Shown: positions 1 through 64,000 of the stretch, piece after piece
How positions within the stretch are numbered: position 1 is the stretch's first letter
How the letters are laid out: each line of letters starts with the position of its first letter
NCBI GenBank assembly: GCA_002844335.1
Contig: CP019154.1
Location: 1,984,001-2,048,000 of the forward strand
Reading direction: 5' to 3'
Length of the DNA stretch: 64,000 nt
DNA from: Haloarcula taiwanensis
GTDB lineage: Archaea > Halobacteriota > Halobacteria > Halobacteriales > Haloarculaceae
Notes under the pieces: generated by a model
Seen by the model: the letters and a program-made list of their open reading frames with translations, nothing else
The model's database searches: none
Told to the model about the DNA's origin: nothing
Position numbers and translations under genes: made by a program

Positions 1-2
1 AA

Positions 3-296
3 GACGGGTTCGAGATAACGACGGAGGCCGATCCGGAAGCGGCACTGGACCTGGCAACTGACGGTGATTTCGACGCCGTCGTCAGTGACTACAAGATGCC
101 CCGGCTCGACGGAATCGAGTTGTGCGCCGCGCTCCGCGAAAACGGTGTTGACATTCCGTTCCTGCTGTTCACGGCGCGCGAACACGACGATGTCGCAGAT
201 GCCGCCACCGAAAACGGCGTCACTGCCGTGGTCCAGAAAGGAACGGGCACGGAGCAGTACGGCGTGCTCGCCGACCGGATTCGAAACACCATCTAG
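3..296 (+). CDS. Response-regulator receiver domain protein, C-terminal part (5' end outside window)
   Basis: This is the end of a CheY-like receiver domain that runs in from the left edge. The open frame starts at base 3 and reads DAVVSDYKMPRLDG, which holds the expected phospho-acceptor Asp, followed by the conserved Thr in LLFTARE and the conserved Lys in VVQKG. The protein stops right after the last helix, so no output domain follows: it is either a stand-alone receiver or the receiver is the C-terminal domain. Its stop codon TAG shares the four bases CTAG at 293-296 with the stop of the convergent histidine kinase. A partner role with that kinase is plausible from position only. Confidence 0.85.
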   Translation, partial: DGFEITTEADPEAALDLATDGDFDAVVSDYKMPRLDGIELCAALRENGVDIPFLLFTAREHDDVADAATENGVTAVVQKGTGTEQYGVLADRIRNTI

Positions 297-3200
297 CGGT
301 CTATCTTTGGCAGTTCCAGCGTGACGACCGCCCCACCGTCCGGACCGCTACCAAAGTTCACTGTGCCGCCGTAGGTTTCGGCTACCCAGACGACCAGCCA
401 CAGGCCGAGTCCAGTTCCGTGGCGCAGTTGCGTAATCGGCTCATCACCGGTCACGACATCGAGTTCGTGCTGTGGAATTCCCGGACCGTCGTCGGCGACC
501 GTGATCGAGACGGTTCGCTGGTCTGTCGTCACCTCGATGCGGACCGACGGGTCGTCGCCGGAGTGTTCGAGGCTGTTTTCGATGAGTTCGCCCAGGATTC
601 GATGTAACCGTCCATCGCCCGCTGTCACCGACGTATCCGGAAGGTCTGTTTCGATTCTGCCGGCGTGCGTGTCGCGATATGATGAGACGATATCCGTGAC
701 AGCCGCGGACACGTCGACCGGGTCCGTGCCGAACTGGTCGCGGCGAACGGACCGCTCCATGTCTCGTGCCCGCTCGCTCAGTGATGCCATCTCTTCGGCC
801 TTTCGCTGGAGTCTGTCGAGAATGGCGGCGCGCTCGGCGTCGTCGATTCGGTCTTCCAGTGCATCAGCCATGCCAAGGACGACAGTCAGGTCGTTCCGGA
901 GGTTGTGCCGGAGGACGCGGTTGAGCAGTTTCAACCGACGCTCGCGCTCCCGCTGGTCGGTGATATCAGTGTAGATTCCGAATCCACGGACGCTGTCGCC
1001 GTCCCGGCTGTACGGCACGCCCCGGAAGAGGAAGTCACGGAACCCCGTCTCGGTCATCAGTCGGAGTTCGGTCTGGAAGGGGTCGCCGTTCGGCTGCTTG
1101 CCGTCGAACCGAGGTAGTTCATCGCGACTGGTGTCCGGTGGGCGGAGGAGGTCGGACAGAGGACTGTCGACGGCTGTCTCCTGACCATACCCGAACACGT
1201 CGGAAAAGGCAGGGTTGACTGACCTGACGACCGGGTCGCCTGCAACTGTCTCCGTCTCGATGACGGCGTCTGGAAGCATGTTAAACAGGTACGAGAACCG
1301 GTCGCGTTCGTCTTCCAGCTCCGCCCGCGCCTGTTTGAGTTCGGTCAGGTCACGGACGACGCCGACGGTGCCACGGAACTGCTCCGCATCGAGCAGCGAC
1401 ACGTCGATTTCGACCGGCCGCCGCTCCCCGGCGGCCGTCTCAAGGGTCGTTTCGAGTTGGATACCGCCGGTCCCGTCCCGCTGACGGAGGTCGGCGATGC
1501 GGCGGGCGAACTCGTCGACAGCGTCCTGTTCGAGGACCACGCTCGGATGCTGGCCGAGAAGCGTCGCCCGCTCGTAGCCGAGCCACTCCGCGAGCGGTTC
1601 AGTGACCAACTGGACCCGGCCTTCGTCGTCGAGGACGTACATCATGTCGCGGACGTTCTCGACGACCGACTCGTACCGCAACAGGCTCCGCTCGCGCTCG
1701 ACGCGGTCGAACGCGGCGGCCGCGTTGGAGGCAAGGATTTCTGCCACGGAGATGTCCGAGTCGGTCAGCTCCATCCCGTCTTGTGCGCCGATGCTCACGG
1801 CCCCGTGATCACCCATCGGGAGGTACATCGTTGCCGACAGGGCGTCGGAGTCGTAGTTGTCCACCCGGTCGAACTCGTCGATGACCAGCGGGTCGCCGCG
1901 CTGGAACGCGTCGCCGGGGAACCCCTCGTCGGCATCGTACACCGGCCGTTCCGGGACCTTATCGCTGGCGGCGGCGGGTCTGAGGGTGTCCGTTGCCTCG
2001 TCGTACAGCCGTACGAGCGCGTGGTCGAACCCGAGGTCCAACTGGATCGCTTCGATGACTGTTTCGGCGACCTCCTGCGGCGTCTGTGCCTGCATGAGCG
2101 ACCGGGTCGTATCAAGCAGTCCGGACAGTGCCTCGTCACGCCGTTTCTGCTCCGTGATGTCCCGGATGACGCCCGCGGTCCCGGCGAACCGTCCGTCGTC
2201 GTCGTACAGCAGCGTCATGTGGTCCTGCGCGGGAAACGACCCACCCGACGCCTGCTGAATCGCCAGTTCGAACGTCTCCTCGTCGTCGCGGTCCTCGAAT
2301 ATCATCTCCTGAACGATGGATTCGGCCCGCTCGACGACGCCATCGTTCTTGATGAAACCGGTGTACGAGCCAAGCAGTTCAGACTCGGAGTAGCCCGTGA
2401 GGTCGGTCATCGCCTGATTGACGAACTGGAAGTACCCCTCGGAGTCGAGGGCGTACACGCCGTCGTCGACCGCCTCGATGATGTTCTCGTACCGTTCGAG
2501 TTCGTCCTCGCGGTGGCGGCGTTGGAGTTCGTGGTTCACCCACTCGACGAGCAGTTTCATGAACGCCTCCTCGCTGTCGGAGAATGACTCCGACCGGGCC
2601 TGTTCGTCGCCGAAGCAGAGCGTTCCGTAGGGCTCACCGTCGACTGTGATGAGCCCACCGGCGTAGCACGCGACGCCGCTGTTTCGATACACGTCACCCA
2701 CGTGCCCATCCTCGGTGGTGGCATCGGTAATTGCGTAGAGGTCACCGGATTCGAGCACTCGCTGGCAGTACGTGTCTTCAAGCGGCGTCTGTGTCCCGGA
2801 TTCGAGGGGGGTGTCCCCGGTGACCAGCTGGATTTCGTGGACCCCGTCTTCGATACGGCTCAGGTAGCCAAACGCCATGTCGAGCCGGTCCAGCCCGATT
2901 TCGATAACTCGGCCGACAGTTTCGGCCTTGTCGAGTCCGTTCCCGGTTGCAAGCTGTGTCAGCTCCTGCAGCGAGTCGTTGTTGGCACGCAGCGTCTGTT
3001 CGCGCTCCTTACGCTCCGTGATATCCGTGGCGATGGCGACAAGGCGTGGGGCCTGTGCGTCGCGGTCCTCGATAACGCCGCTCGTCCGGAGCCATCGCGT
3101 CTCTCCGTCGACATCGGTACGGAACTCGGCGTCGACCCGCTCGTCGCTCTCGGACACCCGCTCGAACGCCGCTTCGAGCGACTGCCGGTCATCGGGATGG

Positions 3201-4180
3201 ACGCGCTCATAGAACGCGGAGACGGTGCCTTCGAAGGCCGCTGGCGTCGTTCCGAAGAGTTCCGCGGTCGCTTCGTCCCAGACCATCTCGCCGGTGCCCA
3301 GATTCCACTCGTAGACGCCGGTATCCGTTCCGTCCAGCGCCAGGTCGAGGCGGCGGTTCGTCTCTTCGAGCGCCCGCTCGCGCTCTTTCCGGTCAGAGAT
3401 ATCCCTGAGAACGCCCGTACAGAACCACTGCCCGTTTCGCTCGAAATCACCGAACGACACCGCAACGGTCAGCTGTTCTCCGGCAGCGGTTACGAGCGGC
3501 AGTTCGAGGTAGTCCCAGTCGACGTTCCGGTCGCCGGTCCGGCGGTAGCGGTCCACGCCGTCGAAGTGGGAGCTTCGCAGATGTTCGGGAATCACTTTCG
3601 CGAAATCGTCACCGACCAGCGTCTCGCGGTCATAGCCAGTTAGCTCAGCGGCCTCGTCGTTGGCGTACACGACTTCGCTGTCGGCATCGATTGTGACGAC
3701 GGCGTCGGAGATACTGCCGGCGATGGCGTCAAAGGAGTCCGCGAGTTCCGGTGGGAGCCGGGTCGGCCCGTCATCGAGAGCAGCCGATGAGCGACTCTCG
3801 TTGCCGCGGCCCGCTGGTTCGCGCCCCTGCGTCACGATGTCGTACACTCGGTCCGTCAGCGACACGTCGCTGCGAGGGACGTACTCGGTCACATCGAGTC
3901 GTGTCGCGCGAGCGGCGACCGAGCCGTCCGGTTCGGCCGTGCAGAGCACGACCGGGAGCGCGTCGTACTGCTCACGTATCGCTGCCAGTGCCTCCAGCCC
4001 AGTTTCCCCTCCCGACAGGTGCTGTTCACAGACGACGGCGTCGTAGGCGTGCTCGGCCAGCTCCGACAGTGCGTCCGCCACGCCGGTGACTGACGTGACT
4101 GAAGCCGGCGTGCCGGGCATGGCCGTGTCCGCGTCATCGCCAGCAGAGCCTACGTACAACAAATGCGGCATATCGGACAT
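293..4180 (-). CDS. Multi-PAS/GAF sensor histidine kinase with N-terminal pseudo-receiver
   Basis: This is a 1295-residue soluble sensor kinase. In order: a receiver-like domain (about 1-120), PAS (about 150-265), PAS (275-390), GAF (405-550), PAS (565-680), GAF (690-830), PAS (840-950), PAS (960-1075), then the kinase core. The core has an H-box LRHNLRND, an N-box ELIENSLEHSG, a G1 box DDGPGIP and a G2 box GTGLGLWL, so it should be catalytically active. No membrane segment is visible, so the signals are probably cytoplasmic (redox, light or small ligands). In the receiver-like domain the usual Asp is replaced by Glu (VVCEQHL), so it is probably not phosphorylated. The ATG at 4180 lies about 35 bases after a TATA-like TATATG, with a 7-bp inverted repeat between them. 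The ligand is unknown. Confidence 0.93.
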   Translation of the reverse strand: MSDMPHLLYVGSAGDDADTAMPGTPASVTSVTGVADALSELAEHAYDAVVCEQHLSGGETGLEALAAIREQYDALPVVLCTAEPDGSVAARATRLDVTEYVPRSDVSLTDRVYDIVTQGREPAGRGNESRSSAALDDGPTRLPPELADSFDAIAGSISDAVVTIDADSEVVYANDEAAELTGYDRETLVGDDFAKVIPEHLRSSHFDGVDRYRRTGDRNVDWDYLELPLVTAAGEQLTVAVSFGDFERNGQWFCTGVLRDISDRKERERALEETNRRLDLALDGTDTGVYEWNLGTGEMVWDEATAELFGTTPAAFEGTVSAFYERVHPDDRQSLEAAFERVSESDERVDAEFRTDVDGETRWLRTSGVIEDRDAQAPRLVAIATDITERKEREQTLRANNDSLQELTQLATGNGLDKAETVGRVIEIGLDRLDMAFGYLSRIEDGVHEIQLVTGDTPLESGTQTPLEDTYCQRVLESGDLYAITDATTEDGHVGDVYRNSGVACYAGGLITVDGEPYGTLCFGDEQARSESFSDSEEAFMKLLVEWVNHELQRRHREDELERYENIIEAVDDGVYALDSEGYFQFVNQAMTDLTGYSESELLGSYTGFIKNDGVVERAESIVQEMIFEDRDDEETFELAIQQASGGSFPAQDHMTLLYDDDGRFAGTAGVIRDITEQKRRDEALSGLLDTTRSLMQAQTPQEVAETVIEAIQLDLGFDHALVRLYDEATDTLRPAAASDKVPERPVYDADEGFPGDAFQRGDPLVIDEFDRVDNYDSDALSATMYLPMGDHGAVSIGAQDGMELTDSDISVAEILASNAAAAFDRVERERSLLRYESVVENVRDMMYVLDDEGRVQLVTEPLAEWLGYERATLLGQHPSVVLEQDAVDEFARRIADLRQRDGTGGIQLETTLETAAGERRPVEIDVSLLDAEQFRGTVGVVRDLTELKQARAELEDERDRFSYLFNMLPDAVIETETVAGDPVVRSVNPAFSDVFGYGQETAVDSPLSDLLRPPDTSRDELPRFDGKQPNGDPFQTELRLMTETGFRDFLFRGVPYSRDGDSVRGFGIYTDITDQRERERRLKLLNRVLRHNLRNDLTVVLGMADALEDRIDDAERAAILDRLQRKAEEMASLSERARDMERSVRRDQFGTDPVDVSAAVTDIVSSYRDTHAGRIETDLPDTSVTAGDGRLHRILGELIENSLEHSGDDPSVRIEVTTDQRTVSITVADDGPGIPQHELDVVTGDEPITQLRHGTGLGLWLVVWVAETYGGTVNFGSGPDGGAVVTLELPKIDR

Positions 4181-4187
4181 AGCGTTC

Positions 4188-4208
4188 CGTTGTAAATGCT
4201 ATACAACG
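4188..4208. promoter_or_regulatory. Inverted repeat in the histidine kinase promoter
   Basis: A perfect inverted repeat, CGTTGTA and TACAACG separated by seven bases, lies 8 bases upstream of the kinase start at 4180. A TATA-like stretch (forward-strand CATATA near 4215) lies just upstream of it on the kinase strand, so the repeat covers the expected transcription start. That is where an archaeal repressor would sit. The repressor is unknown. Confidence 0.4.
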
Positions 4209-4256
4209 GGGTGGCATATACGCTCGGGCGAGAGTATCAAATGTCGAAACGAGCGG

Positions 4257-5678
4257 CTACGTGTCGTCAAGCGCTTGCCAGGAGAGCCGCGGGGTCCGGG
4301 CCGCAGTCGCCTGGTCGATGCGTTTCGCCGTCGGACGCGACGGTGCGTCGGCCAGTTCGGCGTCCGAGTCACCGGCCACAGCGTTGAACGCGGCCGCGAG
4401 CTGGTCCAGCGAGCGCTTGGTTTCGCTCTCCGTGGGCTCGGTCATCAGCGCCTCGTCGACGATTTCGGGCCACTTCGTCGTCGGCGGGTGGACGCCGTAA
4501 TCGAGCATCCGCTTGGCCGCGTCTGCAGCGTCTTGCTCGCCCGCGCTGGCGACGAACTCGTGGTGGAACGGGCCAAACGGAACGTCGTACTCGATCTGCT
4601 CGGCGAGATAGTTCGCGTTCAACACGGCCTTCGCGCTGGCGTCGCGGAGCCCTTCGTCGCCCAGTCTGGCGATGTACGCGAAGGTCTTGAGCAGCACCGG
4701 CCAGTTGCCGTAGAAGCCATGCACCTTCCCGACGGAGTTCGACGGCTCGTAGTGTTCGTAGTTCCCGCCGCGCTCTCTGACGTGTGGGTTCGGGAGGAAC
4801 TGGGCCAGTCCCTCGCGGACGCCGACCGGACCAGCACCGGGGCCACCGCCGCCGTGGGGCGTCGCGAACGTCTTGTGGACGTTGTAGTGCATCACGTCAA
4901 AGCCCATGTCGCCGGGGCGAGCGCGCCCCAGCAGCGCGTTGAGGTTCGCGCCGTCGTAGTACAGCAGGCCACCGGCGTCGTGGACGATGTCGGCGATGCG
5001 CTCGATGTCGCGCTCGAACAGCCCCAGCGTGTTGGGATTCGTGAGCATCAGCGCGGCGGTATCGTCGCCGACAGCCGCCTCCAGTGCCTCGATGTCGACG
5101 CGACCGTCGTCGCCGCTCGGGAGCTCGACGACCTCGTACCCGGCCATCGCCGCTGTCGCGAAGTTCGTGCCGTGTGCCGAGTCCGGGATGACGACCTCCG
5201 GGCGCTCGTCGTCGTTGTGTTCGTGGTACGCCTTTGCGATCTGTATTCCGGTGAACTCGCCGGCCGCGCCGGCGGGTGGCTGCAGCGTCACGGCGTCCAT
5301 GCCACCGATGCGGCCGAGATAGTCCTGCAGGCGATGACACAGTGCCAGCGTCCCCTGGACCGTCGAATCGGGTCGGTCCGGGTGGATGGCAGCATCGGCT
5401 CGTCCAGCGACATCCTCTGTAAAGGAGGGGTTGTACTTCATCGTACACGAACCGAGTGGGAACGGCCCGCTCTCGACGCCGTAGTTCATCTGCGAGAGGC
5501 GCGTGTAGTGCCGGGCCAGTTCGGGCTCGGCTGGGTCCGGCAGTGAGAGACTGTCTCGCGTCAGGTCATCGGGTAGCGGCGAGTCCTCGACCGCGACCGT
5601 CTTGTTCGCTTTCTCCGAGAGCAGCGGCTCGTACAGGTCCTCGCTGTCGTCAGTCCAGCGCGCTTGATCGTATTTCAC
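4257..5678 (-). CDS. gcvPB: Glycine dehydrogenase (decarboxylating) subunit 2, P-protein beta subunit
   Basis: This is the PLP-binding half of the two-subunit P-protein of the glycine cleavage system, which decarboxylates glycine and passes the aminomethyl group to the lipoyl arm of GcvH. The PLP lysine lies in NVHKTFATPHGGGG, the glycine-rich site follows (GGGPGAGPVG), and PLGSCTMKYNP near the N-terminus is typical of the family. The frame is open upstream to 5891, but that part overlaps gcvPA and looks like shadow sequence. A GTG at 5678 gives VKYDQARW, the usual family N-terminus, has a G-rich stretch upstream and leaves about 80 bases after the gcvPA stop; it predicts 473 residues. It is the last gene of the gcv operon. 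The start codon is an inference. Confidence 0.95.
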   Translation of the reverse strand: MKYDQARWTDDSEDLYEPLLSEKANKTVAVEDSPLPDDLTRDSLSLPDPAEPELARHYTRLSQMNYGVESGPFPLGSCTMKYNPSFTEDVAGRADAAIHPDRPDSTVQGTLALCHRLQDYLGRIGGMDAVTLQPPAGAAGEFTGIQIAKAYHEHNDDERPEVVIPDSAHGTNFATAAMAGYEVVELPSGDDGRVDIEALEAAVGDDTAALMLTNPNTLGLFERDIERIADIVHDAGGLLYYDGANLNALLGRARPGDMGFDVMHYNVHKTFATPHGGGGPGAGPVGVREGLAQFLPNPHVRERGGNYEHYEPSNSVGKVHGFYGNWPVLLKTFAYIARLGDEGLRDASAKAVLNANYLAEQIEYDVPFGPFHHEFVASAGEQDAADAAKRMLDYGVHPPTTKWPEIVDEALMTEPTESETKRSLDQLAAAFNAVAGDSDAELADAPSRPTAKRIDQATAARTPRLSWQALDDT

Positions 5679-5760
5679 GCGAGACACCCCCGTGTCGAGC
5701 GTGACGCTCGTGGGGCGTGGCTTGTCCCACGGTGGGTCGCCGAACGCAGTGCGGCGAGTG

Positions 5761-7104
5761 TCATTTCGCCACCTCTCGGAACGCCGCGACGAACTCGTCT
5801 GTGGCGTCGGCAGTGGTCTCGGTCGTACACACCTGTACCAGATGGTCATCGACCGCGTGGACCGCGAAGCCCTCTGCTGCGAGATCGGCAACGATGGCGC
5901 TTGCGGGCTGGTCCGTACGTGCGAGGAACTCCCGGAAGTGATGGCGGCCGTGAATCGGCGCTTTCACGCCGACGATGTCGTCGAGGCGGTCGGCCAGGTC
6001 ACGAGCGCGGGTCACACAGTCCTCGGCGAGGTCGACCAGCCCGTCCGGGCCGAGCCACGCGGCGTGCATCGCGGTTCGGAGCGCGACCCACGCCTGGTTC
6101 GTACAGATGTTGGAGGTGGCTCGCTCCTTGCGGATGTGCTGCTCTCGTGTCTGGAGTGTCAGCGTGTACGCGCGGCGGTCAGCGGCGTCTTCGCTGGCCC
6201 CGACCAGCCGACCGGGGACCTGCCGCAGGTACTCCTCGCGGGTGACAAACATCCCCAGTCCAAAGCCGTAGGCGGTCCCGGTCCCCAGCGACGCGGCGTC
6301 GCCGACGACCACGTCTGCCCCGACATCGACCGGGCGCTCAAGCAGGGACAGCGCGAGCGGGTCCGAGCCGAGGCAAAACAGCGCCTCGTGGTCGTGAGCC
6401 AGGTCGCCAATTGCGCCGAGGCGTTCCTCGATAACGCCGCGGACCGTCGGCGACTCGGCGTACACCATCGCGGTGTCGTCGCCGAGTTGGTCAGACAGCG
6501 CCGGTACGTCGACGGCCCCGTCGGTCATCGGGTAGGACTCGATCGTGAGAGCCGGTCCATCGGCGTAATTCGACAGCACGGCTCGTTTGCTCTCCCGAAG
6601 GTGTTCAGGGACCAGAATCCGGTCGCCAGACACCGAGCGGACGCGCTGGGAGAGCGTCGCCGCCTCACCCAGCGCCGTCGCATCGTCGTACATAGAGCAG
6701 TTAGCAACGCCCAGCCCCGTGAGTTCCACCAGTATCGACTGGAACTCGAAGAGGGCCTGCAGGAACCCCTGTGCGACCTCGGGCTGATACTGCGTGTAGG
6801 AGGTCAAAAACTCAGACCGGCTTGCGAGGTCGTCGACGACGCTCGGGACGTAATGATCGTAGTGGCCGCGGCCAAGGAACTCGGTAAGGTCGGCGTTGCG
6901 GCTCAGGAGGCCGGCGACTTCTCGGCGGGTCGCCCGCTCGCTCCGGGCATTGATGCCGAACTCGCCGTCGAAAGCAACGGACTCGGGAACGTCGAACAGC
7001 GATTCGAGGTCGTCGGCCCCGACCGCGTCGAGCATCGCCGCGGTCTCTGCAGCCGTTTGCGGTGCGTACGGACTGCCTGTCGCGTGTGAATCACTATCGC
7101 TCAT
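5761..7104 (-). CDS. gcvPA: Glycine dehydrogenase (decarboxylating) subunit 1, P-protein alpha subunit
   Basis: This is the second half of the split P-protein. It pairs with GcvPB to decarboxylate glycine in the cytoplasm. The sequence has the family hallmarks [25 protein letters not shown] and [11 protein letters not shown], and ends in a short domain with FREFLARTD. The start at the ATG of [10 protein letters not shown] (7104) gives 447 residues; an upstream frame to 7164 would add about 20 residues with no family resemblance. It lies between gcvH and gcvPB on the same strand. The gap to gcvH is about 105 bases, so a secondary promoter there cannot be excluded. Confidence 0.95.
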
Positions 7105-7209
7105 TGGAGAACCACCCAGTAGCGCCGGGGTGACATGATATCGACAGCTAGCGACCGTGTCCACATTAGGTTACTCCTTTCACCCCTGCAGGGGACCACT
7201 GCCACCGGG

Positions 7210-7593
7210 TTACTCGATCTGGTCGCGGTACGCGTCGGGTGAGAGCAAGTCGTCGACTTCGCTCTCGTCGGCCACTTCGACCTTGAGCATCCAGCCGTCA
7301 CCGAACGGGTCCTCGTTCAGCAGTTCCGGCTCGTCGCGGAGTCGGTCGTTAACTGCTGTGACGGTGCCGGAGACGGGGGCGTACACGTCGGACACGGCCT
7401 TGATCGACTCCACGACGCCGAAGTCCTCGGCGGCGGTCAACTCCGCCCCTTCCTCGGGCAGCTCGACGAACACCACGTCGCCGAGCTCGTCCTGTGCGAA
7501 CGCCGTGATGCCGACCTCTGCGGTATCGCCGGCGACGCGTACCCATTCGTGTGACTCCAGATATCGCAGGTCGTCGGGAACGTCGAAGCTCAT
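7210..7593 (-). CDS. gcvH: Glycine cleavage system H protein
   Basis: This is the lipoyl carrier of the glycine cleavage system. At 127 residues it is the usual length. The lipoylated lysine is in [17 protein letters not shown], and the N-terminal [10 protein letters not shown] and the C-terminal [10 protein letters not shown] are typical of the fold. Its ATG overlaps the gcvT stop by four bases (ATGA), so the two are probably translationally coupled. The protein shuttles the aminomethyl group from P-protein to T-protein and needs a lipoylation system, which is not in the window. Confidence 0.98.
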
Positions 7594-8681
7594 CTATCGA
7601 GGAATGGCGTGCTCCTGGTACGTGCTTTCTTCGGTTCACCACGGACGACAACGCGGATAGATGTACCCGGTTCGGCGTACGCCGCCGGGACGTAGGCGAG
7701 GGCAATCGGCGCTCCCAGTGTCGGACTCATCGTTCCGCTGGTGATGTGGCCGATTGGCTCTCCGTCAGGCGTCGTCACGTCGTACCCGTGGCGCGGGACA
7801 CCACGGTCGATGAGTTCGATGCCGATGAGCTTCTCTTCGGGACCGTCAGCGGCGACGCCCTCCAGTGCGTCCCGACCGACGAACTCCGTATCCAGTTTGA
7901 CAGTCCAACCGATACCGGCCTCGTAGGGCGTCCTGGGCTCGTCGACTGGATGGAACTCCTGCCCTGAGAGCAGAAAGCCCATTTCCAAGCGGAGGGTGTC
8001 GCGCGCGCCGAGCCCACAGGGCTGGCACTCAAGCGCGCCCCAGACCGCTTCGGCATCGTCTGGCGGACAGAGGATTTCGAAGCCCGGTTCGCCCGTGTAT
8101 CCCGTCCGGGCAATCAGAGAGTCAACGCCAGCGACAGGCCCGTCAGTCACCTCGAACCGCGACAGGCCAGCGAGCGAAACCTCTGTCTCGGCCGACAGCA
8201 GGTCCGGCGCGTCAGGCCCCTGAACGGCGATCATCGCGTACTCCTCGGTCCGGTTCGTCACTGTCGCGTCAAGCCCCCGTTCGTCCCGCTCGGAGAGCCA
8301 CCGCTCGGTCATCTCCCCGTCGTGACCGGCGTTCGGGATGAACAGGAACTCATCGGCCGCGCCTTCCGGCAGCCGGTAGACGACGGTGTCGTCCAGCATG
8401 ATCCCATCCTCGTCTGTGATGGCTCCGTACTGGGCCTCACCCGGGTCCAGCACGGTCACGTCGTTGGTGGTCAGCCGCTGTGTCAGTGTTGCCGCGTCCG
8501 GCCCGGCCACGGTTATCTGTCCCATGTGCGAAACGTCGAACTTCCCAACCTCGCTCCGAACTGCCTCGTGTTCCGTGCGAATCGACTCGAACTCGACCGG
8601 CATCTCCCACCCGCCGAAATCGGTGAACGAAGCGTCGGCTCGCTGGTGAACCGCAGAAAGCGGTGGTGCCCGCAGTGTCAT
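7590..8681 (-). CDS. gcvT: Glycine cleavage system T protein (aminomethyltransferase)
   Basis: This folate-dependent enzyme takes the aminomethyl group from GcvH and makes methylene-tetrahydrofolate (or the archaeal equivalent) and ammonia. It has 363 residues. Family marks are GGWEMPVEF and FDVSHMGQ at the N-terminus, [18 protein letters not shown] in the middle, and a C-terminal barrel with [21 protein letters not shown]. It is the first gene of gcvT-gcvH-gcvPA-gcvPB. A GAGAGGT ribosome-binding site ends about six bases before the ATG, and a TATA-like TGATTTATCA lies about 60 bases upstream (8741-8750), so this mRNA has a leader, unlike many others here. No glycine riboswitch was recognised. 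Confidence 0.97.
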
Positions 8682-8740
8682 ACGCGAACCTCTCGAACCG
8701 CGTGGTCTTACCGTTTGGCCCTCCGCCGCCTTCGACCCAC

Positions 8741-8750
8741 TGATAAATCA
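8741..8750 (-). promoter_or_regulatory. TATA box of the gcv operon
   Basis: Read on the minus strand this is TGATTTATCA. About 26 bases downstream transcription would start near 8719, giving a leader of roughly 38 bases that contains the GAGAGGT ribosome-binding site of gcvT (forward-strand 8688-8694). The assignment rests on spacing only. Confidence 0.45.
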
Positions 8751-8824
8751 CATACGACGATATCAAATCGGCAATCGTGGCAGACGCACGGCGAATTGAG
8801 AGAGAAAATAAGCAGTCGTCTTCG

Positions 8825-10621
8825 TTACTCGTTTCGCGCCTGCGGGAACACGAGTTCAACTCGGGTTCCGTCGCCGTGATCTTCGTCCATCGTCACGGAC
8901 CCACCGAGTCGTCGGACAAGCCACATGACTGCCCATAGTCCGAGCCCACGGCTGTGTGCCACTGGCCCCTCAGTCTCCGAAGTCAGAACGTCGCGTTCCA
9001 TATCGGGGATTGCGGAGCCATCGGTGTCGACCTCAACTGTCACCTGTCCCGACGGTGTCTCCTCAGCGGTAAGCTCAATTGTCGGGTCGGTCAGGTCGCT
9101 GTATTCCAGCACGTTCTCGACGAGAATCTCCAGTATCAGGTCGATAGCCATCCTGTCGCCTGATACCTCCGCGTCAGTCGGCGCTACCTTAATAGTCACC
9201 TCGGAATATTGTTCTGTGAGGTCGCTCTGGACAGCAGTGAGCGCCTGCTGGAGGTGAAATGTCCCACTCCGGAGGTCGCGCTCAATAGCCCGGTCGAACG
9301 TCCGTGCGCGCTCAGCCAGCGAGTCAAGCTCTTCGGAGGCGTTTTCGATTCTGTCGATGTGTCCGCTAGCAGCGTCAACAGTGAAACCAGGCGAATCGAG
9401 TTCTTCCTTGAGAAGTCTCGAATTACCCCGTATCACGGTCAGCTTGTTCCGGATGTTGTGCCGGAGAACCCGGCTCATGACCATGAGCCGCTGCTCTCGC
9501 TCTTTGTCTTGTGTGATGTCGCGAACGATGCCTCGCAGTTTCGGCGTCCCGTTCCGGACCGTTTTTTCGGCCCGAAGTCGGAACCAGCGCTCGGTTTCGG
9601 ACGCGGTCTGGCGGCGTGCCTCTAGTTCCATCGGTTCGCCGGTCTCACAACAGGCCTCGATGGCGTCGCGAACGGCCGCTCTATCGTCGGGATGGTACTG
9701 CTCGATAGCCTCCTCAAGCGTCGGATTGTACTCTGACGTTCCGTAGAGGCGCTTCATTCCAGTCGTTCCCTCTATCGTACCCGTCTCCAGATCGAGTTCC
9801 CACCCGCCAATGTCGGCCAACGTTTCGGTCCCGACAAGCCACTCCAGTTGTTCTTCGCGCTGTTTCAATCCCGTGGCGTCGTCCAGACCAACGACGACGC
9901 GTTCGACAGTCCCATCCTCGCCCAGTATCGGCGCGGCATTGCTCGAAAGCCACCGCTCGTTCCCGTTGTCGAGTTCTATCCAGTGCTCGAACCCAAACAC
10001 CGGTTCACCCGATTCGAGCACCCGCGTAACCGGGTGTTCCGAATCGGGGATTTCCGTCCCGTCTTCGTAGTAAATATTCCACTCCGGTTGGGTGTATCGT
10101 CTCTGAGTGATCTTCTCGCGTTCGAGACCGAGCAGTTCCTCGGCGCGCTCGTTAGCTAGCGAAATTTTGCCAGACCGTTCTACGACGACGATGCCGACCG
10201 GACTGACCTCGAACACCCGTTCGATGAGGGCCTGCTTTTTTTGCCGCTGTTTACGCTGTGTGATATCCTCCGCCAGCCATAGCACGCGCTCCATGTTATC
10301 ACCGCCGACCGGCGTGACACGAGCCTCGAAGTATCGCTCTCCGTGATCGAGCGATAACTGGTACTCGATATCCTGCTGTTCACCACTTTGTAAAGCATCC
10401 TCTATAATCGCGTAGAACTGGTCTGCCTGTGCTGTAGAGAAAATATCCCAGAGATCTGCTCCAAGTAGTGTCTCTGGATCTTTGAAAAATAATGCCCCGT
10501 TGTGGGCGTTGTGGATAACATCGACAAAGGCGCCGTCGGCGTCTAGAACAATAGCCGGATCAGAAATAATCTCACAGAGCCCGTTTAGTACGTCTTGGTC
10601 GTGAAGGCGTTCTTCACTCAT
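8825..10621 (-). CDS. PAS-domain sensor histidine kinase
   Basis: This is a 598-residue soluble kinase with three PAS domains (about 10-125, 130-255 and 265-375), an H-box LRHNIRNKLTV (His near 390) and a C-terminal ATPase domain (about 490-595). The N-box reads LVENVLEYSD and the G2 box SRGLGLWAV. The G1 box reads DTDGSAIPD, where an active kinase usually has DxGxGIP, so ATP binding may be altered. Several PAS segments end in the D-I-T-Q-x-K/R type linker common in haloarchaeal kinases. It is transcribed in the same direction as the gcv operon but is separated by about 140 bases containing the gcvT promoter. The signal is unknown. Confidence 0.92.
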   Translation of the reverse strand: MSEERLHDQDVLNGLCEIISDPAIVLDADGAFVDVIHNAHNGALFFKDPETLLGADLWDIFSTAQADQFYAIIEDALQSGEQQDIEYQLSLDHGERYFEARVTPVGGDNMERVLWLAEDITQRKQRQKKQALIERVFEVSPVGIVVVERSGKISLANERAEELLGLEREKITQRRYTQPEWNIYYEDGTEIPDSEHPVTRVLESGEPVFGFEHWIELDNGNERWLSSNAAPILGEDGTVERVVVGLDDATGLKQREEQLEWLVGTETLADIGGWELDLETGTIEGTTGMKRLYGTSEYNPTLEEAIEQYHPDDRAAVRDAIEACCETGEPMELEARRQTASETERWFRLRAEKTVRNGTPKLRGIVRDITQDKEREQRLMVMSRVLRHNIRNKLTVIRGNSRLLKEELDSPGFTVDAASGHIDRIENASEELDSLAERARTFDRAIERDLRSGTFHLQQALTAVQSDLTEQYSEVTIKVAPTDAEVSGDRMAIDLILEILVENVLEYSDLTDPTIELTAEETPSGQVTVEVDTDGSAIPDMERDVLTSETEGPVAHSRGLGLWAVMWLVRRLGGSVTMDEDHGDGTRVELVFPQARNE

Positions 10622-10785
10622 ATGTCAATGTCCACGCATTGTTGCTGGCCGACTCCGGACGGAAATGCGTACATAGTGTGAGGAGGGTATCATACTAAAC
10701 TTTGTGTCGTATTATTCTATATAGCGAGAAAGAGTTTACCGACCGAAGCGGCACGCATAAGCAGACCGGGCAGGGAAAGAGGCGT

Positions 10786-11232
10786 ATGGAGCTGCTCCGT
10801 CGGATATTCGAGGAGAAAGATTCGCGACAGCGCGTCGGACTGTTCGTCGACGGCCCGAACGTGCTCAGGTCCGAGTTCGATGTCGATCTAGATGCGGTCC
10901 GGGATATCGCAGCCGAATACGGTCCGCTGGCGGTCACTCGTCTCTACGTCGACCAGAACGCCTCGCCGGGGCTTATTCAGGCCGCCGAGGCCCGCGGCTT
11001 CGAGGTTCGAACCACCAGCGGTGACGTCGATGTCCGGCTGGCTGTTGACGCGACAGACGCCGCCGTTGCTGGACAAATCGACGTACTGGCCGTTGCCTCG
11101 CGGGATACGGATTTCAAGCCGGCGCTGGAAGTGGCTGCACGAGAAGGAGTCCGAACGGTCGCCATCGCGCCGGGAGAGTATGGCCGCTCTGATGCGTTAC
11201 GCAACGCGGCTGAGGACGCAGTAACGCTCTAA
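10786..11232 (+). CDS. NYN-domain (PIN-like) protein, TIGR00288-type
   Basis: The protein has 148 residues with a NYN/PIN-like nuclease fold. GLFVDGPNVLR carries the first conserved acid, DVDVRLAVDATDA the second cluster, and LAVASRDTDFKPALEVA the third, the usual metal-site pattern of LabA/NYN proteins. Such proteins are thought to be RNases, but no substrate is known for this archaeal family. The ATG at 10786 is preferred because the open frame upstream to 10702 adds an N-terminus unlike the family. The gene is divergent from the PAS kinase, with a TATA-rich stretch near 10715. Confidence 0.85.
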   Translation: MELLRRIFEEKDSRQRVGLFVDGPNVLRSEFDVDLDAVRDIAAEYGPLAVTRLYVDQNASPGLIQAAEARGFEVRTTSGDVDVRLAVDATDAAVAGQIDVLAVASRDTDFKPALEVAAREGVRTVAIAPGEYGRSDALRNAAEDAVTL

Positions 11233-11285
11233 GGTTCGAATCTCATGACGCCAACTGTTTTTTCCGCCAGTGCTAGTGAGCACGT

Positions 11286-12131
11286 ATGAATATCGACAAC
11301 ACGCCGATACTGGACAACCACCTGCATCTCGATCCGGTCAACGGCCGGAACGTCGCGGCAGCCGAGGAGTTCGCAGCACAGGGCGGCACACACCTGCTGG
11401 TGCTCAACAAGCCGTCCTGGCATTTAGTCGAGATGGCCACCGACGAGGCCACCTTCCGGGAAGTGTTCGACCTGACTGTCGAAGCGGCCGCCGACGCGTC
11501 GGACGTACTCGACGGCCGGGCCTGGCCCGTTCTCGGTGTTCACCCGGCGCTGGTTTCGAAGCTCGTCGACGACGGCCACACGCCATCGGAAGCGCGGGAC
11601 ATCATGCAGACCGGCCTCGACGTGGCGGCGGAGTATGTCGATACCGGTGACGCACTCGCGATGAAATCCGGACGCCCGCACTACGACGTGGACGACGCCG
11701 TCTGGGAAGCCTCGAACGAAGTCATGTGTCACGGGTTCGAGCGCGCCGCCGACGTGGGCTGTGCGATACAGCTTCACACCGAGGGCGGCGAAGACTTCGA
11801 AGAAGTCGCCCGCTGGGCCGAAGAACGCGGCCTCGACCGCACGCAGGTCGTCAAACACTACTCCGGGGGCCGGCTCCAGGGGCCGGTCAAGTCGGTGCTG
11901 GCCGACAAGGACGAACTGGAAATCGCCGTCGAGACAGACGAGCCGTTCCTGATGGAGACCGACTACATCGACGACCCGGACCGCCCCGGTGCGGTACTTG
12001 GACCGAAAACCGTCCCACGGCGCGTCCGCTGGCTACTCGAAGAGGGACACGAGGACGCGGTCAGAACGGCACACGTCGAGACACCGAAGGCGGTGTACGG
12101 TATTGACACCGAAGCGACGCTAGAACAGTAA
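11286..12131 (+). CDS. TatD-related metal-dependent hydrolase (COG1099 type)
   Basis: This is a 281-residue TIM-barrel amidohydrolase-like protein. ILDNHLHLDP gives the N-terminal HxH metal site, LGVHPAL, AIQLHTEGG and VVKHYSGG supply further metal-binding histidines, and VETDEPFLMETDYIDDP the final acidic site. TatD-like enzymes are often deoxyribonucleases, but the archaeal COG1099 branch has no proven substrate. It follows the NYN gene on the same strand after about 50 bases and may share its transcript. It converges on pstB with 34 bases between them. Confidence 0.85.
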   Translation: MNIDNTPILDNHLHLDPVNGRNVAAAEEFAAQGGTHLLVLNKPSWHLVEMATDEATFREVFDLTVEAAADASDVLDGRAWPVLGVHPALVSKLVDDGHTPSEARDIMQTGLDVAAEYVDTGDALAMKSGRPHYDVDDAVWEASNEVMCHGFERAADVGCAIQLHTEGGEDFEEVARWAEERGLDRTQVVKHYSGGRLQGPVKSVLADKDELEIAVETDEPFLMETDYIDDPDRPGAVLGPKTVPRRVRWLLEEGHEDAVRTAHVETPKAVYGIDTEATLEQ

Positions 12132-12165
12132 GAGGCGACGAAAACGGCCGGTCCGCAGGCGACGG

Positions 12166-13044
12166 CTATCCGAACTTCCCAGTGATGTAGTCCTCGACGC
12201 GCTGGCTGTCGGGGTTCTCGAATATCTTGTCCGTGTCGTCGAACTCGACGAGTTCGCCGCCGGTGAGGAAGACGGCCGTCTTATCGGAGATGCGGGCCGC
12301 CTGCTGCATGTTGTGAGTCACGATGACGACAGTGTACTCCTCGGCCAGTTCCTCGATGAGGTCCTCTATCTGTGAGGTGGCGATGGGGTCAAGCGCCGAG
12401 GCCGGTTCGTCCATCAGGATGACCTCGGGGTCGACGGCGATGGCGCGGGCGATGCACAGTCGCTGCTGTTGCCCGCCAGAGAGATCGAGGGCCGACTCGT
12501 CGAGCCGGTCTTTGACCTCGTCCCACAGCGCCGCTTTCTTCAAAGACTGCTCTACCACCTCGTCTATGTTATCGGTCTTGTCCTGAATGCGGAGGCCGTA
12601 GGCGACGTTGTCGTAGATGCTCTTCGGGAACGGGTTCGGGTGCTGGAACACCATTCCGATTCGGCGTCGGAGAGCCACCGGATCCACGTCAGTGTCGTAG
12701 ACGTTTTTCCCCTTGAACATGAGCTCCCCATCGATGCGGGCGATGTCGATGAGGTCGTTCATGCGGTTGATACACCGCAGGAACGTCGATTTGCCACAGC
12801 CCGAGGGGCCGATCATCGCCGTCACCTGGTTCTCCGGAATGGCCAGGTCGATGTCCTGGAGCGCCTGGGTCTCGCCGTAGAACACGTCGAGACTGCGGGA
12901 CTCAATGACGGTCCCCGCCCCGCTTTGCCCGACCGAGCCGCGGTCGGCGTTCTCGTCCAGACCGCCTTTGCCGGGGTCGGTCGTCACGAGGGAGTCGTCG
13001 TCGGTCTCAACGTCGGTGTCGCTGGCCATGTCCTGTGAAGTCAT
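12166..13044 (-). CDS. pstB: Phosphate ABC transporter ATP-binding protein
   Basis: This is the ATPase of the high-affinity phosphate importer. The Walker A is GPSGCGKST, the signature LSGGQQQR, the Walker B VILMDEP and the H-loop [10 protein letters not shown]. The N-terminal 45 or so residues before the ABC domain are acidic and low in complexity. The ATG at 13044 overlaps the pstA stop by one base (TAATG) and gives 292 residues; the open frame upstream lies inside pstA and is not coding. It is the last gene of pstS-pstC-pstA-pstB. No phoU follows it, unlike many bacterial operons; a PhoU-like gene is divergent at the other end of the operon. Confidence 0.96.
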
Positions 13045-14687
13045 TAGTTTGCCTCCTGTTGATATTTGTTCCGTACGAGAATCGCAACTGAGTTCATCGT
13101 CAGCATGACGATGAGCAGCGTCACGACGCCGGCCGCGACGACGCCGTACCGGAATTCGTCGCTCGGTTCGAACGCCCAGGCGAAAATCTGCATCGGCATC
13201 GCGGTGAGCTTGCCGAACAGCCCGCTCGGCGGGGAGAACTTCGTCGTCGCTGCGCCGACCATAATAAGCGGTGCGGTCTCCCCGATAGCCCGCCCGAGCG
13301 CGAGAATCGTCCCGGTCAGAATGCCCGGCAGCGAACGCGGCAGGACGACGTTCCGAATCGTCTGCCATCGGGTCGCGCCCATCCCGTAAGACGCCTGCCG
13401 CAGCGAGTCCGGCACGGACCGAATCGCCTCCTGCGCGGAGATGATGACGATGGGCAGGATGAGCAGGGACAGGGTCATCGCGGCGGTCAGCACCGTCCCG
13501 ACGCCGAAGCCGGCGTAGGTGAACGGGCCGAGCTGGGACTCGATGTTGACGAAGATGCCCAGTCCCAGCAGGCCGTAGACGACCGACGGGACGCCGGCGA
13601 GATTCGAGATGTTCACCTTGATAATCCGCGTGATGGCGGCCAGCGGGCCGCTGCCGGGCGCGTACTCTTCAAGGTAGATGGCCGCGCCGACGCCGAAGAC
13701 GAAGGTGAACACGCTCACCAGCACGATGAGGAATATCGACCCGATGATAGCGGGGTACAGTCCCGCCTCCGCCGCGGTCTGGGACGGGCCGCTGGTGACG
13801 TACTGCCAGTCGAGCCACGGGGTCGGCGGCGTCGCGCCGATGGCGGTGACGACGGCCTCGCCCGCGAGGAACCCGAGAGCGACGATTGCGGGGAAGGCAA
13901 ACGCCGGCCACCGCTCGCGGGTTCGGGCCGTGTTCGCGACCGCGAACCCGGCCGGGAGGCCGAGCAACACGAGCCCGATGAGCCAGACCGACCGCGAGAT
14001 GGCCGGCACGGTGTCGACCAGCGGGACGGCGGCGATGGCCAGAACCGGAAGGCCCACACCGATACCCAGGCTCCGCCGGCGGGAGAAATCCAGCCGTTCC
14101 GCCGAGAGGTACGCGGCGACGGCGGCCGCGGGGACCACGAGCGACAGGAAGTAGATGCCGGGCGAGCCGAGCAACGCGCCGACCGCGGTCAGCGGGCCCA
14201 GCCCGAGCGTCCCGACGACCGGGCCGAGCAGTACCACCCCGAGCATCGCCAGGCCGACCCAGGTCGCCTCGCGGTCGTACTGGCCGTAGACGTACAGGCC
14301 GACGATGGGCCCGACGACGGTCAGGAAGTACGCGAACCACACCCCGGGGCTGGCGATAATCGAGAGGATGATGACGCCCGCGCCGGTCAGCAGGACGCCG
14401 GCCAGCGTCATGCTGAACAGTTCGAACGTCCCCGCGACGACGGCGGGCCGTGTCCGGGCGTAGGCGAAGAACGCGAGCAGCGGGACGAGCAGCGTGCCCG
14501 TGTACGCGAGGTACCAGCCGGTGCCAGCGCTCTCTAGGCCCAGCGCGTCCCAGAACACGTACGCGAGCAACACGCCGAGCGCGAGGATACCGACGATAGA
14601 CGCAGCAAACGAGATGTACTTGAAGACGATGCCTTTGATTCGGCTGACCTCGCCGAACTCGGTCTCGGTCGGTGATGTCGTGGCCAT
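13044..14687 (-). CDS. pstA: Phosphate ABC transporter permease with long N-terminal membrane extension
   Basis: This inner permease of the phosphate importer has 547 residues, much longer than the roughly 300 of bacterial PstA. The C-terminal 270 residues form the standard permease: [25 protein letters not shown] region, [31 protein letters not shown] and [18 protein letters not shown]. The N-terminal half is a set of about eight hydrophobic helices without the ABC loop. It begins directly after the pstC stop with no spacer and overlaps pstB by one base. The extension is expected in haloarchaeal PstA; its role is unknown. Confidence 0.95.
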
Positions 14688-15698
14688 TTACTCGTAAACC
14701 TCCCGGTAGCGACTCGCCACGAGGTCGCTGACGACGTTCATCGCCAGCGTGATGACGAACAGCGTGAGCCCGATAGCGAACAGTGACTGGTACGCGGTCG
14801 ACCCGCCGGAGATGTCCCCCTGTGCGATGTTGACCATCGCGACGGTCATTGTCGCAGAGCTCTCGGTAAAGAGCCCGATCACGTCAGCCGGTGCCACGTA
14901 CGGGATGCCGAAGGCCTGCTGGACGGGCGGTATATCCGGCGGCTGCGACCCCGCGGCCAGTACGACAGCCATCGTCTCGCCGATGGCCCGCGAGATAGCG
15001 AGGATGAACGACGAGGCGATACCGGAAACCGCCGCCGGCACGACGATAGTCAGTGAGACATTGAACTTCGTCGCTCCGAGGCCGTAGCCGGCCTGGCGCA
15101 GTGAGTCCGGGACCGAACTCATCGCGTCCTCGCTGATAGAGGAGACCATCGGGATAATCATGATGCCGACGACGATGGAAGCCGAGAGCCCGTTGAACAG
15201 CCCCAGCTCGTCGAAGCCGGTCCCGAACGCGCCGTTGAGCCACGTGATTGCGGCGTTCAGCGCGGGCGTGACGTAGACGATAGCGAAGTAGCCGTAGACG
15301 ACGGTCGGGACGCCGGCGAGCACTTCGAGCATCGGTTTGAGTATCGACCGCGTGCGGTCGCTCGCGTACTCACTGAGGTATATCGCGGTCAACACGCCGG
15401 TCGGGAGCGCGAGCGCGCCCGCGCCGATGGTGATGAGAATCGTCCCGAGAACGAGGGGCAACACGCCGAACGAGACCGGTTCGAGGTTCGGGCTGAACGT
15501 CGTTCCGGTCAAGAACGCGAGGACTGGCACCTCGGCGAAAAACTCCGCGGCGTCCAGGACGAGCACCCCGATGATACTCACCGTCGTCAGGACGGATAGG
15601 ACGGCACAGCCCGCCAGCGCGTATTTGTATGCCGACTCACGGACCGACCTGAACCCTCGATCCCCTGCTAGGTCTGGCGTCTGTCCTTCGTTGCTCAT
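14688..15698 (-). CDS. pstC: Phosphate ABC transporter permease
   Basis: This is the second membrane permease of the importer, 336 residues with about six hydrophobic helices. The PstC pattern is clear: YLSEYASDRTRSILKPMLEV region, [34 protein letters not shown] and ISRAIGETMAVVLAAGSQP. It follows pstS after about 83 bases. It forms the channel with PstA and contacts PstB through the coupling helix around the PDSLRQAGYG motif. Confidence 0.96.
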   Translation of the reverse strand: MSNEGQTPDLAGDRGFRSVRESAYKYALAGCAVLSVLTTVSIIGVLVLDAAEFFAEVPVLAFLTGTTFSPNLEPVSFGVLPLVLGTILITIGAGALALPTGVLTAIYLSEYASDRTRSILKPMLEVLAGVPTVVYGYFAIVYVTPALNAAITWLNGAFGTGFDELGLFNGLSASIVVGIMIIPMVSSISEDAMSSVPDSLRQAGYGLGATKFNVSLTIVVPAAVSGIASSFILAISRAIGETMAVVLAAGSQPPDIPPVQQAFGIPYVAPADVIGLFTESSATMTVAMVNIAQGDISGGSTAYQSLFAIGLTLFVITLAMNVVSDLVASRYREVYE

Positions 15699-15781
15699 CG
15701 GTGTTGTTCGCTCATTCTATGTATCTCGGGAAAAGTGCGTGATTGTATCTGTAGTTCTCTACTGTCTATATAGCTGACTCG

Positions 15782-16810
15782 TTACTGGACCTCGTCGATA
15801 ACTTCGTTGAGGGCGTCGAGTTCCGCCTGCATCGCTTCCTCTGTCCGTGGGACGTAGCCGATGTCCTCGGCGACGAGTTCAGTGTTGGCGCTCTGTTCGA
15901 TGAAATACCGAGCGAACTCGGCGACGTGCTCCTCGGCGAGCGCGCCCTTCTGTGGATAGGTGAACAGGGGGCGAGAAAGGGGCTGGTAGTCGCCGGCCTT
16001 GGCTGTCTCCAGTGAAGGCTCGACACAGCCGTCGCCGTTGTCAATGCTGAGTGCCGTGACTGCGTCCGTGTTACTCTGGTAGTAGGCGAAACCGAAGTAG
16101 CCGATGGCGTACTGGTCCTGCTGGACGCCCTGCAGGATGAGGTTATCCTGTTCGGTGGCTTCGTAGTTGCTGGTGTGGTCCGCTTCCTCGCCGAGAATCG
16201 CCTCGTTGAAGTAATCGAACGTCCCGGACGTGTCGGCGGCACCGAACCGGTTGATCGGCTCATCGGGCCAGTCCGAATTCACGTCCGCCCAGGTCGACGC
16301 ACCGTCTGCGCGCCACATCTGTCTGAGCTGCTCCGGCGTCACGCAATCGACCCAGTCGTTCTCCGTGTTGACGATAACGGTCACCGCGTCGGTGGCGACC
16401 TGAATCTCGTGGAACTCAATGTCGTTATCGGCACAGAGCTGCTTCTCTTCGCTAGAAATCGGCCGTGAGGCGTTGTTGAACTCGGCGTTTCCGACACAGA
16501 AGTGGTTGCTGAAGCCGCCACCGGACCCCGTAGAGGAGAGACTGATGTTGACTTGGCCGTGTTGCTTCTGGAATTCGTTTGCGACGGCCGTCGCGAGGGG
16601 GAACACCGTGCTGCTCCCCGTGATCGTAATTTCACCGGACAGCTGTCCGCTGCCGCTACTGTCGGTGCTGCCACCGTTGTTACCGGTGCTTCCGTCACTG
16701 CCATCAGAGGACTGTTCAGTACAGCCGGCCAGTGCCAGCGCTCCGATTGCACCGGAGCTCGTCAGAAAACGACGGCGGGAGAAACCACCGCTCGGTGAAT
16801 CTGTCATCAT
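15782..16810 (-). CDS. pstS: Phosphate-binding lipoprotein of the Pst system (Tat substrate)
   Basis: This is the substrate-binding protein that captures phosphate outside the membrane. The N-terminus is a twin-arginine lipoprotein signal: SRRRFLTSSG, a hydrophobic stretch, then the lipobox LAGC. A Ser/Gly/Asp-rich linker precedes the binding domain. The binding site shows ITGSSTVFPLA, STGSGGGF, ASRPIS and AADTSGTFDYF, as in PstS. Two adjacent ATG codons (16810 and 16807) could both serve as start. It is the first gene of the pst operon. The upstream region shared with the divergent regulator contains repeated CTATAT boxes. Confidence 0.96.
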   Translation of the reverse strand: MMTDSPSGGFSRRRFLTSSGAIGALALAGCTEQSSDGSDGSTGNNGGSTDSSGSGQLSGEITITGSSTVFPLATAVANEFQKQHGQVNISLSSTGSGGGFSNHFCVGNAEFNNASRPISSEEKQLCADNDIEFHEIQVATDAVTVIVNTENDWVDCVTPEQLRQMWRADGASTWADVNSDWPDEPINRFGAADTSGTFDYFNEAILGEEADHTSNYEATEQDNLILQGVQQDQYAIGYFGFAYYQSNTDAVTALSIDNGDGCVEPSLETAKAGDYQPLSRPLFTYPQKGALAEEHVAEFARYFIEQSANTELVAEDIGYVPRTEEAMQAELDALNEVIDEVQ

Positions 16811-17119
16811 CCAGTTCCAGATGAAGAGCGGATAAGTACCCTACTATTAGCCCTATATCCAGATATAAACGCTATATACTGCTATATATTATTATGTTCT
16901 CCTACCAAGCTATGCCGTTTAAACCGATTCAGCGGCCGTCTGAAGCCGTTTTAATCCTAATACAGAGCGAAATCCATCACATACTCCGGTGGTGGCAGAC
17001 CACTTGGAATAGTGCTTTCACAGTGGGTTGTGATTCCATGGCAGCATCTGATAGAGCACCGATGGCTAATATATAGTCAAATCATATTTTATAAATCTCT
17101 GGCGTGTATTTGTAGTACT
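16811..17119. promoter_or_regulatory. Divergent pst / phoU-like control region with CTATAT repeats
   Basis: This 309-base gap between two divergent phosphate genes holds no gene. The pstS side has TATA-like TATAAAC (16864-16870). Immediately beyond is a direct repeat of ten bases, GCTATATACT (16871-16880) and GCTATATATT (16881-16890), with another CTATAT at 16853. On the other side, TTTTATAAAT (17087-17096) is a good TATA box about 26 bases before the ATG at 17120, so that transcript is probably leaderless. Ten-base spacing puts both repeats on one face of the helix, as expected for cooperative binding. Confidence 0.55.
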
Positions 17120-18118
17120 ATGGAGACGCGCAAAGTACAGTTGACGGGTGGGTCCACGTATACCGTCTCATTACCGAAGGAATGGGCGACAGAGAACGGT
17201 GTCGAGAGCGGCAGTATCGTCGAATTCTACGCCGAAGACGACCTGCTACTGGTCTCGCCACAGCACGGCGACGACCACGTCGAGGGAGCGCTGGACGTGA
17301 CCGGCCTGGAAAACAGGCACGAACTCACGCGGGCAGTGATGACGATGTACGTCAGCGGCTTCGACATCATCCGACTGGAAGCCGCTCGGATCACGGCCGA
17401 GCAGCGACGCATCATCCGCGATGCGACCCAGGGACTGGTCGGCCTTGAGATGATCGAGGAAACGGCTGCCCGTGTTGTTCTGCAGGACCTGCTTGACTCC
17501 TCGGAACTCTCTGTTCTCAACGCCATCACACGTATGCGACTCGTGTCGCTAACGATGCTCTCCGATGCTGTCGAGGCGCTCATAGAGGACGACAACGACC
17601 TCGCAGAAGACGTGATGCAACGCGACGACGACGTAGACCGGCTCTGGTACATGGTCTCCCGTGTGTTCCGAACCGTCCTCCGGAACCCGACAGCGGCTAA
17701 CGAGATCGGCTTCCCGCGTGAGACTGTGTTCGATTACCAGTCCAGCGCCCGGCAACTCGAACGCATCGCCGACCACGCGACCAAGATCGCCGGCCTCTCA
17801 CAGGAGATTGACGAAATCACCGGCGAAACCGCCGACCTTCTCGACCAGCTGGAGACCGAAGCCATTGCGGTCCCCGAAACCGCGATGGATGCGCTGTTAG
17901 CTGACGACAACGACGAGGCCGTCGAGCTGGCAAACGAGGCTCGGTCCCGCATTCCCGAAGTCGATGAAACCGCCCGCGAGGTCGACGGAAAAGTCAGGGA
18001 GCTAGATCCACAGAGCGCACAACTACTTGGTCGCGTGGTTGACTCGCTGTCCCGGACTGCAGACTACGGTGGCAATATCGCCGAAAGCGCACTCCAGAAG
18101 GCTGCGCCACGGCCGTAG
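17120..18118 (+). CDS. PhoU-family regulator with N-terminal AbrB/SpoVT DNA-binding domain
   Basis: This 332-residue protein starts with a swapped-hairpin AbrB-type domain (METRKVQLTGGSTYTVSLPK, about 1-50), followed by two PhoU helical bundles. The PhoU part shows the repeated E/D-x-x-x-D acidic metal pattern, for example AEDVMQRDDDVDRLWYMV and QLERIADHATKIAG. It is divergent from pstS, so it probably controls the pst operon by coupling phosphate status to DNA binding. The ATG at 17120 is chosen because a TATA box lies 26 bases before it and the upstream open frame is AT-rich and unlike the family. A second PhoU without the AbrB domain lies at 36,621-37,301. Confidence 0.9.
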   Translation: METRKVQLTGGSTYTVSLPKEWATENGVESGSIVEFYAEDDLLLVSPQHGDDHVEGALDVTGLENRHELTRAVMTMYVSGFDIIRLEAARITAEQRRIIRDATQGLVGLEMIEETAARVVLQDLLDSSELSVLNAITRMRLVSLTMLSDAVEALIEDDNDLAEDVMQRDDDVDRLWYMVSRVFRTVLRNPTAANEIGFPRETVFDYQSSARQLERIADHATKIAGLSQEIDEITGETADLLDQLETEAIAVPETAMDALLADDNDEAVELANEARSRIPEVDETAREVDGKVRELDPQSAQLLGRVVDSLSRTADYGGNIAESALQKAAPRP

Positions 18119-18167
18119 CTGTCGCTCCGAACCTGTGGCCAGCTAAAAACGCTGATTGCGCGCCGGA

Positions 18168-18539
18168 TTACTCGACAAGCACGGCGTTGACCTGCCCGTG
18201 CTGCCCGGGACGGGAGGTCACGCGGGCACGTCCCTCGGTGGTTTCGAGGATTGCGCCTTTCGTGATGATGTTTCGCCGGGCGTAGTTCGGGTTCGACGGG
18301 TTCTCCACGACGTTCTCGATGGTCGCCTCGATGGTTTCCGCGCCGTCAGCGATGCTCGCAACGTCGGTCTTGACCGCACGGACCTTCTGGGTGTTGCCGC
18401 GGGAGTCAACGGTCTTCAGTCGCTGCTCGCCGACCTGCGTCTCGACGGTGTCCTTCCCGAGCTCGTGTTTCTTCTTCTTGTGGTTCGGTCGTCGGCGTCC
18501 GCCTGTCCGCTTGCGAGGGGAGCGTCCCTGGTCTTTCAT
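18168..18539 (-). CDS. rps8e: 30S ribosomal protein S8e
   Basis: This small-subunit ribosomal protein is shared by archaea and eukaryotes. At 123 residues it has the normal archaeal length. The basic N-terminus GRSPRKRTGGRRRPNHKKKK and the C-terminal PNYARRNIITKGAILETTEG and SRPGQHGQVNAVL are diagnostic. It stands alone, head to head with the DUF2240 gene across a 90-base shared promoter region. Confidence 0.98.
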   Translation of the reverse strand: MKDQGRSPRKRTGGRRRPNHKKKKHELGKDTVETQVGEQRLKTVDSRGNTQKVRAVKTDVASIADGAETIEATIENVVENPSNPNYARRNIITKGAILETTEGRARVTSRPGQHGQVNAVLVE

Positions 18540-18629
18540 AGGGGAAGGAAGACCCAGCGGCTACTTGAACCGTTCGATGCCGACTCGCCATCGTAATCGT
18601 TACCCCCGTGCCGAGCGGTTGCTCTGACG

Positions 18630-19070
18630 ATGAGTCTGAAGACGGCCGTCGCCGCGCCGTTCCGCCAGCGTGGAACCGACCGGATGGCGGAAAGCGAGTT
18701 CGTCGTCGCGCTCTCGCTGGACCGGAACTGGTTCTCGCCCGACCAGGCCAAGACACTGGTCGATGTGGCCGCAAGCGAGGGGTTAGTCGAACGGGACGAC
18801 GACGACCTCGTCGTCGGATTCGACGCCACGCACACCGACATCCCGGATGGGTTCACGCCCGGCGAGGAAATCCTGCAGTCGCGGTCGACGTTCGAGCGGG
18901 TGCTCGACGCTGTCGTCGAGGCCGGCATCGAAAAGCAAACCGCCGTCGCCGGCATCAACGCGCTTCAGTCCGACATCGGCGTTACGCTTGAGGCCGCGGC
19001 TGTCGTGTATGCGCGAAGTGAGAGTGTCGATGTCGAAGCTATCGCGGCGGACGTTCGGGAGGAACTCTGA
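18630..19070 (+). CDS. DUF2240 family protein
   Basis: This is a 146-residue acidic soluble protein. SLKTAVAAPFRQRGTDRM and LDRNWFSPDQAKTLVD, followed by SEGLVERDDDDLVVGFD, look like a winged-helix fold as described for DUF2240 archaeal proteins. The C-terminal half is helical. No catalytic motif is visible and the function is unknown. The stop overlaps the start of the next gene by one base (TGATG), so the two are coupled. Confidence 0.8.
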   Translation: MSLKTAVAAPFRQRGTDRMAESEFVVALSLDRNWFSPDQAKTLVDVAASEGLVERDDDDLVVGFDATHTDIPDGFTPGEEILQSRSTFERVLDAVVEAGIEKQTAVAGINALQSDIGVTLEAAAVVYARSESVDVEAIAADVREEL

Positions 19071-19414
19071 TGGTCAAGGACAGAATCACTGACGGCCGGC
19101 GGATCGGGCAGTTGCTCGCCTCGGAGTTGACCGGTCTCCAGCGCGGCCCGTTCGCGGACATTTCCGTCGTTGATGCGGACAGAGACGTGGAGCCGACGCC
19201 TGACGGGGCTTTCGCCTACCGTGTGACGGCCAACGACACTGAAGTGGCGGTTGTCGAGGTGACGCCGGAGACGGCCCGACTGGTCCTGAACGCGGAGCCC
19301 GTAACCGTCCCAGAGCGTAACGATATCACAGCCGACGGGGGGACCGTTGTTGTTCACAGCGGCGCGGCGGTGAAAGCCACGGTCGACGTGCTGGAGCAGA
19401 CTCTCTCGGGGTAG
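19070..19414 (+). CDS. Conserved haloarchaeal hypothetical protein, coupled to DUF2240
   Basis: This 114-residue acidic protein has an alternating strand pattern and no cysteines. It starts inside the stop codon of the DUF2240 gene, so the two are likely co-translated and may act together. I do not recognise the family. Codon choice (high G/C in third positions) and the tight coupling support a real gene. Confidence 0.7.
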   Translation: MVKDRITDGRRIGQLLASELTGLQRGPFADISVVDADRDVEPTPDGAFAYRVTANDTEVAVVEVTPETARLVLNAEPVTVPERNDITADGGTVVVHSGAAVKATVDVLEQTLSG

Positions 19415-19461
19415 ACGGTCTTTCGGAGGACGGAAACGGTTGGACACCGACTGAACTGCAC

Positions 19462-19944
19462 TCAGTGACGGCTCGGCTCAGCGATAGCTGCCGACGTCCA
19501 TGCGACGAATCCGGTCAGGATGAGCACGGAGCCGAGTATAGCTGTCACGGCAGCGATAGCAAGCACCAGCGTTGGAAGGCCAAGCGGCGTCCCGAGGGCG
19601 ATGACAATCGGTGTCACTGTGATACAGAGCGAGCCCAGCGCGACGGCCCGGCGCTGTGTCGTCGTCAGTTCGATACCGAGATGGAACAGCGACCCGGGTT
19701 CCGGGTCGGGGGCGGCGAGGCCGAGACACAGCAGTGGGACGCCGATAAACACCAGCGTCGCGGCGACGGCGTACGACCAGAACAGCCACTGCTCGGACGC
19801 GGGCGCGAGCGACAGAAGCGCGCCGAGGGCCACGAGCACGACACCGCCGACGAGTCCGAACTGCCGCAGCCGTGGGTCATCCAGGGCTTCGCTCAGGTCT
19901 GGGAGAGTCTCGGCCACGTGACCGACATCCACGAAACGATCCAT
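19462..19944 (-). CDS. Four-helix membrane protein, function unknown
   Basis: The protein has 160 residues. After a soluble N-terminus with LPDLSEALDDPRLRQ there are four hydrophobic helices: LVGGVVLVALGALLSL, WLFWSYAVAATLVFIG, AVALGSLCITVTPIVIAL and LVLAIAAVTAILGSVLIL. No catalytic motif is seen. It converges with the preceding + strand pair and is divergent from pyrF. Haloarchaeal genomes carry many small membrane proteins of this kind. Confidence 0.7.
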   Translation of the reverse strand: MDRFVDVGHVAETLPDLSEALDDPRLRQFGLVGGVVLVALGALLSLAPASEQWLFWSYAVAATLVFIGVPLLCLGLAAPDPEPGSLFHLGIELTTTQRRAVALGSLCITVTPIVIALGTPLGLPTLVLAIAAVTAILGSVLILTGFVAWTSAAIAEPSRH

Positions 19945-20065
19945 ACGCGGGCTTCTCCCTCCGGTGTGAAATAGACAGCGGAAGAAGTATCAAATCTGAT
20001 TCCACCGAAGCAAGGGGCGACACGAGAAGGAAACGCTTGTATCGCTGCCAACCGCCGCGGTATCT

Positions 20066-20899
20066 ATGCACTTCTTCGACCGCCTCGCGGACCGCATCGC
20101 GACCGCCGACAGCGTGGTATCGGTCGGTCTCGACCCGGACCCCGACCGCCTCCCAGACAGCGTGCTGGACGCCGACCTCCCGCGCTGGCAGTTCAATCGC
20201 CGGATTATCGACGCGACCCACGAGCACGCCGCGTGCTACAAGCCAAACGCCGCCTTCTACGAGGACCCCGACGGCTGGCGCGCCCTCGAAGAAACCATCG
20301 CCTACGCACACGGCAAAGACGTGCCGGTCTTGCTGGACGCCAAGCGGGGCGACATCGGCAACACCGCACGGCAGTACGCCCAGATTCTCGACGACGAGGC
20401 AGGCCCCGCCGCCGACGCCATCACGGTCAACCCCTTTCTCGGACGAGACTCGCTGGAGCCGTTCCTCCAGTGCGCGGACAAAGGGGTGTTCGTTCTCGGG
20501 CGCACCTCGAACCCCGGCGGCGAGGACTTACAGGACCTCGAACTGGCCTCCGGCGAGAAACTGTACGAGCGCGTCGTCCACCTCGCTGACCTCTGGAACG
20601 GCAACGGGAACGTCGGTCTTGTCGTCGGTGCGACAAACCCCGACGAACTCGAGGAAATCCGCGAACTGGTTCCAGACATTCCGTTTCTCGTCCCCGGCGT
20701 CGGCGCGCAGGGCGGCGACGCCGAGGCCGCTGTCGAGCACGGCCTCGCCGACGGCGTCGGCCTCGTCAACTCCTCGCGGGGTATCATCTTCGCCGGCGAG
20801 GACGCTGACGCGCGGCGCGATGACTCTGGTGACGCGTTTTTCAAGGCCGCCGGCCAGTCGGCACGACAGCTCAAAGAGCGATTGAATCAATTCCGGTAG
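20066..20899 (+). CDS. pyrF: Orotidine 5'-phosphate decarboxylase
   Basis: This enzyme makes UMP from OMP, the last step of de novo pyrimidine synthesis. It has 277 residues and belongs to the longer subfamily. VSVGLDPDPDRLPDSV opens the barrel, DAKRGDIGNT contains the catalytic Asp-Lys-Asp cluster, and PGVGAQGGD with VNSSRGI forms the phosphate site. A TATA-like CGCTTGTAT lies about 26 bases before the ATG, so the mRNA is probably leaderless. It is monocistronic. Confidence 0.96.
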   Translation: MHFFDRLADRIATADSVVSVGLDPDPDRLPDSVLDADLPRWQFNRRIIDATHEHAACYKPNAAFYEDPDGWRALEETIAYAHGKDVPVLLDAKRGDIGNTARQYAQILDDEAGPAADAITVNPFLGRDSLEPFLQCADKGVFVLGRTSNPGGEDLQDLELASGEKLYERVVHLADLWNGNGNVGLVVGATNPDELEEIRELVPDIPFLVPGVGAQGGDAEAAVEHGLADGVGLVNSSRGIIFAGEDADARRDDSGDAFFKAAGQSARQLKERLNQFR

Positions 20900-20980
20900 C
20901 TCGTATGGTAGCCGTACCTTCGTGGAGATATTCGCCAGTTCGAGGTGGCAACATTCGGTACGTGATTACAGCCGACAGTA

Positions 20981-21181
20981 TCAGAAGCGGAACGTGTCCA
21001 CGCCGTCAGGCATGTCTTCCGGCGAGACGCGGTCGCCCGGCCGACCGACCTCTGCGCCACACTCGACGCACATCCCGGTGTCGTCGTCCCAGTGGCGATC
21101 ACAGACGAGTCGCCCGCACCTGTCGCAGGTGTGGTCCACGTCGGGGCGCTCACAGAGTTCACACAGTCCGGCGACGCTCAT
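20981..21181 (-). CDS. Small B-box-like zinc-finger protein
   Basis: This 66-residue protein has the pattern CELC, CDRC, CDRHW, CVEC, which can bind two zinc ions in a B-box or AN1-like cross-brace. The ATG at 21181 (MSVAGLCELC) is preferred over one 15 bases upstream because it puts the first Cys pair near the start. Small zinc proteins of this type are common in haloarchaea and often act in regulation; the role of this one is unknown. Confidence 0.75.
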   Translation of the reverse strand: MSVAGLCELCERPDVDHTCDRCGRLVCDRHWDDDTGMCVECGAEVGRPGDRVSPEDMPDGVDTFRF

Positions 21182-21308
21182 GATAGTGGGTAGCACAGCT
21201 GGCCGTTTGAATCTTTGGCGGTGTGAGCGTGCAGTGGTTCAGCAACCCGTGCCGGGACAGTCCCCGCCGGCCACGAAGTATTTCCCCGTGGCTATTCCTA
21301 TCTGTAGT

Positions 21309-21497
21309 ATGTTGCCACTCCTTCAGCTTGGAGCGCTGCCATCGCTGCCAGCGATACTCGTCGGCTTGCTGGCTATCGCCGTGGTCCTGCTGGTCGGTCG
21401 GCTCGTGATGAAGGTGGCGTGGCGGCTCGTTATCATCGCTATCATCGCCGTCGCCGTCCTCTGGATACTCGGACTGCTGGGCTTTCAGGTCATCTAG
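21309..21497 (+). CDS. Small membrane protein
   Basis: This is a 62-residue, almost wholly hydrophobic protein with two helices (LPAILVGLLAIAVVLLVGRL and WRLVIIAIIAVAVLWILGLLG) joined by a short basic turn. A TATA-like AAGTATTT lies about 30 bases before the ATG. Its TAG stop shares CTAG (21494-21497) with the stop of the convergent trpG. The function is unknown. Confidence 0.7.
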   Translation: MLPLLQLGALPSLPAILVGLLAIAVVLLVGRLVMKVAWRLVIIAIIAVAVLWILGLLGFQVI

Positions 21498-22117
21498 AGG
21501 CCGGCGAGGAAGTTCCGAATCACGTCGTGGCCGACCGCAGTCAGGACCGACTCCGGATGGAACTGGACGGCCTCGATGGGATATTCGCGGTGGCGGACAC
21601 CCATCACCAGCTCTGTCCCGTCCTCGGTCTCCGTGGTCGCGCTGACGACGAACTCGTCGGGCACGTCCTCGGCGATGAGCGAGTGATAGCGCCCGCCCTG
21701 AAACCCCTGTTCCAGGCCCTCGAAGACCCCCGTCTCGTCGTGGTCGATAGGGAACGCCTTGCCGTGAATCGGCTCCGGCGCACGACCGATGCTACCGCCG
21801 TAGGCGTACACCGCCGATTCGAGGCCCAGACAGACCCCGAGCGTCGGCACGTCAGGGCTGACCTCGCGGAGGACCGCCAGCGTGACACCGACATCCCGCT
21901 CGTTCTTCGGATGGCCCGGCCCCGGCGACAGGATGATGGCGTCGGGGTCGAACGCCTTGACCTCGTCGAGCGTCGCGGTGTTGCGGACGACTTCGGTCTC
22001 TGCGTGTTCGGAGACGTACTCGACGAGATTGTACGTAAAGGAGTCGAAGTTGTCGACGAACAGCACCCGGAGGTCGTCCCTGACAGCGTCCACACCAGCG
22101 GGCTGTGACGCACTCAT
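21494..22117 (-). CDS. trpG: Anthranilate synthase component II (glutamine amidotransferase)
   Basis: This subunit supplies ammonia from glutamine to TrpE for anthranilate synthesis. It has 207 residues. The class I amidotransferase motifs are FVDNFDSFTYNLVEY, SPGPGHP, the nucleophile Cys in LGVCLGLES, YHSLI, and the His-Glu pair in QFHPES. LGLES stands where LGHQ is usual, so the residue after the nucleophile elbow differs. Its start overlaps trpE by four bases. It is the last gene of trpD-trpF-trpE-trpG. Confidence 0.95.
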   Translation of the reverse strand: MSASQPAGVDAVRDDLRVLFVDNFDSFTYNLVEYVSEHAETEVVRNTATLDEVKAFDPDAIILSPGPGHPKNERDVGVTLAVLREVSPDVPTLGVCLGLESAVYAYGGSIGRAPEPIHGKAFPIDHDETGVFEGLEQGFQGGRYHSLIAEDVPDEFVVSATTETEDGTELVMGVRHREYPIEAVQFHPESVLTAVGHDVIRNFLAGL

Positions 22118-23751
22118 CGGGTCACCTCCTCGGGGCCGTCGGCTCCGCTCGCAGCCTCGGTGTCGTCGGCACCCACAGTCGTGTCGACCGGTTCCCCTTC
22201 GATTTCCTCCAGCGCCGTCAGCACGCCGTCCATTTTCTGCTCGGTCTCGACGTACTCGCTTTCGGGGTCCGAATCCGCGACGATGCCCGCGCCGGCCTGG
22301 ACGGTGATGCGGTCCCGGTCGCCCTCGTCCTCGACCGTGGCCGAGCGGATGACGATGGCGAAGTCGGTGTCCCCGTCCCAGTCGAAGTAGCCGACGCCGC
22401 CGCCGTAGGGGCCACGCGGCGAGCGTTCGAGTTCGTCGATTATCTCCATGGCGCGAATCTTCGGCGCGCCCGAGAGGGTCCCCGCCGGGAACGTCGCGCG
22501 GGCGGCGTCGAAGGCGTCCTTGTCCGCGGCGAGCCGGCCAGTGACCGTGGATTCGATGTGCTGGACGTGGCTGTACTTGAGGACGTTCATGAACTCAGGA
22601 ACGCGGACGCTCCCGGCCTCGGCGACGCGGCGCACGTCGTTGCGCGCCAGGTCGACCAGCATGGTGTGTTCGGCCCGCTCCTTCCCGTCGGCGAGCATCT
22701 CGCCAGCGAGGCGGCGGTCCTCGACGGGGGAGTTTCCGCGCTGGCACGTCCCCGCAATGGGGTTCGAGACGACGTGGTCGCCGGCGACCGAGACCAGCGT
22801 CTCCGGGCTCGCGCCGACGATGGTCAGGTCGTCGTAGCCCAGCAGATACATGTACGGCGAGGGGTTCACCGCCCGGAGCGCCTCGTAGAAGCCCAGCGGG
22901 TCGACCTCGCCGTACAGCTCGCGGGTCCGCGAGATGACGCCCTGGTAAATGTCCCCCGAGAGGACGTACTCCTTGGCGCGTTCGACGGCGTCCTCGTACT
23001 CGTCTTGCGGACCAGCAACTTCGTCCTCGCGGCGGAAGCCGTCAGTCTCCAGCGGGGCGAGGTCCGTCAGCACGGCCTCGACCCGTTCGGCCTCGGCGAC
23101 CAGTTCGTCGTAGCGCTCGCCGGCGTCCTCGCCTTGCCTGACAACAGGTGTGAACACGAGCGAGACAGTATCCTCGACGTGGTCGAATCGGACCGTCGAC
23201 GTCGTGAGGACGAACTGCGCGTCCGGGAACCGCGAGTCGGGGCGGTCCAAGCCGACCTCGTCGAGCCAGAGGTCGTAGACGGCGTCATAGGAGAGGAAGC
23301 CGACGAGGCCGCCTTCGAGATGCTGGCGGTCCATCTCCGGGAAGTTCCGCAGCGCCACATCGGGCATCGCGGCCCGGAGGTCATCAACCACGTCGCCGCC
23401 ATCGGTCGTCACGAGGTCGGCGTAGCGGTCGTCGAACGCCTCGACCTCGCTCTCGTCGCCGGTCACGGTAACGACAGCGCGCGGGTCGTAGCCGACGAAG
23501 GAGAAGCGGGCGTGGCGGTCGTCGGTCTCCGGCGCGAACGCGCCGTCGGGGTCGCTGGAGGCGACCTTCTCGGCGCTTTCCAGCAGGAACGTGTAATCGT
23601 TTGCGGCTACGTCACTCGTGCGGCCGGTCAGCGCTGCGTACGCGGTCAGCGGTTCCACGTCGACGTCCAGCTCCGCGGCGGTGCGGACGACGACCGGGCG
23701 GTCGGCCTTGGCGTGTTCGACGAACTCCTCGCGGGAGATATCGAGGGTCAT
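22114..23751 (-). CDS. trpE: Anthranilate synthase component I
   Basis: This is the chorismate-binding subunit that makes anthranilate with TrpG. It has 545 residues. The N-terminal LLES motif (YTFLLESAEK) is part of the tryptophan feedback site. The catalytic half shows NPSPYMYLL, GASPETLVS, PIAGTCQRG, MLVDLARND, HIESTVTG, GTLSGAPKIRAMEII and GGGVGYFDWDGD. It overlaps trpF and trpG by four bases each. Feedback inhibition by tryptophan is expected from the retained motif. Confidence 0.97.
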   Translation of the reverse strand: MTLDISREEFVEHAKADRPVVVRTAAELDVDVEPLTAYAALTGRTSDVAANDYTFLLESAEKVASSDPDGAFAPETDDRHARFSFVGYDPRAVVTVTGDESEVEAFDDRYADLVTTDGGDVVDDLRAAMPDVALRNFPEMDRQHLEGGLVGFLSYDAVYDLWLDEVGLDRPDSRFPDAQFVLTTSTVRFDHVEDTVSLVFTPVVRQGEDAGERYDELVAEAERVEAVLTDLAPLETDGFRREDEVAGPQDEYEDAVERAKEYVLSGDIYQGVISRTRELYGEVDPLGFYEALRAVNPSPYMYLLGYDDLTIVGASPETLVSVAGDHVVSNPIAGTCQRGNSPVEDRRLAGEMLADGKERAEHTMLVDLARNDVRRVAEAGSVRVPEFMNVLKYSHVQHIESTVTGRLAADKDAFDAARATFPAGTLSGAPKIRAMEIIDELERSPRGPYGGGVGYFDWDGDTDFAIVIRSATVEDEGDRDRITVQAGAGIVADSDPESEYVETEQKMDGVLTALEEIEGEPVDTTVGADDTEAASGADGPEEVTR

Positions 23752-24392
23752 ACCGCTCCCTCCGCTGCTTGCTTGGCGTTCCGGACGAACCGGCTGACCG
23801 CGTCGTGGTCTTTCGTGCCGCCAGCGGACTCCACGCCGCTCGCCACGTCGACGGCGAACGGTTCGACCGTCTCGACGGCGTCGGCCACGTTCTCAGGGGT
23901 CAGTCCGCCAGCCAGCACGATGGGCACATCCAGCGAGTCGACGAGGTCGCGCGTGCGCTCCCAGTCGTGTGTCTCGCCCGTGCCGCCGCCGCCGTCGGCG
24001 TCGACTGAGTCCACGAGCAAGGCGTCGGCGTGGGTGGCATAGCTCTCGATGGCTGGCGCGTCCGCCTCGACGACGGCGACGATATCCTGGGTGATGCGGC
24101 TGTCGAGGGCCCCGAGTTCTGCCGGTGAGAGTCCGTCGTGGACCTGCACTGCGTCGGGTTCGATCCTGTCGACGCGCCTGACGGCCTCCTGAACCGTCGT
24201 CGGCATCGTCACCAGTACGCTCGTCACGAACGGCGGGACGCCGTCGGCGAGCTTCTCGGCAGTGGCCGCATCGACTTCCCGTGGTGTGTCGACCGGGACA
24301 CCGTGGATGACGCCGACCGCGTCAGCGCCGGCCGTAACGACGGCATCGCGGTCCGTGCTGTCCGTCACGCCACAGATCTTCACGCGCGTCAT
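23748..24392 (-). CDS. trpF: Phosphoribosylanthranilate isomerase
   Basis: This enzyme converts phosphoribosylanthranilate into CdRP in tryptophan synthesis. It has 214 residues. The catalytic Cys is in VKICGVTD, and the barrel shows DAVQVHDGLS, VLAGGLTPENV and FAVDVASGVES. It overlaps trpD and trpE by four bases (ATGA in both cases), so the whole operon appears to be translationally coupled. Confidence 0.96.
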   Translation of the reverse strand: MTRVKICGVTDSTDRDAVVTAGADAVGVIHGVPVDTPREVDAATAEKLADGVPPFVTSVLVTMPTTVQEAVRRVDRIEPDAVQVHDGLSPAELGALDSRITQDIVAVVEADAPAIESYATHADALLVDSVDADGGGGTGETHDWERTRDLVDSLDVPIVLAGGLTPENVADAVETVEPFAVDVASGVESAGGTKDHDAVSRFVRNAKQAAEGAV

Positions 24393-25384
24393 GCCCCGAT
24401 CAGATCGTCGAGTTTGTCGGCCGCCGCGCCCGACTCGATAGCCTGCCGGGCCTGTTCGACCCCCGCCTCGTGCGTGTCGGCGACACCGGCGACGTAGATG
24501 GCTGCGCCAGCGTTAGCGAGGATGATGTCCCGCTTCGCCCCGGTGATCTCTCCGGAGACGATGCCACGAAGGTCGGCGGCGTTCTCCGCGGGCTCGCCGC
24601 CCGCCATGGCCTCGATGTCATGTGTCTCAAGCCCCATGTCTTCCGGGGAGATGGTGTACTCCGCGATCCGGTCGCCGGTTACTTCCGCGACAACCGTCTC
24701 GCCGTGGACTGCAATCTCGTCGAGGCCGTCGCCGTGGACGACCAGCGCCCGCTCGACATCCAGCCGAGCCAGCGCTTCGGCCATCACGGGCACGAGGTCC
24801 GGGTCGTAGACGCCAAGCACCTGTGCGTCCGCATCGGCAGGGTTCGTCAGCGGGCCGAGAATATTGAACACAGTCCGCATCCCGAGTTCCTGGCGCGGGC
24901 CGATAACGGCCTTCATCGCCGGGTGGAACACGGGTGCGAGCATGAAGCCGATCCCGTCTCGTTCAATCGTCTCCTCGACAGCCGGCGGTTCGGCCTCGAT
25001 GTCGACGCCGACCTCTTCGAGCACGTCGGCGCTCCCAGACGATGAAGAGACAGAGTAGTTGCCGTGTTTGGCAATCGGGACGCCAGCCCCGGCCGCGACA
25101 ATGGCGCTCGTCGTCGAGACGTTGATTGTGTTGTAGTCGTCGCCACCGGTCCCGCAGGTGTCGACAAGCCCCTCGCGGTCGGGCCGAATGGTCCGTGCGG
25201 CGTCTCGCATCCCCTCCGCGAAGCCAGCGATCTCGGCCTCTGTCTCCCCCTTTGCCCGCAGTGCCGTCAGGAGCGCTCCGATCTGTGCCTCGGTCGCATC
25301 CTCGAAGACAGTCGTCGCGACGGTCCGAGCCTCGTCCTGTGTCAGGTCTTCACCGTCGGTGACGCGTTCAATATACTCTTTCAT
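24389..25384 (-). CDS. trpD: Anthranilate phosphoribosyltransferase
   Basis: This enzyme joins anthranilate to PRPP. At 331 residues it has the usual length. The PRPP site is VDTCGTGGDDYNTINVST, followed by AKHGNYSVSSSSGSADVLE and GFMLAPVFHPAMK. The open frame reaches 25522, but the family N-terminus is MKEYIERVTDGEDLT, so 25384 is chosen; an ATG nine bases earlier (25393) is also possible. It is the first gene of the trp operon. A TATA-like CTTAAG and a TGTAC repeat upstream suggest regulated transcription. trpC, trpB and trpA are not in the window. Confidence 0.95.
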   Translation of the reverse strand: MKEYIERVTDGEDLTQDEARTVATTVFEDATEAQIGALLTALRAKGETEAEIAGFAEGMRDAARTIRPDREGLVDTCGTGGDDYNTINVSTTSAIVAAGAGVPIAKHGNYSVSSSSGSADVLEEVGVDIEAEPPAVEETIERDGIGFMLAPVFHPAMKAVIGPRQELGMRTVFNILGPLTNPADADAQVLGVYDPDLVPVMAEALARLDVERALVVHGDGLDEIAVHGETVVAEVTGDRIAEYTISPEDMGLETHDIEAMAGGEPAENAADLRGIVSGEITGAKRDIILANAGAAIYVAGVADTHEAGVEQARQAIESGAAADKLDDLIGA

Positions 25385-25416
25385 TGTATTCATCAATGGA
25401 CTCTTTCGTGTTGTGA

Positions 25417-25432
25417 TGTACAAATCCGTACA
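25417..25432. promoter_or_regulatory. Candidate trp operator (TGTAC inverted repeat) at the trpD promoter
   Basis: TGTAC and GTACA face each other across six bases. The TATA-like CTTAAG (25437-25442) lies just upstream on the trp strand, and transcription should start near 25413, so the repeat sits between TATA box and start site, where a bound protein would block initiation. On the trp strand it can also be read as two boxes, TGTACG and TGTACA. TGTACA is the TRP box recognised by TrpY in Methanothermobacter; whether haloarchaea use a related repressor is not shown here. Confidence 0.5.
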
Positions 25433-25561
25433 TTGACTTAAGCCTATCGGGACTTTGCCCGTTGACGGATACGTGTGGACAATCAACAGACAACGTAGCG
25501 ATACGGAATTCGAAACCTTCAATTACACCCGCCGGAAACAATGTGGTGTACCTCGCAGTGA

Positions 25562-25636
25562 GGGTTCGTGGTCTAGGTCGGTTATGACACCTCCTTGACA
25601 TGGAGGAGGCCGGCGGTTCAAATCCGCCCGAACCCA
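25562..25636 (+). tRNA. tRNA-Val (anticodon GAC)
   Basis: A full cloverleaf of 75 bases. The acceptor stem GGGTTCG pairs with CGAACCC and is followed by discriminator A. The anticodon arm is CCTCC, TTGACAT, GGAGG with anticodon GAC for valine. The T arm is GGCGG, TTCAAAT, CCGCC. The CCA end is not encoded (TTT follows the discriminator). No intron is seen. It lies between the trp promoter and a small HTH gene on the + strand. Confidence 0.95.
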
Positions 25637-25870
25637 TTTCTACTATCTCTGCCGGCGAGTGAAGCAAGTCTGCAGCGATTGCTGGCGTTGGTTCGCCGAG
25701 TCTGTGCAAACGCACCCGTCTCGACGTGGACCACAATCCTCCCGAGTCCACTCCCGTTGTCGTCGGGAATGAGTACGACACTGGCGCACTCCGACGAAGT
25801 CGGAAGCAGACCGATCGGCCGGCAGAACCGTCCCATAGTTTCTTGCCCCAACCGCGTTAGAGTCATCTAT

Positions 25871-26224
25871 ATGAGAGATCAGGTCCAGTCGGCGGACGCG
25901 TTCGAACAGTTCGTGCTGCTGGCCGTTGTGGAACTCGAAACCGCCGGTGAAACGCCAGTCCACTCCTATCATGTGACGCAGACAATGAAAGCGCACCTCG
26001 CAGATATCGACCGACAGCCCTTCGGCGGCGTCGAGCGCCAGAAGGTCATCTCGGTGCTGGGACAACTCGCCGAGAAGGGACTGCTGAGCAACGAAAAGAC
26101 GGAGTCACCCACGGGGAAAGGGCGGCCGGGATACGGACTGGCTGGAGACCCGGACGAAGTGCTCGAAGCGCTGTCGACGACGGACGAATTCAAGTCGTAT
26201 ATCGAAACGGTGCGGTCCTCGTAG
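25871..26224 (+). CDS. PadR-like winged-helix protein
   Basis: The protein has 117 residues. The sequence from FVLLAVVELETAGETPVHSY through FGGVERQKVISVLGQLAEKG to a wing at PTGKGRPGYGLAG has the shape of a PadR/MarR-like winged helix with a recognition helix at VERQKVISVLGQL. The ATG at 25871 is favoured because the longer frame runs through intergenic DNA after the tRNA. It probably binds DNA; the target and ligand are unknown. Confidence 0.75.
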   Translation: MRDQVQSADAFEQFVLLAVVELETAGETPVHSYHVTQTMKAHLADIDRQPFGGVERQKVISVLGQLAEKGLLSNEKTESPTGKGRPGYGLAGDPDEVLEALSTTDEFKSYIETVRSS

Positions 26225-26231
26225 GTACCCG

Positions 26232-26723
26232 TTAGACGACACTCACGTCGCCACCCTCTTGATCGAGAGCGGGTGGTTGGCCCACTTCGAGACGGTCAAG
26301 GCGGTCCATAATCGTGTGGACGACATCGTCTTTCGTACAGGGTGCGACGTGGACGAGTTCGCTGCCGTCGTATTCAGCCAGCCCCATGACTGGCAACGCC
26401 ATAGCGTCGTACGCCGACTCCGCTACTTCTGAATCAACGGTTGTGTCCTGATAGAACGAGTCCAGCGAGACATTGTTGCTCAGTGCCCACTGCTTGAACT
26501 CGGCGACCCGGTTCAGGATGTACTTGCCTTCCTCCGTCAGTGCGGCGGCCGACTGCGGTGCGATCTGTTTGCCCCAGACGATGACGTTGAACCCGTCGAT
26601 GTGGTCGTTCTCGTCGAGCGTCTGAAGGCGGTCGATGACCGCTTCCTGTCGTTCGTGTGCGCCGTCGGGCAGCATCGACCGGACATACAGTTCAATGTGA
26701 GGTGTCGGGTTAGTATCACTCAT
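26232..26723 (-). CDS. Haloarchaeal HTH-domain family protein
   Basis: The protein has 163 residues. The N-terminal part IELYVRSMLPDGAHERQEAV and IDGFNVIVWGKQIA match a haloarchaeal family usually annotated as HTH-domain proteins of unknown role. The C-terminal part HVAPCTKDDVVHTIMDRLDR is conserved in that family too. The ATG at 26723 is chosen; the upstream frame has no family resemblance. It converges on the PadR-like gene with 7 bases between the stops. Confidence 0.7.
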   Translation of the reverse strand: MSDTNPTPHIELYVRSMLPDGAHERQEAVIDRLQTLDENDHIDGFNVIVWGKQIAPQSAAALTEEGKYILNRVAEFKQWALSNNVSLDSFYQDTTVDSEVAESAYDAMALPVMGLAEYDGSELVHVAPCTKDDVVHTIMDRLDRLEVGQPPALDQEGGDVSVV

Positions 26724-26903
26724 GGCTATCCGACAGCACTCCCGGCTGACACATATAGATACTGTGAGAGATGTCTGCATAGTACAGATGGCCTTTTCAG
26801 GACGAGATACGCGCGAAATCAGCAGTATCTGTGAGCGGTCCGCTTCCAGTTGTAACGCAAATTTGGAAGTAGTTAACAGCTGAAAACGATATCTGATTTC
26901 TTA

Positions 26904-27224
26904 CTATTCGCTGTTCGACCCGGACGAAAGACCGTGGAGATTCTCGTGGATACCGAGAATGAGCGCGGGAACGACGATCATGAAAATATGTTCTTCGATG
27001 GGAATCCCGAGCAGGTCGACACCGGTCCGGAGTTTGATTTCGAAGACACCAACGGTCAGTGTGTACCAGTCCCAGACGTAGGCGATCGGATAGAGCGCGA
27101 CGATGGTCTTGGCCGCCATCCGGAGGGCGTTCGCGCGCCAGAGCAACACGAGAGCGATACTCCCCCAGATCACCTCGGTCACTAGGTAGGTGTAGGGGCC
27201 GAAGACCCCGATGTCAGGCAGCAT
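26904..27224 (-). CDS. Lycopene cyclase-domain membrane protein
   Basis: This 106-residue protein has three hydrophobic helices. WGSIALVLLWRAN and TIVALYPIAYVWDWYTLTVGVF, then GIPIEEHIFMIVVPALIL, match the repeat unit of heterodimeric lycopene beta-cyclases (TIGR03462 type); PIEEH is the hallmark. Active archaeal CrtY proteins carry two such units in about 230 residues, so this single unit is either half of a heterodimer or a related membrane protein with another role. No carotenoid gene is adjacent. Confidence 0.75.
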   Translation of the reverse strand: MLPDIGVFGPYTYLVTEVIWGSIALVLLWRANALRMAAKTIVALYPIAYVWDWYTLTVGVFEIKLRTGVDLLGIPIEEHIFMIVVPALILGIHENLHGLSSGSNSE

Positions 27225-27332
27225 ACACCGACCTTAGATCTACGGGCCTAAAGCTTAGTTCGTCTCTCGGTTTCCGGGGACTAAACCAACCTTGATAACC
27301 CCACACGTCGAATCTACGAATTGTGAAGAACG

Positions 27333-28475
27333 ATGGATATTGCTGATATCGCCACCAGAGAATTTGTCGAGGTTGACGCCAACAAGCGCTTGGGGAAAGT
27401 CCGGTCTATCTTCGAACGCGAGAACCCCAAGGGTATCATCGTCACGGAAGACGGTGACTACGCTGGCGTTATCACGCAGAAACAGCTGGTCCAGTCCCAT
27501 GTCGAGGACAACGCGAAAGCGGGGGCGATGACGCGCTCGGCGCCGAAAGTCGAGCGCACCGACGACGTGCGCGAGGTCGCGCGCGTCCTCGTCGAGGGTG
27601 GTGTCAAGCTCGCGCCGGTGTTCGAGGCGGGCGAGCTCTGGGGTATCGTCACCGAGGACGATATCCTCGACGCGGTTCTCGACAACCTCGACGCACTGCG
27701 CGTCGAGGACATCTACACGCAGGACGTCATCACAGTCTCTGAGGACACCAACGTCGGGCAAGTCGTCAACCTCCTCCGGAAACACGGCATCTCCCGGCTT
27801 CCGGTACTTGGTGACGACGACGGCCTGACTGGGATGGTCACGCGTCACGACATCGTCGACGTGGTCGTCCGGGACATGAACAAGACGACGCGGGGCGACC
27901 GCTCCGGCGAAGTCGAGCGCGTGCTCGACATGCCGGTCTACGACGTAATGAGCAGTCCGGTGGAGACGGCAAAGCTCGGCGACTCCGTCGAGAACGCCGT
28001 CGCGCGGATGCTCGAAAACGACTTCGCCGGGCTCGTCGTCACGCCGGAAGAGGACGACACCCACGTCGCCGGCATCCTCACGAAGACCGACGTGCTCCGT
28101 GCGCTGACCTACACCGAAGAAGAGCACATGGACGTCCAGATCACGAATATAAAACTGCTGGACACCATCTCCCGTGCGGATATCCGGGCCGACATCGAGA
28201 CGGTCGCGGACAAGTACGGAGCGATGCAGGTCCAGCACGCGCACGTCCGGTTCCACGAGCACAAGGAGAAGCTCCGTGGCACGCCGCTCATCCAGTGTCA
28301 GATCCGCCTGCGCACCAACAAGGGTCAGGCGGCCGGCTCCGGTGAGGGCTACGGCGCTGAAACCGCCTTCAACGTCGCGCTCGACAAGCTAGAACGCAAC
28401 GTCCTCGAACTGAAAGGCGTTCAGGCCGACGAGGAGTACCGCGGCCAGCTCCTCCGTAAGCTCGGCGAGCTATAA
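27333..28475 (+). CDS. Four-CBS-domain protein with C-terminal ribosome-modulator-like domain
   Basis: The protein has 380 residues. Four CBS repeats are visible: from DIATREFVEVDANK, from AGAMTRSAPKVERTDDV, from VEDIYTQDVITVSEDTN and from PVYDVMSSPVETAKLGD. CBS pairs bind adenine nucleotides or SAM. The C-terminal 110 residues (VQITNIKLLDT, MQVQHAHVRFHEHKE, QCQIRLRTNKG, AFNVALDKLERNV) resemble HPF/RaiA-type ribosome hibernation domains. An energy-sensing ribosome-associated role is an inference. It is divergent from the lycopene cyclase-domain gene. Confidence 0.82.
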   Translation: MDIADIATREFVEVDANKRLGKVRSIFERENPKGIIVTEDGDYAGVITQKQLVQSHVEDNAKAGAMTRSAPKVERTDDVREVARVLVEGGVKLAPVFEAGELWGIVTEDDILDAVLDNLDALRVEDIYTQDVITVSEDTNVGQVVNLLRKHGISRLPVLGDDDGLTGMVTRHDIVDVVVRDMNKTTRGDRSGEVERVLDMPVYDVMSSPVETAKLGDSVENAVARMLENDFAGLVVTPEEDDTHVAGILTKTDVLRALTYTEEEHMDVQITNIKLLDTISRADIRADIETVADKYGAMQVQHAHVRFHEHKEKLRGTPLIQCQIRLRTNKGQAAGSGEGYGAETAFNVALDKLERNVLELKGVQADEEYRGQLLRKLGEL

Positions 28476-28492
28476 CCGGATACTCGTTTTTT

Positions 28493-29506
28493 CTATCGCT
28501 CGGCGACCTGCACGAGCTGCTTGCCGATGTTCTCGCCCTCAAACAGCCCGAGGAACGCGTCGGGCGCGTTCTCGATGCCTTCGGTGACGGTTTCTCGGTA
28601 GGAAATGTCGCCCGAGGCGACCCACTGACCGAGCTGCTTCGTCGCTTCCTCGAACCGCGGCTCGAAGTCGGAGACGAGAAGCCCTTCGACGGTTGCCCGG
28701 GACTGGATGACCTGAGTCAGCTTGCGCGGCCCCATCGGGACCTCCTCGCTGTTGTACAGCGAGATCTGTCCGCAGACGGCGACGCGCGCGTCGGTGTTGA
28801 GTCGCGTGAACACCGCGTCGGTGATCGGGCCGCCGACGTTGTCGAAGTAGGCGTCGACGCCGTCCGGCGCGGCCTCGTCCAGCGCGGCCCGGTAGTCGTC
28901 GGTCGTTTTGTAGTTGATGCCAGCGTCGAAGCCGAGGTCGTCTTCGAGGAACGAGACTTTCTCGTCGGAGCCGGCGAAACCGACGACGCGTGCGCCCTGG
29001 AGCTTGGCGAGCTGACCCGCCACGGAGCCGACGGCGCCCGCAGCGCCGGTGACGACGAACGTGTCGCCGGCCGCAGGCTGCGCGACTTCCCGCGTGCCGA
29101 AGTACGCTGTCAGACCCGGCATCCCTAAGACGCCGAGCGCTGTCGAAATGGGTGCGAGCTCCGGATTGACTTCTGTGAGCACCGGTCCGGGCGCTGTGGC
29201 GTACTCCGCCCACTCTAGCTCGCCGGTGACGACATCGCCCTCGTCAAAACGTGCACCGTTGGACTCGACAACCTCACCGACGACAGCACCCTTGAGCGCG
29301 TCGCCCACATCCCACGGGTCCGCATACGATTCGCTGTCTCGCATCCGGTCACGCATATACGGGTCGACAGAGAGGTACAGCGTCTTGATGAGTACCTCGC
29401 CGGGCCCCGGGTCCGGGATCTCTTCCTCGGAAAGCTCGAACGTATCGTGGTCGGGCGTCCCTTCGGGGCGCTTCGCCAGCCGGTAAACGCGGTTTGTGTT
29501 CGACAT
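28493..29506 (-). CDS. NADP-dependent medium-chain oxidoreductase (prostaglandin/alkenal reductase type)
   Basis: This zinc-independent MDR-family enzyme has 337 residues. The nucleotide-binding site is VVTGAAGAVGSVAGQLAKLQG, the N-terminus carries YLSVDPYMRDRM, and DAYFDNVGGPITDAVF follows, as in alkenal double-bond and prostaglandin reductases. It probably reduces activated C=C bonds with NADPH; the natural substrate is not known. A GTG lies directly before the chosen ATG at 29506. A TATA box (forward-strand GGTTTTATAGT, 29562-29572) precedes it. Confidence 0.88.
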   Translation of the reverse strand: MSNTNRVYRLAKRPEGTPDHDTFELSEEEIPDPGPGEVLIKTLYLSVDPYMRDRMRDSESYADPWDVGDALKGAVVGEVVESNGARFDEGDVVTGELEWAEYATAPGPVLTEVNPELAPISTALGVLGMPGLTAYFGTREVAQPAAGDTFVVTGAAGAVGSVAGQLAKLQGARVVGFAGSDEKVSFLEDDLGFDAGINYKTTDDYRAALDEAAPDGVDAYFDNVGGPITDAVFTRLNTDARVAVCGQISLYNSEEVPMGPRKLTQVIQSRATVEGLLVSDFEPRFEEATKQLGQWVASGDISYRETVTEGIENAPDAFLGLFEGENIGKQLVQVAER

Positions 29507-29689
29507 CACCCCTCATACACTTGCGACTTGAAAGGGGGCTTCGAAAGGAGAAACAAGCACCGGTTTTATAGTTTATCTAATAATTATCCACGGGTATTGT
29601 GCAGCCACGAGGGATGCATCGCTGATCGAGAGCGGTGAAGCGGAAAACGCGTTCAAATCAAGCGAGAAGCAGTATCGAGGTCGCCGGCG

Positions 29690-31915
29690 TTACTGGAAGC
29701 CGATCCGGCCGCCGGTTCCAGCCTGACGCTGTGGGCTGGAACCCCCTCTGAACTCCTCTTCCATCTGCTCGTAGTACTCGCGGATGTCGTCGGTAATCGT
29801 CGGACGCACGCTGTCCATCGCCTGCCGGAAGTGGCGCATCTCGACTTCCTCCGCGTCGTCGTCCTCACGGAGCGCCTCGATAGCGGCCTCACGGGCAATG
29901 GATTCGAGGTCCGAGCCGACGAAGCCCTCGCTGACTTCGGCCAGTTCACGCAGGCTCACATCGGGCGACAGCGGCGTGTCGTCCGTGTGGATCTTCAGGA
30001 TCTGCTCGCGGCCCTCGATATCGGGCTCGCCGATCATCACCAGCCGGTCGAACCGGCCCGAGCGGATGAGGGCCGGGTCGATCATGTCCGGGCGGTTGGT
30101 CGCGCCGATGACCATCACGTCCTCCATCTCTTCGAGCCCGTCGAGTTCGGTCAGGAGCTGGTTGACGACGCGTTCGGAGACGTTCGACCCCATCTCGCCG
30201 CCCCGACCCGGTGCCAGCGAGTCGAGTTCGTCGAAGAAGATGATGGTCGGGGCGACCTGGCGAGCCTTCCGGAACGTCTGGCGGATGGCCTTCTCGCTCT
30301 CGCCGACCCACTTGCTGAGTAGTTGCGGCCCGCGGACCGAGATGAAGTTCGCGTCCGTCTCGTTGGCGACAGCTTTCGCCATGAGCGTCTTTCCGGTGCC
30401 GGGCGGACCGTACAGCAACACGCCCGACGGCGGCGTCACGCCCATGCGCTCGAACTTCTCCGGGGAGTTCATCGGCCACTCGACGGCCTCCTGGACCTGC
30501 TCTTTGGGCTCGCTGAGGCCGCCGACGCTGTCCCAGGACACCTTCGGGAGTTCCACCAGCACTTCCCGCATCGCCGACGGACTCACCTCGTTGAGCGCGC
30601 CCTTGAAGTCGTCGCGCTTGATTATCATGCGGTCGATGAGGCTCGGCGGGATGTCCTCCTCGTCCAAGTCGATTTCGGGGAGGTAGCGCCGGAGCGCCTT
30701 CATCGCGGCCTCCTTGGTCAGACTCTCGATGTCGGCTCCGACGAAGCCGTGCGTGTCCGTCGCCAGTTTGGCGAGGTTCACGTCGTCAGACAGCGGCATG
30801 CCGCGGGTGTGAATCTGGAGGATTTCCTCGCGGCCGACCTCGTCGGGCACGCCGATCTCGATTTCGCGGTCGAAGCGGCCGGGGCGGCGAAGCGCCGGGT
30901 CCACGCTGTCGACGCGGTTGGTCGCGGCGATGACGATGACCTGGCCCCGCGATTCGAGGCCGTCCATCATCGTCAGCAGTTGGGCGACGACGCGGCGCTC
31001 GACCTCGCCGGTCACGTCCTCGCGCTTGGGCGCGATGGAGTCCAGTTCGTCGATGAAGATAATCGAGGGCGATTCCTCGCTCGCGTCCTCGAATATCTCG
31101 CGTAACTGCTGTTCCGATTCGCCGTAGTACTTCGAGATTATCTCGGGGCCGGCGATAGAGAAGAAACTGGCGGAGGTTTCGTTGGCGACGGCCTTCGCGA
31201 GCAGGGTCTTCCCGGTGCCGGGCGGCCCGTGGAGCAAGACCCCCTGTGGCGGCTCGATGCCGAGCTTCTTGAATATCTGGGGGTGTTTCATCGGCAGCTC
31301 GACCATCTCGCGGACCCGCTGAATCTCGTTTTGGAGGCCGCCGATGTCCTCGTAGGTGATGCCGCCGCCGGTCTTCTCGAACCCGGAGATGGGTTCCTCG
31401 CGGAGTTCGACCTCGGTGTCCTCAGTGATGAGACAGACGCCCTCCGGCTCGGTCTCGACTGCGATGAGCGGGATGGCCTGTCCGGGCGAGCGCATGAACG
31501 GGTGGTTCGTCGAGGACATCACGGGGACGATGTCGCGCTCGACGACCGGCCGCTTGAGAATCTGGCGTTTGACCATGCCGGCGGCGTCGGAGCCGAACTG
31601 GACCGATGCCTCCTCGGGCGGGGCGAGCACGAGCTTGTCGGCCTTCTCGGCCTCGGCCTTGCGGATGGTGACCCGCTCGCCGATGCCCACGTCTGCGTTC
31701 TGGCGCGTGAAGCCGTCGATGCGGACGGTGTCGGTGTTCCAGTCCTGTCGGTCGGCCCGCCACACCTTGGCCGCGGTCGTATCGCTCCCTTCTATCTCGA
31801 TGATGTCGCCGGGGGAAAGCTTGAGATGCAGCAGCGTGTCGGGGTCGAGTCGGGCGATGCCGCGCCCCGAGTCGTTCGGGTACGCCTTCGCCACTTCCAA
31901 TTGGACTTCGTTCAT
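29690..31915 (-). CDS. cdc48: Cdc48/VAT-type AAA+ ATPase (CdcH)
   Basis: This is the archaeal p97 homologue, a hexameric unfoldase that feeds the proteasome. It has 741 residues: the N domain (about 1-190, double-psi barrel plus CDC48_2), D1 with [13 protein letters not shown] and [14 protein letters not shown], and D2 with [13 protein letters not shown] and [14 protein letters not shown]. Both domains keep Sensor 1 (AATNR, GATNR) and the arginine fingers, so both should hydrolyse ATP. The C-terminus ends in [18 protein letters not shown], a flexible tail. It is monocistronic and divergent from a universal stress protein gene. Haloarchaea often carry several paralogues. Confidence 0.97.
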
Positions 31916-32017
31916 AGTAGAGCCTGCTTACAACGAACTCGGGTAGCCCCGGAGATATGCTTTATGCTACCGGCGGCCAAGACGCAGGGCGACGGGTTTA
32001 TATGATACCTAATAACA

Positions 32018-32036
32018 TACCGCACAGCATGCGGTA
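32018..32036. promoter_or_regulatory. Inverted repeat between cdc48 and the universal stress gene
   Basis: TACCGCA and TGCGGTA face each other across CAGCA, a perfect 7-bp palindrome in the 200-base divergent gap. It lies some 50 bases upstream of the universal stress TATA box (TTTCATAA, 32086-32093) and just beyond a TATA-like stretch usable by cdc48 (forward-strand GTTTATATGA near 31997). It could bind a regulator acting on one or both genes. Confidence 0.4.
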
Positions 32037-32115
32037 ATAGCCTCTGTTTTGGGACGCAGTGACACAGGCTGCCGCCATCGCCGCGTTTCATAAGGCTGGA
32101 CCCGATAGCGCCGAT

Positions 32116-32532
32116 ATGGTATTTCTTGTTCCCTTCGATGGGTCACCGCTTGCAGATGCCGCACTCGACCGCGCCGTCACCTACGCTGGAGCGCTTGACG
32201 AGGATGTCGTCGCCGTCGCGTTCATCCCCACTGGGGCCGACTACGCCGAGCGCCGCCGACGCGTCGACCCCACTGAAGACTTCGCCGCCGAAACCGCCGC
32301 AGATGACCTCAGACGCAAGATCGAGGAGGCGACCGACGACTCCGAACTCCGCTACGACGACGTGAGCGCCCACTCCACCAGTGAATTGTCGACGACGATC
32401 AGGCAGACCGCCCGAGACGTTGACGCCAGCGTCGTGTTCCTCGGTAGCGACGACACCGAAGACATCGTCGTCCCCATCGGCGAAGTCACAGACGGCGAGT
32501 CCTACGACATCCACATCGTCCGCCAGACGTGA
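32116..32532 (+). CDS. Universal stress protein (UspA family)
   Basis: The protein has 138 residues and one Usp domain: VFLVPFDGSPLADAALDRAV at the start, then a helix-rich middle and the last strand DASVVFLGSDDTEDIVVPIGEV. The usual ATP-binding G-x2-G-x9-G-(S/T) motif is not clear, so it may be a non-ATP-binding member. The ATG at 32116 is chosen because TTTCATAA lies 26 bases before it, giving a leaderless mRNA. larC follows after about 45 bases. Confidence 0.88.
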   Translation: MVFLVPFDGSPLADAALDRAVTYAGALDEDVVAVAFIPTGADYAERRRRVDPTEDFAAETAADDLRRKIEEATDDSELRYDDVSAHSTSELSTTIRQTARDVDASVVFLGSDDTEDIVVPIGEVTDGESYDIHIVRQT

Positions 32533-32578
32533 GGCTGTAGCGAGAGGGCTTTTACCGGCCCAGCCTGACTCTCCGGGT

Positions 32579-33895
32579 ATGCGAACACTCGCTTTCGATG
32601 GCCGGATAGGTGCTGCCGGCGACATGCTGCTGGGGGCACTACTGGCCGCCGGGGCCGACCGCGAGGCTCTGTCGCCGGTTGAAGACGCGCTGGACGTCGA
32701 ATACGCCGTCTCCGCGGTGGACCGCTCAGGGATTGCTGCAACGCGCGTCGACGTACTGCTGACCGACGCCGACGATGTCGACGATTCTCACGACGACCAG
32801 TCGCATTCTCACTCCCACGACCATGACGAGGGACACGGCCACGCTGGGGACGACGACGCACACCCACACACCCACGAAGACCACGACCACACCCACGCTG
32901 AGGGGCGCGGCCCGAGCCGAACGTACGCCGAGGTCGTCGAACTCGTCGGGGAGATGGACCTCCCGGCGACAGTGCGAACGGACGCGCTGGCGATATTCGA
33001 GATACTCGGCGAGGCCGAGGCGTCTGTCCACGGGACGGATCTCGACGACACGCACTTTCACGAGGTCGGGGCCGACGACGCCATCGCTGATATCGTCGGC
33101 GTCTGCCTCCTGCTGGACGACCTCGACATCGAGCGGGTCGTAACGACACCGCTGGCGACGGGCGGCGGGACTGTCGAGATGAGCCACGGCAGTTACCCGG
33201 TCCCGACTCCCGCAGTAGTTGCAATCGCGGAGCAAGCCGACTGGTCGCTGCAGGGTGGCCCCATCGACAGGGAACTCCTGACGCCGACCGGCGCGGCGAT
33301 TCTCGCCCACATCGCTGACGGGACCGACTCGTTGCCACCGCTCGATCTCGACGCGTCAGGCTACGGCGCTGGCGGCTGGGACCTCGACGACCGCCCCAAC
33401 GTCTTGCGGGCCATGGTCGGCGACGGCGCGGGGCGGCTCCGCCGCGATGAAATCACGGTCCTCGAAACGAACGTCGACGACGTCCCACCCGAAGTGCTTG
33501 GCGACCTCCAGCGCTCGCTCCCGGAGGTCGGCGCACGCGACGTGTCGATAGTGCCGACGACGATGAAGAAGTCCCGGCCCGGCCACATCGTGAAGGTCAT
33601 CTGCAGGCCGGAAGACGCCGAGCGGGTCGCGCGCCGCCTCGCCGAAGCGACCGGGACGCTCGGCGTGCGCGAGTCCGGGGCCGGTCACCGCTGGGTCGCC
33701 GACCGGGAGTACAAGACGGTCGCGCTCTCCGTCGACGGCGAGCAGTTCGAGGTCACGGTCAAAGTCGCAAGTGACACTGACGGCACAGTGTTCGACGTGA
33801 GCGCGGAGTACGACGACGCCGCGGCCGTCGCGGACGCGACCGGGCTCCCCGTCCGGGCGGTTATGCAGCGAGCCGAGCGGATGGTGCGGGAATAG
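32579..33895 (+). CDS. larC: Nickel-pincer cofactor biosynthesis protein LarC, with His-rich insert
   Basis: LarC inserts nickel into the pincer cofactor of lactate racemase and related LarA enzymes. The protein has 438 residues: FDGRIGAAGDMLLGALLAAG at the N-terminus, FHEVGADDAIADIVG, ATGGGTVEMSHGSYPVP, LLTPTGAAIL, then ETNVDDVPPEV and the C-terminal half with MKKSRPGHIVKVIC. Between about residues 68 and 112 is a stretch very rich in His and Asp (SHSHSHDHDEGHGH and similar), a likely metal store. In Lactobacillus, LarC is made by a programmed frameshift; here it is a single frame. No larA, larB or larE is in the window. Confidence 0.93.
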   Translation: MRTLAFDGRIGAAGDMLLGALLAAGADREALSPVEDALDVEYAVSAVDRSGIAATRVDVLLTDADDVDDSHDDQSHSHSHDHDEGHGHAGDDDAHPHTHEDHDHTHAEGRGPSRTYAEVVELVGEMDLPATVRTDALAIFEILGEAEASVHGTDLDDTHFHEVGADDAIADIVGVCLLLDDLDIERVVTTPLATGGGTVEMSHGSYPVPTPAVVAIAEQADWSLQGGPIDRELLTPTGAAILAHIADGTDSLPPLDLDASGYGAGGWDLDDRPNVLRAMVGDGAGRLRRDEITVLETNVDDVPPEVLGDLQRSLPEVGARDVSIVPTTMKKSRPGHIVKVICRPEDAERVARRLAEATGTLGVRESGAGHRWVADREYKTVALSVDGEQFEVTVKVASDTDGTVFDVSAEYDDAAAVADATGLPVRAVMQRAERMVRE

Positions 33896-33898
33896 CCG

Positions 33899-34684
33899 CT
33901 ACTCGTCGGCCGTGTTCGGGTCGGAGTCGCCCTCGTCTCCGTCCCCGACCGCAGTGTCGCTGTCGTGTTCGGCCAGCGCCTCCTCGACGGTGAGCGCGCC
34001 GGTGGCGACCTTTCGGGCCAGCCCCTCGCTGATTGCCCGGTTCGTCTCGCTTGCCTCCCGCGAGCGGTCCTTGATCTTCTGGAGTTCGCCGGCGGTGGGT
34101 TCGATGGTTCGGCTCTCGATTTCCTCGCCGTCGAGCCGGGCGATGTTGACCGCGGCCAGCACGTCACCCATTCCGCGTGCGCCGGACCCGAGATACGGCG
34201 TCGTCCCCGTTTCGTCGACCAACTCCACCGGCACGGACTGAATCTCGTCGATGATGCGCGCGCCGACGAGCCGTGCACCGTCGCCGATGCGGACGACCGG
34301 GTCGACCGCGTCCTCGACTTCATCGCGAACGATGTCGGTGATTTCCGCCACAGGTACCTGAAACGCCGCGACGACCATATCGCCGTGGAGAATCGCGACA
34401 CCCGGCCGTTCGCCGGGGTCGATACCGATGACGGTTCGACCGTCACCACCCCGGAGTGTCGAGATGACGGTTTCGACGGCTCGACGCGGTGTGTCCGGGT
34501 CCGCCTGCACGAGGTCGACGCCGTCGGGGATTTCGACCGATTCCCCGGCCGCGATGACCGCGACCTCCGCCTCCTCGGGCCATTGGTCGCCCGGTTCGAT
34601 AGTTGTGAACGCCACGCCACGGTCGCGCAGCTCGTTGACGACACCGTGGTACACTTCGAAGTCCGCTGTGGCGACGACAATCAC
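33899..34684 (-). CDS. RNase H-fold (RuvC/YqgF-like) protein, COG2433-related
   Basis: The protein has 261 residues. After an N-terminal alpha/beta region (MIVVATADFEVYHGVV) comes VIGIDPGERPGVAIL, which carries the first acid of the RuvC/RNase H fold, followed by a strand-helix pattern and VVRIGDGARLVGARI. The C-terminal part QKIKDRSREASETNRAISEG is helical. Archaeal members of this group have no proven substrate. It converges on larC with three bases between the stops. Confidence 0.7.
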   Translation of the reverse strand: MIVVATADFEVYHGVVNELRDRGVAFTTIEPGDQWPEEAEVAVIAAGESVEIPDGVDLVQADPDTPRRAVETVISTLRGGDGRTVIGIDPGERPGVAILHGDMVVAAFQVPVAEITDIVRDEVEDAVDPVVRIGDGARLVGARIIDEIQSVPVELVDETGTTPYLGSGARGMGDVLAAVNIARLDGEEIESRTIEPTAGELQKIKDRSREASETNRAISEGLARKVATGALTVEEALAEHDSDTAVGDGDEGDSDPNTADE

Positions 34685-34847
34685 AACCGGAGTTCGGACG
34701 CCGATTACTTACAGATATGGGAGTCCGTTAGTCCACGTTTGTGCTCTAGATATTTACCAGACACCATTGGATACATCGAGTTGGGGACATCTACGATTCC
34801 TATTATATTTGATAGGATTTTTATAACAGCTAACTGGACTGCTAGTG

Positions 34848-35678
34848 ATGCGTCCGGTGGTTCGCACTGACGGAGCAGGCGCGGCTTCCGACCCACTGTT
34901 CAGTGGTGCCAGCGGAGCCTATCTGGGCTTGCTTCTGGCACCGCCGATTGTACCGGGGCTGAAGTGGGTCGGCGTTACCGAAGCGTGGGCGCTCTACGCC
35001 GCGCTGGTCGGGACGGTGACCGCTGTGACCACCGTAATAGGATGGCTGCTCTCCAGTCGACCGGCAGTAGCCGTTACAGTCGGCGCGACTCGCGCCCGGT
35101 GGCTTCCAGCGGCGATCGCGGCCGTGTACGCCGCCGTCGGCTTTGCGTCGCTGGAGATGAGTGGTGTCAGTGGCGTGCTGGCGTTTTTTTTCGGCTTGCT
35201 AGCCGTTTTGCTCGGAGTCGCTGTCGCGGTTATGTCACAGACACGGTACACTGCGGCAGTTACCGCAGGGGCGGAGGAGTTGACCCGCTGGCGAGCGAGC
35301 TGGCCCGAGTCTGCACAGCGTCGGCGGTTGCACGTCGGCGGAGCCATCGCTAGCGTCGCGACCATCGGGTTCGCCGTCGGTGCGGTGTTCGATATCGCCC
35401 TGCTCCAGTACGTCAGTCAGGTGCTGTTCCCGTCCGGCTTCGTCCTTCTCTCGACAGGCGGAACCCGAACCGTCGTGGCGACCGAGCGCGGTCTGGAAGT
35501 CAGACTCCCAATTGCCAGACGGTTCTACGCCTGGGAAGAACTGGAATCTTACGAGCTCGACGCCGAGTCGCTCGTCATCACCCGCAGATGGGGGACTGCC
35601 CTCCGGTTTGCAACAGCCGACATCGACGACGTGTCCCTCGCCGAGTGGACGCTGGCCGAACGGCTTTCGGACGACTGA
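34848..35678 (+). CDS. Five-helix membrane protein with C-terminal PH-like domain
   Basis: The protein has 276 residues. Hydrophobic helices lie at YLGLLLAPPIVPGLKWV, YAALVGTVTAVTTVIGWLL, WLPAAIAAVYAAVGFASL, VLAFFFGLLAVLLGVAVAVM and GFAVGAVFDIALLQYVSQV. The last 70 residues (GLEVRLPIARRFYAWEELES, LVITRRWGTALRF) look like a small PH-like beta domain of the kind found in bacterial YdbS/YvbH proteins. The TATA box TTTTTATAA (34818-34826) is 25 bases before the ATG, so the mRNA is leaderless. The function is unknown. Confidence 0.75.
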   Translation: MRPVVRTDGAGAASDPLFSGASGAYLGLLLAPPIVPGLKWVGVTEAWALYAALVGTVTAVTTVIGWLLSSRPAVAVTVGATRARWLPAAIAAVYAAVGFASLEMSGVSGVLAFFFGLLAVLLGVAVAVMSQTRYTAAVTAGAEELTRWRASWPESAQRRRLHVGGAIASVATIGFAVGAVFDIALLQYVSQVLFPSGFVLLSTGGTRTVVATERGLEVRLPIARRFYAWEELESYELDAESLVITRRWGTALRFATADIDDVSLAEWTLAERLSDD

Positions 35679-35702
35679 CAGCAGTGTCGTCAGGTACCAG
35701 TG

Positions 35703-35710
35703 TTTTTATC
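35703..35710 (+). promoter_or_regulatory. TATA box of radB
   Basis: TTTTTATC lies about 25 bases before the GTG at 35733. That is the normal archaeal spacing to a transcription start and implies a leaderless radB mRNA. It also decides the start codon, because the longer frame beginning at 35700 would start upstream of the TATA box. Confidence 0.6.
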
Positions 35711-35732
35711 CGAACCTGCCCAACCCCTGCCC

Positions 35733-36443
35733 GTGAGCGAGTACGTCCCGACCGGGTGTGACGCTATTGACGACCTCCTGGGTGGTGGGCTGGAGCGCGG
35801 TGCGGTCACACAGGTGTACGGCCCGCCGGCGGCCGGCAAGACCAACTTCGCCCTGTCGGCGGTGATGGAAGTCGCCGCTGCCGGCGACGCGGCGCTGTAC
35901 ATCGACACTGAAGGACTCTCGGCCGACCGGATGGAACAGGTCGCTAGCGGCCGCGCTCGCGGGACCGCCCAGACCGTGGACGACCTCGCCGGCCGCCTCA
36001 TCATCACCGAGGCGCTGGACTACGACGAGCAGGCCGAGGCCGTCCAGGACGCCGCGGAGTTCGCCGCCGAGGTCGAACTCATCGTGCTCGACAGCGCGAC
36101 CGGGTTCTATCGACTCCGCCGCGACGACGAGGACGGCGGTGAGACGCTTCGGGACGTGGCCCGCCAGATTACCCACCTGCTCTCGCTGGCCCGCAAACAC
36201 GACCTCGCGGTCCTGTTTACGAACCAGGTGTTTACCGACCCCGACAGCGACCGCTCAACGGCGCTCGGCGGCCATACCCTCAACCACTGGTCGGGCGCAA
36301 TCGTCCGCCTGGACCGGTTCCGCGGCGGCAACCGCCGCGCCACACTGGAGAAACACCGCGCCAAACCGGCCGGCGACACGGCCCAGTTCCGCATCACCGA
36401 CTCGGGACTTGTAGGCGACGACACGCCCGAGACGCCGCAGTAG
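35733..36443 (+). CDS. radB: DNA repair and recombination protein RadB
   Basis: This archaeal RecA/RadA paralogue lacks the N-terminal domain of RadA. It has 236 residues. TGCDAIDDLLGGGLERGAVT leads to the Walker A GPPAAGKTNF, and the Walker B is VELIVLDSATG. LFTNQVFTDPDS and LGGHTLNHWSGAIVRLDRF match RadB. It assists RadA in homologous recombination. The GTG start at 35733 is supported by the TATA box and by the family N-terminus SEYVPTGCDAIDDLL. A strong hairpin terminator follows. Confidence 0.95.
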   Translation: MSEYVPTGCDAIDDLLGGGLERGAVTQVYGPPAAGKTNFALSAVMEVAAAGDAALYIDTEGLSADRMEQVASGRARGTAQTVDDLAGRLIITEALDYDEQAEAVQDAAEFAAEVELIVLDSATGFYRLRRDDEDGGETLRDVARQITHLLSLARKHDLAVLFTNQVFTDPDSDRSTALGGHTLNHWSGAIVRLDRFRGGNRRATLEKHRAKPAGDTAQFRITDSGLVGDDTPETPQ

Positions 36444-36535
36444 CCCGCCCTAACTGCTGAACCAGTCGGGCACGGGCCGTCGCGGTTCTGTGGCCGTTCG
36501 ACGCATACCGCGCGAGCGGAGCGAGCGCGGTTTCA

Positions 36536-36566
36536 CCGAGCACGGCTCGCCGTGCTCGGCCTTTTT
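36536..36566 (+). terminator. Hairpin terminator after radB
   Basis: CCGAGCACGG and CCGTGCTCGG form a perfect 10-bp stem with a four-base loop and are followed by CTTTTTC. It lies between the convergent radB and phoU genes. Just before it (36509-36531) is a second GC-rich hairpin, CCGCGC...GCGCGG, around GAGCGGAGCGAG, a motif often seen in haloarchaeal intergenic regions. Confidence 0.7.
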
Positions 36567-36620
36567 CATGACCGTTTTTCGAGGAGCGGTCGCCCCCGGC
36601 GACCCGACGACGAAAAAGGT

Positions 36621-37301
36621 TCAGTAGATGAGGTCGTCGTCGTTCTCGGCCATGTACAGCGTCCGCGCGGCGATGTTGACGGCGTGGTCGCCGACCCGCT
36701 CGATGTCACGAATCGTCAGCAGGAGACGGGACACGTCGGCCATCAGTTGCTCAATCTCGCCTTCGCTGGAGTCGGTGTCTATCTCCCGCTCAATGAGGTC
36801 GCGCACGACCGTCTCCGAGGCGGCCTCACAGCGTTCGTCCACCTCGTCGTCGACATCGGCGATGGCGTAGCACTGGTCGGCGTTCTCGTCGCCGTAGGCT
36901 TGCATAGCGTTTTCGACCATCTCGATGGTCACGTCGGCAACGTCCTGAATGTCGACCTCGGGGTATACATCGCGTTCGGCCTCCAGCGAGTACTCGCCGA
37001 GGTTCGTGGCGAGGTCGCCGATCCGTTCGAGGTCGGTAATGATCTTGAACGACGCGGCGATAAAGCGGAGATCGGATGCGACCGGCTGTTGCAGCGCCAG
37101 CAGGTCGATACAGTCCTGTTCGAGGTCGAGATACAGTTGATTGATCTCGTGGTCGCCCTCGATGACCTCTCGGGCCATCTCTTCGTCTTTCTGTTCGAGC
37201 GCATCCAAGCCAAGCCGAAGCCGCTCGAGGACGATCTCTGACATATAAAGGACATCCTCGCGGAGCGAGTTCAGTCCCTCCTGATAGGAATCGCGTGGCA
37301 T
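36621..37301 (-). CDS. phoU: Phosphate signalling protein PhoU
   Basis: This two-bundle PhoU has 226 residues. Both helical repeats are present: the first with LREDVLYMSEIVLERLRLG and SFKIITDLERIGDLATNL, the second with TIEMVENAMQAY and TIRDIERVGDHAVNIAART. The two E-R-I/V-G-D motifs are the metal cluster sites. It has no AbrB domain, unlike the PhoU-like protein next to pstS. The ATG at 37301 (MPRDSYQEGLNSL) is chosen over one 27 bases upstream. It is not linked to pst genes, so it may serve a different transporter. Confidence 0.93.
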   Translation of the reverse strand: MPRDSYQEGLNSLREDVLYMSEIVLERLRLGLDALEQKDEEMAREVIEGDHEINQLYLDLEQDCIDLLALQQPVASDLRFIAASFKIITDLERIGDLATNLGEYSLEAERDVYPEVDIQDVADVTIEMVENAMQAYGDENADQCYAIADVDDEVDERCEAASETVVRDLIEREIDTDSSEGEIEQLMADVSRLLLTIRDIERVGDHAVNIAARTLYMAENDDDLIY

Positions 37302-37426
37302 AGTCCGGAATGTGCTAGTGCCATGCATCAGCCTTTCCCTTCTCCCAATATCTCCCGATACTGACCGGTGCGACAGTCGCGGCGGACTACTATGCAGGAA
37401 CAGACACGCTCGACAGCAAAAAACGG

Positions 37427-37738
37427 CTACTGGGGCACTGCCTCGGTGTCGTTACGGGGATGAACGTCAAGCGTCGTTTCGTCACCAACTGCCGTTCCGG
37501 CCTCGACGCGCTCGACGCGCAGCACCACGTCCTGTGGCGTTGCGCAACCACAGCTCACGAACTCGTCCCACTCCTCGCCGACGGCTACCGGGCCGCTGTG
37601 GGCGCGTCGAAGGTACTGTTGATAGGTGTCCCCGCGGAGTTCGTCAGCTATCCACTCGGTATCGACGCCGGACCACGGGTCTCCATCGGTGGTGTTGGGA
37701 GCAAACGAGAGCACGATACGGGCCGCAACGGAAGCCAT
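37427..37738 (-). CDS. Small haloarchaeal hypothetical protein
   Basis: This is a 103-residue soluble protein with an acidic C-terminal half and VSCGCATPQDVVLRVERVEAG in the middle (two nearby cysteines). I do not recognise the family. It lies between phoU and trkA on the same strand. Codon choice is in line with its neighbours. Confidence 0.6.
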   Translation of the reverse strand: MASVAARIVLSFAPNTTDGDPWSGVDTEWIADELRGDTYQQYLRRAHSGPVAVGEEWDEFVSCGCATPQDVVLRVERVEAGTAVGDETTLDVHPRNDTEAVPQ

Positions 37739-37789
37739 ACACTAACTGAGGCGGGAAACAGGCTTAGTCTCTTGGGCGTAGCGCTGTTA

Positions 37790-39121
37790 CTACAGCTTGT
37801 CGTTGACCGCTTCCAGACAGTCGGCGTCCACGAACACCACGACGTGGTCGCCGGGTTCGATAACAGTGTCACCGCGGGGGATGACAAGCTCGCCGCCGCG
37901 GCTGATAGCTCCGATGACCACGCCAGTCGGCAGTTCCTGCACCGATTCCTGGATCGGTCGCCCGGCGAGGACACTGTCAGCGGCTATTTCGATTTCCAGC
38001 ACTTCGGCGCGGTCGGATTCGATGATGGCAACCTTCGTCGCGTCGTACTCCCGGGTGAACCGGGTAATCTCTTCTGCGGTCGTCTCGCGGGGATTGACAG
38101 CTACATCGACGCCAACAGCTTCGAACAGGTCAACGTACTCGCCGGAGTTGACGACGGCGACGGTTCGCTCCGCACCGAGTCGCTTGGCCAGCAGCGTCAC
38201 TAAGAGATTCTTCTCGTCGCTATCGAGCGTCGCAACCACAGCATCGGCATCGGAGACGTGTTCCCGTTCGAGGAACTCAGTGTCGGTTGCATCACTCTCC
38301 AGCACGGTGGTTCCTTGCAGCTCTTCTGCCAGCTCGCGCGCTCTGTCGTGGTCGCGCTCGATAAGCCGCGGTTTGATACCGCGATCCTGAAGCAGTCGTG
38401 CGGTGTGATAGCCGACGTCGCTCCCGCCGACAACGAGGACGTTCTGGGTCGCCTCCGACTTCGGCGCGATCTCGGTCGCGAACAGGCGAACGCTCTCGCA
38501 GCTGCCGATGACGACGATATCGTCGCCGGCTTTGATGACTGTCTCTCCGCGCGGGATAATGACTTCGCCGTCGCGCAGTACGGCAGCGAAGGTTAATGAC
38601 TCGTAGCGGTCGGCCTCAGCGACGGTCAGGTTCGTGATTGGACTGGATTCGCGCACTTCGAACTCACCCATCTGGACCTGACCGTCAACAAATGTTTCTA
38701 CGTCGCGCGAACCGGGGAGCCCGATTACTCGGGCGATATTCTCCGCAGTGAGCAGGTTCGTCGCGACCATGTGATCCACGCCAAAGGCGCCCTCGGATTT
38801 CTCCCAAGTCCGGAGGAACTTCGCGCTCTTGACGCGGGAAATGGTGAAGGGGTCAGCCGCCGTTACCGCCGTCCCGCAGGTGACGATGTTCGTCTCGTCG
38901 TCGTCGGTACTGGCGATGAGAACGTCGGCTTTCTCGATACCGGCCTCGGAGAGGGTGTCGAGTTCCGCACCGTCCCCTTCGACGCCCAGCACGTCAGCCT
39001 CGTACATCAGGCTTTCAACGCGGTCTGGGTCGATATCTACGACGGCGACTTCGTGGCTCTCAGCGAGGCTCTCAGCAATGTTCGAACCGACCTCGCCCGC
39101 GCCGACGATTACGATATACAC
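37790..39121 (-). CDS. trkA: Trk potassium uptake regulatory subunit TrkA
   Basis: This cytoplasmic gating subunit of a Trk/Ktr potassium channel binds NAD(H) and nucleotides. It has 443 residues: two RCK-N Rossmann domains (YIVIVGAGEVGSNIAESLAE and VLVVGGSDVGYHTARLL), each followed by a TrkA-C domain (MGEFEVRESSPITNL and VLEIEIAADSVLAGRPI). The GTG at 39121 is chosen because GGAGG lies eight bases upstream and because VYIVIVGAGEVG is the normal start; the open frame to 39184 adds unrelated residues. The membrane subunit TrkH is not in the window. Confidence 0.94.
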   Translation of the reverse strand: MYIVIVGAGEVGSNIAESLAESHEVAVVDIDPDRVESLMYEADVLGVEGDGAELDTLSEAGIEKADVLIASTDDDETNIVTCGTAVTAADPFTISRVKSAKFLRTWEKSEGAFGVDHMVATNLLTAENIARVIGLPGSRDVETFVDGQVQMGEFEVRESSPITNLTVAEADRYESLTFAAVLRDGEVIIPRGETVIKAGDDIVVIGSCESVRLFATEIAPKSEATQNVLVVGGSDVGYHTARLLQDRGIKPRLIERDHDRARELAEELQGTTVLESDATDTEFLEREHVSDADAVVATLDSDEKNLLVTLLAKRLGAERTVAVVNSGEYVDLFEAVGVDVAVNPRETTAEEITRFTREYDATKVAIIESDRAEVLEIEIAADSVLAGRPIQESVQELPTGVVIGAISRGGELVIPRGDTVIEPGDHVVVFVDADCLEAVNDKL

Positions 39122-39257
39122 GGCTGCGCCTCCGCCTGATTCATATGCATCAGCTTTCCGCCGATGGGTGAAGTGTATTTTCATCCGGCCAGCAGTCCGG
39201 CCCCATCGGGGCGGACAGGCTACCGAATCCGGCGGTCAAGACGTACCTGTGGCTTAC

Positions 39258-39386
39258 TTACGGCTCATCCCGAAGCGGTACATTCAACCAAGGACAGAGG
39301 GCTGACCGACGTTGGAACCGCTCGACCGCGTCGAACGATTCTTTCGTCTCTTCGATCGCTTTTCGCATACTGGCGTAGTCGGTCAT
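39258..39386 (-). CDS. Small protein of 42 residues with a good promoter
   Basis: An ATG at 39386 opens 42 codons ending in TAA. The product is hydrophilic and mostly helical (MTDYASMRKAIEETKESFDA then VERFQRRS). A TATA-like TATAATC (forward-strand 39411-39422) lies about 28 bases upstream, so the transcript would be leaderless. It fills most of the gap upstream of trkA. The family was not recognised. The call rests on promoter spacing and a protein-like composition. Confidence 0.5.
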   Translation of the reverse strand: MTDYASMRKAIEETKESFDAVERFQRRSALCPWLNVPLRDEP

Positions 39387-39638
39387 ACACGCTTTCTCTG
39401 TCGCCCACCGTTTGATTATATGCTTCTTTACGCCCGCTATCTACCCGGTAGACACGTACTTCTGCCACGCAATTCAGGGAACCGCCGTCAGGGACTGTAC
39501 CACAATACGGCACCGGTCTTTGTCTGCAGCCCTGTCAAACACGCAACAGCCGCCCGGCGGAGCGTTCACTACGGTAGCAGGTGACTACTATTTCACCACT
39601 GGCCAGTGTATGTGCTACGCCCGACCAGACGGACGCGC

Positions 39639-40199
39639 TCAGTCACTACTTCTGAACGGAGACGCGGACCCGAGGATGAGAACGAAAAGGTGAATCCCAA
39701 CGAGTCCGGAAAGCAGTACGGTTCTAGCTGTCGGTGGACTCGCGACTGCGGCCCCGCCTATCGCCACCGTCAGAACACTCACGATGGTCTCTGCCCGAAG
39801 ACTCTCGGCTGCCTGTTCTCTGGGCGTGCGGGCCGCTTCGAACTGGTCCCTGATAGCGTCAAATCTGGGGCCCTGACAGACACGTTTCCGGTCTTGCTCG
39901 TACTCTACCAGCCCGACAGCGTCGAGTTTGGGCAGGTGAGTCTGACAGAGGGAGATGTACACACTGTCGTAGAGTTCGTCACTATCGGTCTCTGCATCGG
40001 CGACGGCCCGCGCCACCTGTTTGCCCAGCGTACTGACAGAGAGCGCCGTCCCGTGTTCAGCAAGGCAGTACAGGCATGCGCGGCGGCGCTCGTTACCGAG
40101 AATATCGAATAGGGTTGCGCCATCGAGGTCGTTCTGCGCTGGCGGCGTAGTCTTTTTTCCGGTATCAACGACGGCGTCGGGCCCTACTGCCGGTCGCAT
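39639..40199 (-). CDS. DUF7344-type winged-helix protein with two C-terminal membrane helices
   Basis: The protein has 186 residues. The winged-helix part spans LFDILGNERRRACLYCLAEH, VYISLCQTHLPKLDAVGLVE and YEQDRKRV, the pattern of haloarchaeal DUF7344. Two hydrophobic helices follow (AETIVSVLTVAIGGAAVA and LLSGLVGIHLFVLILGSA). It is probably a membrane-tethered DNA-binding protein. A longer paralogue lies 55 bases upstream on the same strand. Confidence 0.8.
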   Translation of the reverse strand: MRPAVGPDAVVDTGKKTTPPAQNDLDGATLFDILGNERRRACLYCLAEHGTALSVSTLGKQVARAVADAETDSDELYDSVYISLCQTHLPKLDAVGLVEYEQDRKRVCQGPRFDAIRDQFEAARTPREQAAESLRAETIVSVLTVAIGGAAVASPPTARTVLLSGLVGIHLFVLILGSASPFRSSD

Positions 40200-40253
40200 A
40201 TGTTACTCACCCCGGGTGTACCGCTGTGTGCACGCATTTGTCCAGTACGTAGC

Positions 40254-40964
40254 TTACATCTCCGTATCGAGAGCCGCTCGTAGACGGTCTGAAAGCGACC
40301 GCGACCCCATCAGTGAGAGCCGATGGATCACCGCCAGTGCTACAAATACCACGCTCACGACGAGTGCGACTGCGACACCTGACACTGTAGTCCCGCTGAG
40401 TGCGAGTCCACCGACTGCAACCAGTGTGGCACACGCAGTCCCGAGATACCGACCTGCCCATCGCTCATCGGCAGGCGTGTGGGCCCCGGGCCGGTCGTGG
40501 TCAGTTACACCGGCCGACAGCGTCGACTCCGCAGGCGGCGTCGACAGAAGTGATGGTTCCGCAGCGAGATACTTATCAAAGGAGTTCGCGAGCGCGGTCG
40601 CTTCGACGAGTCCTCGATCTTGGTTGTAGTTGATAACACCCGCATCGTCCATCTTTGGGAGGTGGGACTGGTACAGCGCGATGTAGACGCGCTGGCGCTG
40701 TTTCGAGCGCAGCGAGTCGATGGTGGTGTCGTGTTCCAGCGCCGCGATGTGTTCTGCGATGTCGCTCATATCGGCTGGCTCTTCGCCGGAGTGCTCGTGG
40801 AGGTACTTGAGGACTAAGCGGCGACGACGACACTGAAGGACATGGAAAATGTCGTCTCGGGTGAGGTTATCGTCAGACGAGGCGTCTCCAGACGATGACT
40901 CGTCTGTCGTGGACGCCTCTGCCTCGGCTGCTGTGGGTTCGGAAGTCGTTTCAGCTATCGACAT
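40254..40964 (-). CDS. DUF7344-type winged-helix protein with membrane anchor
   Basis: The protein has 236 residues. A low-complexity acidic and Ser/Thr-rich N-terminus (about 1-35) is followed by the winged helix DIFHVLQCRRRRLVLKYLHE, VYIALYQSHLPKMDDAGVIN and YNQDRGLVEAT. Two hydrophobic helices lie near the C-terminus (LGTACATLVAVGGLALSG and GVAVALVVSVVFVALAVI). It is a paralogue of the next gene, and the two may form an operon. Targets are unknown. Confidence 0.8.
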   Translation of the reverse strand: MSIAETTSEPTAAEAEASTTDESSSGDASSDDNLTRDDIFHVLQCRRRRLVLKYLHEHSGEEPADMSDIAEHIAALEHDTTIDSLRSKQRQRVYIALYQSHLPKMDDAGVINYNQDRGLVEATALANSFDKYLAAEPSLLSTPPAESTLSAGVTDHDRPGAHTPADERWAGRYLGTACATLVAVGGLALSGTTVSGVAVALVVSVVFVALAVIHRLSLMGSRSLSDRLRAALDTEM

Positions 40965-41434
40965 GTGACTTTTCCTTTTCCAGCGGCCGTCATATACCGG
41001 GTCGACTGTTCCGTCGGTTGCGACTGTTTCACCGATTTAGCCGGTCGGTAGTGACCGACTTACTCTGGACACAGGACAGTAAAAGTGGCTTCTGAAGGAC
41101 GAATACAGCCATATAGGTCGTTTCGCCCCAGCTATTGCTTTCCAGTACTGTTTCACGCACCGTACCGGATCGTTCCACCGTTTCGACAGCAACTAGTATG
41201 TGAAAAACCACACTCGTGCACCGTGGGAATTTCGCATGTCACGGGCCTATTCGACTGTTTTCGGGACGTAGAAGGCACAAAAGCCGGGAGTACGGTGACC
41301 TTTATCTGCCGCAGGGTGTTGTGCACATATTCCTGACCGCCGTGACGGCGGCGGACAGGTGCGCTTGGCGGAGATTTACCCATCTCTGTGCAGTGACGCC
41401 ACTACCGACCAAGCTATCCGGCCCGTGTGTCAGC
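40965..41434. other. Gene-free stretch between regulator genes
   Basis: About 470 bases without a convincing gene on either strand. It holds the upstream region of the DUF7344 gene and a GC-rich CCGCCGTgACGGCGG hairpin (about 41339-41355) that could end the transcript of the calcium-repeat regulator. Open frames here have low-quality codon choice and no family resemblance. Confidence 0.5.
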
Positions 41435-43138
41435 TTATCCGCCGGGCGTCGGCGGCTTGATATCGCCTGCGTGGGGCGAGTTCGCCGCCGGGGGCTTTGC
41501 CCGCTCCAGACAGATGAGGTTCTCCCTGCCGAGACGTATTTTTACGACTTCGTCTTCGTCCACCATCCGCGAAAGGAGGCGGCTAACCTTCGCTTTCGAC
41601 CAGTCCGTCGCCTCAACGATATCTGTCTGGTGCAGACGACCGTTCTCGGCTTGCAGCATCAGCTTCACGAGGTGCGCGTCAGGGGTGAGTTCCCGGTCAG
41701 CTTGCTCGAAGGCCTCAGCTGCAGTGTCCACGTCGATGTCTGCACTGTCGGCTTCGACCACCCTGTCCGTGGCGTCGATTTCACGGTTAATTTCGAGTAT
41801 CTCCCGATCCAGTTCGAGGTAGCGATAAATGAACAGTCTGGCCGCCGTGGAGAGCCTTATGACCCAGCCACGCCTGATCGCTGCGACTGTCAGCCCAGTC
41901 CCTATCAGGAACCCCAGTAGCGAACTCGTCACCCAGGCTGGCGTCAGAACGCTGTTCGGGTTCGTCCCCCAGGTGACTTCCTGTGGGTCGGTCAGGAAGT
42001 CACCGTCCGAATCGGACGCGAGCGGGTCCGTTCCAAGGGCCGAAACCTCGCGCCCGTCGCTGAGACCATCGCCATCCGTATCGACGGTGGTTGGGGACGT
42101 GCCGGCTGCCAGTTCTCTTCCGTCGTCGAGGCCGTCACTATCTGTATCACTCTCGGTAGGTTCGGTCCCCGATTCGAGTTCTGTTCCATCTGCCACCCCA
42201 TCACCGTCAGTGTCTGCGACCGTCGGGTCGGTGCCCAGGGCCAGCTCCCTGCCGTCAGCGACCTCATCAGCGTCGGTGTCGGCCTGTACCGGGTTCGTGC
42301 CGACCGCCAGCTCCCTGCCATCGACGACGCCGTCGTTGTCCGTGTCCGCGTCGGTCGGATCGGTCTCGCCAGACGCCTCTCGCTGGTCGGACAGCCCATC
42401 GCCGTCAGTGTCCGCGACGGTTGGATTCGTCCCGAGTGCCAGTTCGCGTTCGTCTGCTAACCCGTCGCCATCGGTATCGGCCCGTCGCGGGTCGGTGCCC
42501 TGTTGGATCTCAGTCCTGTCGGCGACACCGTCTTCATCAGTGTCTGCGGCTGTGGGGGCCGTCCCGTGCTGGTGGACTTCTGTCCCGTCCAACAGCCCGT
42601 CGCCGTCAGTGTCGGCGTCAGTGAGGTTCGTACCCTGGACCACCTCGTGGCTGTTGTTGAGCCCGTCGTCATCAATATCACCGGTACGCTGAATCGGCTG
42701 CAGAGACACCGGTTGCCGATCTATCATGGTGTCGGTGCGCGTGTTGTAGAGAGAGACTGAGAGATCATCGATCCCCGTTGTCCCGGGAGTCGTGAGGGTC
42801 GTTGTTCCGTTCGGGCCGACCGACGTACAGTTCAAAGACCCGTTCGCGCGCGCACAGACCGAGCGGTTCTCCTGCGGCGAGCTAACGGTCACTGCGATCT
42901 GATACCCGCCGGGCCGCGCGCCGTCTATCCGTTCCCAGACGAACGCGGTTCCGTTCGGCCCGTGCGCAACAGCCTGTGTGGGACCAGCCGACTGTATCGC
43001 TGGCGCTGTTTCGTTGCCCGTCGCTGTGTCATCAGCATACTGCCCGGCGTCCGCTGCAGCAGCGACACCCACGGAGACGGACGCGACTGTCAAGAGGAGG
43101 AATAAAGCGCATATCCCGCTCACGATCCGGTGTCTCAT
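41435..43138 (-). CDS. Secreted calcium-repeat (TSP3) protein with membrane anchor and cytoplasmic winged helix
   Basis: The protein has 567 residues. A Sec signal peptide (about 1-28) is followed by a beta-rich domain (about 50-150) with several N-x-S/T sites. Then come 11 thrombospondin type-3-like repeats (about 153-395) of the form DTDGDGLxDGxELxxGTxP. A membrane helix lies near 398-420 (SSLLGFLIGTGLTVAAIRR). Inside the cell there is an acidic helical linker and a MarR-like winged helix (about 485-548, AHLVKLMLQAENGRLHQTDI and WSKAKVSRLLSRM). The layout predicts an outside calcium or wall-tension sensor linked to a DNA-binding domain in one chain. Repeat 7 reads DADEVAD and may not bind calcium. 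Its target genes are unknown. Confidence 0.85.
   Translation of the reverse strand: MRHRIVSGICALFLLLTVASVSVGVAAAADAGQYADDTATGNETAPAIQSAGPTQAVAHGPNGTAFVWERIDGARPGGYQIAVTVSSPQENRSVCARANGSLNCTSVGPNGTTTLTTPGTTGIDDLSVSLYNTRTDTMIDRQPVSLQPIQRTGDIDDDGLNNSHEVVQGTNLTDADTDGDGLLDGTEVHQHGTAPTAADTDEDGVADRTEIQQGTDPRRADTDGDGLADERELALGTNPTVADTDGDGLSDQREASGETDPTDADTDNDGVVDGRELAVGTNPVQADTDADEVADGRELALGTDPTVADTDGDGVADGTELESGTEPTESDTDSDGLDDGRELAAGTSPTTVDTDGDGLSDGREVSALGTDPLASDSDGDFLTDPQEVTWGTNPNSVLTPAWVTSSLLGFLIGTGLTVAAIRRGWVIRLSTAARLFIYRYLELDREILEINREIDATDRVVEADSADIDVDTAAEAFEQADRELTPDAHLVKLMLQAENGRLHQTDIVEATDWSKAKVSRLLSRMVDEDEVVKIRLGRENLICLERAKPPAANSPHAGDIKPPTPGG
41954..42682 (-). repeat. Tandem coding repeats (about 66 bp unit, 11 copies)
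   Basis: This is the DNA of the TSP3 repeat block. Each unit codes for about 22 residues beginning A-D-T-D-x-D-G. The copies have drifted in DNA sequence but keep the Asp codons and the Gly-Thr-x-Pro end. Copy number could change by recombination between units. Confidence 0.75.
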
Positions 43139-43244
43139 ACGGAACGGGTGTCACAGCGGAACAATATCCTTTTTGGCACATGATAGCCCTGTCACGTCTG
43201 GCCACACTTGATAATTCAGATATAATTATTTATTCTTTAGTCAT

Positions 43245-44003
43245 CTACTCATCAGATAGTCCAAGCTCCGACCCGACGACCTGATCCATCCCGCGCCGAA
43301 TCCGCTGTGACATCGCAGATGGTGAAATGCCGAGTTTGTCCGCCAACTCTGCTTGTGAGATGCCACGGGGAACGTCGAAGTACCCCTCGCTGTGTGCCGT
43401 CTCGAGTGCGACTTGCTGGTCTGCGGTTAGCCCGCATGCACCGGCATTGACTTCTCCGGAGGTCCAGTACAGTCGATCAAGTCGAAACGTGATATTCCGG
43501 TCAGAGCAGTCAGAGCGGAACTGTGACAGTGCCGCCCGCGACCGAAACTGGGCGTGTACCAGCCACTGTCCACTTGTCCCTTTGATATCGAGCGCCCGAC
43601 CACCGGCGCGGACGAGCGAGGGCGTGAGTCGAACGGCGCTGTCGGCCACCTCAACCCGATAGACGCGGTTCGTCTCCGTCCAGTCTAACACGACGGACTC
43701 GCATACCGTGCTATCCCTCTCCAGTTCTGTTTCGAACTGGTCGAGACCCTCACCGACGGCCTCTATCACCACGAAACTCGACGTACCGTCGTCGACCATC
43801 TGCTCCGGACGGACTGTTATGTCCGGACTACTCTCGACTGCCTCCGTCAGAACCAGCTCCGGATGACTCAGACACAGATCGACACCGAGGCTCTTCCCCC
43901 GTGATGTCTCACCCGTCTCTGATGGGCTCGCCGGCCCGTACCCAGCACCATCGACTGGCTGGTCCGCTTCGGCTGCTGACCCTTGGTCGCCGGTGTTGCG
44001 CAT
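43245..44003 (-). CDS. Bat-type (HTH-10) transcriptional regulator
   Basis: The protein has 252 residues. The C-terminal domain LTADQQVALETAHSEGYFDV, ISQAELADKLGISPSAMSQR and IRRGMDQVVGSEL is the bacterio-opsin-activator HTH. The middle part (VDLCLSHPELVLTEAVESSP and LDWTETNRVYRVE) matches the associated input domain of the family. The first 45 residues are low in complexity. The ATG at 44003 is favoured: a TATA-like CCTATAGC lies about 38 bases upstream. It is next to, and on the same strand as, the calcium-repeat regulator. Confidence 0.88.
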   Translation of the reverse strand: MRNTGDQGSAAEADQPVDGAGYGPASPSETGETSRGKSLGVDLCLSHPELVLTEAVESSPDITVRPEQMVDDGTSSFVVIEAVGEGLDQFETELERDSTVCESVVLDWTETNRVYRVEVADSAVRLTPSLVRAGGRALDIKGTSGQWLVHAQFRSRAALSQFRSDCSDRNITFRLDRLYWTSGEVNAGACGLTADQQVALETAHSEGYFDVPRGISQAELADKLGISPSAMSQRIRRGMDQVVGSELGLSDE

Positions 44004-44183
44004 ATGGACACCAGACGGATCGCGCACAAGCCTGTTACTGCTATAGGAATAGTGTATGGGAATCAGGATGCTATATTGATAGCCGAAGAAGGAGGTCGTG
44101 TCTTTTCCTGGTTATCAGTGCTTCGTTGAAGGACTGTCTGAGAACGGGGAAACGCTCACACTCTGCCGGAATAGATGTGTGAT

Positions 44184-44297
44184 ATGGGCGACCCAGCGTG
44201 TTATCGTGACTACTGTCCGTCGTGCGATGCACAGCTAACGATTACCGACGGTGAGTGTCCGGATTGTGGCACAACCCTTGAAACTCTCCGGTGGTAG
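44184..44297 (+). CDS. Small double-CPxC zinc-ribbon protein (37 residues)
   Basis: This is too short for usual gene callers. The ATG at 44184 opens 37 codons ending in TAG. The product has YCPSCDAQLTI and GECPDCGTTLETLRW, two CPxC knuckles 17 residues apart, which would bind one zinc ion. Zinc-ribbon micro-proteins of this type are known in haloarchaea and some are expressed and functional. It lies divergent from the Bat-type regulator, right before the AT-rich island. Confidence 0.8.
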   Translation: MGDPACYRDYCPSCDAQLTITDGECPDCGTTLETLRW

Positions 44298-45249
44298 TAT
44301 CGTTGTAGGTTTGCGGTTGTGCTGGACGCACTCTGAACACTGTGCATTCGACACGAGGCTTTCTACACACTCTTTGGCATAACCGAGATACGGTGAGAGG
44401 CAGTGACCAGAGAAACAGTATGACGAGGTGAGAAAGTAGCACGCTGACTGTGAATACACACTCGCAAAAGCGATCAGTGACTGTCCATAACCCACGTTAT
44501 TATCAAAGGGGTGTTGTCGGTGGCGTGTTGAGAACTCTATTGCGGACAACTCGACCTAAGATTCTATAGAGAGGATAGTAGACATTGACAGATCATATAA
44601 AAGCAGTCGTGTTCAAGTACTCCGTCTGACTTCAGAGCTGTGAGTCTCTCCATCTGGACGACAGTCCGTTCTGACGTATCCATCCCACCCATTCACTAAC
44701 AGGGACTGATTTTTCCAAGACTGGCGTACCGAATGCGAAATTGCTACGCTAGAAATTGATCACCTCGTTCACTCTCGTGGGTCGTCACTGAACGTAACCG
44801 CAGATAACACATCCGTCCGGACAAAAGAGAGCTCTCGGAGCTGGATGGCCGAAATTCATATTCGACAACTAAGCGCTCGCAGGACAGAGTTAAGCGAGTG
44901 TTTGCTGTACCAATGGTTCTGTGAAATCGATTTGGTGTTTACCACTGCAAATATAGAACCGCTGCGTGTTCCACTCTAACTATGCCTCAGCCTTTATTCA
45001 ACGGAGTAAATCCAATTTCACTTATAATAATATTTTGAGCACCAGCGACTCATCGGTTACGAATTGATGACAACGGTTCGTGAGGGCACTGAGCAGTTCA
45101 TTGATCGGCATTGAACAAACCAAGAGTAGGATGTGCTATAGTAGCCATTGAAAATCAATGCACACCTGATCGCCCGACGGCAGTGCGATCAGTGTGTAAA
45201 TCGTTTCAACTGTTACTATAGTTACGGGAAAACTCGCAACACACTGGGA
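44298..45249. other. AT-rich gene-free boundary region of the glycan island
   Basis: About 950 bases with no convincing gene. A TATA-like CATATAAAAGC lies near 44596 with no start codon at the right distance. A frame on the + strand (44710-44979) stays open for 89 codons without a proper start and reads QDWRTECEIATLEIDHLV at its beginning; it may be a decayed gene end. A MITE-like palindrome lies at the right. Base composition drops here relative to the left part of the window. Confidence 0.55.
45136..45221. mobile_element. MITE-like 86-bp imperfect palindrome
   Basis: The outer arms CTATAGTA and TACTATAG are perfect inverted repeats. Inside them TTGAAA pairs with TTTCAA and TGATCGC with GCGATCA, around an 11-base centre. 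The element has no coding capacity. Long imperfect palindromes with perfect ends are typical of MITEs or of regulatory structures near insertion elements. It lies 29 bases beyond the stop of a glycan-island membrane protein. Confidence 0.55.
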
Positions 45250-46581
45250 CTAGGTAGCTGCAGCGTCTTCAGTGTCGTCGCTGCTAATAACCACCATGTC
45301 AAGGATGGTTTTGAGCCCGTATCCGGCGTAGAGGCTACCCACGACAGCCATCGGGAGGAGATATCTAGGGGACAGGTATAGGATAGCAAGAAGACACAGA
45401 TACGGAATCGTAGCAAACAGCGGGAAGAGTCGCTTATCGGTCGATTGTAACACAAGCACGACGAGTGCGACGAAAATGCTAGCATATAGCCATGCAACCA
45501 GCTCTATCGAAGGCCCAATGAGCCCCGTCCCGACAGTTAGCTCGCGATACATGAATGCGGCAGCGATGATGATAGCAATAGTTACCGGCAAGATGCGAGC
45601 GTACCGCACCCTTGGGAGAAGGGCCACAACTCCAATCAAAAAGAGTACCGGTAGAAGAGGGTTCACCAGTACGAACTCGAAGTAAGGAACACCCCAATGA
45701 AGAAAATGAGGCGCATAGAATTGGAGGTTCCGAACCGTATGTTCGAGTGGTGCATTCGACAAGCCGACGAAGAAGCCGGTCGAGAACAGCGAGGGCATTG
45801 AGACGAGTGTCCGAACGGTAACTACTGGTGAGTCCCCTGACGAGAGCTGATAAAGCAGTATGACTCCAACGAACCCCAGCAGTGGGCCGAGTACGAAGAC
45901 GTGGCGAAACCTGTCTTCAGAGAACGCATAGAGTCCGGCGAGCGGAGCAAGGAGAAGAAACAGGTATTCTAGACGCATAAAAAATACGATGATTCCGACG
46001 GCCGCTCCGGCCACGTACCTTCGACTAACGAAGAAGTATAGGCTGAGAGTGAAAAAACAGACAGCAATCGGTTCTGTGTAAGCCCACCACGAGAAGTTGA
46101 TGTGAAGCGGCGTAACTGCGAGGACGAATCCGGCGGCGTGACCTGCCCGGGGAGAATCAAACAGCACAGTGGCTGTTCGACCGACGAGCCACACCGTTGC
46201 CAAAGACGCCACAAACGACGCGAGGTTTCCACCCATTTGGCCAAAGAGCCCGAGAAACAGCGCCATGATGGCTTCTACACCGATGTGTCCGGAAATTGTG
46301 ATCTGGCCCTCAAGCAGGTTGAGTGCTCTCCCGACGTATACTGAGGAGTCGTCGTGGACGGGTTTCAATACCGTGTACGGGAGCCGAACGAGTATGCCGA
46401 CGAGCAGGATAGCGAACCACGCCCGACTCCGGCAGAGGAGGGCTGCACCGCTGAACAGAATAAGGAGGGTGAGTACGATTGAGATTAAGGTAAGCACCGC
46501 TGTCAAACCCCAAACGGCGAGAATCATACCGACTGCCATCGCCACTCCGGCTCCCATCGCCATCGTAGCGCCCTGACGCAT
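45250..46581 (-). CDS. Polytopic GT-C-like glycosyltransferase membrane protein
   Basis: The protein has 443 residues with about 10-12 hydrophobic helices. The first outside loop reads RLPYTVLKPVHDDSSVY followed by GRALNLLEG, which resembles the acidic motif loop of ArnT/PMT-type GT-C enzymes; SWWAYTEPIAVCFFTLSLYF is also typical of the group. Such enzymes use polyprenyl-linked sugars outside the membrane. It is the first gene of the glycan island. The exact donor and acceptor cannot be read from sequence. Confidence 0.75.
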   Translation of the reverse strand: MRQGATMAMGAGVAMAVGMILAVWGLTAVLTLISIVLTLLILFSGAALLCRSRAWFAILLVGILVRLPYTVLKPVHDDSSVYVGRALNLLEGQITISGHIGVEAIMALFLGLFGQMGGNLASFVASLATVWLVGRTATVLFDSPRAGHAAGFVLAVTPLHINFSWWAYTEPIAVCFFTLSLYFFVSRRYVAGAAVGIIVFFMRLEYLFLLLAPLAGLYAFSEDRFRHVFVLGPLLGFVGVILLYQLSSGDSPVVTVRTLVSMPSLFSTGFFVGLSNAPLEHTVRNLQFYAPHFLHWGVPYFEFVLVNPLLPVLFLIGVVALLPRVRYARILPVTIAIIIAAAFMYRELTVGTGLIGPSIELVAWLYASIFVALVVLVLQSTDKRLFPLFATIPYLCLLAILYLSPRYLLPMAVVGSLYAGYGLKTILDMVVISSDDTEDAAAT

Positions 46582-46781
46582 TCATTATCGATTAGAATGT
46601 CGCCGTATAAACTCTATCGAAAGAGATTACTCCCTTCTCGCGATATTCGGCGACCCTGCGTAGTGCTGACGGATGGGAAACCCGGTATCATCAGTCCTCT
46701 GGTTAGAAGCATAGCCAAATGTGAGGATCTCAAAATATATGACCTATTGAGCATAAAGGAGTTCGTAATCAGTTCGAACAC

Positions 46782-47732
46782 ATGCAGCCGACTAAAATCA
46801 CCACACTGATTTCAGAGGAGCTGCGGGACGCGTACATTGCGCTGTGGGCCTCGCTCACTTCCCGATACCCAGTTGGGGCGAATGTCTTTGAGCGAGACTG
46901 GGATGCGCTCATCATACTCGACACCTGCCGTGTAGACGCACTGAAAGAGGTTGCAGATGAGTACTCGTTTTTGTCAGATATCGATTCGATAGTTTCTGTT
47001 GGGAGCACCAGTCGAGAGTGGGTCGCAAACACGTTTCGCACAACGTATACGAGCGAGATTCGTGGAACGGCCTACGTTTCAGCGAACGCCTTCTCGAAGC
47101 GAGTTCTCAAAGATCGTAACTTCCCGGCTGACCGGGCACCAGTGAACTGGAAGGTGGCGGATGCAGACGACTTTTTGCTTGTAGACGACGCGTGGCAGTA
47201 TCAGCCCGAGCACCCCTACAAACACATGCTCCCCGAACATTTGACCGACCGCGCTATCACGGTCGGCCGCGAACTCCAGCCAGACCGACTCATTGTCCAC
47301 TACTCGCAACCCCACTCACCGTACATCGCCATGGCGAGGCGTGAAGGACGGGAACTGAAACCATGGGAATCGAATCCATTCAAATGCCTTCGAGCCGGAA
47401 GTGTAGAGCGAGAGACGGTCTGGAACGCGTATCTCGAAAATCTCAGGATGAGTCTTGACTCCGTTTCGGTGTTGCTTGAGAATCTGAATGCCGAGCGCGT
47501 CGCAATTAGCGCGGACCACGGCGAAGGATTCGGCCGCTGGGGAACGTACAAACACCCCCTCGGAAGCCTCCAACCGAACGTGAAATGCGTCCCATGGGCG
47601 ACTACAACTGCACGTGACAGAGGCGAGTACGAACCCAAGTTCAAACCGAGGGTTACTGGCGAACAAGGTGACAAGGACGAATTTGAACGAAAGGAGACAG
47701 TCGAACACCTTCGAGACCTCGGTTACCTGTGA
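46782..47732 (+). CDS. Soluble sulfatase-like protein (alkaline phosphatase superfamily)
   Basis: The protein has 316 residues without signal peptide or membrane helix. ERDWDALIILDTCRVDALKE holds the first metal-binding Asp. SVGSTSREWVANTF is the likely nucleophile region (Ser/Thr rather than a clear Cys-x-Pro-x-Arg sulfatase site). HYSQPHSPYI and ISADHGEGFG supply the remaining metal ligands. It lies between a GT-C-like protein and a convergent paralogue. It may transfer or remove a phosphate or sulfate group on a glycan; direction and substrate are unknown. A TATA-like AAAATATATG lies near 46730. Confidence 0.8.
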   Translation: MQPTKITTLISEELRDAYIALWASLTSRYPVGANVFERDWDALIILDTCRVDALKEVADEYSFLSDIDSIVSVGSTSREWVANTFRTTYTSEIRGTAYVSANAFSKRVLKDRNFPADRAPVNWKVADADDFLLVDDAWQYQPEHPYKHMLPEHLTDRAITVGRELQPDRLIVHYSQPHSPYIAMARREGRELKPWESNPFKCLRAGSVERETVWNAYLENLRMSLDSVSVLLENLNAERVAISADHGEGFGRWGTYKHPLGSLQPNVKCVPWATTTARDRGEYEPKFKPRVTGEQGDKDEFERKETVEHLRDLGYL

Positions 47733-47772
47733 AATGGATTCTCGCGGTTCGGTCAGTCCCTGTCAATCTCGA

Positions 47773-48675
47773 TTAGTTCGTGTAGCCAAGGCTACGCAGT
47801 CGCTGTTCAACCACGTCATGCTTAATTTCTTCGTCGCCACTCTTCGACGACCCGGAGGTCACATCTCGTCGCTCACCCTGTTCGTGGACTAGCCACGGCA
47901 CACGTACGAGTTCGTCGACGTATGTTCCGTGTGGGTGTCCCCAGCCCGAAACCGGTACCGGATATAATCGTTCTCCCAGTAGCTCTCCGTGGTCCGCAGT
48001 GACAACGGTCTTTCCGTCAAGCCCCTCGAGTAAGTCAGTTACGTGCGGAAGCGTAATGTCAACGTTCCGTCGGTACGCCTCACGCAGCGTCGAGGCGTCC
48101 ACCGATAGCTCTCCGCTGATGAACTGTCGGTACGTGTTTCGGTCAGTATTCAGTTTCTCGGTCGGTCGATCGAGGAAGGGAGTGTGGGGCTGGATGTAAT
48201 GCACCAGTAGCCGCTTGTTCGGGTACTGCTCGGCGGCTTGGAGTGCGTGCTCGGTGGTCGTTTCGGGGCGCACGACCTGTCGTCCACCATCGTGCCATAC
48301 GTTCGAATCATCGCTCCAGATGTTAACAACCTCGTGAAACGTCGCGTTGAGTTCGTCTTCGAACCGGTAGTACTGCGGCGTTGCGGTAACATAAACCGTG
48401 TCACGCAAGTCTCGGTCTGTGAAATTCGCTCGGAGGAATTCGTATGTTTGTGACCCCTTAGAAACCCGTGACTCCAAGTTACCGGGGAGTTCATCCCGGT
48501 CTACGAGAGCATCGTACCGACAAGCGTCAAGAAGAACAAGTGAGTCCCAGTCCTCGTCAAAAATGTCGATTCCGTCAGGATTGGACTCTACTGTGTAAAG
48601 CCGTCTGTGATAGAGTCGGTTGGCTCGGAGGAGCCACTCGTGTAATCGACCACGGAACATCGACTTGAGCGTCAT
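47773..48675 (-). CDS. Soluble sulfatase-like protein, paralogue of the neighbouring gene
   Basis: The protein has 300 residues. FDEDWDSLVLLDACRYDALV, SKGSQTYEFLRANF, HYIQPHTPFLD and VVTADHGELLGERL match the convergent paralogue position by position. The C-terminus HDVVEQRLRSLGYTN also resembles the other one (VEHLRDLGYL). The ATG at 48675 is chosen because the GTG that opens the longer frame (48729) touches the TATA-like TTTTAAG, so it would lie upstream of the transcript. No membrane segment is seen, unlike typical phosphoglycerol transferases. Confidence 0.8.
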   Translation of the reverse strand: MTLKSMFRGRLHEWLLRANRLYHRRLYTVESNPDGIDIFDEDWDSLVLLDACRYDALVDRDELPGNLESRVSKGSQTYEFLRANFTDRDLRDTVYVTATPQYYRFEDELNATFHEVVNIWSDDSNVWHDGGRQVVRPETTTEHALQAAEQYPNKRLLVHYIQPHTPFLDRPTEKLNTDRNTYRQFISGELSVDASTLREAYRRNVDITLPHVTDLLEGLDGKTVVTADHGELLGERLYPVPVSGWGHPHGTYVDELVRVPWLVHEQGERRDVTSGSSKSGDEEIKHDVVEQRLRSLGYTN

Positions 48676-49401
48676 TACCTTCTCTGTTGGAACACTACAA
48701 CCGACGAATATAGTTGTGATGGTATCCACTTAAAAGATAAGTAGCAATTGCCCTTCGGCATCGATTCGTAGACTGGTGTCCGACGGCACAATATCTTGTC
48801 CGCATGCCATAGATGAGAGCTTTCAAACGGTCAGGCCGTCTTTTGAGCCTGATATCCTCCTGGAGTGGGTATCGGGCGATAAGTATTCGTGGTTCTATCT
48901 TGGCCTCGACCGTTGCTCACATCTTAGCTATATCCCCTCCCATTTAGACAGCGTTCACGACCGCTGTTCTTGTATACCGGCGGCCTTCGATAATCGCTCT
49001 CGAAGGAGACTAAGCATTATTCGGCTCGGTCGTGTCTTGGAAGCACATGGTTCAACGAGGCCCAACAAATCTGGTCGGTTCTGGTGAGGGACAAGAGCAT
49101 CGTTGAGCGGTATTCCGAGTGTCCTAAACTCACCGCTGGCATCTGACTGGCGTAAGTGGTGCTTCGTCAGGCTCAGACAGACCAGACTCGCCGGGAGTAA
49201 CGGCCTGAGTAAGTCACGATGCGAAAAGGAATCGAAGTACAACATTAAAAACGTTTGAAACAAATTACTCTGGCTCGACATAAAAATTTCATTCGAAAGG
49301 TGGGATTCTGCACCACGGCCATTGTGCGGATAGTTCGTAGATTGGTCGGTCGATGATGAAGTTTCGGCAATCCTTTACTCGAGTCGTCGAAACGTAGACC
49401 T
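48676..49401. other. Gene-free stretch with sulfatase promoter
   Basis: About 725 bases. At the left is the TATA-like TTTTAAG (forward-strand 48730-48736) of the sulfatase-like gene. The rest has only short frames on both strands with poor codon choice and no family resemblance. It is probably decayed sequence between two island operons. No terminal inverted repeats were seen. Confidence 0.4.
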
Positions 49402-50544
49402 GTGACTGAGCCGTATCGTGTCCTCCACCTCATCACTCGGTTTCTCGATGGCGGTGCAGAGAAGAGCGTCGAACAAATCCTCTCGGCGCTTCGGACCGCA
49501 CCAGAGCAGTACGACCTACGAGTCGGTGTCGGCGCGGAACATGCTTCCGAGCGACTTGATGCTCTCCGGGAGAGAGGAATCGACGTCACTGTGTTCCGGG
49601 CGATCAGACACTACAACCCAGTAACTGCACTTCCGGCGGTCCTGTGCGTCGCACGGTATCTCAAACACGAACAGATAGATATCCTCCACACACATAGCAC
49701 AGAGGCAGGCGTGATTGGACGCTGGGCGGGCGCCCTTGCAGATGTCCCAGTCACTATCCACAGCGTTCACGGTGACCCAATCGCAAGCGACCGGAACCCG
49801 CTGTTGAACGCCACACTCTACGTCTTCGAGCGCGCGAGTGCACCGCTGAGCGACCGCATAGTCACCAACTCAGTGAGGGTTCGTGACACCTATCTCGACC
49901 GCGGGTTTGGTCATCCGGACCAGTACGAGGTCATCTACGACGGTCTAGACTTAGACGCATATCGCGTTCCGGACCGGTGGGATAACCTGCCATCCGCCGA
50001 TGAACCAGTTTCGCTACTTTTCGTCGGCCGACTAGCGGACGGCAAGGGCCTGTTCGACCTGATAGAGGCAGTCGATCAGGTCGCCGGAGAGCATCCGGTC
50101 AAGTTAGATATCGCGGGCGAAGGAGAAAGCCGAGAAGAACTACAGGATGCGGTCAAGCGACGTGGGCTTGAAGACAACATCTCATTTCTCGGCTACTGCG
50201 ACGATGTTGCCCGGCTCCTCGCCACGGCGGATGTCTTCGTACTCCCCTCCTATCGTGAGGGAATGCCCCGCGTCGTCACCGAAGCCCGTGCTGCCGGGTT
50301 GCCGGTCGTCTCGACGACTGTCGCAGGAATCCCCGAACAGGTTTCGCATGGCGAAACCGGATTTCTAGTCGAGCCGGGTGACATCTCAGAACTGAGCGCC
50401 CGCATCGGGCAACTCGTCGCATCACCGTCGCTCCGGCGTAAGATGAGCAAACAAACTACCGCCGACCTCAGCCGATTTACGCTCGAAAACATGGAACAGT
50501 CGTACCAATCGCTCTACCGCGATTTGGTGGACAGTATCTCTTGA
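49402..50544 (+). CDS. GT4-family glycosyltransferase
   Basis: The protein has 380 residues and a GT-B fold. The N-terminal domain shows FLDGGAEKSVEQIL (glycine-rich acceptor loop), HTHSTEAGVIGRWAGAL and SVHGDP. The C-terminal domain shows LLFVGRLADGKGLFDLIEA and the E-x7-E motif EGMPRVVTE, which binds the nucleotide sugar. It starts at a GTG (TEPYRVLHLITRF). It is cytoplasmic and probably adds one sugar to a lipid-linked glycan. Its last 31 bases overlap the end of the convergent glycosyltransferase. Confidence 0.92.
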   Translation: MTEPYRVLHLITRFLDGGAEKSVEQILSALRTAPEQYDLRVGVGAEHASERLDALRERGIDVTVFRAIRHYNPVTALPAVLCVARYLKHEQIDILHTHSTEAGVIGRWAGALADVPVTIHSVHGDPIASDRNPLLNATLYVFERASAPLSDRIVTNSVRVRDTYLDRGFGHPDQYEVIYDGLDLDAYRVPDRWDNLPSADEPVSLLFVGRLADGKGLFDLIEAVDQVAGEHPVKLDIAGEGESREELQDAVKRRGLEDNISFLGYCDDVARLLATADVFVLPSYREGMPRVVTEARAAGLPVVSTTVAGIPEQVSHGETGFLVEPGDISELSARIGQLVASPSLRRKMSKQTTADLSRFTLENMEQSYQSLYRDLVDSIS

Positions 50545-51644
50545 TAGATTGTCGCTACTTCTTCGACCATCCTATCGACCGTGAACTTCCTGTCGAGCCG
50601 TTCCCTCCCGGCTTCGCCCATCGATTCGGCCAGTTCTCGGTCCTCAAGCAGGGTTGAGATAGCATCGGCAAACTGCGTCTCGTCTGTCGGGGGACACAGC
50701 AGTCCAGTCTTGCCGTCTGCGACCACTTCTGGGATGGCACTCACTTCAGATGCGACGACGGGTGTCTGGGCGGCCATCGCTTCGAGAAACACAACGCCAA
50801 AGCCTTCCCACCGCGATGGCAGTGCGAACACGTCAAATGCGTGCATAAGTTCGGGAATGTCAGTCCGAAATCCGGCGAATGTCACGGCGTCCGCAATACC
50901 GAGAGTGTCTGCAAGGCGTATCAAGCGGTCTTCTTCCTCGCCGCGTCCAACGATAGCGAGATGTGCGCCCGGCACCCGGTCTCTGACTTGCTCGAACGCG
51001 CGGAGAAGCGTTTCCAGATTTTTCTGCTCAGTGAGTCGAGCGACGGTTCCAACGAGTGGCTTATTATCGTCGACAAATTCTCGCCGTACCGATTGGACGT
51101 CACTCTCAGATACGTCTTCGAAGTCCTTTAGCGAGAACCCGTATCGGACCGTCTGAACTCGATCTGGGCTGACATTCGAGGTTTCAAGCAAGTAGTCACG
51201 GACATGTTCAGAAATTGGGAGAATACGGTCGGTACGAGACAGCGACAGGTCGTGTACTAGCTTGTGCGGTTGGTCCTGCCAGTATGGTGGATCGTTATGC
51301 TTCGAGGAGACGATAGCTGGAACTCCAGCAACAGTTGCGGCTGTCGCGCCGTATACGTCACCGTGAAAGAGGTGAGTGTGGACAATGTCGTAATCGTTTC
51401 GAGCTATTTTTGCGACGAGTCTCCCGAGCCCGAGTGGGTCCAAGTCCGACCGGATACCAATTCGCTCAACAGAGCAGCCTGCTTCTCGGAAGTCGTCCGC
51501 GAGTTCGCCGTCGCCTTTCAGATATGCTACGGTAACGTCAAACTCCCGTGAGGCGAGTCCGTCAAGAAGCATCAGAAGGTGATTCTCTGCGCCGCCGACA
51601 TCGATACCAGAAATAACATGGAGAACGCTCGGTGTATCTGTCAT
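50514..51644 (-). CDS. GT4-family glycosyltransferase
   Basis: The protein has 376 residues. HVISGIDVGGAENHLLMLLD is the N-terminal loop, HTHLFHGDVYGATAA follows, and the C-terminal domain has VGTVARLTEQKNLETLLRAF, FALPSRWEGFGVVFLEAMAA (E-x7-E) and VVASEVSAIPEVVADG. It converges on the previous glycosyltransferase with a 31-base overlap of the two ends. Sugar specificity cannot be read. Confidence 0.92.
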   Translation of the reverse strand: MTDTPSVLHVISGIDVGGAENHLLMLLDGLASREFDVTVAYLKGDGELADDFREAGCSVERIGIRSDLDPLGLGRLVAKIARNDYDIVHTHLFHGDVYGATAATVAGVPAIVSSKHNDPPYWQDQPHKLVHDLSLSRTDRILPISEHVRDYLLETSNVSPDRVQTVRYGFSLKDFEDVSESDVQSVRREFVDDNKPLVGTVARLTEQKNLETLLRAFEQVRDRVPGAHLAIVGRGEEEDRLIRLADTLGIADAVTFAGFRTDIPELMHAFDVFALPSRWEGFGVVFLEAMAAQTPVVASEVSAIPEVVADGKTGLLCPPTDETQFADAISTLLEDRELAESMGEAGRERLDRKFTVDRMVEEVATIYQEILSTKSR

Positions 51645-52175
51645 TGTCGCCTGATTTCTAGTGTTCTACCAAAGGTGTACTGACTTTGGCTTCCTCCGGC
51701 CACGAGCCAAGTTTGACCGGCCGCTCGCATATCTGTTCGCTGAGTTATCTATTGCCCAGTAGCTCACCACGGGTAGTGGCCACGAGGAATCCCGCTCCCC
51801 GGCATTGAGTCGCTGACCAATTCGGTAGTTGACCGACGCACGCGTCGGCATCGTCGAGTTCGTTGTCGTACAGTGTGCGGATAATGTCCCAACTCTTGCT
51901 CAATGCACTCGTACCGATAAGATACCATATATTTCGTTCTATTTTCGTTCAATGTCGCGTGGTCTCTGCGTGCGCTATCGAGAATGGTTGAGATGACGTT
52001 CGGTAGCAGATAAGTATCAGTCCTCACTGGCGAGAGCGTGTTTAATTCGATAGTGCTTTTCTGGAGACTGGCCAGAGAAGGCGACAGGTTCTTGAACGGC
52101 CGTTACACGCTTTTCCGAGAGTTCCATCGCGAATAGAACGATATTTCAAGCGGGACAGACACTGTTCAGCCAACA
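51645..52175. other. Gene-free stretch between divergent glycosyltransferases
   Basis: About 530 bases. It must hold the promoters of both flanking genes, but no TATA box is clear enough to assign. Short frames on both strands, among them a minus-strand frame with ALSKSWDIIRTLYDNELDDA, may be remnants; none has a start or a family match. Confidence 0.35.
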
Positions 52176-53351
52176 GTGAAGGAGTCAGTCAGCGTATTGC
52201 TCGCCCCCGGTATCTTTCCACCCGATTCCGGAGGTCCAGCGACATTCGTCTCATCGCTTGGACGCGAACTCGTCAACCGGGGCCACTCTGTCCGCGTCGT
52301 CACGAACGGTCGTGCCTCGTCGGGGTTCGACGACCGGTTTCCGTTCAAAGTCGTACGCATTCCTCGTGGTGATTCCGTCGTCTTTAGATATGCCCGACAG
52401 ATTCGAACCCTCGTGGCCGAACTCCGGTCGTACGAACCGGACGTGATGTTGGTAAACGCGTTCGACTTGCAGGCGATAACTGCCGGGCGCATCGTGGGCG
52501 TCCCGACCGTCAGCAAAATCGTCGGTGACGCCGCATGGGAGCGGGCCCGCCGTTCCGGCGAGACCTGCAACGACATTGAGACGTTCCAGCAGTTCACTTT
52601 TAATCCGAAACTCGAAGGTTGGAAACTTCTTCGGACAGCGCCAGTTCGATTGGCAGACCACGTCGCGGTGCCAAGCAAGTTTCTCCGCTCACTCGTGACT
52701 GGGTGGGGAGTGGCTCCCGACCGGACGAGCGTCATCTACAATGCGATAGACATAGAGAGGCCGTCGATAACCGACTCCGATCGACCACCCCGAATCGTGA
52801 CCGTCGGTCGACTCGTCCCGTGGAAAGGGATAGGCGGAATCGTTGATGCTTTCGAACGAGCCGACGTACCCGACGCGGAGTTACACGTCATCGGTGACGG
52901 GCCTGAACGGGACACCCTCGAAGCGCACGCAGACAAACGGGGCGTGAGTGAGCAAGTTGTCTTTCATGGTCGCATCCCTCACGAACGTGTACTCGACATC
53001 GTCTCTCGTAGCCGCGTCTTCGCGTTAAATTCGACCTACGAGGGGCTTCCCCATGTTGTCCTCGAAGCGATGGCCTGCGGGACACCTGTCGTCGCGTCCG
53101 CGGTATGTGGCACTCCTGAGGCCATTACCGACGGCGAAGACGGGTTCCTCGTTGAACAGGACGACATTGAGGCGTTCTCTGAGCGGTTTGAGCAATTACT
53201 CTCGAACTCCTCGCTCCGGAGTCAACTCCGAACGCAAGCGTACAAGCGCCTCGAGAGCCAGTTTGAACACGAACAGATGGTCGCCGAATACGAGACCCTT
53301 CTGCGGAAGGTAGCCTCCGCGAGAGACGGCCACCGAAAAAAAAATGGCTAG
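52176..53351 (+). CDS. GT4-family glycosyltransferase
   Basis: The protein has 391 residues and starts at a GTG. VLLAPGIFPPDSGGPATFVS is the N-terminal loop. The donor domain has IVTVGRLVPWKGIGGIVDAF, HVIGDGPERDTLEA, VFHGRIPHERVLDIVS and NSTYEGLPHVVLEAMACG (E-x7-E), then TPVVASAVCGTPEAI. It begins a run of three same-strand glycosyltransferase genes: its end overlaps the next start by eight bases. Confidence 0.92.
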   Translation: MKESVSVLLAPGIFPPDSGGPATFVSSLGRELVNRGHSVRVVTNGRASSGFDDRFPFKVVRIPRGDSVVFRYARQIRTLVAELRSYEPDVMLVNAFDLQAITAGRIVGVPTVSKIVGDAAWERARRSGETCNDIETFQQFTFNPKLEGWKLLRTAPVRLADHVAVPSKFLRSLVTGWGVAPDRTSVIYNAIDIERPSITDSDRPPRIVTVGRLVPWKGIGGIVDAFERADVPDAELHVIGDGPERDTLEAHADKRGVSEQVVFHGRIPHERVLDIVSRSRVFALNSTYEGLPHVVLEAMACGTPVVASAVCGTPEAITDGEDGFLVEQDDIEAFSERFEQLLSNSSLRSQLRTQAYKRLESQFEHEQMVAEYETLLRKVASARDGHRKKNG

Positions 53352-54492
53352 GATACAGTACGTGGCAAACGCAAGGCTTCCGAGCCGGCGAGCACACGCC
53401 TATCAAATCGTCCAGATGTGCGACGCATTTACCGAGAACGGACACGAGGTTGAACTAGTCATCCCTGATCGCGTCCAGCCAGACGACGCGCCCGATTCAG
53501 TTGAGGAATACTTCGACTCACCTATTAACTTCGAAATAACACGACTGCCGTGTATCGATTTTCTCGGCAGTAGCTCACGCCAGCCGCTCCTCCGCTTCGC
53601 GTTCTACCTCCAGTCGATCACGTTCACACTCGCTGCGCTCGCGTACACGCTCAGATCCGACTGGGACTGGCTGTACTCCCGCGGACTTCTGTTCGCCGTC
53701 CTCGGTGCACCGTTGTTCGGCGATTCGCTTGCGGTCGAACTGCACCGTCGGCCTTCGAGAGACCGAGTCGCAGCACTTCTTGGACGGGCATTGGAGCACA
53801 CTTGCGGTGTAGTTGTCATCAGCGAGGGGCTCCGGGACGAGTGGCGCTCGTTCACCAATGCGCCGATGCTTGTCGCACCGGATGGTGTACGCCTTGACCG
53901 GTTCACAATCAAGCGCTCAAAGTCGTCACTTCGAACCGAGCTATCGCTCCCGGAGGGCGAGTTAGTCTGCTACGCCGGCAGCCTCAAACAGTGGAAAGGC
54001 GTCGATACATTGGTCGAAGCAGCTAAAGACATACCTGAAGTGACTGTCTGTCTCGTGGGCGGTACGGCCGCTCAGCAGGACCGACTTGAAACTGCTGTGG
54101 GGACAATGCCGAGCAATGTTGAGATGGTTGGACACGTCCACCCAGACCAGGTCCCGAAGTATCTCGCGGCCAGCGATGCGCTCGTCCTCCCGAACACAGC
54201 TGAAAGAGCTATCTCACGCCGGTACACCTCGCCGCTCAAACTGTTCGAGTACATGGCAGTCGGGCGACCGATAATCGCCACCGATATCCCGTCGTTGAAG
54301 GAAGTGTTGAACGACTCCAGTGCCTACTTCGCACCGCCTGACAGCTCCAGTTCACTCGCGCGTTCAATACGTCAGGTGTTGGACGACCCGGACGCAAGCA
54401 AGGTCGCACGCCACGCTCGAGAGGACGTCAAACAGTATACGTGGAAGCACCGAGCCGAGAGCATCGTTGATTTCCTACAGATAGGGGTCTGA
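53344..54492 (+). CDS. GT4-family glycosyltransferase
   Basis: The protein has 382 residues. MARIQYVANARLPSRRAHAY and IVQMCDAFTENGHEVELV form the N-terminal domain. A hydrophobic segment (LRFAFYLQSITFTLAALAYT) may lie on the membrane. The donor domain has YAGSLKQWKGVDTLVEAAKD, GHVHPDQVPKYLAASDALVL and TSPLKLFEYMAVGRPIIATD, the SPLKxFEYMA form of the donor site. Translation is coupled to the genes before (8-base overlap) and after (2-base gap). Confidence 0.9.
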   Translation: MARIQYVANARLPSRRAHAYQIVQMCDAFTENGHEVELVIPDRVQPDDAPDSVEEYFDSPINFEITRLPCIDFLGSSSRQPLLRFAFYLQSITFTLAALAYTLRSDWDWLYSRGLLFAVLGAPLFGDSLAVELHRRPSRDRVAALLGRALEHTCGVVVISEGLRDEWRSFTNAPMLVAPDGVRLDRFTIKRSKSSLRTELSLPEGELVCYAGSLKQWKGVDTLVEAAKDIPEVTVCLVGGTAAQQDRLETAVGTMPSNVEMVGHVHPDQVPKYLAASDALVLPNTAERAISRRYTSPLKLFEYMAVGRPIIATDIPSLKEVLNDSSAYFAPPDSSSSLARSIRQVLDDPDASKVARHAREDVKQYTWKHRAESIVDFLQIGV

Positions 54493-54494
54493 GC

Positions 54495-55541
54495 ATGCAC
54501 GTCCTAATGATCACACAAAAGGTAGATTCGACCGACGATATCCTCGGATTCACTGTCGACTGGGTCAGCGCACTTGCCGAACACGTTGAGAAGCTTGACG
54601 TACTAACAAGCTACATCGGCCAGTACGACCTCCCCAACAACGTTACGCTTTACAGCTTCGGGAAGGAGAAGGGATACTCGAAGGCGAGGCGGGTCCTCTC
54701 GTTCGAGCGACACTGTATCGAGGCCGTACGGCGAGGTATCGATGCGGTCTTCGCCCACATGATTCCACACTACGTTATTGCGGGCTGGCCATGGTTCAGG
54801 TCGGCAGGAGTTCCAGTTACGCTCTGGTACGCCCACAGCAGCGTCGAGTGGCATCTAAAGGTTGCACACCGGCTAGCCGACCGGGTAGTGACCGCGACCG
54901 AAGGTAGCTTCAGACTTCCGTCAGACAAGCTCTCGGTGCTCGGTCACGGTATCGACACCAATACGTTCGCGCCAAACGGTTCAAGCACCGACCGACGACT
55001 GGCTCTTGGCGTCGGCCGCCTTGATCCGGTAAAGCGGTTCGAGACACTTGTCGGTGCTATCGAGGTGCTCGATACCCGCGGTATCGACGCGAAACTACAG
55101 ATCGTTGGTGCACCGTCGGGTGACGAGGCGTATGTCGAAGAACTATACGAGACGGTTGAATCACAGGGGTTGACCGATTTGGTCGAATTCGTTGGAGCCG
55201 TCCCGCATGAGGAAGTCGTCCTGAAGTACCAGCGTGCGGGTGTCTTCCTCAATGATAGTGCGACGGGAAGTCTCGACAAGACGGAAGTCGAAGCGATGGC
55301 ATCCGGGACACCGGTCGTCTCCTCCAACGATTCATACGTAGATATGGTCCACGACTCGGACCTTAACGCCTCTCGCCTCACGTTCCCAAGTGGTGATCCG
55401 GCGGCGCTTGCCGACCGTCTCGAATCCATCTTTGAGTTGAACGACGCCGAGTACCGTAGCCTCTGTCAGCGGAGTCGAGAAGTTGCCCGTGACCGCCACG
55501 ACGTACGGGCCTTGATGTCGAATCTGGCGTCCAGACTCTGA
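54495..55541 (+). CDS. GT4-family glycosyltransferase with altered donor motif
   Basis: The protein has 348 residues. The donor domain has LALGVGRLDPVKRFETLVGA, KLQIVGAPSGDEAYVEELYE and EFVGAVPHEEVVLKYQRAGV. In the usual E-x7-E position it reads SATGSLDKTEVEAMASGTP, so the first Glu is missing while the second (EAMASG) is kept. The enzyme may use its donor differently or have reduced activity. It is the third gene of the + strand run. The N-terminus LMITQKVDSTDDILGFTVDW lacks the glycine-rich loop of its neighbours. Confidence 0.85.
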   Translation: MHVLMITQKVDSTDDILGFTVDWVSALAEHVEKLDVLTSYIGQYDLPNNVTLYSFGKEKGYSKARRVLSFERHCIEAVRRGIDAVFAHMIPHYVIAGWPWFRSAGVPVTLWYAHSSVEWHLKVAHRLADRVVTATEGSFRLPSDKLSVLGHGIDTNTFAPNGSSTDRRLALGVGRLDPVKRFETLVGAIEVLDTRGIDAKLQIVGAPSGDEAYVEELYETVESQGLTDLVEFVGAVPHEEVVLKYQRAGVFLNDSATGSLDKTEVEAMASGTPVVSSNDSYVDMVHDSDLNASRLTFPSGDPAALADRLESIFELNDAEYRSLCQRSREVARDRHDVRALMSNLASRL

Positions 55542-56175
55542 GAACCCTGCGAAGGCGGCTGAATCACTCGCTCACCGCGACGATACAGGTGTCTGTTCAA
55601 CCCCGGTTGAACAGAAACTCTGGAAGAGCGGTCAATCGAGGGCACGTCGGAGACCTAGATAGAGTGATACTTGGGCGGGTCCGTTCTTCAACACGGAATC
55701 CGTGACCATCAAACAGATGTGACAGCGAGAGCGGGGCTACAAGCTGGACATGGCCGTCCGCCTCGTGGTAGTGACCCTGGTCAGGAGAGTCCACTAGTAG
55801 GGAGTGTCGAAGGTAGCGATACAGGCCGAGCGGGTTCTTGTTAGATATGGCCGCCCGCCTGTTTCAAGAACAGTTGCGAGCTCTGGTATCGCGTCTCCAG
55901 GATTGGGCAAGCGTTCCGGTACCTCTGCAAAAACGACGCCATCGAAAATGCCATCTGCAAAGGACAGAGGAAAGAGGTCGTCTCTGATGGGCTCGCCAGC
56001 CGCCCGTTCCCCAACAGTCGGTTTTAAATCAGTTCCTACAATGTTGCATCAGGATTCGGCTATGCAACGCTTCGGCGTGCAGTATTTGTTTCACACTCGT
56101 CGACGAATCAAACGTCGAGTATGCGTTCACTCTCAGCGGTTTGTTCTATCCACTTCATACGAGGACTCTCAAAAC
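55542..56175. other. Intergenic stretch holding the methyltransferase remnant
   Basis: The gap between two glycosyltransferase genes carries the frameshifted methyltransferase and, further right (56049-56175), sequence that could be its lost N-terminus in another frame (minus-strand STSVKQILHAEALHSRILMQ). No intact gene is seen. Confidence 0.5.
55597..56048 (-). pseudogene. Frameshifted class I SAM-dependent methyltransferase
   Basis: Two minus-strand frames together read as one methyltransferase. The first runs from 56048: CNIVGTDLKP (motif I end, acidic loop), then LSFADGIFDGVVFAEVPERL and NPGDAIPELATVLETGG (motifs II and III). Near 55855-55862 the frame shifts, and the second continues ISNKNPLGLYRYLRHSLLVD, SPDQGHYHEADGHVQL and LSHLFDGHGFRVEERT down to the stop at 55597. 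The glycine-rich motif I itself is lost, with a stop just upstream. It was probably part of the glycan pathway or of another island gene set. Confidence 0.72.
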
Positions 56176-57324
56176 CTAGTATCTTCGTTCTCCACATAGT
56201 CCATCCTGCAAGAACTCTACGTACTCTTCAACCAGCCGCTCGGCGTCGAATCGCTCCATCAAGTGTTCCCGTGCCCGAGTGCCCATCTGTTGGCGTACGG
56301 TCGCGTCTTCGAGTAGCTCGCAGACTCGTCGAGCGAGCGTTTCCACGTCTTCAGCGACAAAGCCAGTTTCTCCGTCAACAATGTTATCCATTGCGCCTGC
56401 AAACGGTGTCGCGACGACCGGCGTCTCGTTCATGCCAGCCTCAACGACGACTCGGGAAGTGCCCTCATAGTCAGAGGTTATTAGAAACACGTCTGCGAGG
56501 TCGTAGTACTCCGCGAGGCGCTCGGTCTCTACCCATCCAGGGAACCGGAAGCTGTCCTCTATGCCGAACTCAGTGACCTGCTGTCGAACATTCTCGGACT
56601 GTGGGCCGTCACCCACCATGACGAATAGTGGCGTCCTGTTAGCCGCTTCGTGAACGATCGCGGCAACTTCGAGCCACTTATGCAAATTCTTTTGATCGGT
56701 GAACCGGCCCGCAAAGAAGATGACTGGGCGCTCGCCAAAACCGAAGGCCGACCGAAGTTCGGTCACCGACCGCTCACTACCACCGACAACCCCATCGAAG
56801 TCCATCCGAACCGGAGCGACCGAAACCCTGGTCGAGTCTTGGACGACCGAACTGACCTTTCTACGTTCGTGTTTAGTTCCAACTCGAACCGCATCAGCAT
56901 GCTTCAATACGATTCGGCCGAGCGCTTCCGCGAACGGGTTCTTCGCCGACTGCCACCGCCACTTTGGGTTAGATATGAAATCGGCGTGAACCTGCACCCG
57001 TAGCGACGCATCGAACTGTCGTGCAAGCGCGAGTCCAACGACGCCAGTTGAGAACGGATCCTGCGTTGTCACGCAATCAGGTGCCCACTCTTCGGCCGCC
57101 GTACGTCCGAGTCGGTAGGCGTCTATCAGAAAGTGATACCGTGTCGTCGAATTCGTGGGAATCACCCGTAGTGCCCCGTCCCGAATCTGCTTGTCGTGTT
57201 CTGAATCGGTTTTTGCCACAACAGTGTATCTGTCGAAATACTTGGCGTACCTCCGCTGTCGCTGGTGAGCGTCGCTCTCCGACAGCGCAATCGACTCGTC
57301 TAAACTTATTGAAAGTACGTGCAT
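56176..57324 (-). CDS. GT4-family glycosyltransferase
   Basis: The protein has 382 residues. The start MHVLSISLDESIALSESDAH is typical of one archaeal GT4 branch. TQDPFSTGVVGLALARQFDA lies in the N-terminal domain. The donor domain has VIFFAGRFTDQKNLHKWLEV, FVMVGDGPQSENVRQQV and ITSDYEGTSRVVVEAGMNE (E-x7-E). A flippase gene lies 57 bases upstream on the same strand, so flippase and transferase probably share a transcript. Confidence 0.92.
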   Translation of the reverse strand: MHVLSISLDESIALSESDAHQRQRRYAKYFDRYTVVAKTDSEHDKQIRDGALRVIPTNSTTRYHFLIDAYRLGRTAAEEWAPDCVTTQDPFSTGVVGLALARQFDASLRVQVHADFISNPKWRWQSAKNPFAEALGRIVLKHADAVRVGTKHERRKVSSVVQDSTRVSVAPVRMDFDGVVGGSERSVTELRSAFGFGERPVIFFAGRFTDQKNLHKWLEVAAIVHEAANRTPLFVMVGDGPQSENVRQQVTEFGIEDSFRFPGWVETERLAEYYDLADVFLITSDYEGTSRVVVEAGMNETPVVATPFAGAMDNIVDGETGFVAEDVETLARRVCELLEDATVRQQMGTRAREHLMERFDAERLVEEYVEFLQDGLCGERRY

Positions 57325-57381
57325 GCGTTCGATCTAACGACAGTAGTATCGGACTAGGATGCGCAAATAAATACGTGTTGG

Positions 57382-58842
57382 TTATATACTAACAAACTGG
57401 TGAAGGAGTTCCCACTCCTGCTCGCGGATGAATCCTGTAGCGTAGAGCGTCACAAAGTACGTGGCCGCACCGACAGCGACGGCAGCGAATGTCGTCAGTA
57501 CACCAGCTATCCACGGTTCTACGAGCACTACGGCTATCACCATCATAGCGAGTGACAAACAGAGCTTCCAGACCGTCTCGAAACTCGGCCGTGGAAGTTC
57601 AAGGATGGTAGATTGATATCTGAGTGAGATTGATAACGCGATAAGGTTTTCTGCGAGATATCCGGCTGAGACGATAATAAGTGAATCGAAGACGAAAGCT
57701 CCGAGCAACACGAGCGAGAGAAGGCCGACTGCGGACAGGATCTGGGTATATGTCGCGAGATCACTTCGATCAGTGGCCACGTATACCGAACCCGTTATCG
57801 CATTGATCGATTGGATGCCAAACCCGGCGAGCAGAAGCCAAATCACGACGTCAGCGAGAACATACTCCGCACCAAAGACGTACTGAATGACCTCAGCACC
57901 GAGAAGCCAGCCGCCGACGACCGCCGGTGAAATGAGAGTTCCCATCACGCGGTAGTACTGGTATACGAGTCCGTCGAGCGACTGGCCTTCTGAGAGCGCT
58001 TTCGATATCTTCGGCAGGAGAATCTCCGAGAACGGCCTGCTCAATAGCCGAAACGACATGGCAAGGGAGAAGACAACTGACCAGCTCCCGAAGGTTCCGA
58101 CCCCGAACGCGCTCACGATGAGGAATCGAGGAGTGAGCCCTTTTGTCTTCTCGACAAGTGACCTGGGAATCAGTGGCGCTGAGACTCGACGGTACTCGCC
58201 AATCAGCTTCCCAAAGTCGGGCTTCGCGCGGAGTTCATCGTGGACAATCACGAGGATGATACCGATGGCTAGCATACTCGCGCCTACGTACGCCGAGATT
58301 GCCGTTACAATCGTGAGCAGATCGACAGCGAACAACGCGACAAGTGCCCCCAAGAACGTCATCTCGTACAGGAACTTGACGCCACTGTACGTCGCAAACT
58401 CGTCCAAGGCTTTGCATACAGTAAGGCCGTATTGATACAGCGACCTCGATGCCACGAGAGACATCGTCAACCAAAGGTTAGCGGCCACGAACTCTTGGAT
58501 CCGACCCGAAACCTCGTTCAATATCCCTATCTCTGTCAAAAGGACGAGTCCGACGAGCGACATCGTGGTCAAAGCAACCGTACATACGCTGACTGCCACC
58601 GTCAACGACCTCTGGCGCTGTCTCTCGAGCCGTGGTAGTTGGTCGAGAAGAAGCGGCTGGAGGTTCACTACACCCCTGACGAACATCAACAGTGACACCA
58701 CCACGAACGCCGACCGATAGAGACCGTATTCAGACGGGACCAATGCCCGTGTAAGGAGTGGGACTGTGGCAAATGACGCGGCCTGTGAGAAGACTTCAGC
58801 AAACGAAACCCAGCGCAGGTCGCGGATGAAATCCGATGCCAT
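57382..58842 (-). CDS. Wzx/MATE-like polysaccharide flippase
   Basis: The protein has 486 residues with about 14 hydrophobic helices. The N-terminus WVSFAEVFSQAASFATVPLL and TRALVPSEYGLYRSAFVVVS is the RfbX/Wzx start; VFSLAMSFRLLSRPFSEILL and PKISKALSEGQ in the middle are typical too. It should move a lipid-linked oligosaccharide from the inside to the outside of the membrane. It starts five bases after the stop of the phosphodiesterase-like gene on the same strand. Its presence suggests the island makes an exported glycan. Confidence 0.9.
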   Translation of the reverse strand: MASDFIRDLRWVSFAEVFSQAASFATVPLLTRALVPSEYGLYRSAFVVVSLLMFVRGVVNLQPLLLDQLPRLERQRQRSLTVAVSVCTVALTTMSLVGLVLLTEIGILNEVSGRIQEFVAANLWLTMSLVASRSLYQYGLTVCKALDEFATYSGVKFLYEMTFLGALVALFAVDLLTIVTAISAYVGASMLAIGIILVIVHDELRAKPDFGKLIGEYRRVSAPLIPRSLVEKTKGLTPRFLIVSAFGVGTFGSWSVVFSLAMSFRLLSRPFSEILLPKISKALSEGQSLDGLVYQYYRVMGTLISPAVVGGWLLGAEVIQYVFGAEYVLADVVIWLLLAGFGIQSINAITGSVYVATDRSDLATYTQILSAVGLLSLVLLGAFVFDSLIIVSAGYLAENLIALSISLRYQSTILELPRPSFETVWKLCLSLAMMVIAVVLVEPWIAGVLTTFAAVAVGAATYFVTLYATGFIREQEWELLHQFVSI

Positions 58843-58847
58843 CGAAA

Positions 58848-60401
58848 TTATTCGAAGTATCCGAGCTCGGCCAGTTTCTCCTTCACCTCGTCCATCTCTC
58901 CGTGCTCCGACCGGTCCTCGATTAACGTCTGCTGGAAATCTTTGAATCCGGTTTGGGGAGTTGACGCTGGCCGACTACCGGGCTCGTAGAGATCGGTCCG
59001 GGCTGTCCCGTGTACGTCGGGTGGTACGACGCCCACAAGTTGGTTCAGAATCGTCGGTGCGACGTCAAGCAAATGAAGCGGTTCGACCTCTGTGTTGTGC
59101 TTCACGTTCGGTCCCGAAAGGACGAACACTCCGTCTTCGCCGTGGTTCAGATTTGCCGTGTCGAACGTCTCGAAGTAGTCCTCAGGGTCCTCTTTTCCTG
59201 GTGAGACGACTGATTTTGGGCGCAGGATTCCGTCTTGTGCGCGTATCGTTACGATGGCGTCTGGCGCATCAGGATGCAACTGATCGCCTTCGTATGCCGT
59301 TTCGGGCCAGTCTACGACTACCTCGAAGCCCTGTTCAGCCGCCATCCGAGAGAGGTAGTCTACAACTGCTTTGACCTCGTCGTCTCCGTCTGTACCGTAT
59401 AACTGACCCCAATCTCCGCTGTTGACGACAACGGTGTTCTCGCAGTCGATATCCTCGAAATCCAATCCGTGTTCGAGTCCTGCCTGCTGGCGAATCTTAT
59501 CGTCACTTAACAACAACTTCTGGATGGGACGTGTGAGTCCGAGAGCGTTCAGCGTGGTTTTGGCCAACTCGATAGCGCGCTGGCTGATATCCGTCTGTGT
59601 GACCCGTTCGGCTGCCGTGGTCTCTCTCTGAAGCAGCCCTTGGTCAATGAGAAACTGTGTCATGTAGAACTTCCCATGCACTTTCGAAATGCCGTGATCC
59701 GAGACCATCATGACGGCACAGTCGTCTGCACAGTGTTCAAGTATGGACGCGACAATCTCGTCTATCGCTTCGTAGACTCGATACACGTCGTCAAGTGTAT
59801 CTTCGTCTGCGATGTGAATGATGGTGTCAGCGTCAAGATGCGTGAAATACACATCGAAATCAAAGCGATTTAAAACACGTTCGTCAAACTCGGCCTTGTC
59901 CCAGAGGTCGGTGAGTACCTGCTCGACCTCGAACTCTGTGTTCTCCCGGATGTAGTCATCAACCTCGATGTCAGTGTCCTCAAAGAACTCCGCAGGAGCC
60001 AAGCGTTGCTCGTCCGCTGGTAGATACCACGGCCATGAGAGGACGAACCCGTCGACGGGCTTGTCCAGCGGCGCGATCGGGTAGCCACTGATACCCGCAG
60101 TATACCCTTCCTCACTGAGGTAACTCCAGAATGGATCAACTGCCGACGGCGAAGGACGGTACTCACCGCAATCCTCTCGCGAGAAGTTCCGGAAGTCAAA
60201 CATTCCGATACTGTTGGGGTCGCGCCCACAGGCCATCGCAGGCCACGCTGCGCCGGTTATCGGAGGCGTGGTGCTCTCGAGAGGGGCCGAAACACCCTCC
60301 TGCATTAGTCGTTCGAGCGTCGGAAGTGAGACCGAGTCCGAACTGAGAACACTAAAATCCGCGGCATCTACTCCGAGAATAAGCAATTCACTGACTGCCA
60401 T
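58848..60401 (-). CDS. Type I phosphodiesterase-like protein (alkaline phosphatase superfamily)
   Basis: The protein has 517 residues and no signal peptide. LLILGVDAADFSVLSS holds the first metal-binding Asp, STTPPITGAAWPAMACGRDP the likely Thr nucleophile, VYFTHLDADTIIHIAD and MMVSDHGISKVHGKFY the other metal ligands, and LNHGEDGVFVLSGPNV the last His. The C-terminus GEMDEVKEKLAELGYFE resembles the ends of the two short sulfatase-like proteins. The ATG at 60401 is preferred; the frame upstream to 60473 has no resemblance. It is the first gene of a likely operon with the flippase and a GT4. The substrate is unknown. Confidence 0.85.
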   Translation of the reverse strand: MAVSELLILGVDAADFSVLSSDSVSLPTLERLMQEGVSAPLESTTPPITGAAWPAMACGRDPNSIGMFDFRNFSREDCGEYRPSPSAVDPFWSYLSEEGYTAGISGYPIAPLDKPVDGFVLSWPWYLPADEQRLAPAEFFEDTDIEVDDYIRENTEFEVEQVLTDLWDKAEFDERVLNRFDFDVYFTHLDADTIIHIADEDTLDDVYRVYEAIDEIVASILEHCADDCAVMMVSDHGISKVHGKFYMTQFLIDQGLLQRETTAAERVTQTDISQRAIELAKTTLNALGLTRPIQKLLLSDDKIRQQAGLEHGLDFEDIDCENTVVVNSGDWGQLYGTDGDDEVKAVVDYLSRMAAEQGFEVVVDWPETAYEGDQLHPDAPDAIVTIRAQDGILRPKSVVSPGKEDPEDYFETFDTANLNHGEDGVFVLSGPNVKHNTEVEPLHLLDVAPTILNQLVGVVPPDVHGTARTDLYEPGSRPASTPQTGFKDFQQTLIEDRSEHGEMDEVKEKLAELGYFE

Positions 60402-60491
60402 TACCGCTAGCACTGGTTGCCGGCGAAAATACGTTCCGGAACCGAACCCGTTTCCAAAACCTATATTTTGCACTTCATCTCCACTCTGCTA

Positions 60492-60554
60492 ATGCAAGTC
60501 TACGTCCTCTCGGACTACTTTTCCCCTCACTCGACCGGCGGTGCTGGAAAATAG
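60492..60554 (+). pseudogene. 5' stub of a GT4 glycosyltransferase
   Basis: The ATG at 60492 opens only 20 codons: MQVYVLSDYFSPHSTGGAGK and then a TAG. This is a typical GT4 start (strand, then the glycine-rich acceptor loop), but no continuation is found in any frame downstream. The gene was cut off here by deletion or insertion. Confidence 0.6.
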
Positions 60555-61101
60555 CCGTCCAGTCATGATATTTAACGGCAACGCTATCAGCCACGATGAC
60601 TGTCGCCACACCAGACACTATCCAACTGGGAAGTCCCACGGCGACTTGAAGATACAAATGAGTCCGTACTGCCGACATTCGGACGTTTAGTACCGTAATT
60701 AGTTTTCCGATACTGGACTGTGTGTGCGTGCGTTGTTTGCGTGTGAAAATTGAACGAGAGTTTGAAATGTGACGCTCAGATGCTAATCCAATGACGAAAG
60801 TGATTTTCAAGACCGAATGCTGTCGGTGATAACTATGCCATCTCATAGGATGTTCAGATTCTCGACACAGACCGTGATCAGCTCTACCGGGGCAGTGATA
60901 CGTAAGCCTGAATAGTACCAATCGAGATTAAAGACGTCGTTTGGACTGGAGACGGCGTGATATTCAATCAAGCAGTTATCGTCAGAGTGGAACGGTAATC
61001 GCCAGCGAAGGCGCGGTCACCGACGATGCTCACTAACAACCCTTTTTGTTGGCAGTCCGGCGGAAGTCATTGATCAGGACGCACTATGGGACTGATGTGG
61101 T
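60555..61101. other. Gene-free stretch after the glycosyltransferase stub
   Basis: About 550 bases with no recognisable gene. A minus-strand frame of 148 codons (60475-60921) exists but its composition (many Arg, His and Ser) is not haloarchaeal. The stretch may derive from an insertion that destroyed the glycosyltransferase, but no transposase motif or terminal repeat could be identified. Confidence 0.4.
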
Positions 61102-62349
61102 TTATGCCATAAGATGTGACAGATACTTGCTAGCGGTGTCTTCAATAGTGAACGACTTAGTGACATTCTGTTGGGCATTATGGCCCAACTCTTGACATTT
61201 GTCGGCATGTTGAATGAGGGCGTCAATCCGGTCAGCGAACTCACGGGTTGAAAACGGGTTGACAACAAACCCGGTGCGGTCGTCTTCCACAACCTCCGGT
61301 GGTCCTCCGTAACAGGTGGTGATCGGCGGTGTTCCTGCGGCCATCGCCTCCAGGTTCTGGAGGTTAAATGGCTCAAGATAGACACTCGGCGTCGCCACGG
61401 TTGCCGCAGCGGACATCGCACTAGGCATCAGGTCTTCGTCCACCCAGCCAGTTTCTCGTATCGATATTTGCGGGTGCATGCTACGTAACTTTTCAGCGTA
61501 CTTTTTATTTTCGCCAGTAAGGACCAGTAGGGGCTGGGTTTCCGAGCATGCGATAGCACGGGCTAATTGAGTACCCCCTTTGAGGTCTGAGGCACGGCCG
61601 CCGAAAAGGATAAACGGTTGTTCATTCAGGCCATATTTATCTCGGAACTGGTTACCATCAGCTTCAAGATATCGTTGTGGGTCAATACCGTTATGGATAA
61701 TATAATCAACTGGCCGGCCGTTTGCGCGGAGCGCGCGGCCGAGCTCGTGACTAACTGCGATACCATGATTGATATAGGTCGATAAATACCACTTGTTTAC
61801 TCGGTTTCGAACGGGATTGTACTGGAACTTCGCTCTACGTATCTGGTGTAGCTCTGAGGGGCAGTATGCATAACTAGGTGGTCGGCCGTCGTTATTGGGG
61901 TCACCGTCTACAAAGTGGTTAACCTTCCCGTATGCGAAGCTCATTCCGTCGTGATAGGTAAGGACGACACTGTCTGTATGGGTGCTGGCGGCTCGGAGGG
62001 CATCATACGAAAGGAACTCATGAACGTTGTGAGCGTGCACAGCATCAACGGCATGATGAGCGAACCACTGCTGGATTGAGGGGCTTGTCCACGGGTTGTA
62101 GAGGGCATGGTACGAGCGAAACTGGCGGTAGGGGGGACGGGGGAAGCAGTAGACGGTAATGTCGTTGTGGCTGTCAATGTTGGGGGACATGGCAGTAAAT
62201 GCGGTTGGCCGTTCTGTTTCAGAGCTAGTTGTTAGGACGCTAATGATGTGGCCGCGCTTATCATATTGTTCTGCGAGTCGTGCGGCCATCGTCCCTGCCC
62301 CAGCAGCGCCATGTCCCGGGTACCGATCAGAAAGAATTGCAATATGCAT
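61102..62349 (-). CDS. GT4-family glycosyltransferase
   Basis: The protein has 415 residues. MHIAILSDRYPGHGAAGAGT, then AARLAEQYDKRGHIISVL, form the start; DAVHAHNVHEFLSYDALR and VLTYHDGMSF the acceptor side. The donor domain has FILFGGRASDLKGGTQLARA and TPSVYLEPFNLQNLEAMAAG (E-x7-E). The ATG at 62349 is chosen since the frame upstream to 62400 does not match the family. It lies 65 bases after the epimerase gene on the same strand. Confidence 0.92.
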   Translation of the reverse strand: MHIAILSDRYPGHGAAGAGTMAARLAEQYDKRGHIISVLTTSSETERPTAFTAMSPNIDSHNDITVYCFPRPPYRQFRSYHALYNPWTSPSIQQWFAHHAVDAVHAHNVHEFLSYDALRAASTHTDSVVLTYHDGMSFAYGKVNHFVDGDPNNDGRPPSYAYCPSELHQIRRAKFQYNPVRNRVNKWYLSTYINHGIAVSHELGRALRANGRPVDYIIHNGIDPQRYLEADGNQFRDKYGLNEQPFILFGGRASDLKGGTQLARAIACSETQPLLVLTGENKKYAEKLRSMHPQISIRETGWVDEDLMPSAMSAAATVATPSVYLEPFNLQNLEAMAAGTPPITTCYGGPPEVVEDDRTGFVVNPFSTREFADRIDALIQHADKCQELGHNAQQNVTKSFTIEDTASKYLSHLMA

Positions 62350-62414
62350 AATAGATAGCTTCGGGAGGACGACTAAGACATTACGTTCTGCCGAGACCAC
62401 ATACGGTTCAGAAG

Positions 62415-63350
62415 TTAATTGTGTCCAAAGTACGAGATGGTCTGGCGAAGACCTTCGTTCAGTGATACGTTTGGTTCCCAGTTGAGCAGTTTCTGTGCCT
62501 TTGAGATATCGGGGCGTCGCCGTTCAGGGTCGTCCTCAGGCAGCGGTTCGAATATGAGGTCACTATCCGTGTCGCAGTGTTCGAGAATGCGGTCGGCCAG
62601 CGTCCGAATTGTAATCTCGTTTTCTCTGCCAATGTTGACCACTTCGCCGTCGAGACCTGGCTGGTCCATCAAAGCTCTGAGACCGGCCACCATATCACTG
62701 ACGTAACAGAAGCTCCGAGTCTGTGTGCCGTCGCCGTAGATGGTGAGGTCCTCCCCGTCAAGCGCCTGTGTAACGAATGTGGGGACAACCCGACCGTCGT
62801 CAGCCCGCATTCTGGGACCGTATGTATTGAAGATTCGTGCGGTCCGAACGTCGATGTCATAACGCTTCTCGTAGGCGACGGTCAGTGTTTCGCCGAAACG
62901 CTTCGACTCGTCATAACAGCCACGTGGACCTCTTATATTGACGTTTCCGGTGTAGCTTTCGGGCTGGGGATGGACCTCCGGGTCGCCGTAGACCTCACTC
63001 GTGCTTGCATACACCATCCGTGCGTCATGCTTGACCGCGTAGTCAAGTAGATTGCGGGTTCCCTCAGTGTTGGTCAGCGCGATTTGTACCGGGAACTCAG
63101 TGAAGTCTGTCGGCGAGGCGCGCGACGCAAGGTGGTACACGCGGTCAGCAGCGGGCAGTCCTAGCGGTTCGCGGATATCAGCCTCAATGAGCATGAACCG
63201 CGGGTGGTCCTCAAGGTGTGCGAGGTTCTCACGGCGTCCACTACCAAAGTTATCAATGCAGATAACCTCGTGTCCGTCTTCGACTAATGCCGTACAGAGG
63301 TGACTTCCGAGAAAACCGCCACCACCCGCTACCAGCGTTGTCAGATTCAT
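62415..63350 (-). CDS. NAD-dependent sugar epimerase/decarboxylase (UDP-xylose synthase-like)
   Basis: This is an extended SDR enzyme of 311 residues. [20 protein letters not shown] is the NAD-binding loop, YASTSEVYG holds the catalytic Ser/Thr, [13 protein letters not shown] the Tyr-x3-Lys pair, and [19 protein letters not shown] with [17 protein letters not shown] the sugar-nucleotide site. These motifs match UDP-glucuronate decarboxylase more closely than GalE, but the two cannot be told apart with certainty. It makes a nucleotide sugar for the neighbouring transferases. Confidence 0.9.
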
Positions 63351-63547
63351 TTAATGAACCGTGGACGGCGACAAATAGTCAATCTTTTCGTTGAATCGTC
63401 CCCGGATGCGTCCGCCGGGAAGGCTGACGCTCTTATGATGCCGATAATAAACCGAGATCTCCCGCAAAGGCGGGCGATTTAATGATATGCCTGCTACAGG
63501 GAATGCCAACAAGTATTTGCATATCTCGTTATTTCGTTCTATATGTT

Positions 63548-64000
63548 ATGCATCGTCTCCTTATTCTGACGCCAACATTATCCCCCGACACTGGCTGGGG
63601 ACAGTACTCCGAGGCGGTCGTCTCAAGACTCCGTGACTACTATGAAGTTGACGTCCGAACCGACCTCCCTAGCCCATTGGCGCTGCAGTCATCGCCTGTT
63701 TCTGTTCTCCGGGCGGCCAGCAGCGTTCGGCGTGCGACTGACGACGTAGACGCCATTTTCTCACTGGTCGCGTACCCCTACTCACTGGTAGCCTACCTCG
63801 CCACTCGTCGTACTGACGTGCCGTACTTCGTCTCGTGTCACGGGACGTACGCGGTCGAGCCGCTCCACTCGAAGCACAGATTACCGGCGCGCTTAGCGCT
63901 GTCTAAGGCAGCCGCAGCGTTCTGCGTTTCGACGTTTACCGCCGACTGCATTCGGTCAGTTACAAAATCTCAGAACCTCGTCACGGTCCCTAACGGCGTG
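63548..64000 (+). CDS. GT4-like glycosyltransferase, N-terminal part (3' end outside window)
   Basis: The frame is open from an ATG at 63548 to the window edge, 151 codons. HRLLILTPTLSPDTGWGQYS and EAVVSRLRDYYEVDVRT are the N-terminal GT-B start with a glycine-containing loop; PYFVSCHGTYAVEPLHSKH and FCVSTFTADCIRSVT, ending TVPNGV, match the hinge of GT4 enzymes. A TATA-like TATTTGCATA lies about 35 bases upstream. It is divergent from the epimerase gene, across about 200 bases. Confidence 0.85.
   Translation, partial: MHRLLILTPTLSPDTGWGQYSEAVVSRLRDYYEVDVRTDLPSPLALQSSPVSVLRAASSVRRATDDVDAIFSLVAYPYSLVAYLATRRTDVPYFVSCHGTYAVEPLHSKHRLPARLALSKAAAAFCVSTFTADCIRSVTKSQNLVTVPNGV

Follow-up and report, generated by a model that had tools for sequence, protein, structure and literature searches.

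Introduction

Regulators of the ToxR type carry their DNA-binding domain at the N-terminus of the chain and have no signal peptide. ToxR, CadC and TcpP are counted among the transmembrane transcription regulators (TTRs), which join in one chain a predicted DNA-binding domain and a membrane segment and most of which are single-pass (census in PMC10269533). In archaea, the studied membrane-bound one-component regulators are ArnR and ArnR1 of Sulfolobus acidocaldarius; they control surface structures, promoter binding has been shown for them, and they are built of an N-terminal HTH and two C-terminal membrane helices, with neither signal peptide nor stalk (PMC6396743). Haloferax changes its N-glycans when salinity changes, and why it does so has been described as unclear (PMC4022621).

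Here we describe a gene found in a 64,000-nucleotide window of the Haloarcula taiwanensis genome (contig CP019154.1, positions 1,984,001 to 2,048,000), whose 567-residue product combines a TSP3-repeat ectodomain with a winged helix of the DUF7343 family. The protein contains both elements of the computational definition of TTRs (PMC10269533), namely a predicted membrane segment and a predicted DNA-binding domain, and is likewise predicted to be single-pass. It differs from the ToxR type by its leading signal peptide, its reversed domain order and its TSP3-stalk ectodomain, and the DNA-binding end of this predicted single-pass regulator would thus sit at the C-terminus. The layout of ArnR and ArnR1 is closer to that of the partner protein DUF7344, presented below, than to that of the TSP3 protein. 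The haloarchaeal DUF7345-TM-DUF7343 proteins share with it the signal peptide, an ectodomain, one membrane helix and the winged helix family, but their ectodomain is DUF7345, they lack TSP3 repeats and no DUF7344 partner was seen at 20 of their loci. TSP3 arrays are also present in the bacterial surface proteins CglD and MtsD; these are lipoprotein/adhesion proteins without a winged helix, and the 567-residue protein scores far below their NCBIfam cut-offs. No paper naming DUF7343 or DUF7344 was found in a literature search that could miss other names of these families. What is new here, as read from genome sequences, is the pairing of the TSP3-DUF7343 and DUF7344 genes, their glycan neighbourhood and a GNAACRGT candidate operator.

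Results

Domain organisation and topology of the TSP3-DUF7343 protein

An initial annotation had read the chain as a signal peptide, 11 TSP3-like repeats, one membrane helix and a MarR-like winged helix. Both the coordinates of the open reading frame and this domain order were borne out by Pfam and hydropathy (Table 1). The TSP3_bac model matches with 169.3 bits for a cut-off of 25, and DUF7343 covers residues 489-544 (E 1.4e-22, 79.7 bits for a curated cut-off of 27.6). The MarR_2 match lies exactly on its cut-off (27 of 27 bits), and Pfam and AlphaFold2 identify the 60-residue winged helix alone, not a full MarR dimer fold with effector pocket. A regular expression for complete loops, DxDxD(G/E/F)xx(D/N)xxE, also counted 11 of them between residues 154 and 387, and positions D1, D3, D5 and E12 are kept in all 11.

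Only two hydrophobic peaks were found by hydropathy, corresponding to the signal peptide and, at about residues 403-424, the expected single membrane helix. The RR pair following this helix predicts a cytoplasmic C-terminus by the positive-inside rule. The eight N-glycosylation sequons of the chain are confined to residues 1-171, leaving the predicted cytoplasmic part free of them. Between the signal peptide and the repeats, the initial annotation had overlooked a head domain, as it had the DUF7344 partner and the candidate operator. C95 of the head is nearly invariant, a second cysteine (C104) is present in most relatives, and sequons are found there. No Pfam model recognises the head (residues 1-163 searched), which is thus distinct from the DUF7345 ectodomain. 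Taken together, the 567-residue protein is very probably a membrane-tethered DNA-binding regulator, as predicted from its domains.

Table 1. Predicted features of the TSP3-DUF7343 locus; positions are those of the window.
Feature	Position	Strand	Basis and remarks
TSP3-DUF7343 transmembrane regulator gene	41435..43138	-	567 aa; ORF and Pfam; full-length orthologues known
Signal peptide	43052..43138	-	residues 1 to ~29; hydrophobic peak at residues 5-27
Head, Ig-like beta domain	42680..43009	-	residues 44-153; seven strands (AlphaFold2), aligned homologues
11 TSP3 repeats, Ca-binding loops	41945..42679	-	residues 154-398; PF18884, E 1.2e-50
Membrane helix	41867..41923	-	about residues 406-424, then RR; hydropathy and AlphaFold2
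C-terminal winged helix (DUF7343)	41507..41680	-	residues 487-544; Pfam, AlphaFold2, Foldseek
CCAAAAAGGATAT box	43164..43176	-	26-38 bp before ATG; kept in Haloarcula and in loci L026-L028
Distal repeat-core copy GTGAAACAGT	41147..41156	-	
Candidate operator of DUF7344 gene a	41003..41037	-	direct repeats AATCGGTGAAACAGTCG and AACCGACGGAACAGTCG, 17 bp long and 18 bp apart
TATA-like box GGTATATG of DUF7344 gene a	40991..40998	-	directly after the repeats; from sequence
DUF7344 gene a	40254..40964	-	PF24035, E 6.6e-29; N-terminal winged-helix-like domain and C-terminal membrane segment(s)
DUF7344 gene b	39639..40199	-	PF24035, E 6.3e-24; present in part of the relatives
HTH_10 (BAT-type) regulator	43245..44027	-	directly upstream; adjacent in close Haloarcula relatives only
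Surface-glycan island	45250..63350	.	seven group-1 glycosyltransferases, flippase-like protein, membrane protein, phosphodiesterase/sulfatase-like proteins

Structure models

AlphaFold2, run with seven sequences, gave a poor full-length model (mean pLDDT 52) in which head and stalk are of low confidence and the winged helix fares better. Residues 487-544 adopt the helix-strand-helix-helix-strand-strand order of a canonical winged helix with pLDDT 75-81, as expected for the C-terminal domain. The best PDB matches returned by Foldseek are MarR/ArsR winged helices; none reaches E 0.001, for which the length of the query and its mostly uncertain model are the probable reason. In the aligned TSP3 forms, the motifs WSKxKVSR and GREN of this domain are invariant.

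Residues 44-153 were modelled, with modest confidence, as a seven-stranded Ig-like sandwich. A carbohydrate-binding module of the CBM56 type was considered for the head and rejected: the match was weak (E 0.058) and was not reproduced when the head alone was submitted, leaving an Ig-like assignment only. The enrichment of sequons in the head (3.1-fold) was similarly dropped as a sign of glycan self-sensing, since an equal enrichment in DUF7345 ectodomains (3.2-fold) means that it supports an outside location only.

Distribution of the family in haloarchaea

Five proteins of the genome match DUF7343 over the cut-off. Three others than the one studied here consist of a signal peptide, DUF7345, one membrane helix and DUF7343, so that the outside-to-winged-helix layout is that of a haloarchaeal family of which the TSP3 form is one variant. 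Full-length orthologues are present in about 15 Haloarcula genomes, mostly with 77-99% identity and down to 65%, and the layout is therefore no artefact of assembly or reading frame. When the head and first repeat were used as a profile, matches came from 91/391 sampled Halobacteria genomes and from 29 of 86 genera, a sample of one genome per species, read with a home-made gene caller and with loci picked through family matches. Among the relatives read, the order of head, TSP3 repeats, membrane helix and DUF7343 is nearly constant, and it occurs in many haloarchaeal genera. No relative was found in the viral contigs searched, and a viral origin was rejected. In a tree of the winged helix (80 columns, forks unresolved), TSP3 and DUF7345 forms lie largely apart.

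Relatives paired with DUF7344 have anywhere between about 3 and 12 TSP3 repeats. One relative (L125) has the same layout with altered calcium ligands, DTSGNG and DTTGDG. A subfamily (L082, L084, L120, L121, L123, L139 and L142) has few repeats (1-4, counts differ; 1-2 in the uvrC-linked forms); most of its members adjoin uvrC, none has a DUF7344 neighbour, and it may have a different role. Two further sequences depart from the usual form. A TSP3-TM-DUF7343 protein (L083, 5593-6798) seemingly lacks the beta head, and the same genome has a headed copy (L140). In genome G324 (C2:278267-278530), the DUF7343-like match falls inside an open frame of 1607 residues, far longer than in relatives; the true gene is probably a frame of 374 residues.

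Pairing with DUF7344

Two DUF7344 genes, each coding for an N-terminal winged-helix-like domain and hydrophobic C-terminal segment(s), lie downstream of the TSP3 gene in the window. Over all loci tallied, DUF7344 adjoins the TSP3-DUF7343 gene in 29 of 47 (14/25 genera and 6/8 families), and was found beside the DUF7345-TM-DUF7343 paralogues in 0 of 20. When equal 8-kb windows were compared, with TSP3 loci chosen through family matches and neighbours called by a simple script, DUF7344 was present in 19/34 TSP3 loci vs 0/20 paralogue loci (Fisher p 1.4e-5). The H. taiwanensis genome has 15 DUF7344 genes, so a random 8-kb window would contain one about 3% of the time. In the Haloarcula group the partner lies downstream of the TSP3 gene; at the other loci it is mostly found upstream.

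A candidate operator at the DUF7344 promoter

The two direct repeats upstream of DUF7344 gene a share the core GNAACRGT. Seven of seven aligned Haloarcula sequences have TCGGTGAAACAGTCG...CGGAACAGTCG in common, immediately preceding the TATA-like box of DUF7344 gene a. Across the studied loci, GNAACRGT occurs upstream of DUF7344 at 4.80 per kb in forward and 0.69 in reverse orientation, vs 0.22 and 0.33 per kb at other genes, an approximately 20-fold forward enrichment that is biased upwards because the motif was found by eye in the same promoters and then counted. The pair in front of gene a is the unique intergenic pair in the genome. Genome-wide, one other N11-spaced pair turned up; it lies within a coding frame of a small replicon and was discarded; a looser pattern of the pair gave ten sites with two mismatches. 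No GNAACRGT was detected close to the remaining 13 DUF7344 genes of H. taiwanensis, three stray single copies lying farther off. Strand preference, conservation across families and this absence argue that GNAACRGT is a real site. That the TSP3-DUF7343 protein itself binds the repeats is conceivable, at somewhat less than even chances in our estimate.

Upstream of the TSP3 gene, the CCAAAAAGGATAT box is probably a core promoter element and possibly an autoregulatory site. The CCAAAAAGG box was tried as a regulon motif and rejected: it has one exact copy in the genome, and hence is at most autoregulatory or just core promoter. No RNA element was detected with Rfam in the 37-46 kb region of the window.

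Surface-glycan genes around the locus

The initial annotation had placed the gene next to a glycan island. That very island was recovered in 1 of the 12 Haloarcula flanks examined; eight others have other glycan-type genes, some of them weak matches, and three have none. The link to surface glycans is broader than the island and extends over several families, and the earlier remark is a fair lead that, judging from these gene neighbourhoods, holds mainly at family level. At 13 TSP3 loci, from 7 genera and 6 families, glmS is a neighbour; it is not adjacent to the TSP3 gene in the Haloarcula loci. Further neighbours are AsnB-like proteins (10 loci), UDP-sugar dehydrogenase (9), DegT (7), MocA (7) and archaeal glmU (3), with GlmS and Arch_glmU matching above their NCBIfam cut-offs. 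Clustering of the neighbour genes showed that DegT occurs with MocA, and also recovered group-2 glycosyltransferases. The AsnB-like protein accompanies glmS in nine clustered loci, or ten by direct match; this amidotransferase-type protein (L075, 7775-9532, and relatives) has no Pfam match.

In equal 8-kb windows, 17/34 TSP3 loci vs 1/20 paralogue loci contain any of the listed glycan genes (p 7e-4), the lone paralogue case being one nucleotidyltransferase match. For glmS alone the difference is marginal (8/34 vs 0/20, p 0.02). Both DUF7344 and glycan genes are missing at some TSP3 loci, such as the uvrC-adjacent L120, L123 and L139. Upstream of most glycan genes GNAACRGT is not enriched, and their control by the pair is thus proposed from neighbourhood only.

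The TSP3-DUF7343 site brings together several kinds of regulator. HTH_10 and TrkA were discarded as functional partners, being neighbours in Haloarcula only. Two convergent genes at the margin of the glycan island (46782-47732, + strand, and 47773-48729, - strand) encode related proteins of about 30% identity, the first of which has a weak sulfatase-family match.

Discussion

We lean towards reading the TSP3-DUF7343 and DUF7344 proteins as a pair of regulators that monitor the surface and are linked to the synthesis of envelope glycans, as predicted from domains and gene neighbourhoods. The signal peptide would send the N-terminal part outside, where the TSP3 repeats, loaded with calcium, would form a rod that keeps the Ig-like and probably N-glycosylated head at a distance from the membrane; the domains themselves are observed. 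Surface changes, with the S-layer or its glycans as their most likely site, might alter the contacts of the head or the oligomeric state of the chain, and the signal could be relayed through the single membrane helix to the cytoplasmic winged helix. The latter would act from the membrane with DUF7344, itself a predicted membrane-tethered winged helix and, given the conserved gene pair, a putative physical partner. Through the GNAACRGT direct repeats in front of DUF7344 the pair may control its own locus, and the neighbours suggest that it may also control nearby genes of amino-sugar nucleotide and surface-glycan synthesis.

A role in the control of surface glycans or the envelope is, on balance, probable. 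The same associations could also arise by hitchhiking, if the regulator resided in glycan-rich genomic islands without controlling their genes: Haloarcula glycan loci are variable islands, most glycan promoters lack a shared repeat, and glycan genes occur in only half of the 8-kb loci. We consider this explanation rather unlikely, given that one gene order with glmS recurs in six families and that a single one of the 20 paralogue controls was positive. The initial annotation had proposed a sensor of outside divalent cations or of cell-surface state. Read as calcium sensing, low outside calcium would empty and refold the repeats and thereby switch the winged helix. TSP3 repeats bind calcium in known proteins, and the ligand positions are fully kept in this protein; but the repeat number ranges widely in DUF7344-paired relatives and falls to 1-2 in the subfamily, L125 retains the layout despite its altered ligands, and hypersaline habitats normally keep extracellular calcium loops saturated. 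The calcium proposal did not hold up well and is now improbable. The variable repeat number and the relative with lost ligands make the repeats look like a calcium-stiffened stalk, which is the likely interpretation.

Two other alternatives concern the cytoplasmic end. Winged helices can serve as protein-binding modules, and this one, which resembles DNA-binding domains by fold only, could scaffold DUF7344 or an envelope machine instead of binding DNA. Such a role is very unlikely considering the strict conservation of WSKxKVSR, which resembles a recognition helix, and of GREN in the wing, the best fold matches, which are DNA-binding repressors, and the conserved direct repeat at the partner promoter. 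Alternatively, regulated intramembrane proteolysis might release the winged helix once the ectodomain has been shed, and the winged helix would then act as a soluble regulator. The type I single-pass topology is compatible with this, haloarchaea possess rhomboid and S2P proteases, and a Haloferax mutant of the rhomboid gene rhoII has a truncated S-layer N-glycan (PMC9263693). However, neither a cleavage site nor a conserved protease neighbour was found, and the partner DUF7344 is also predicted to be membrane-tethered; release by proteolysis accordingly seems a poor prospect.

Returning to the surface-monitoring pair, it might be extended to an outside-to-DNA circuit of two membrane-tethered proteins that is general to haloarchaea. 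The stalked, N-glycosylated head would read the state of the S-layer or of its glycans, with feedback on the genes for amino-sugar nucleotides and glycans and with no kinase cascade; we put this forward as speculation that is unlikely to hold in full. The finding bears on surface sensing in haloarchaea and on the way they change S-layer glycosylation. With a defined gene pair, a candidate operator and hosts open to genetic work, this can be put to a direct test. If the prediction is true, a reversed-order, stalked class would be added to the membrane transcription regulators, and if the circuit reading is also true, archaea would regulate their coat by direct surveillance of the cell surface.
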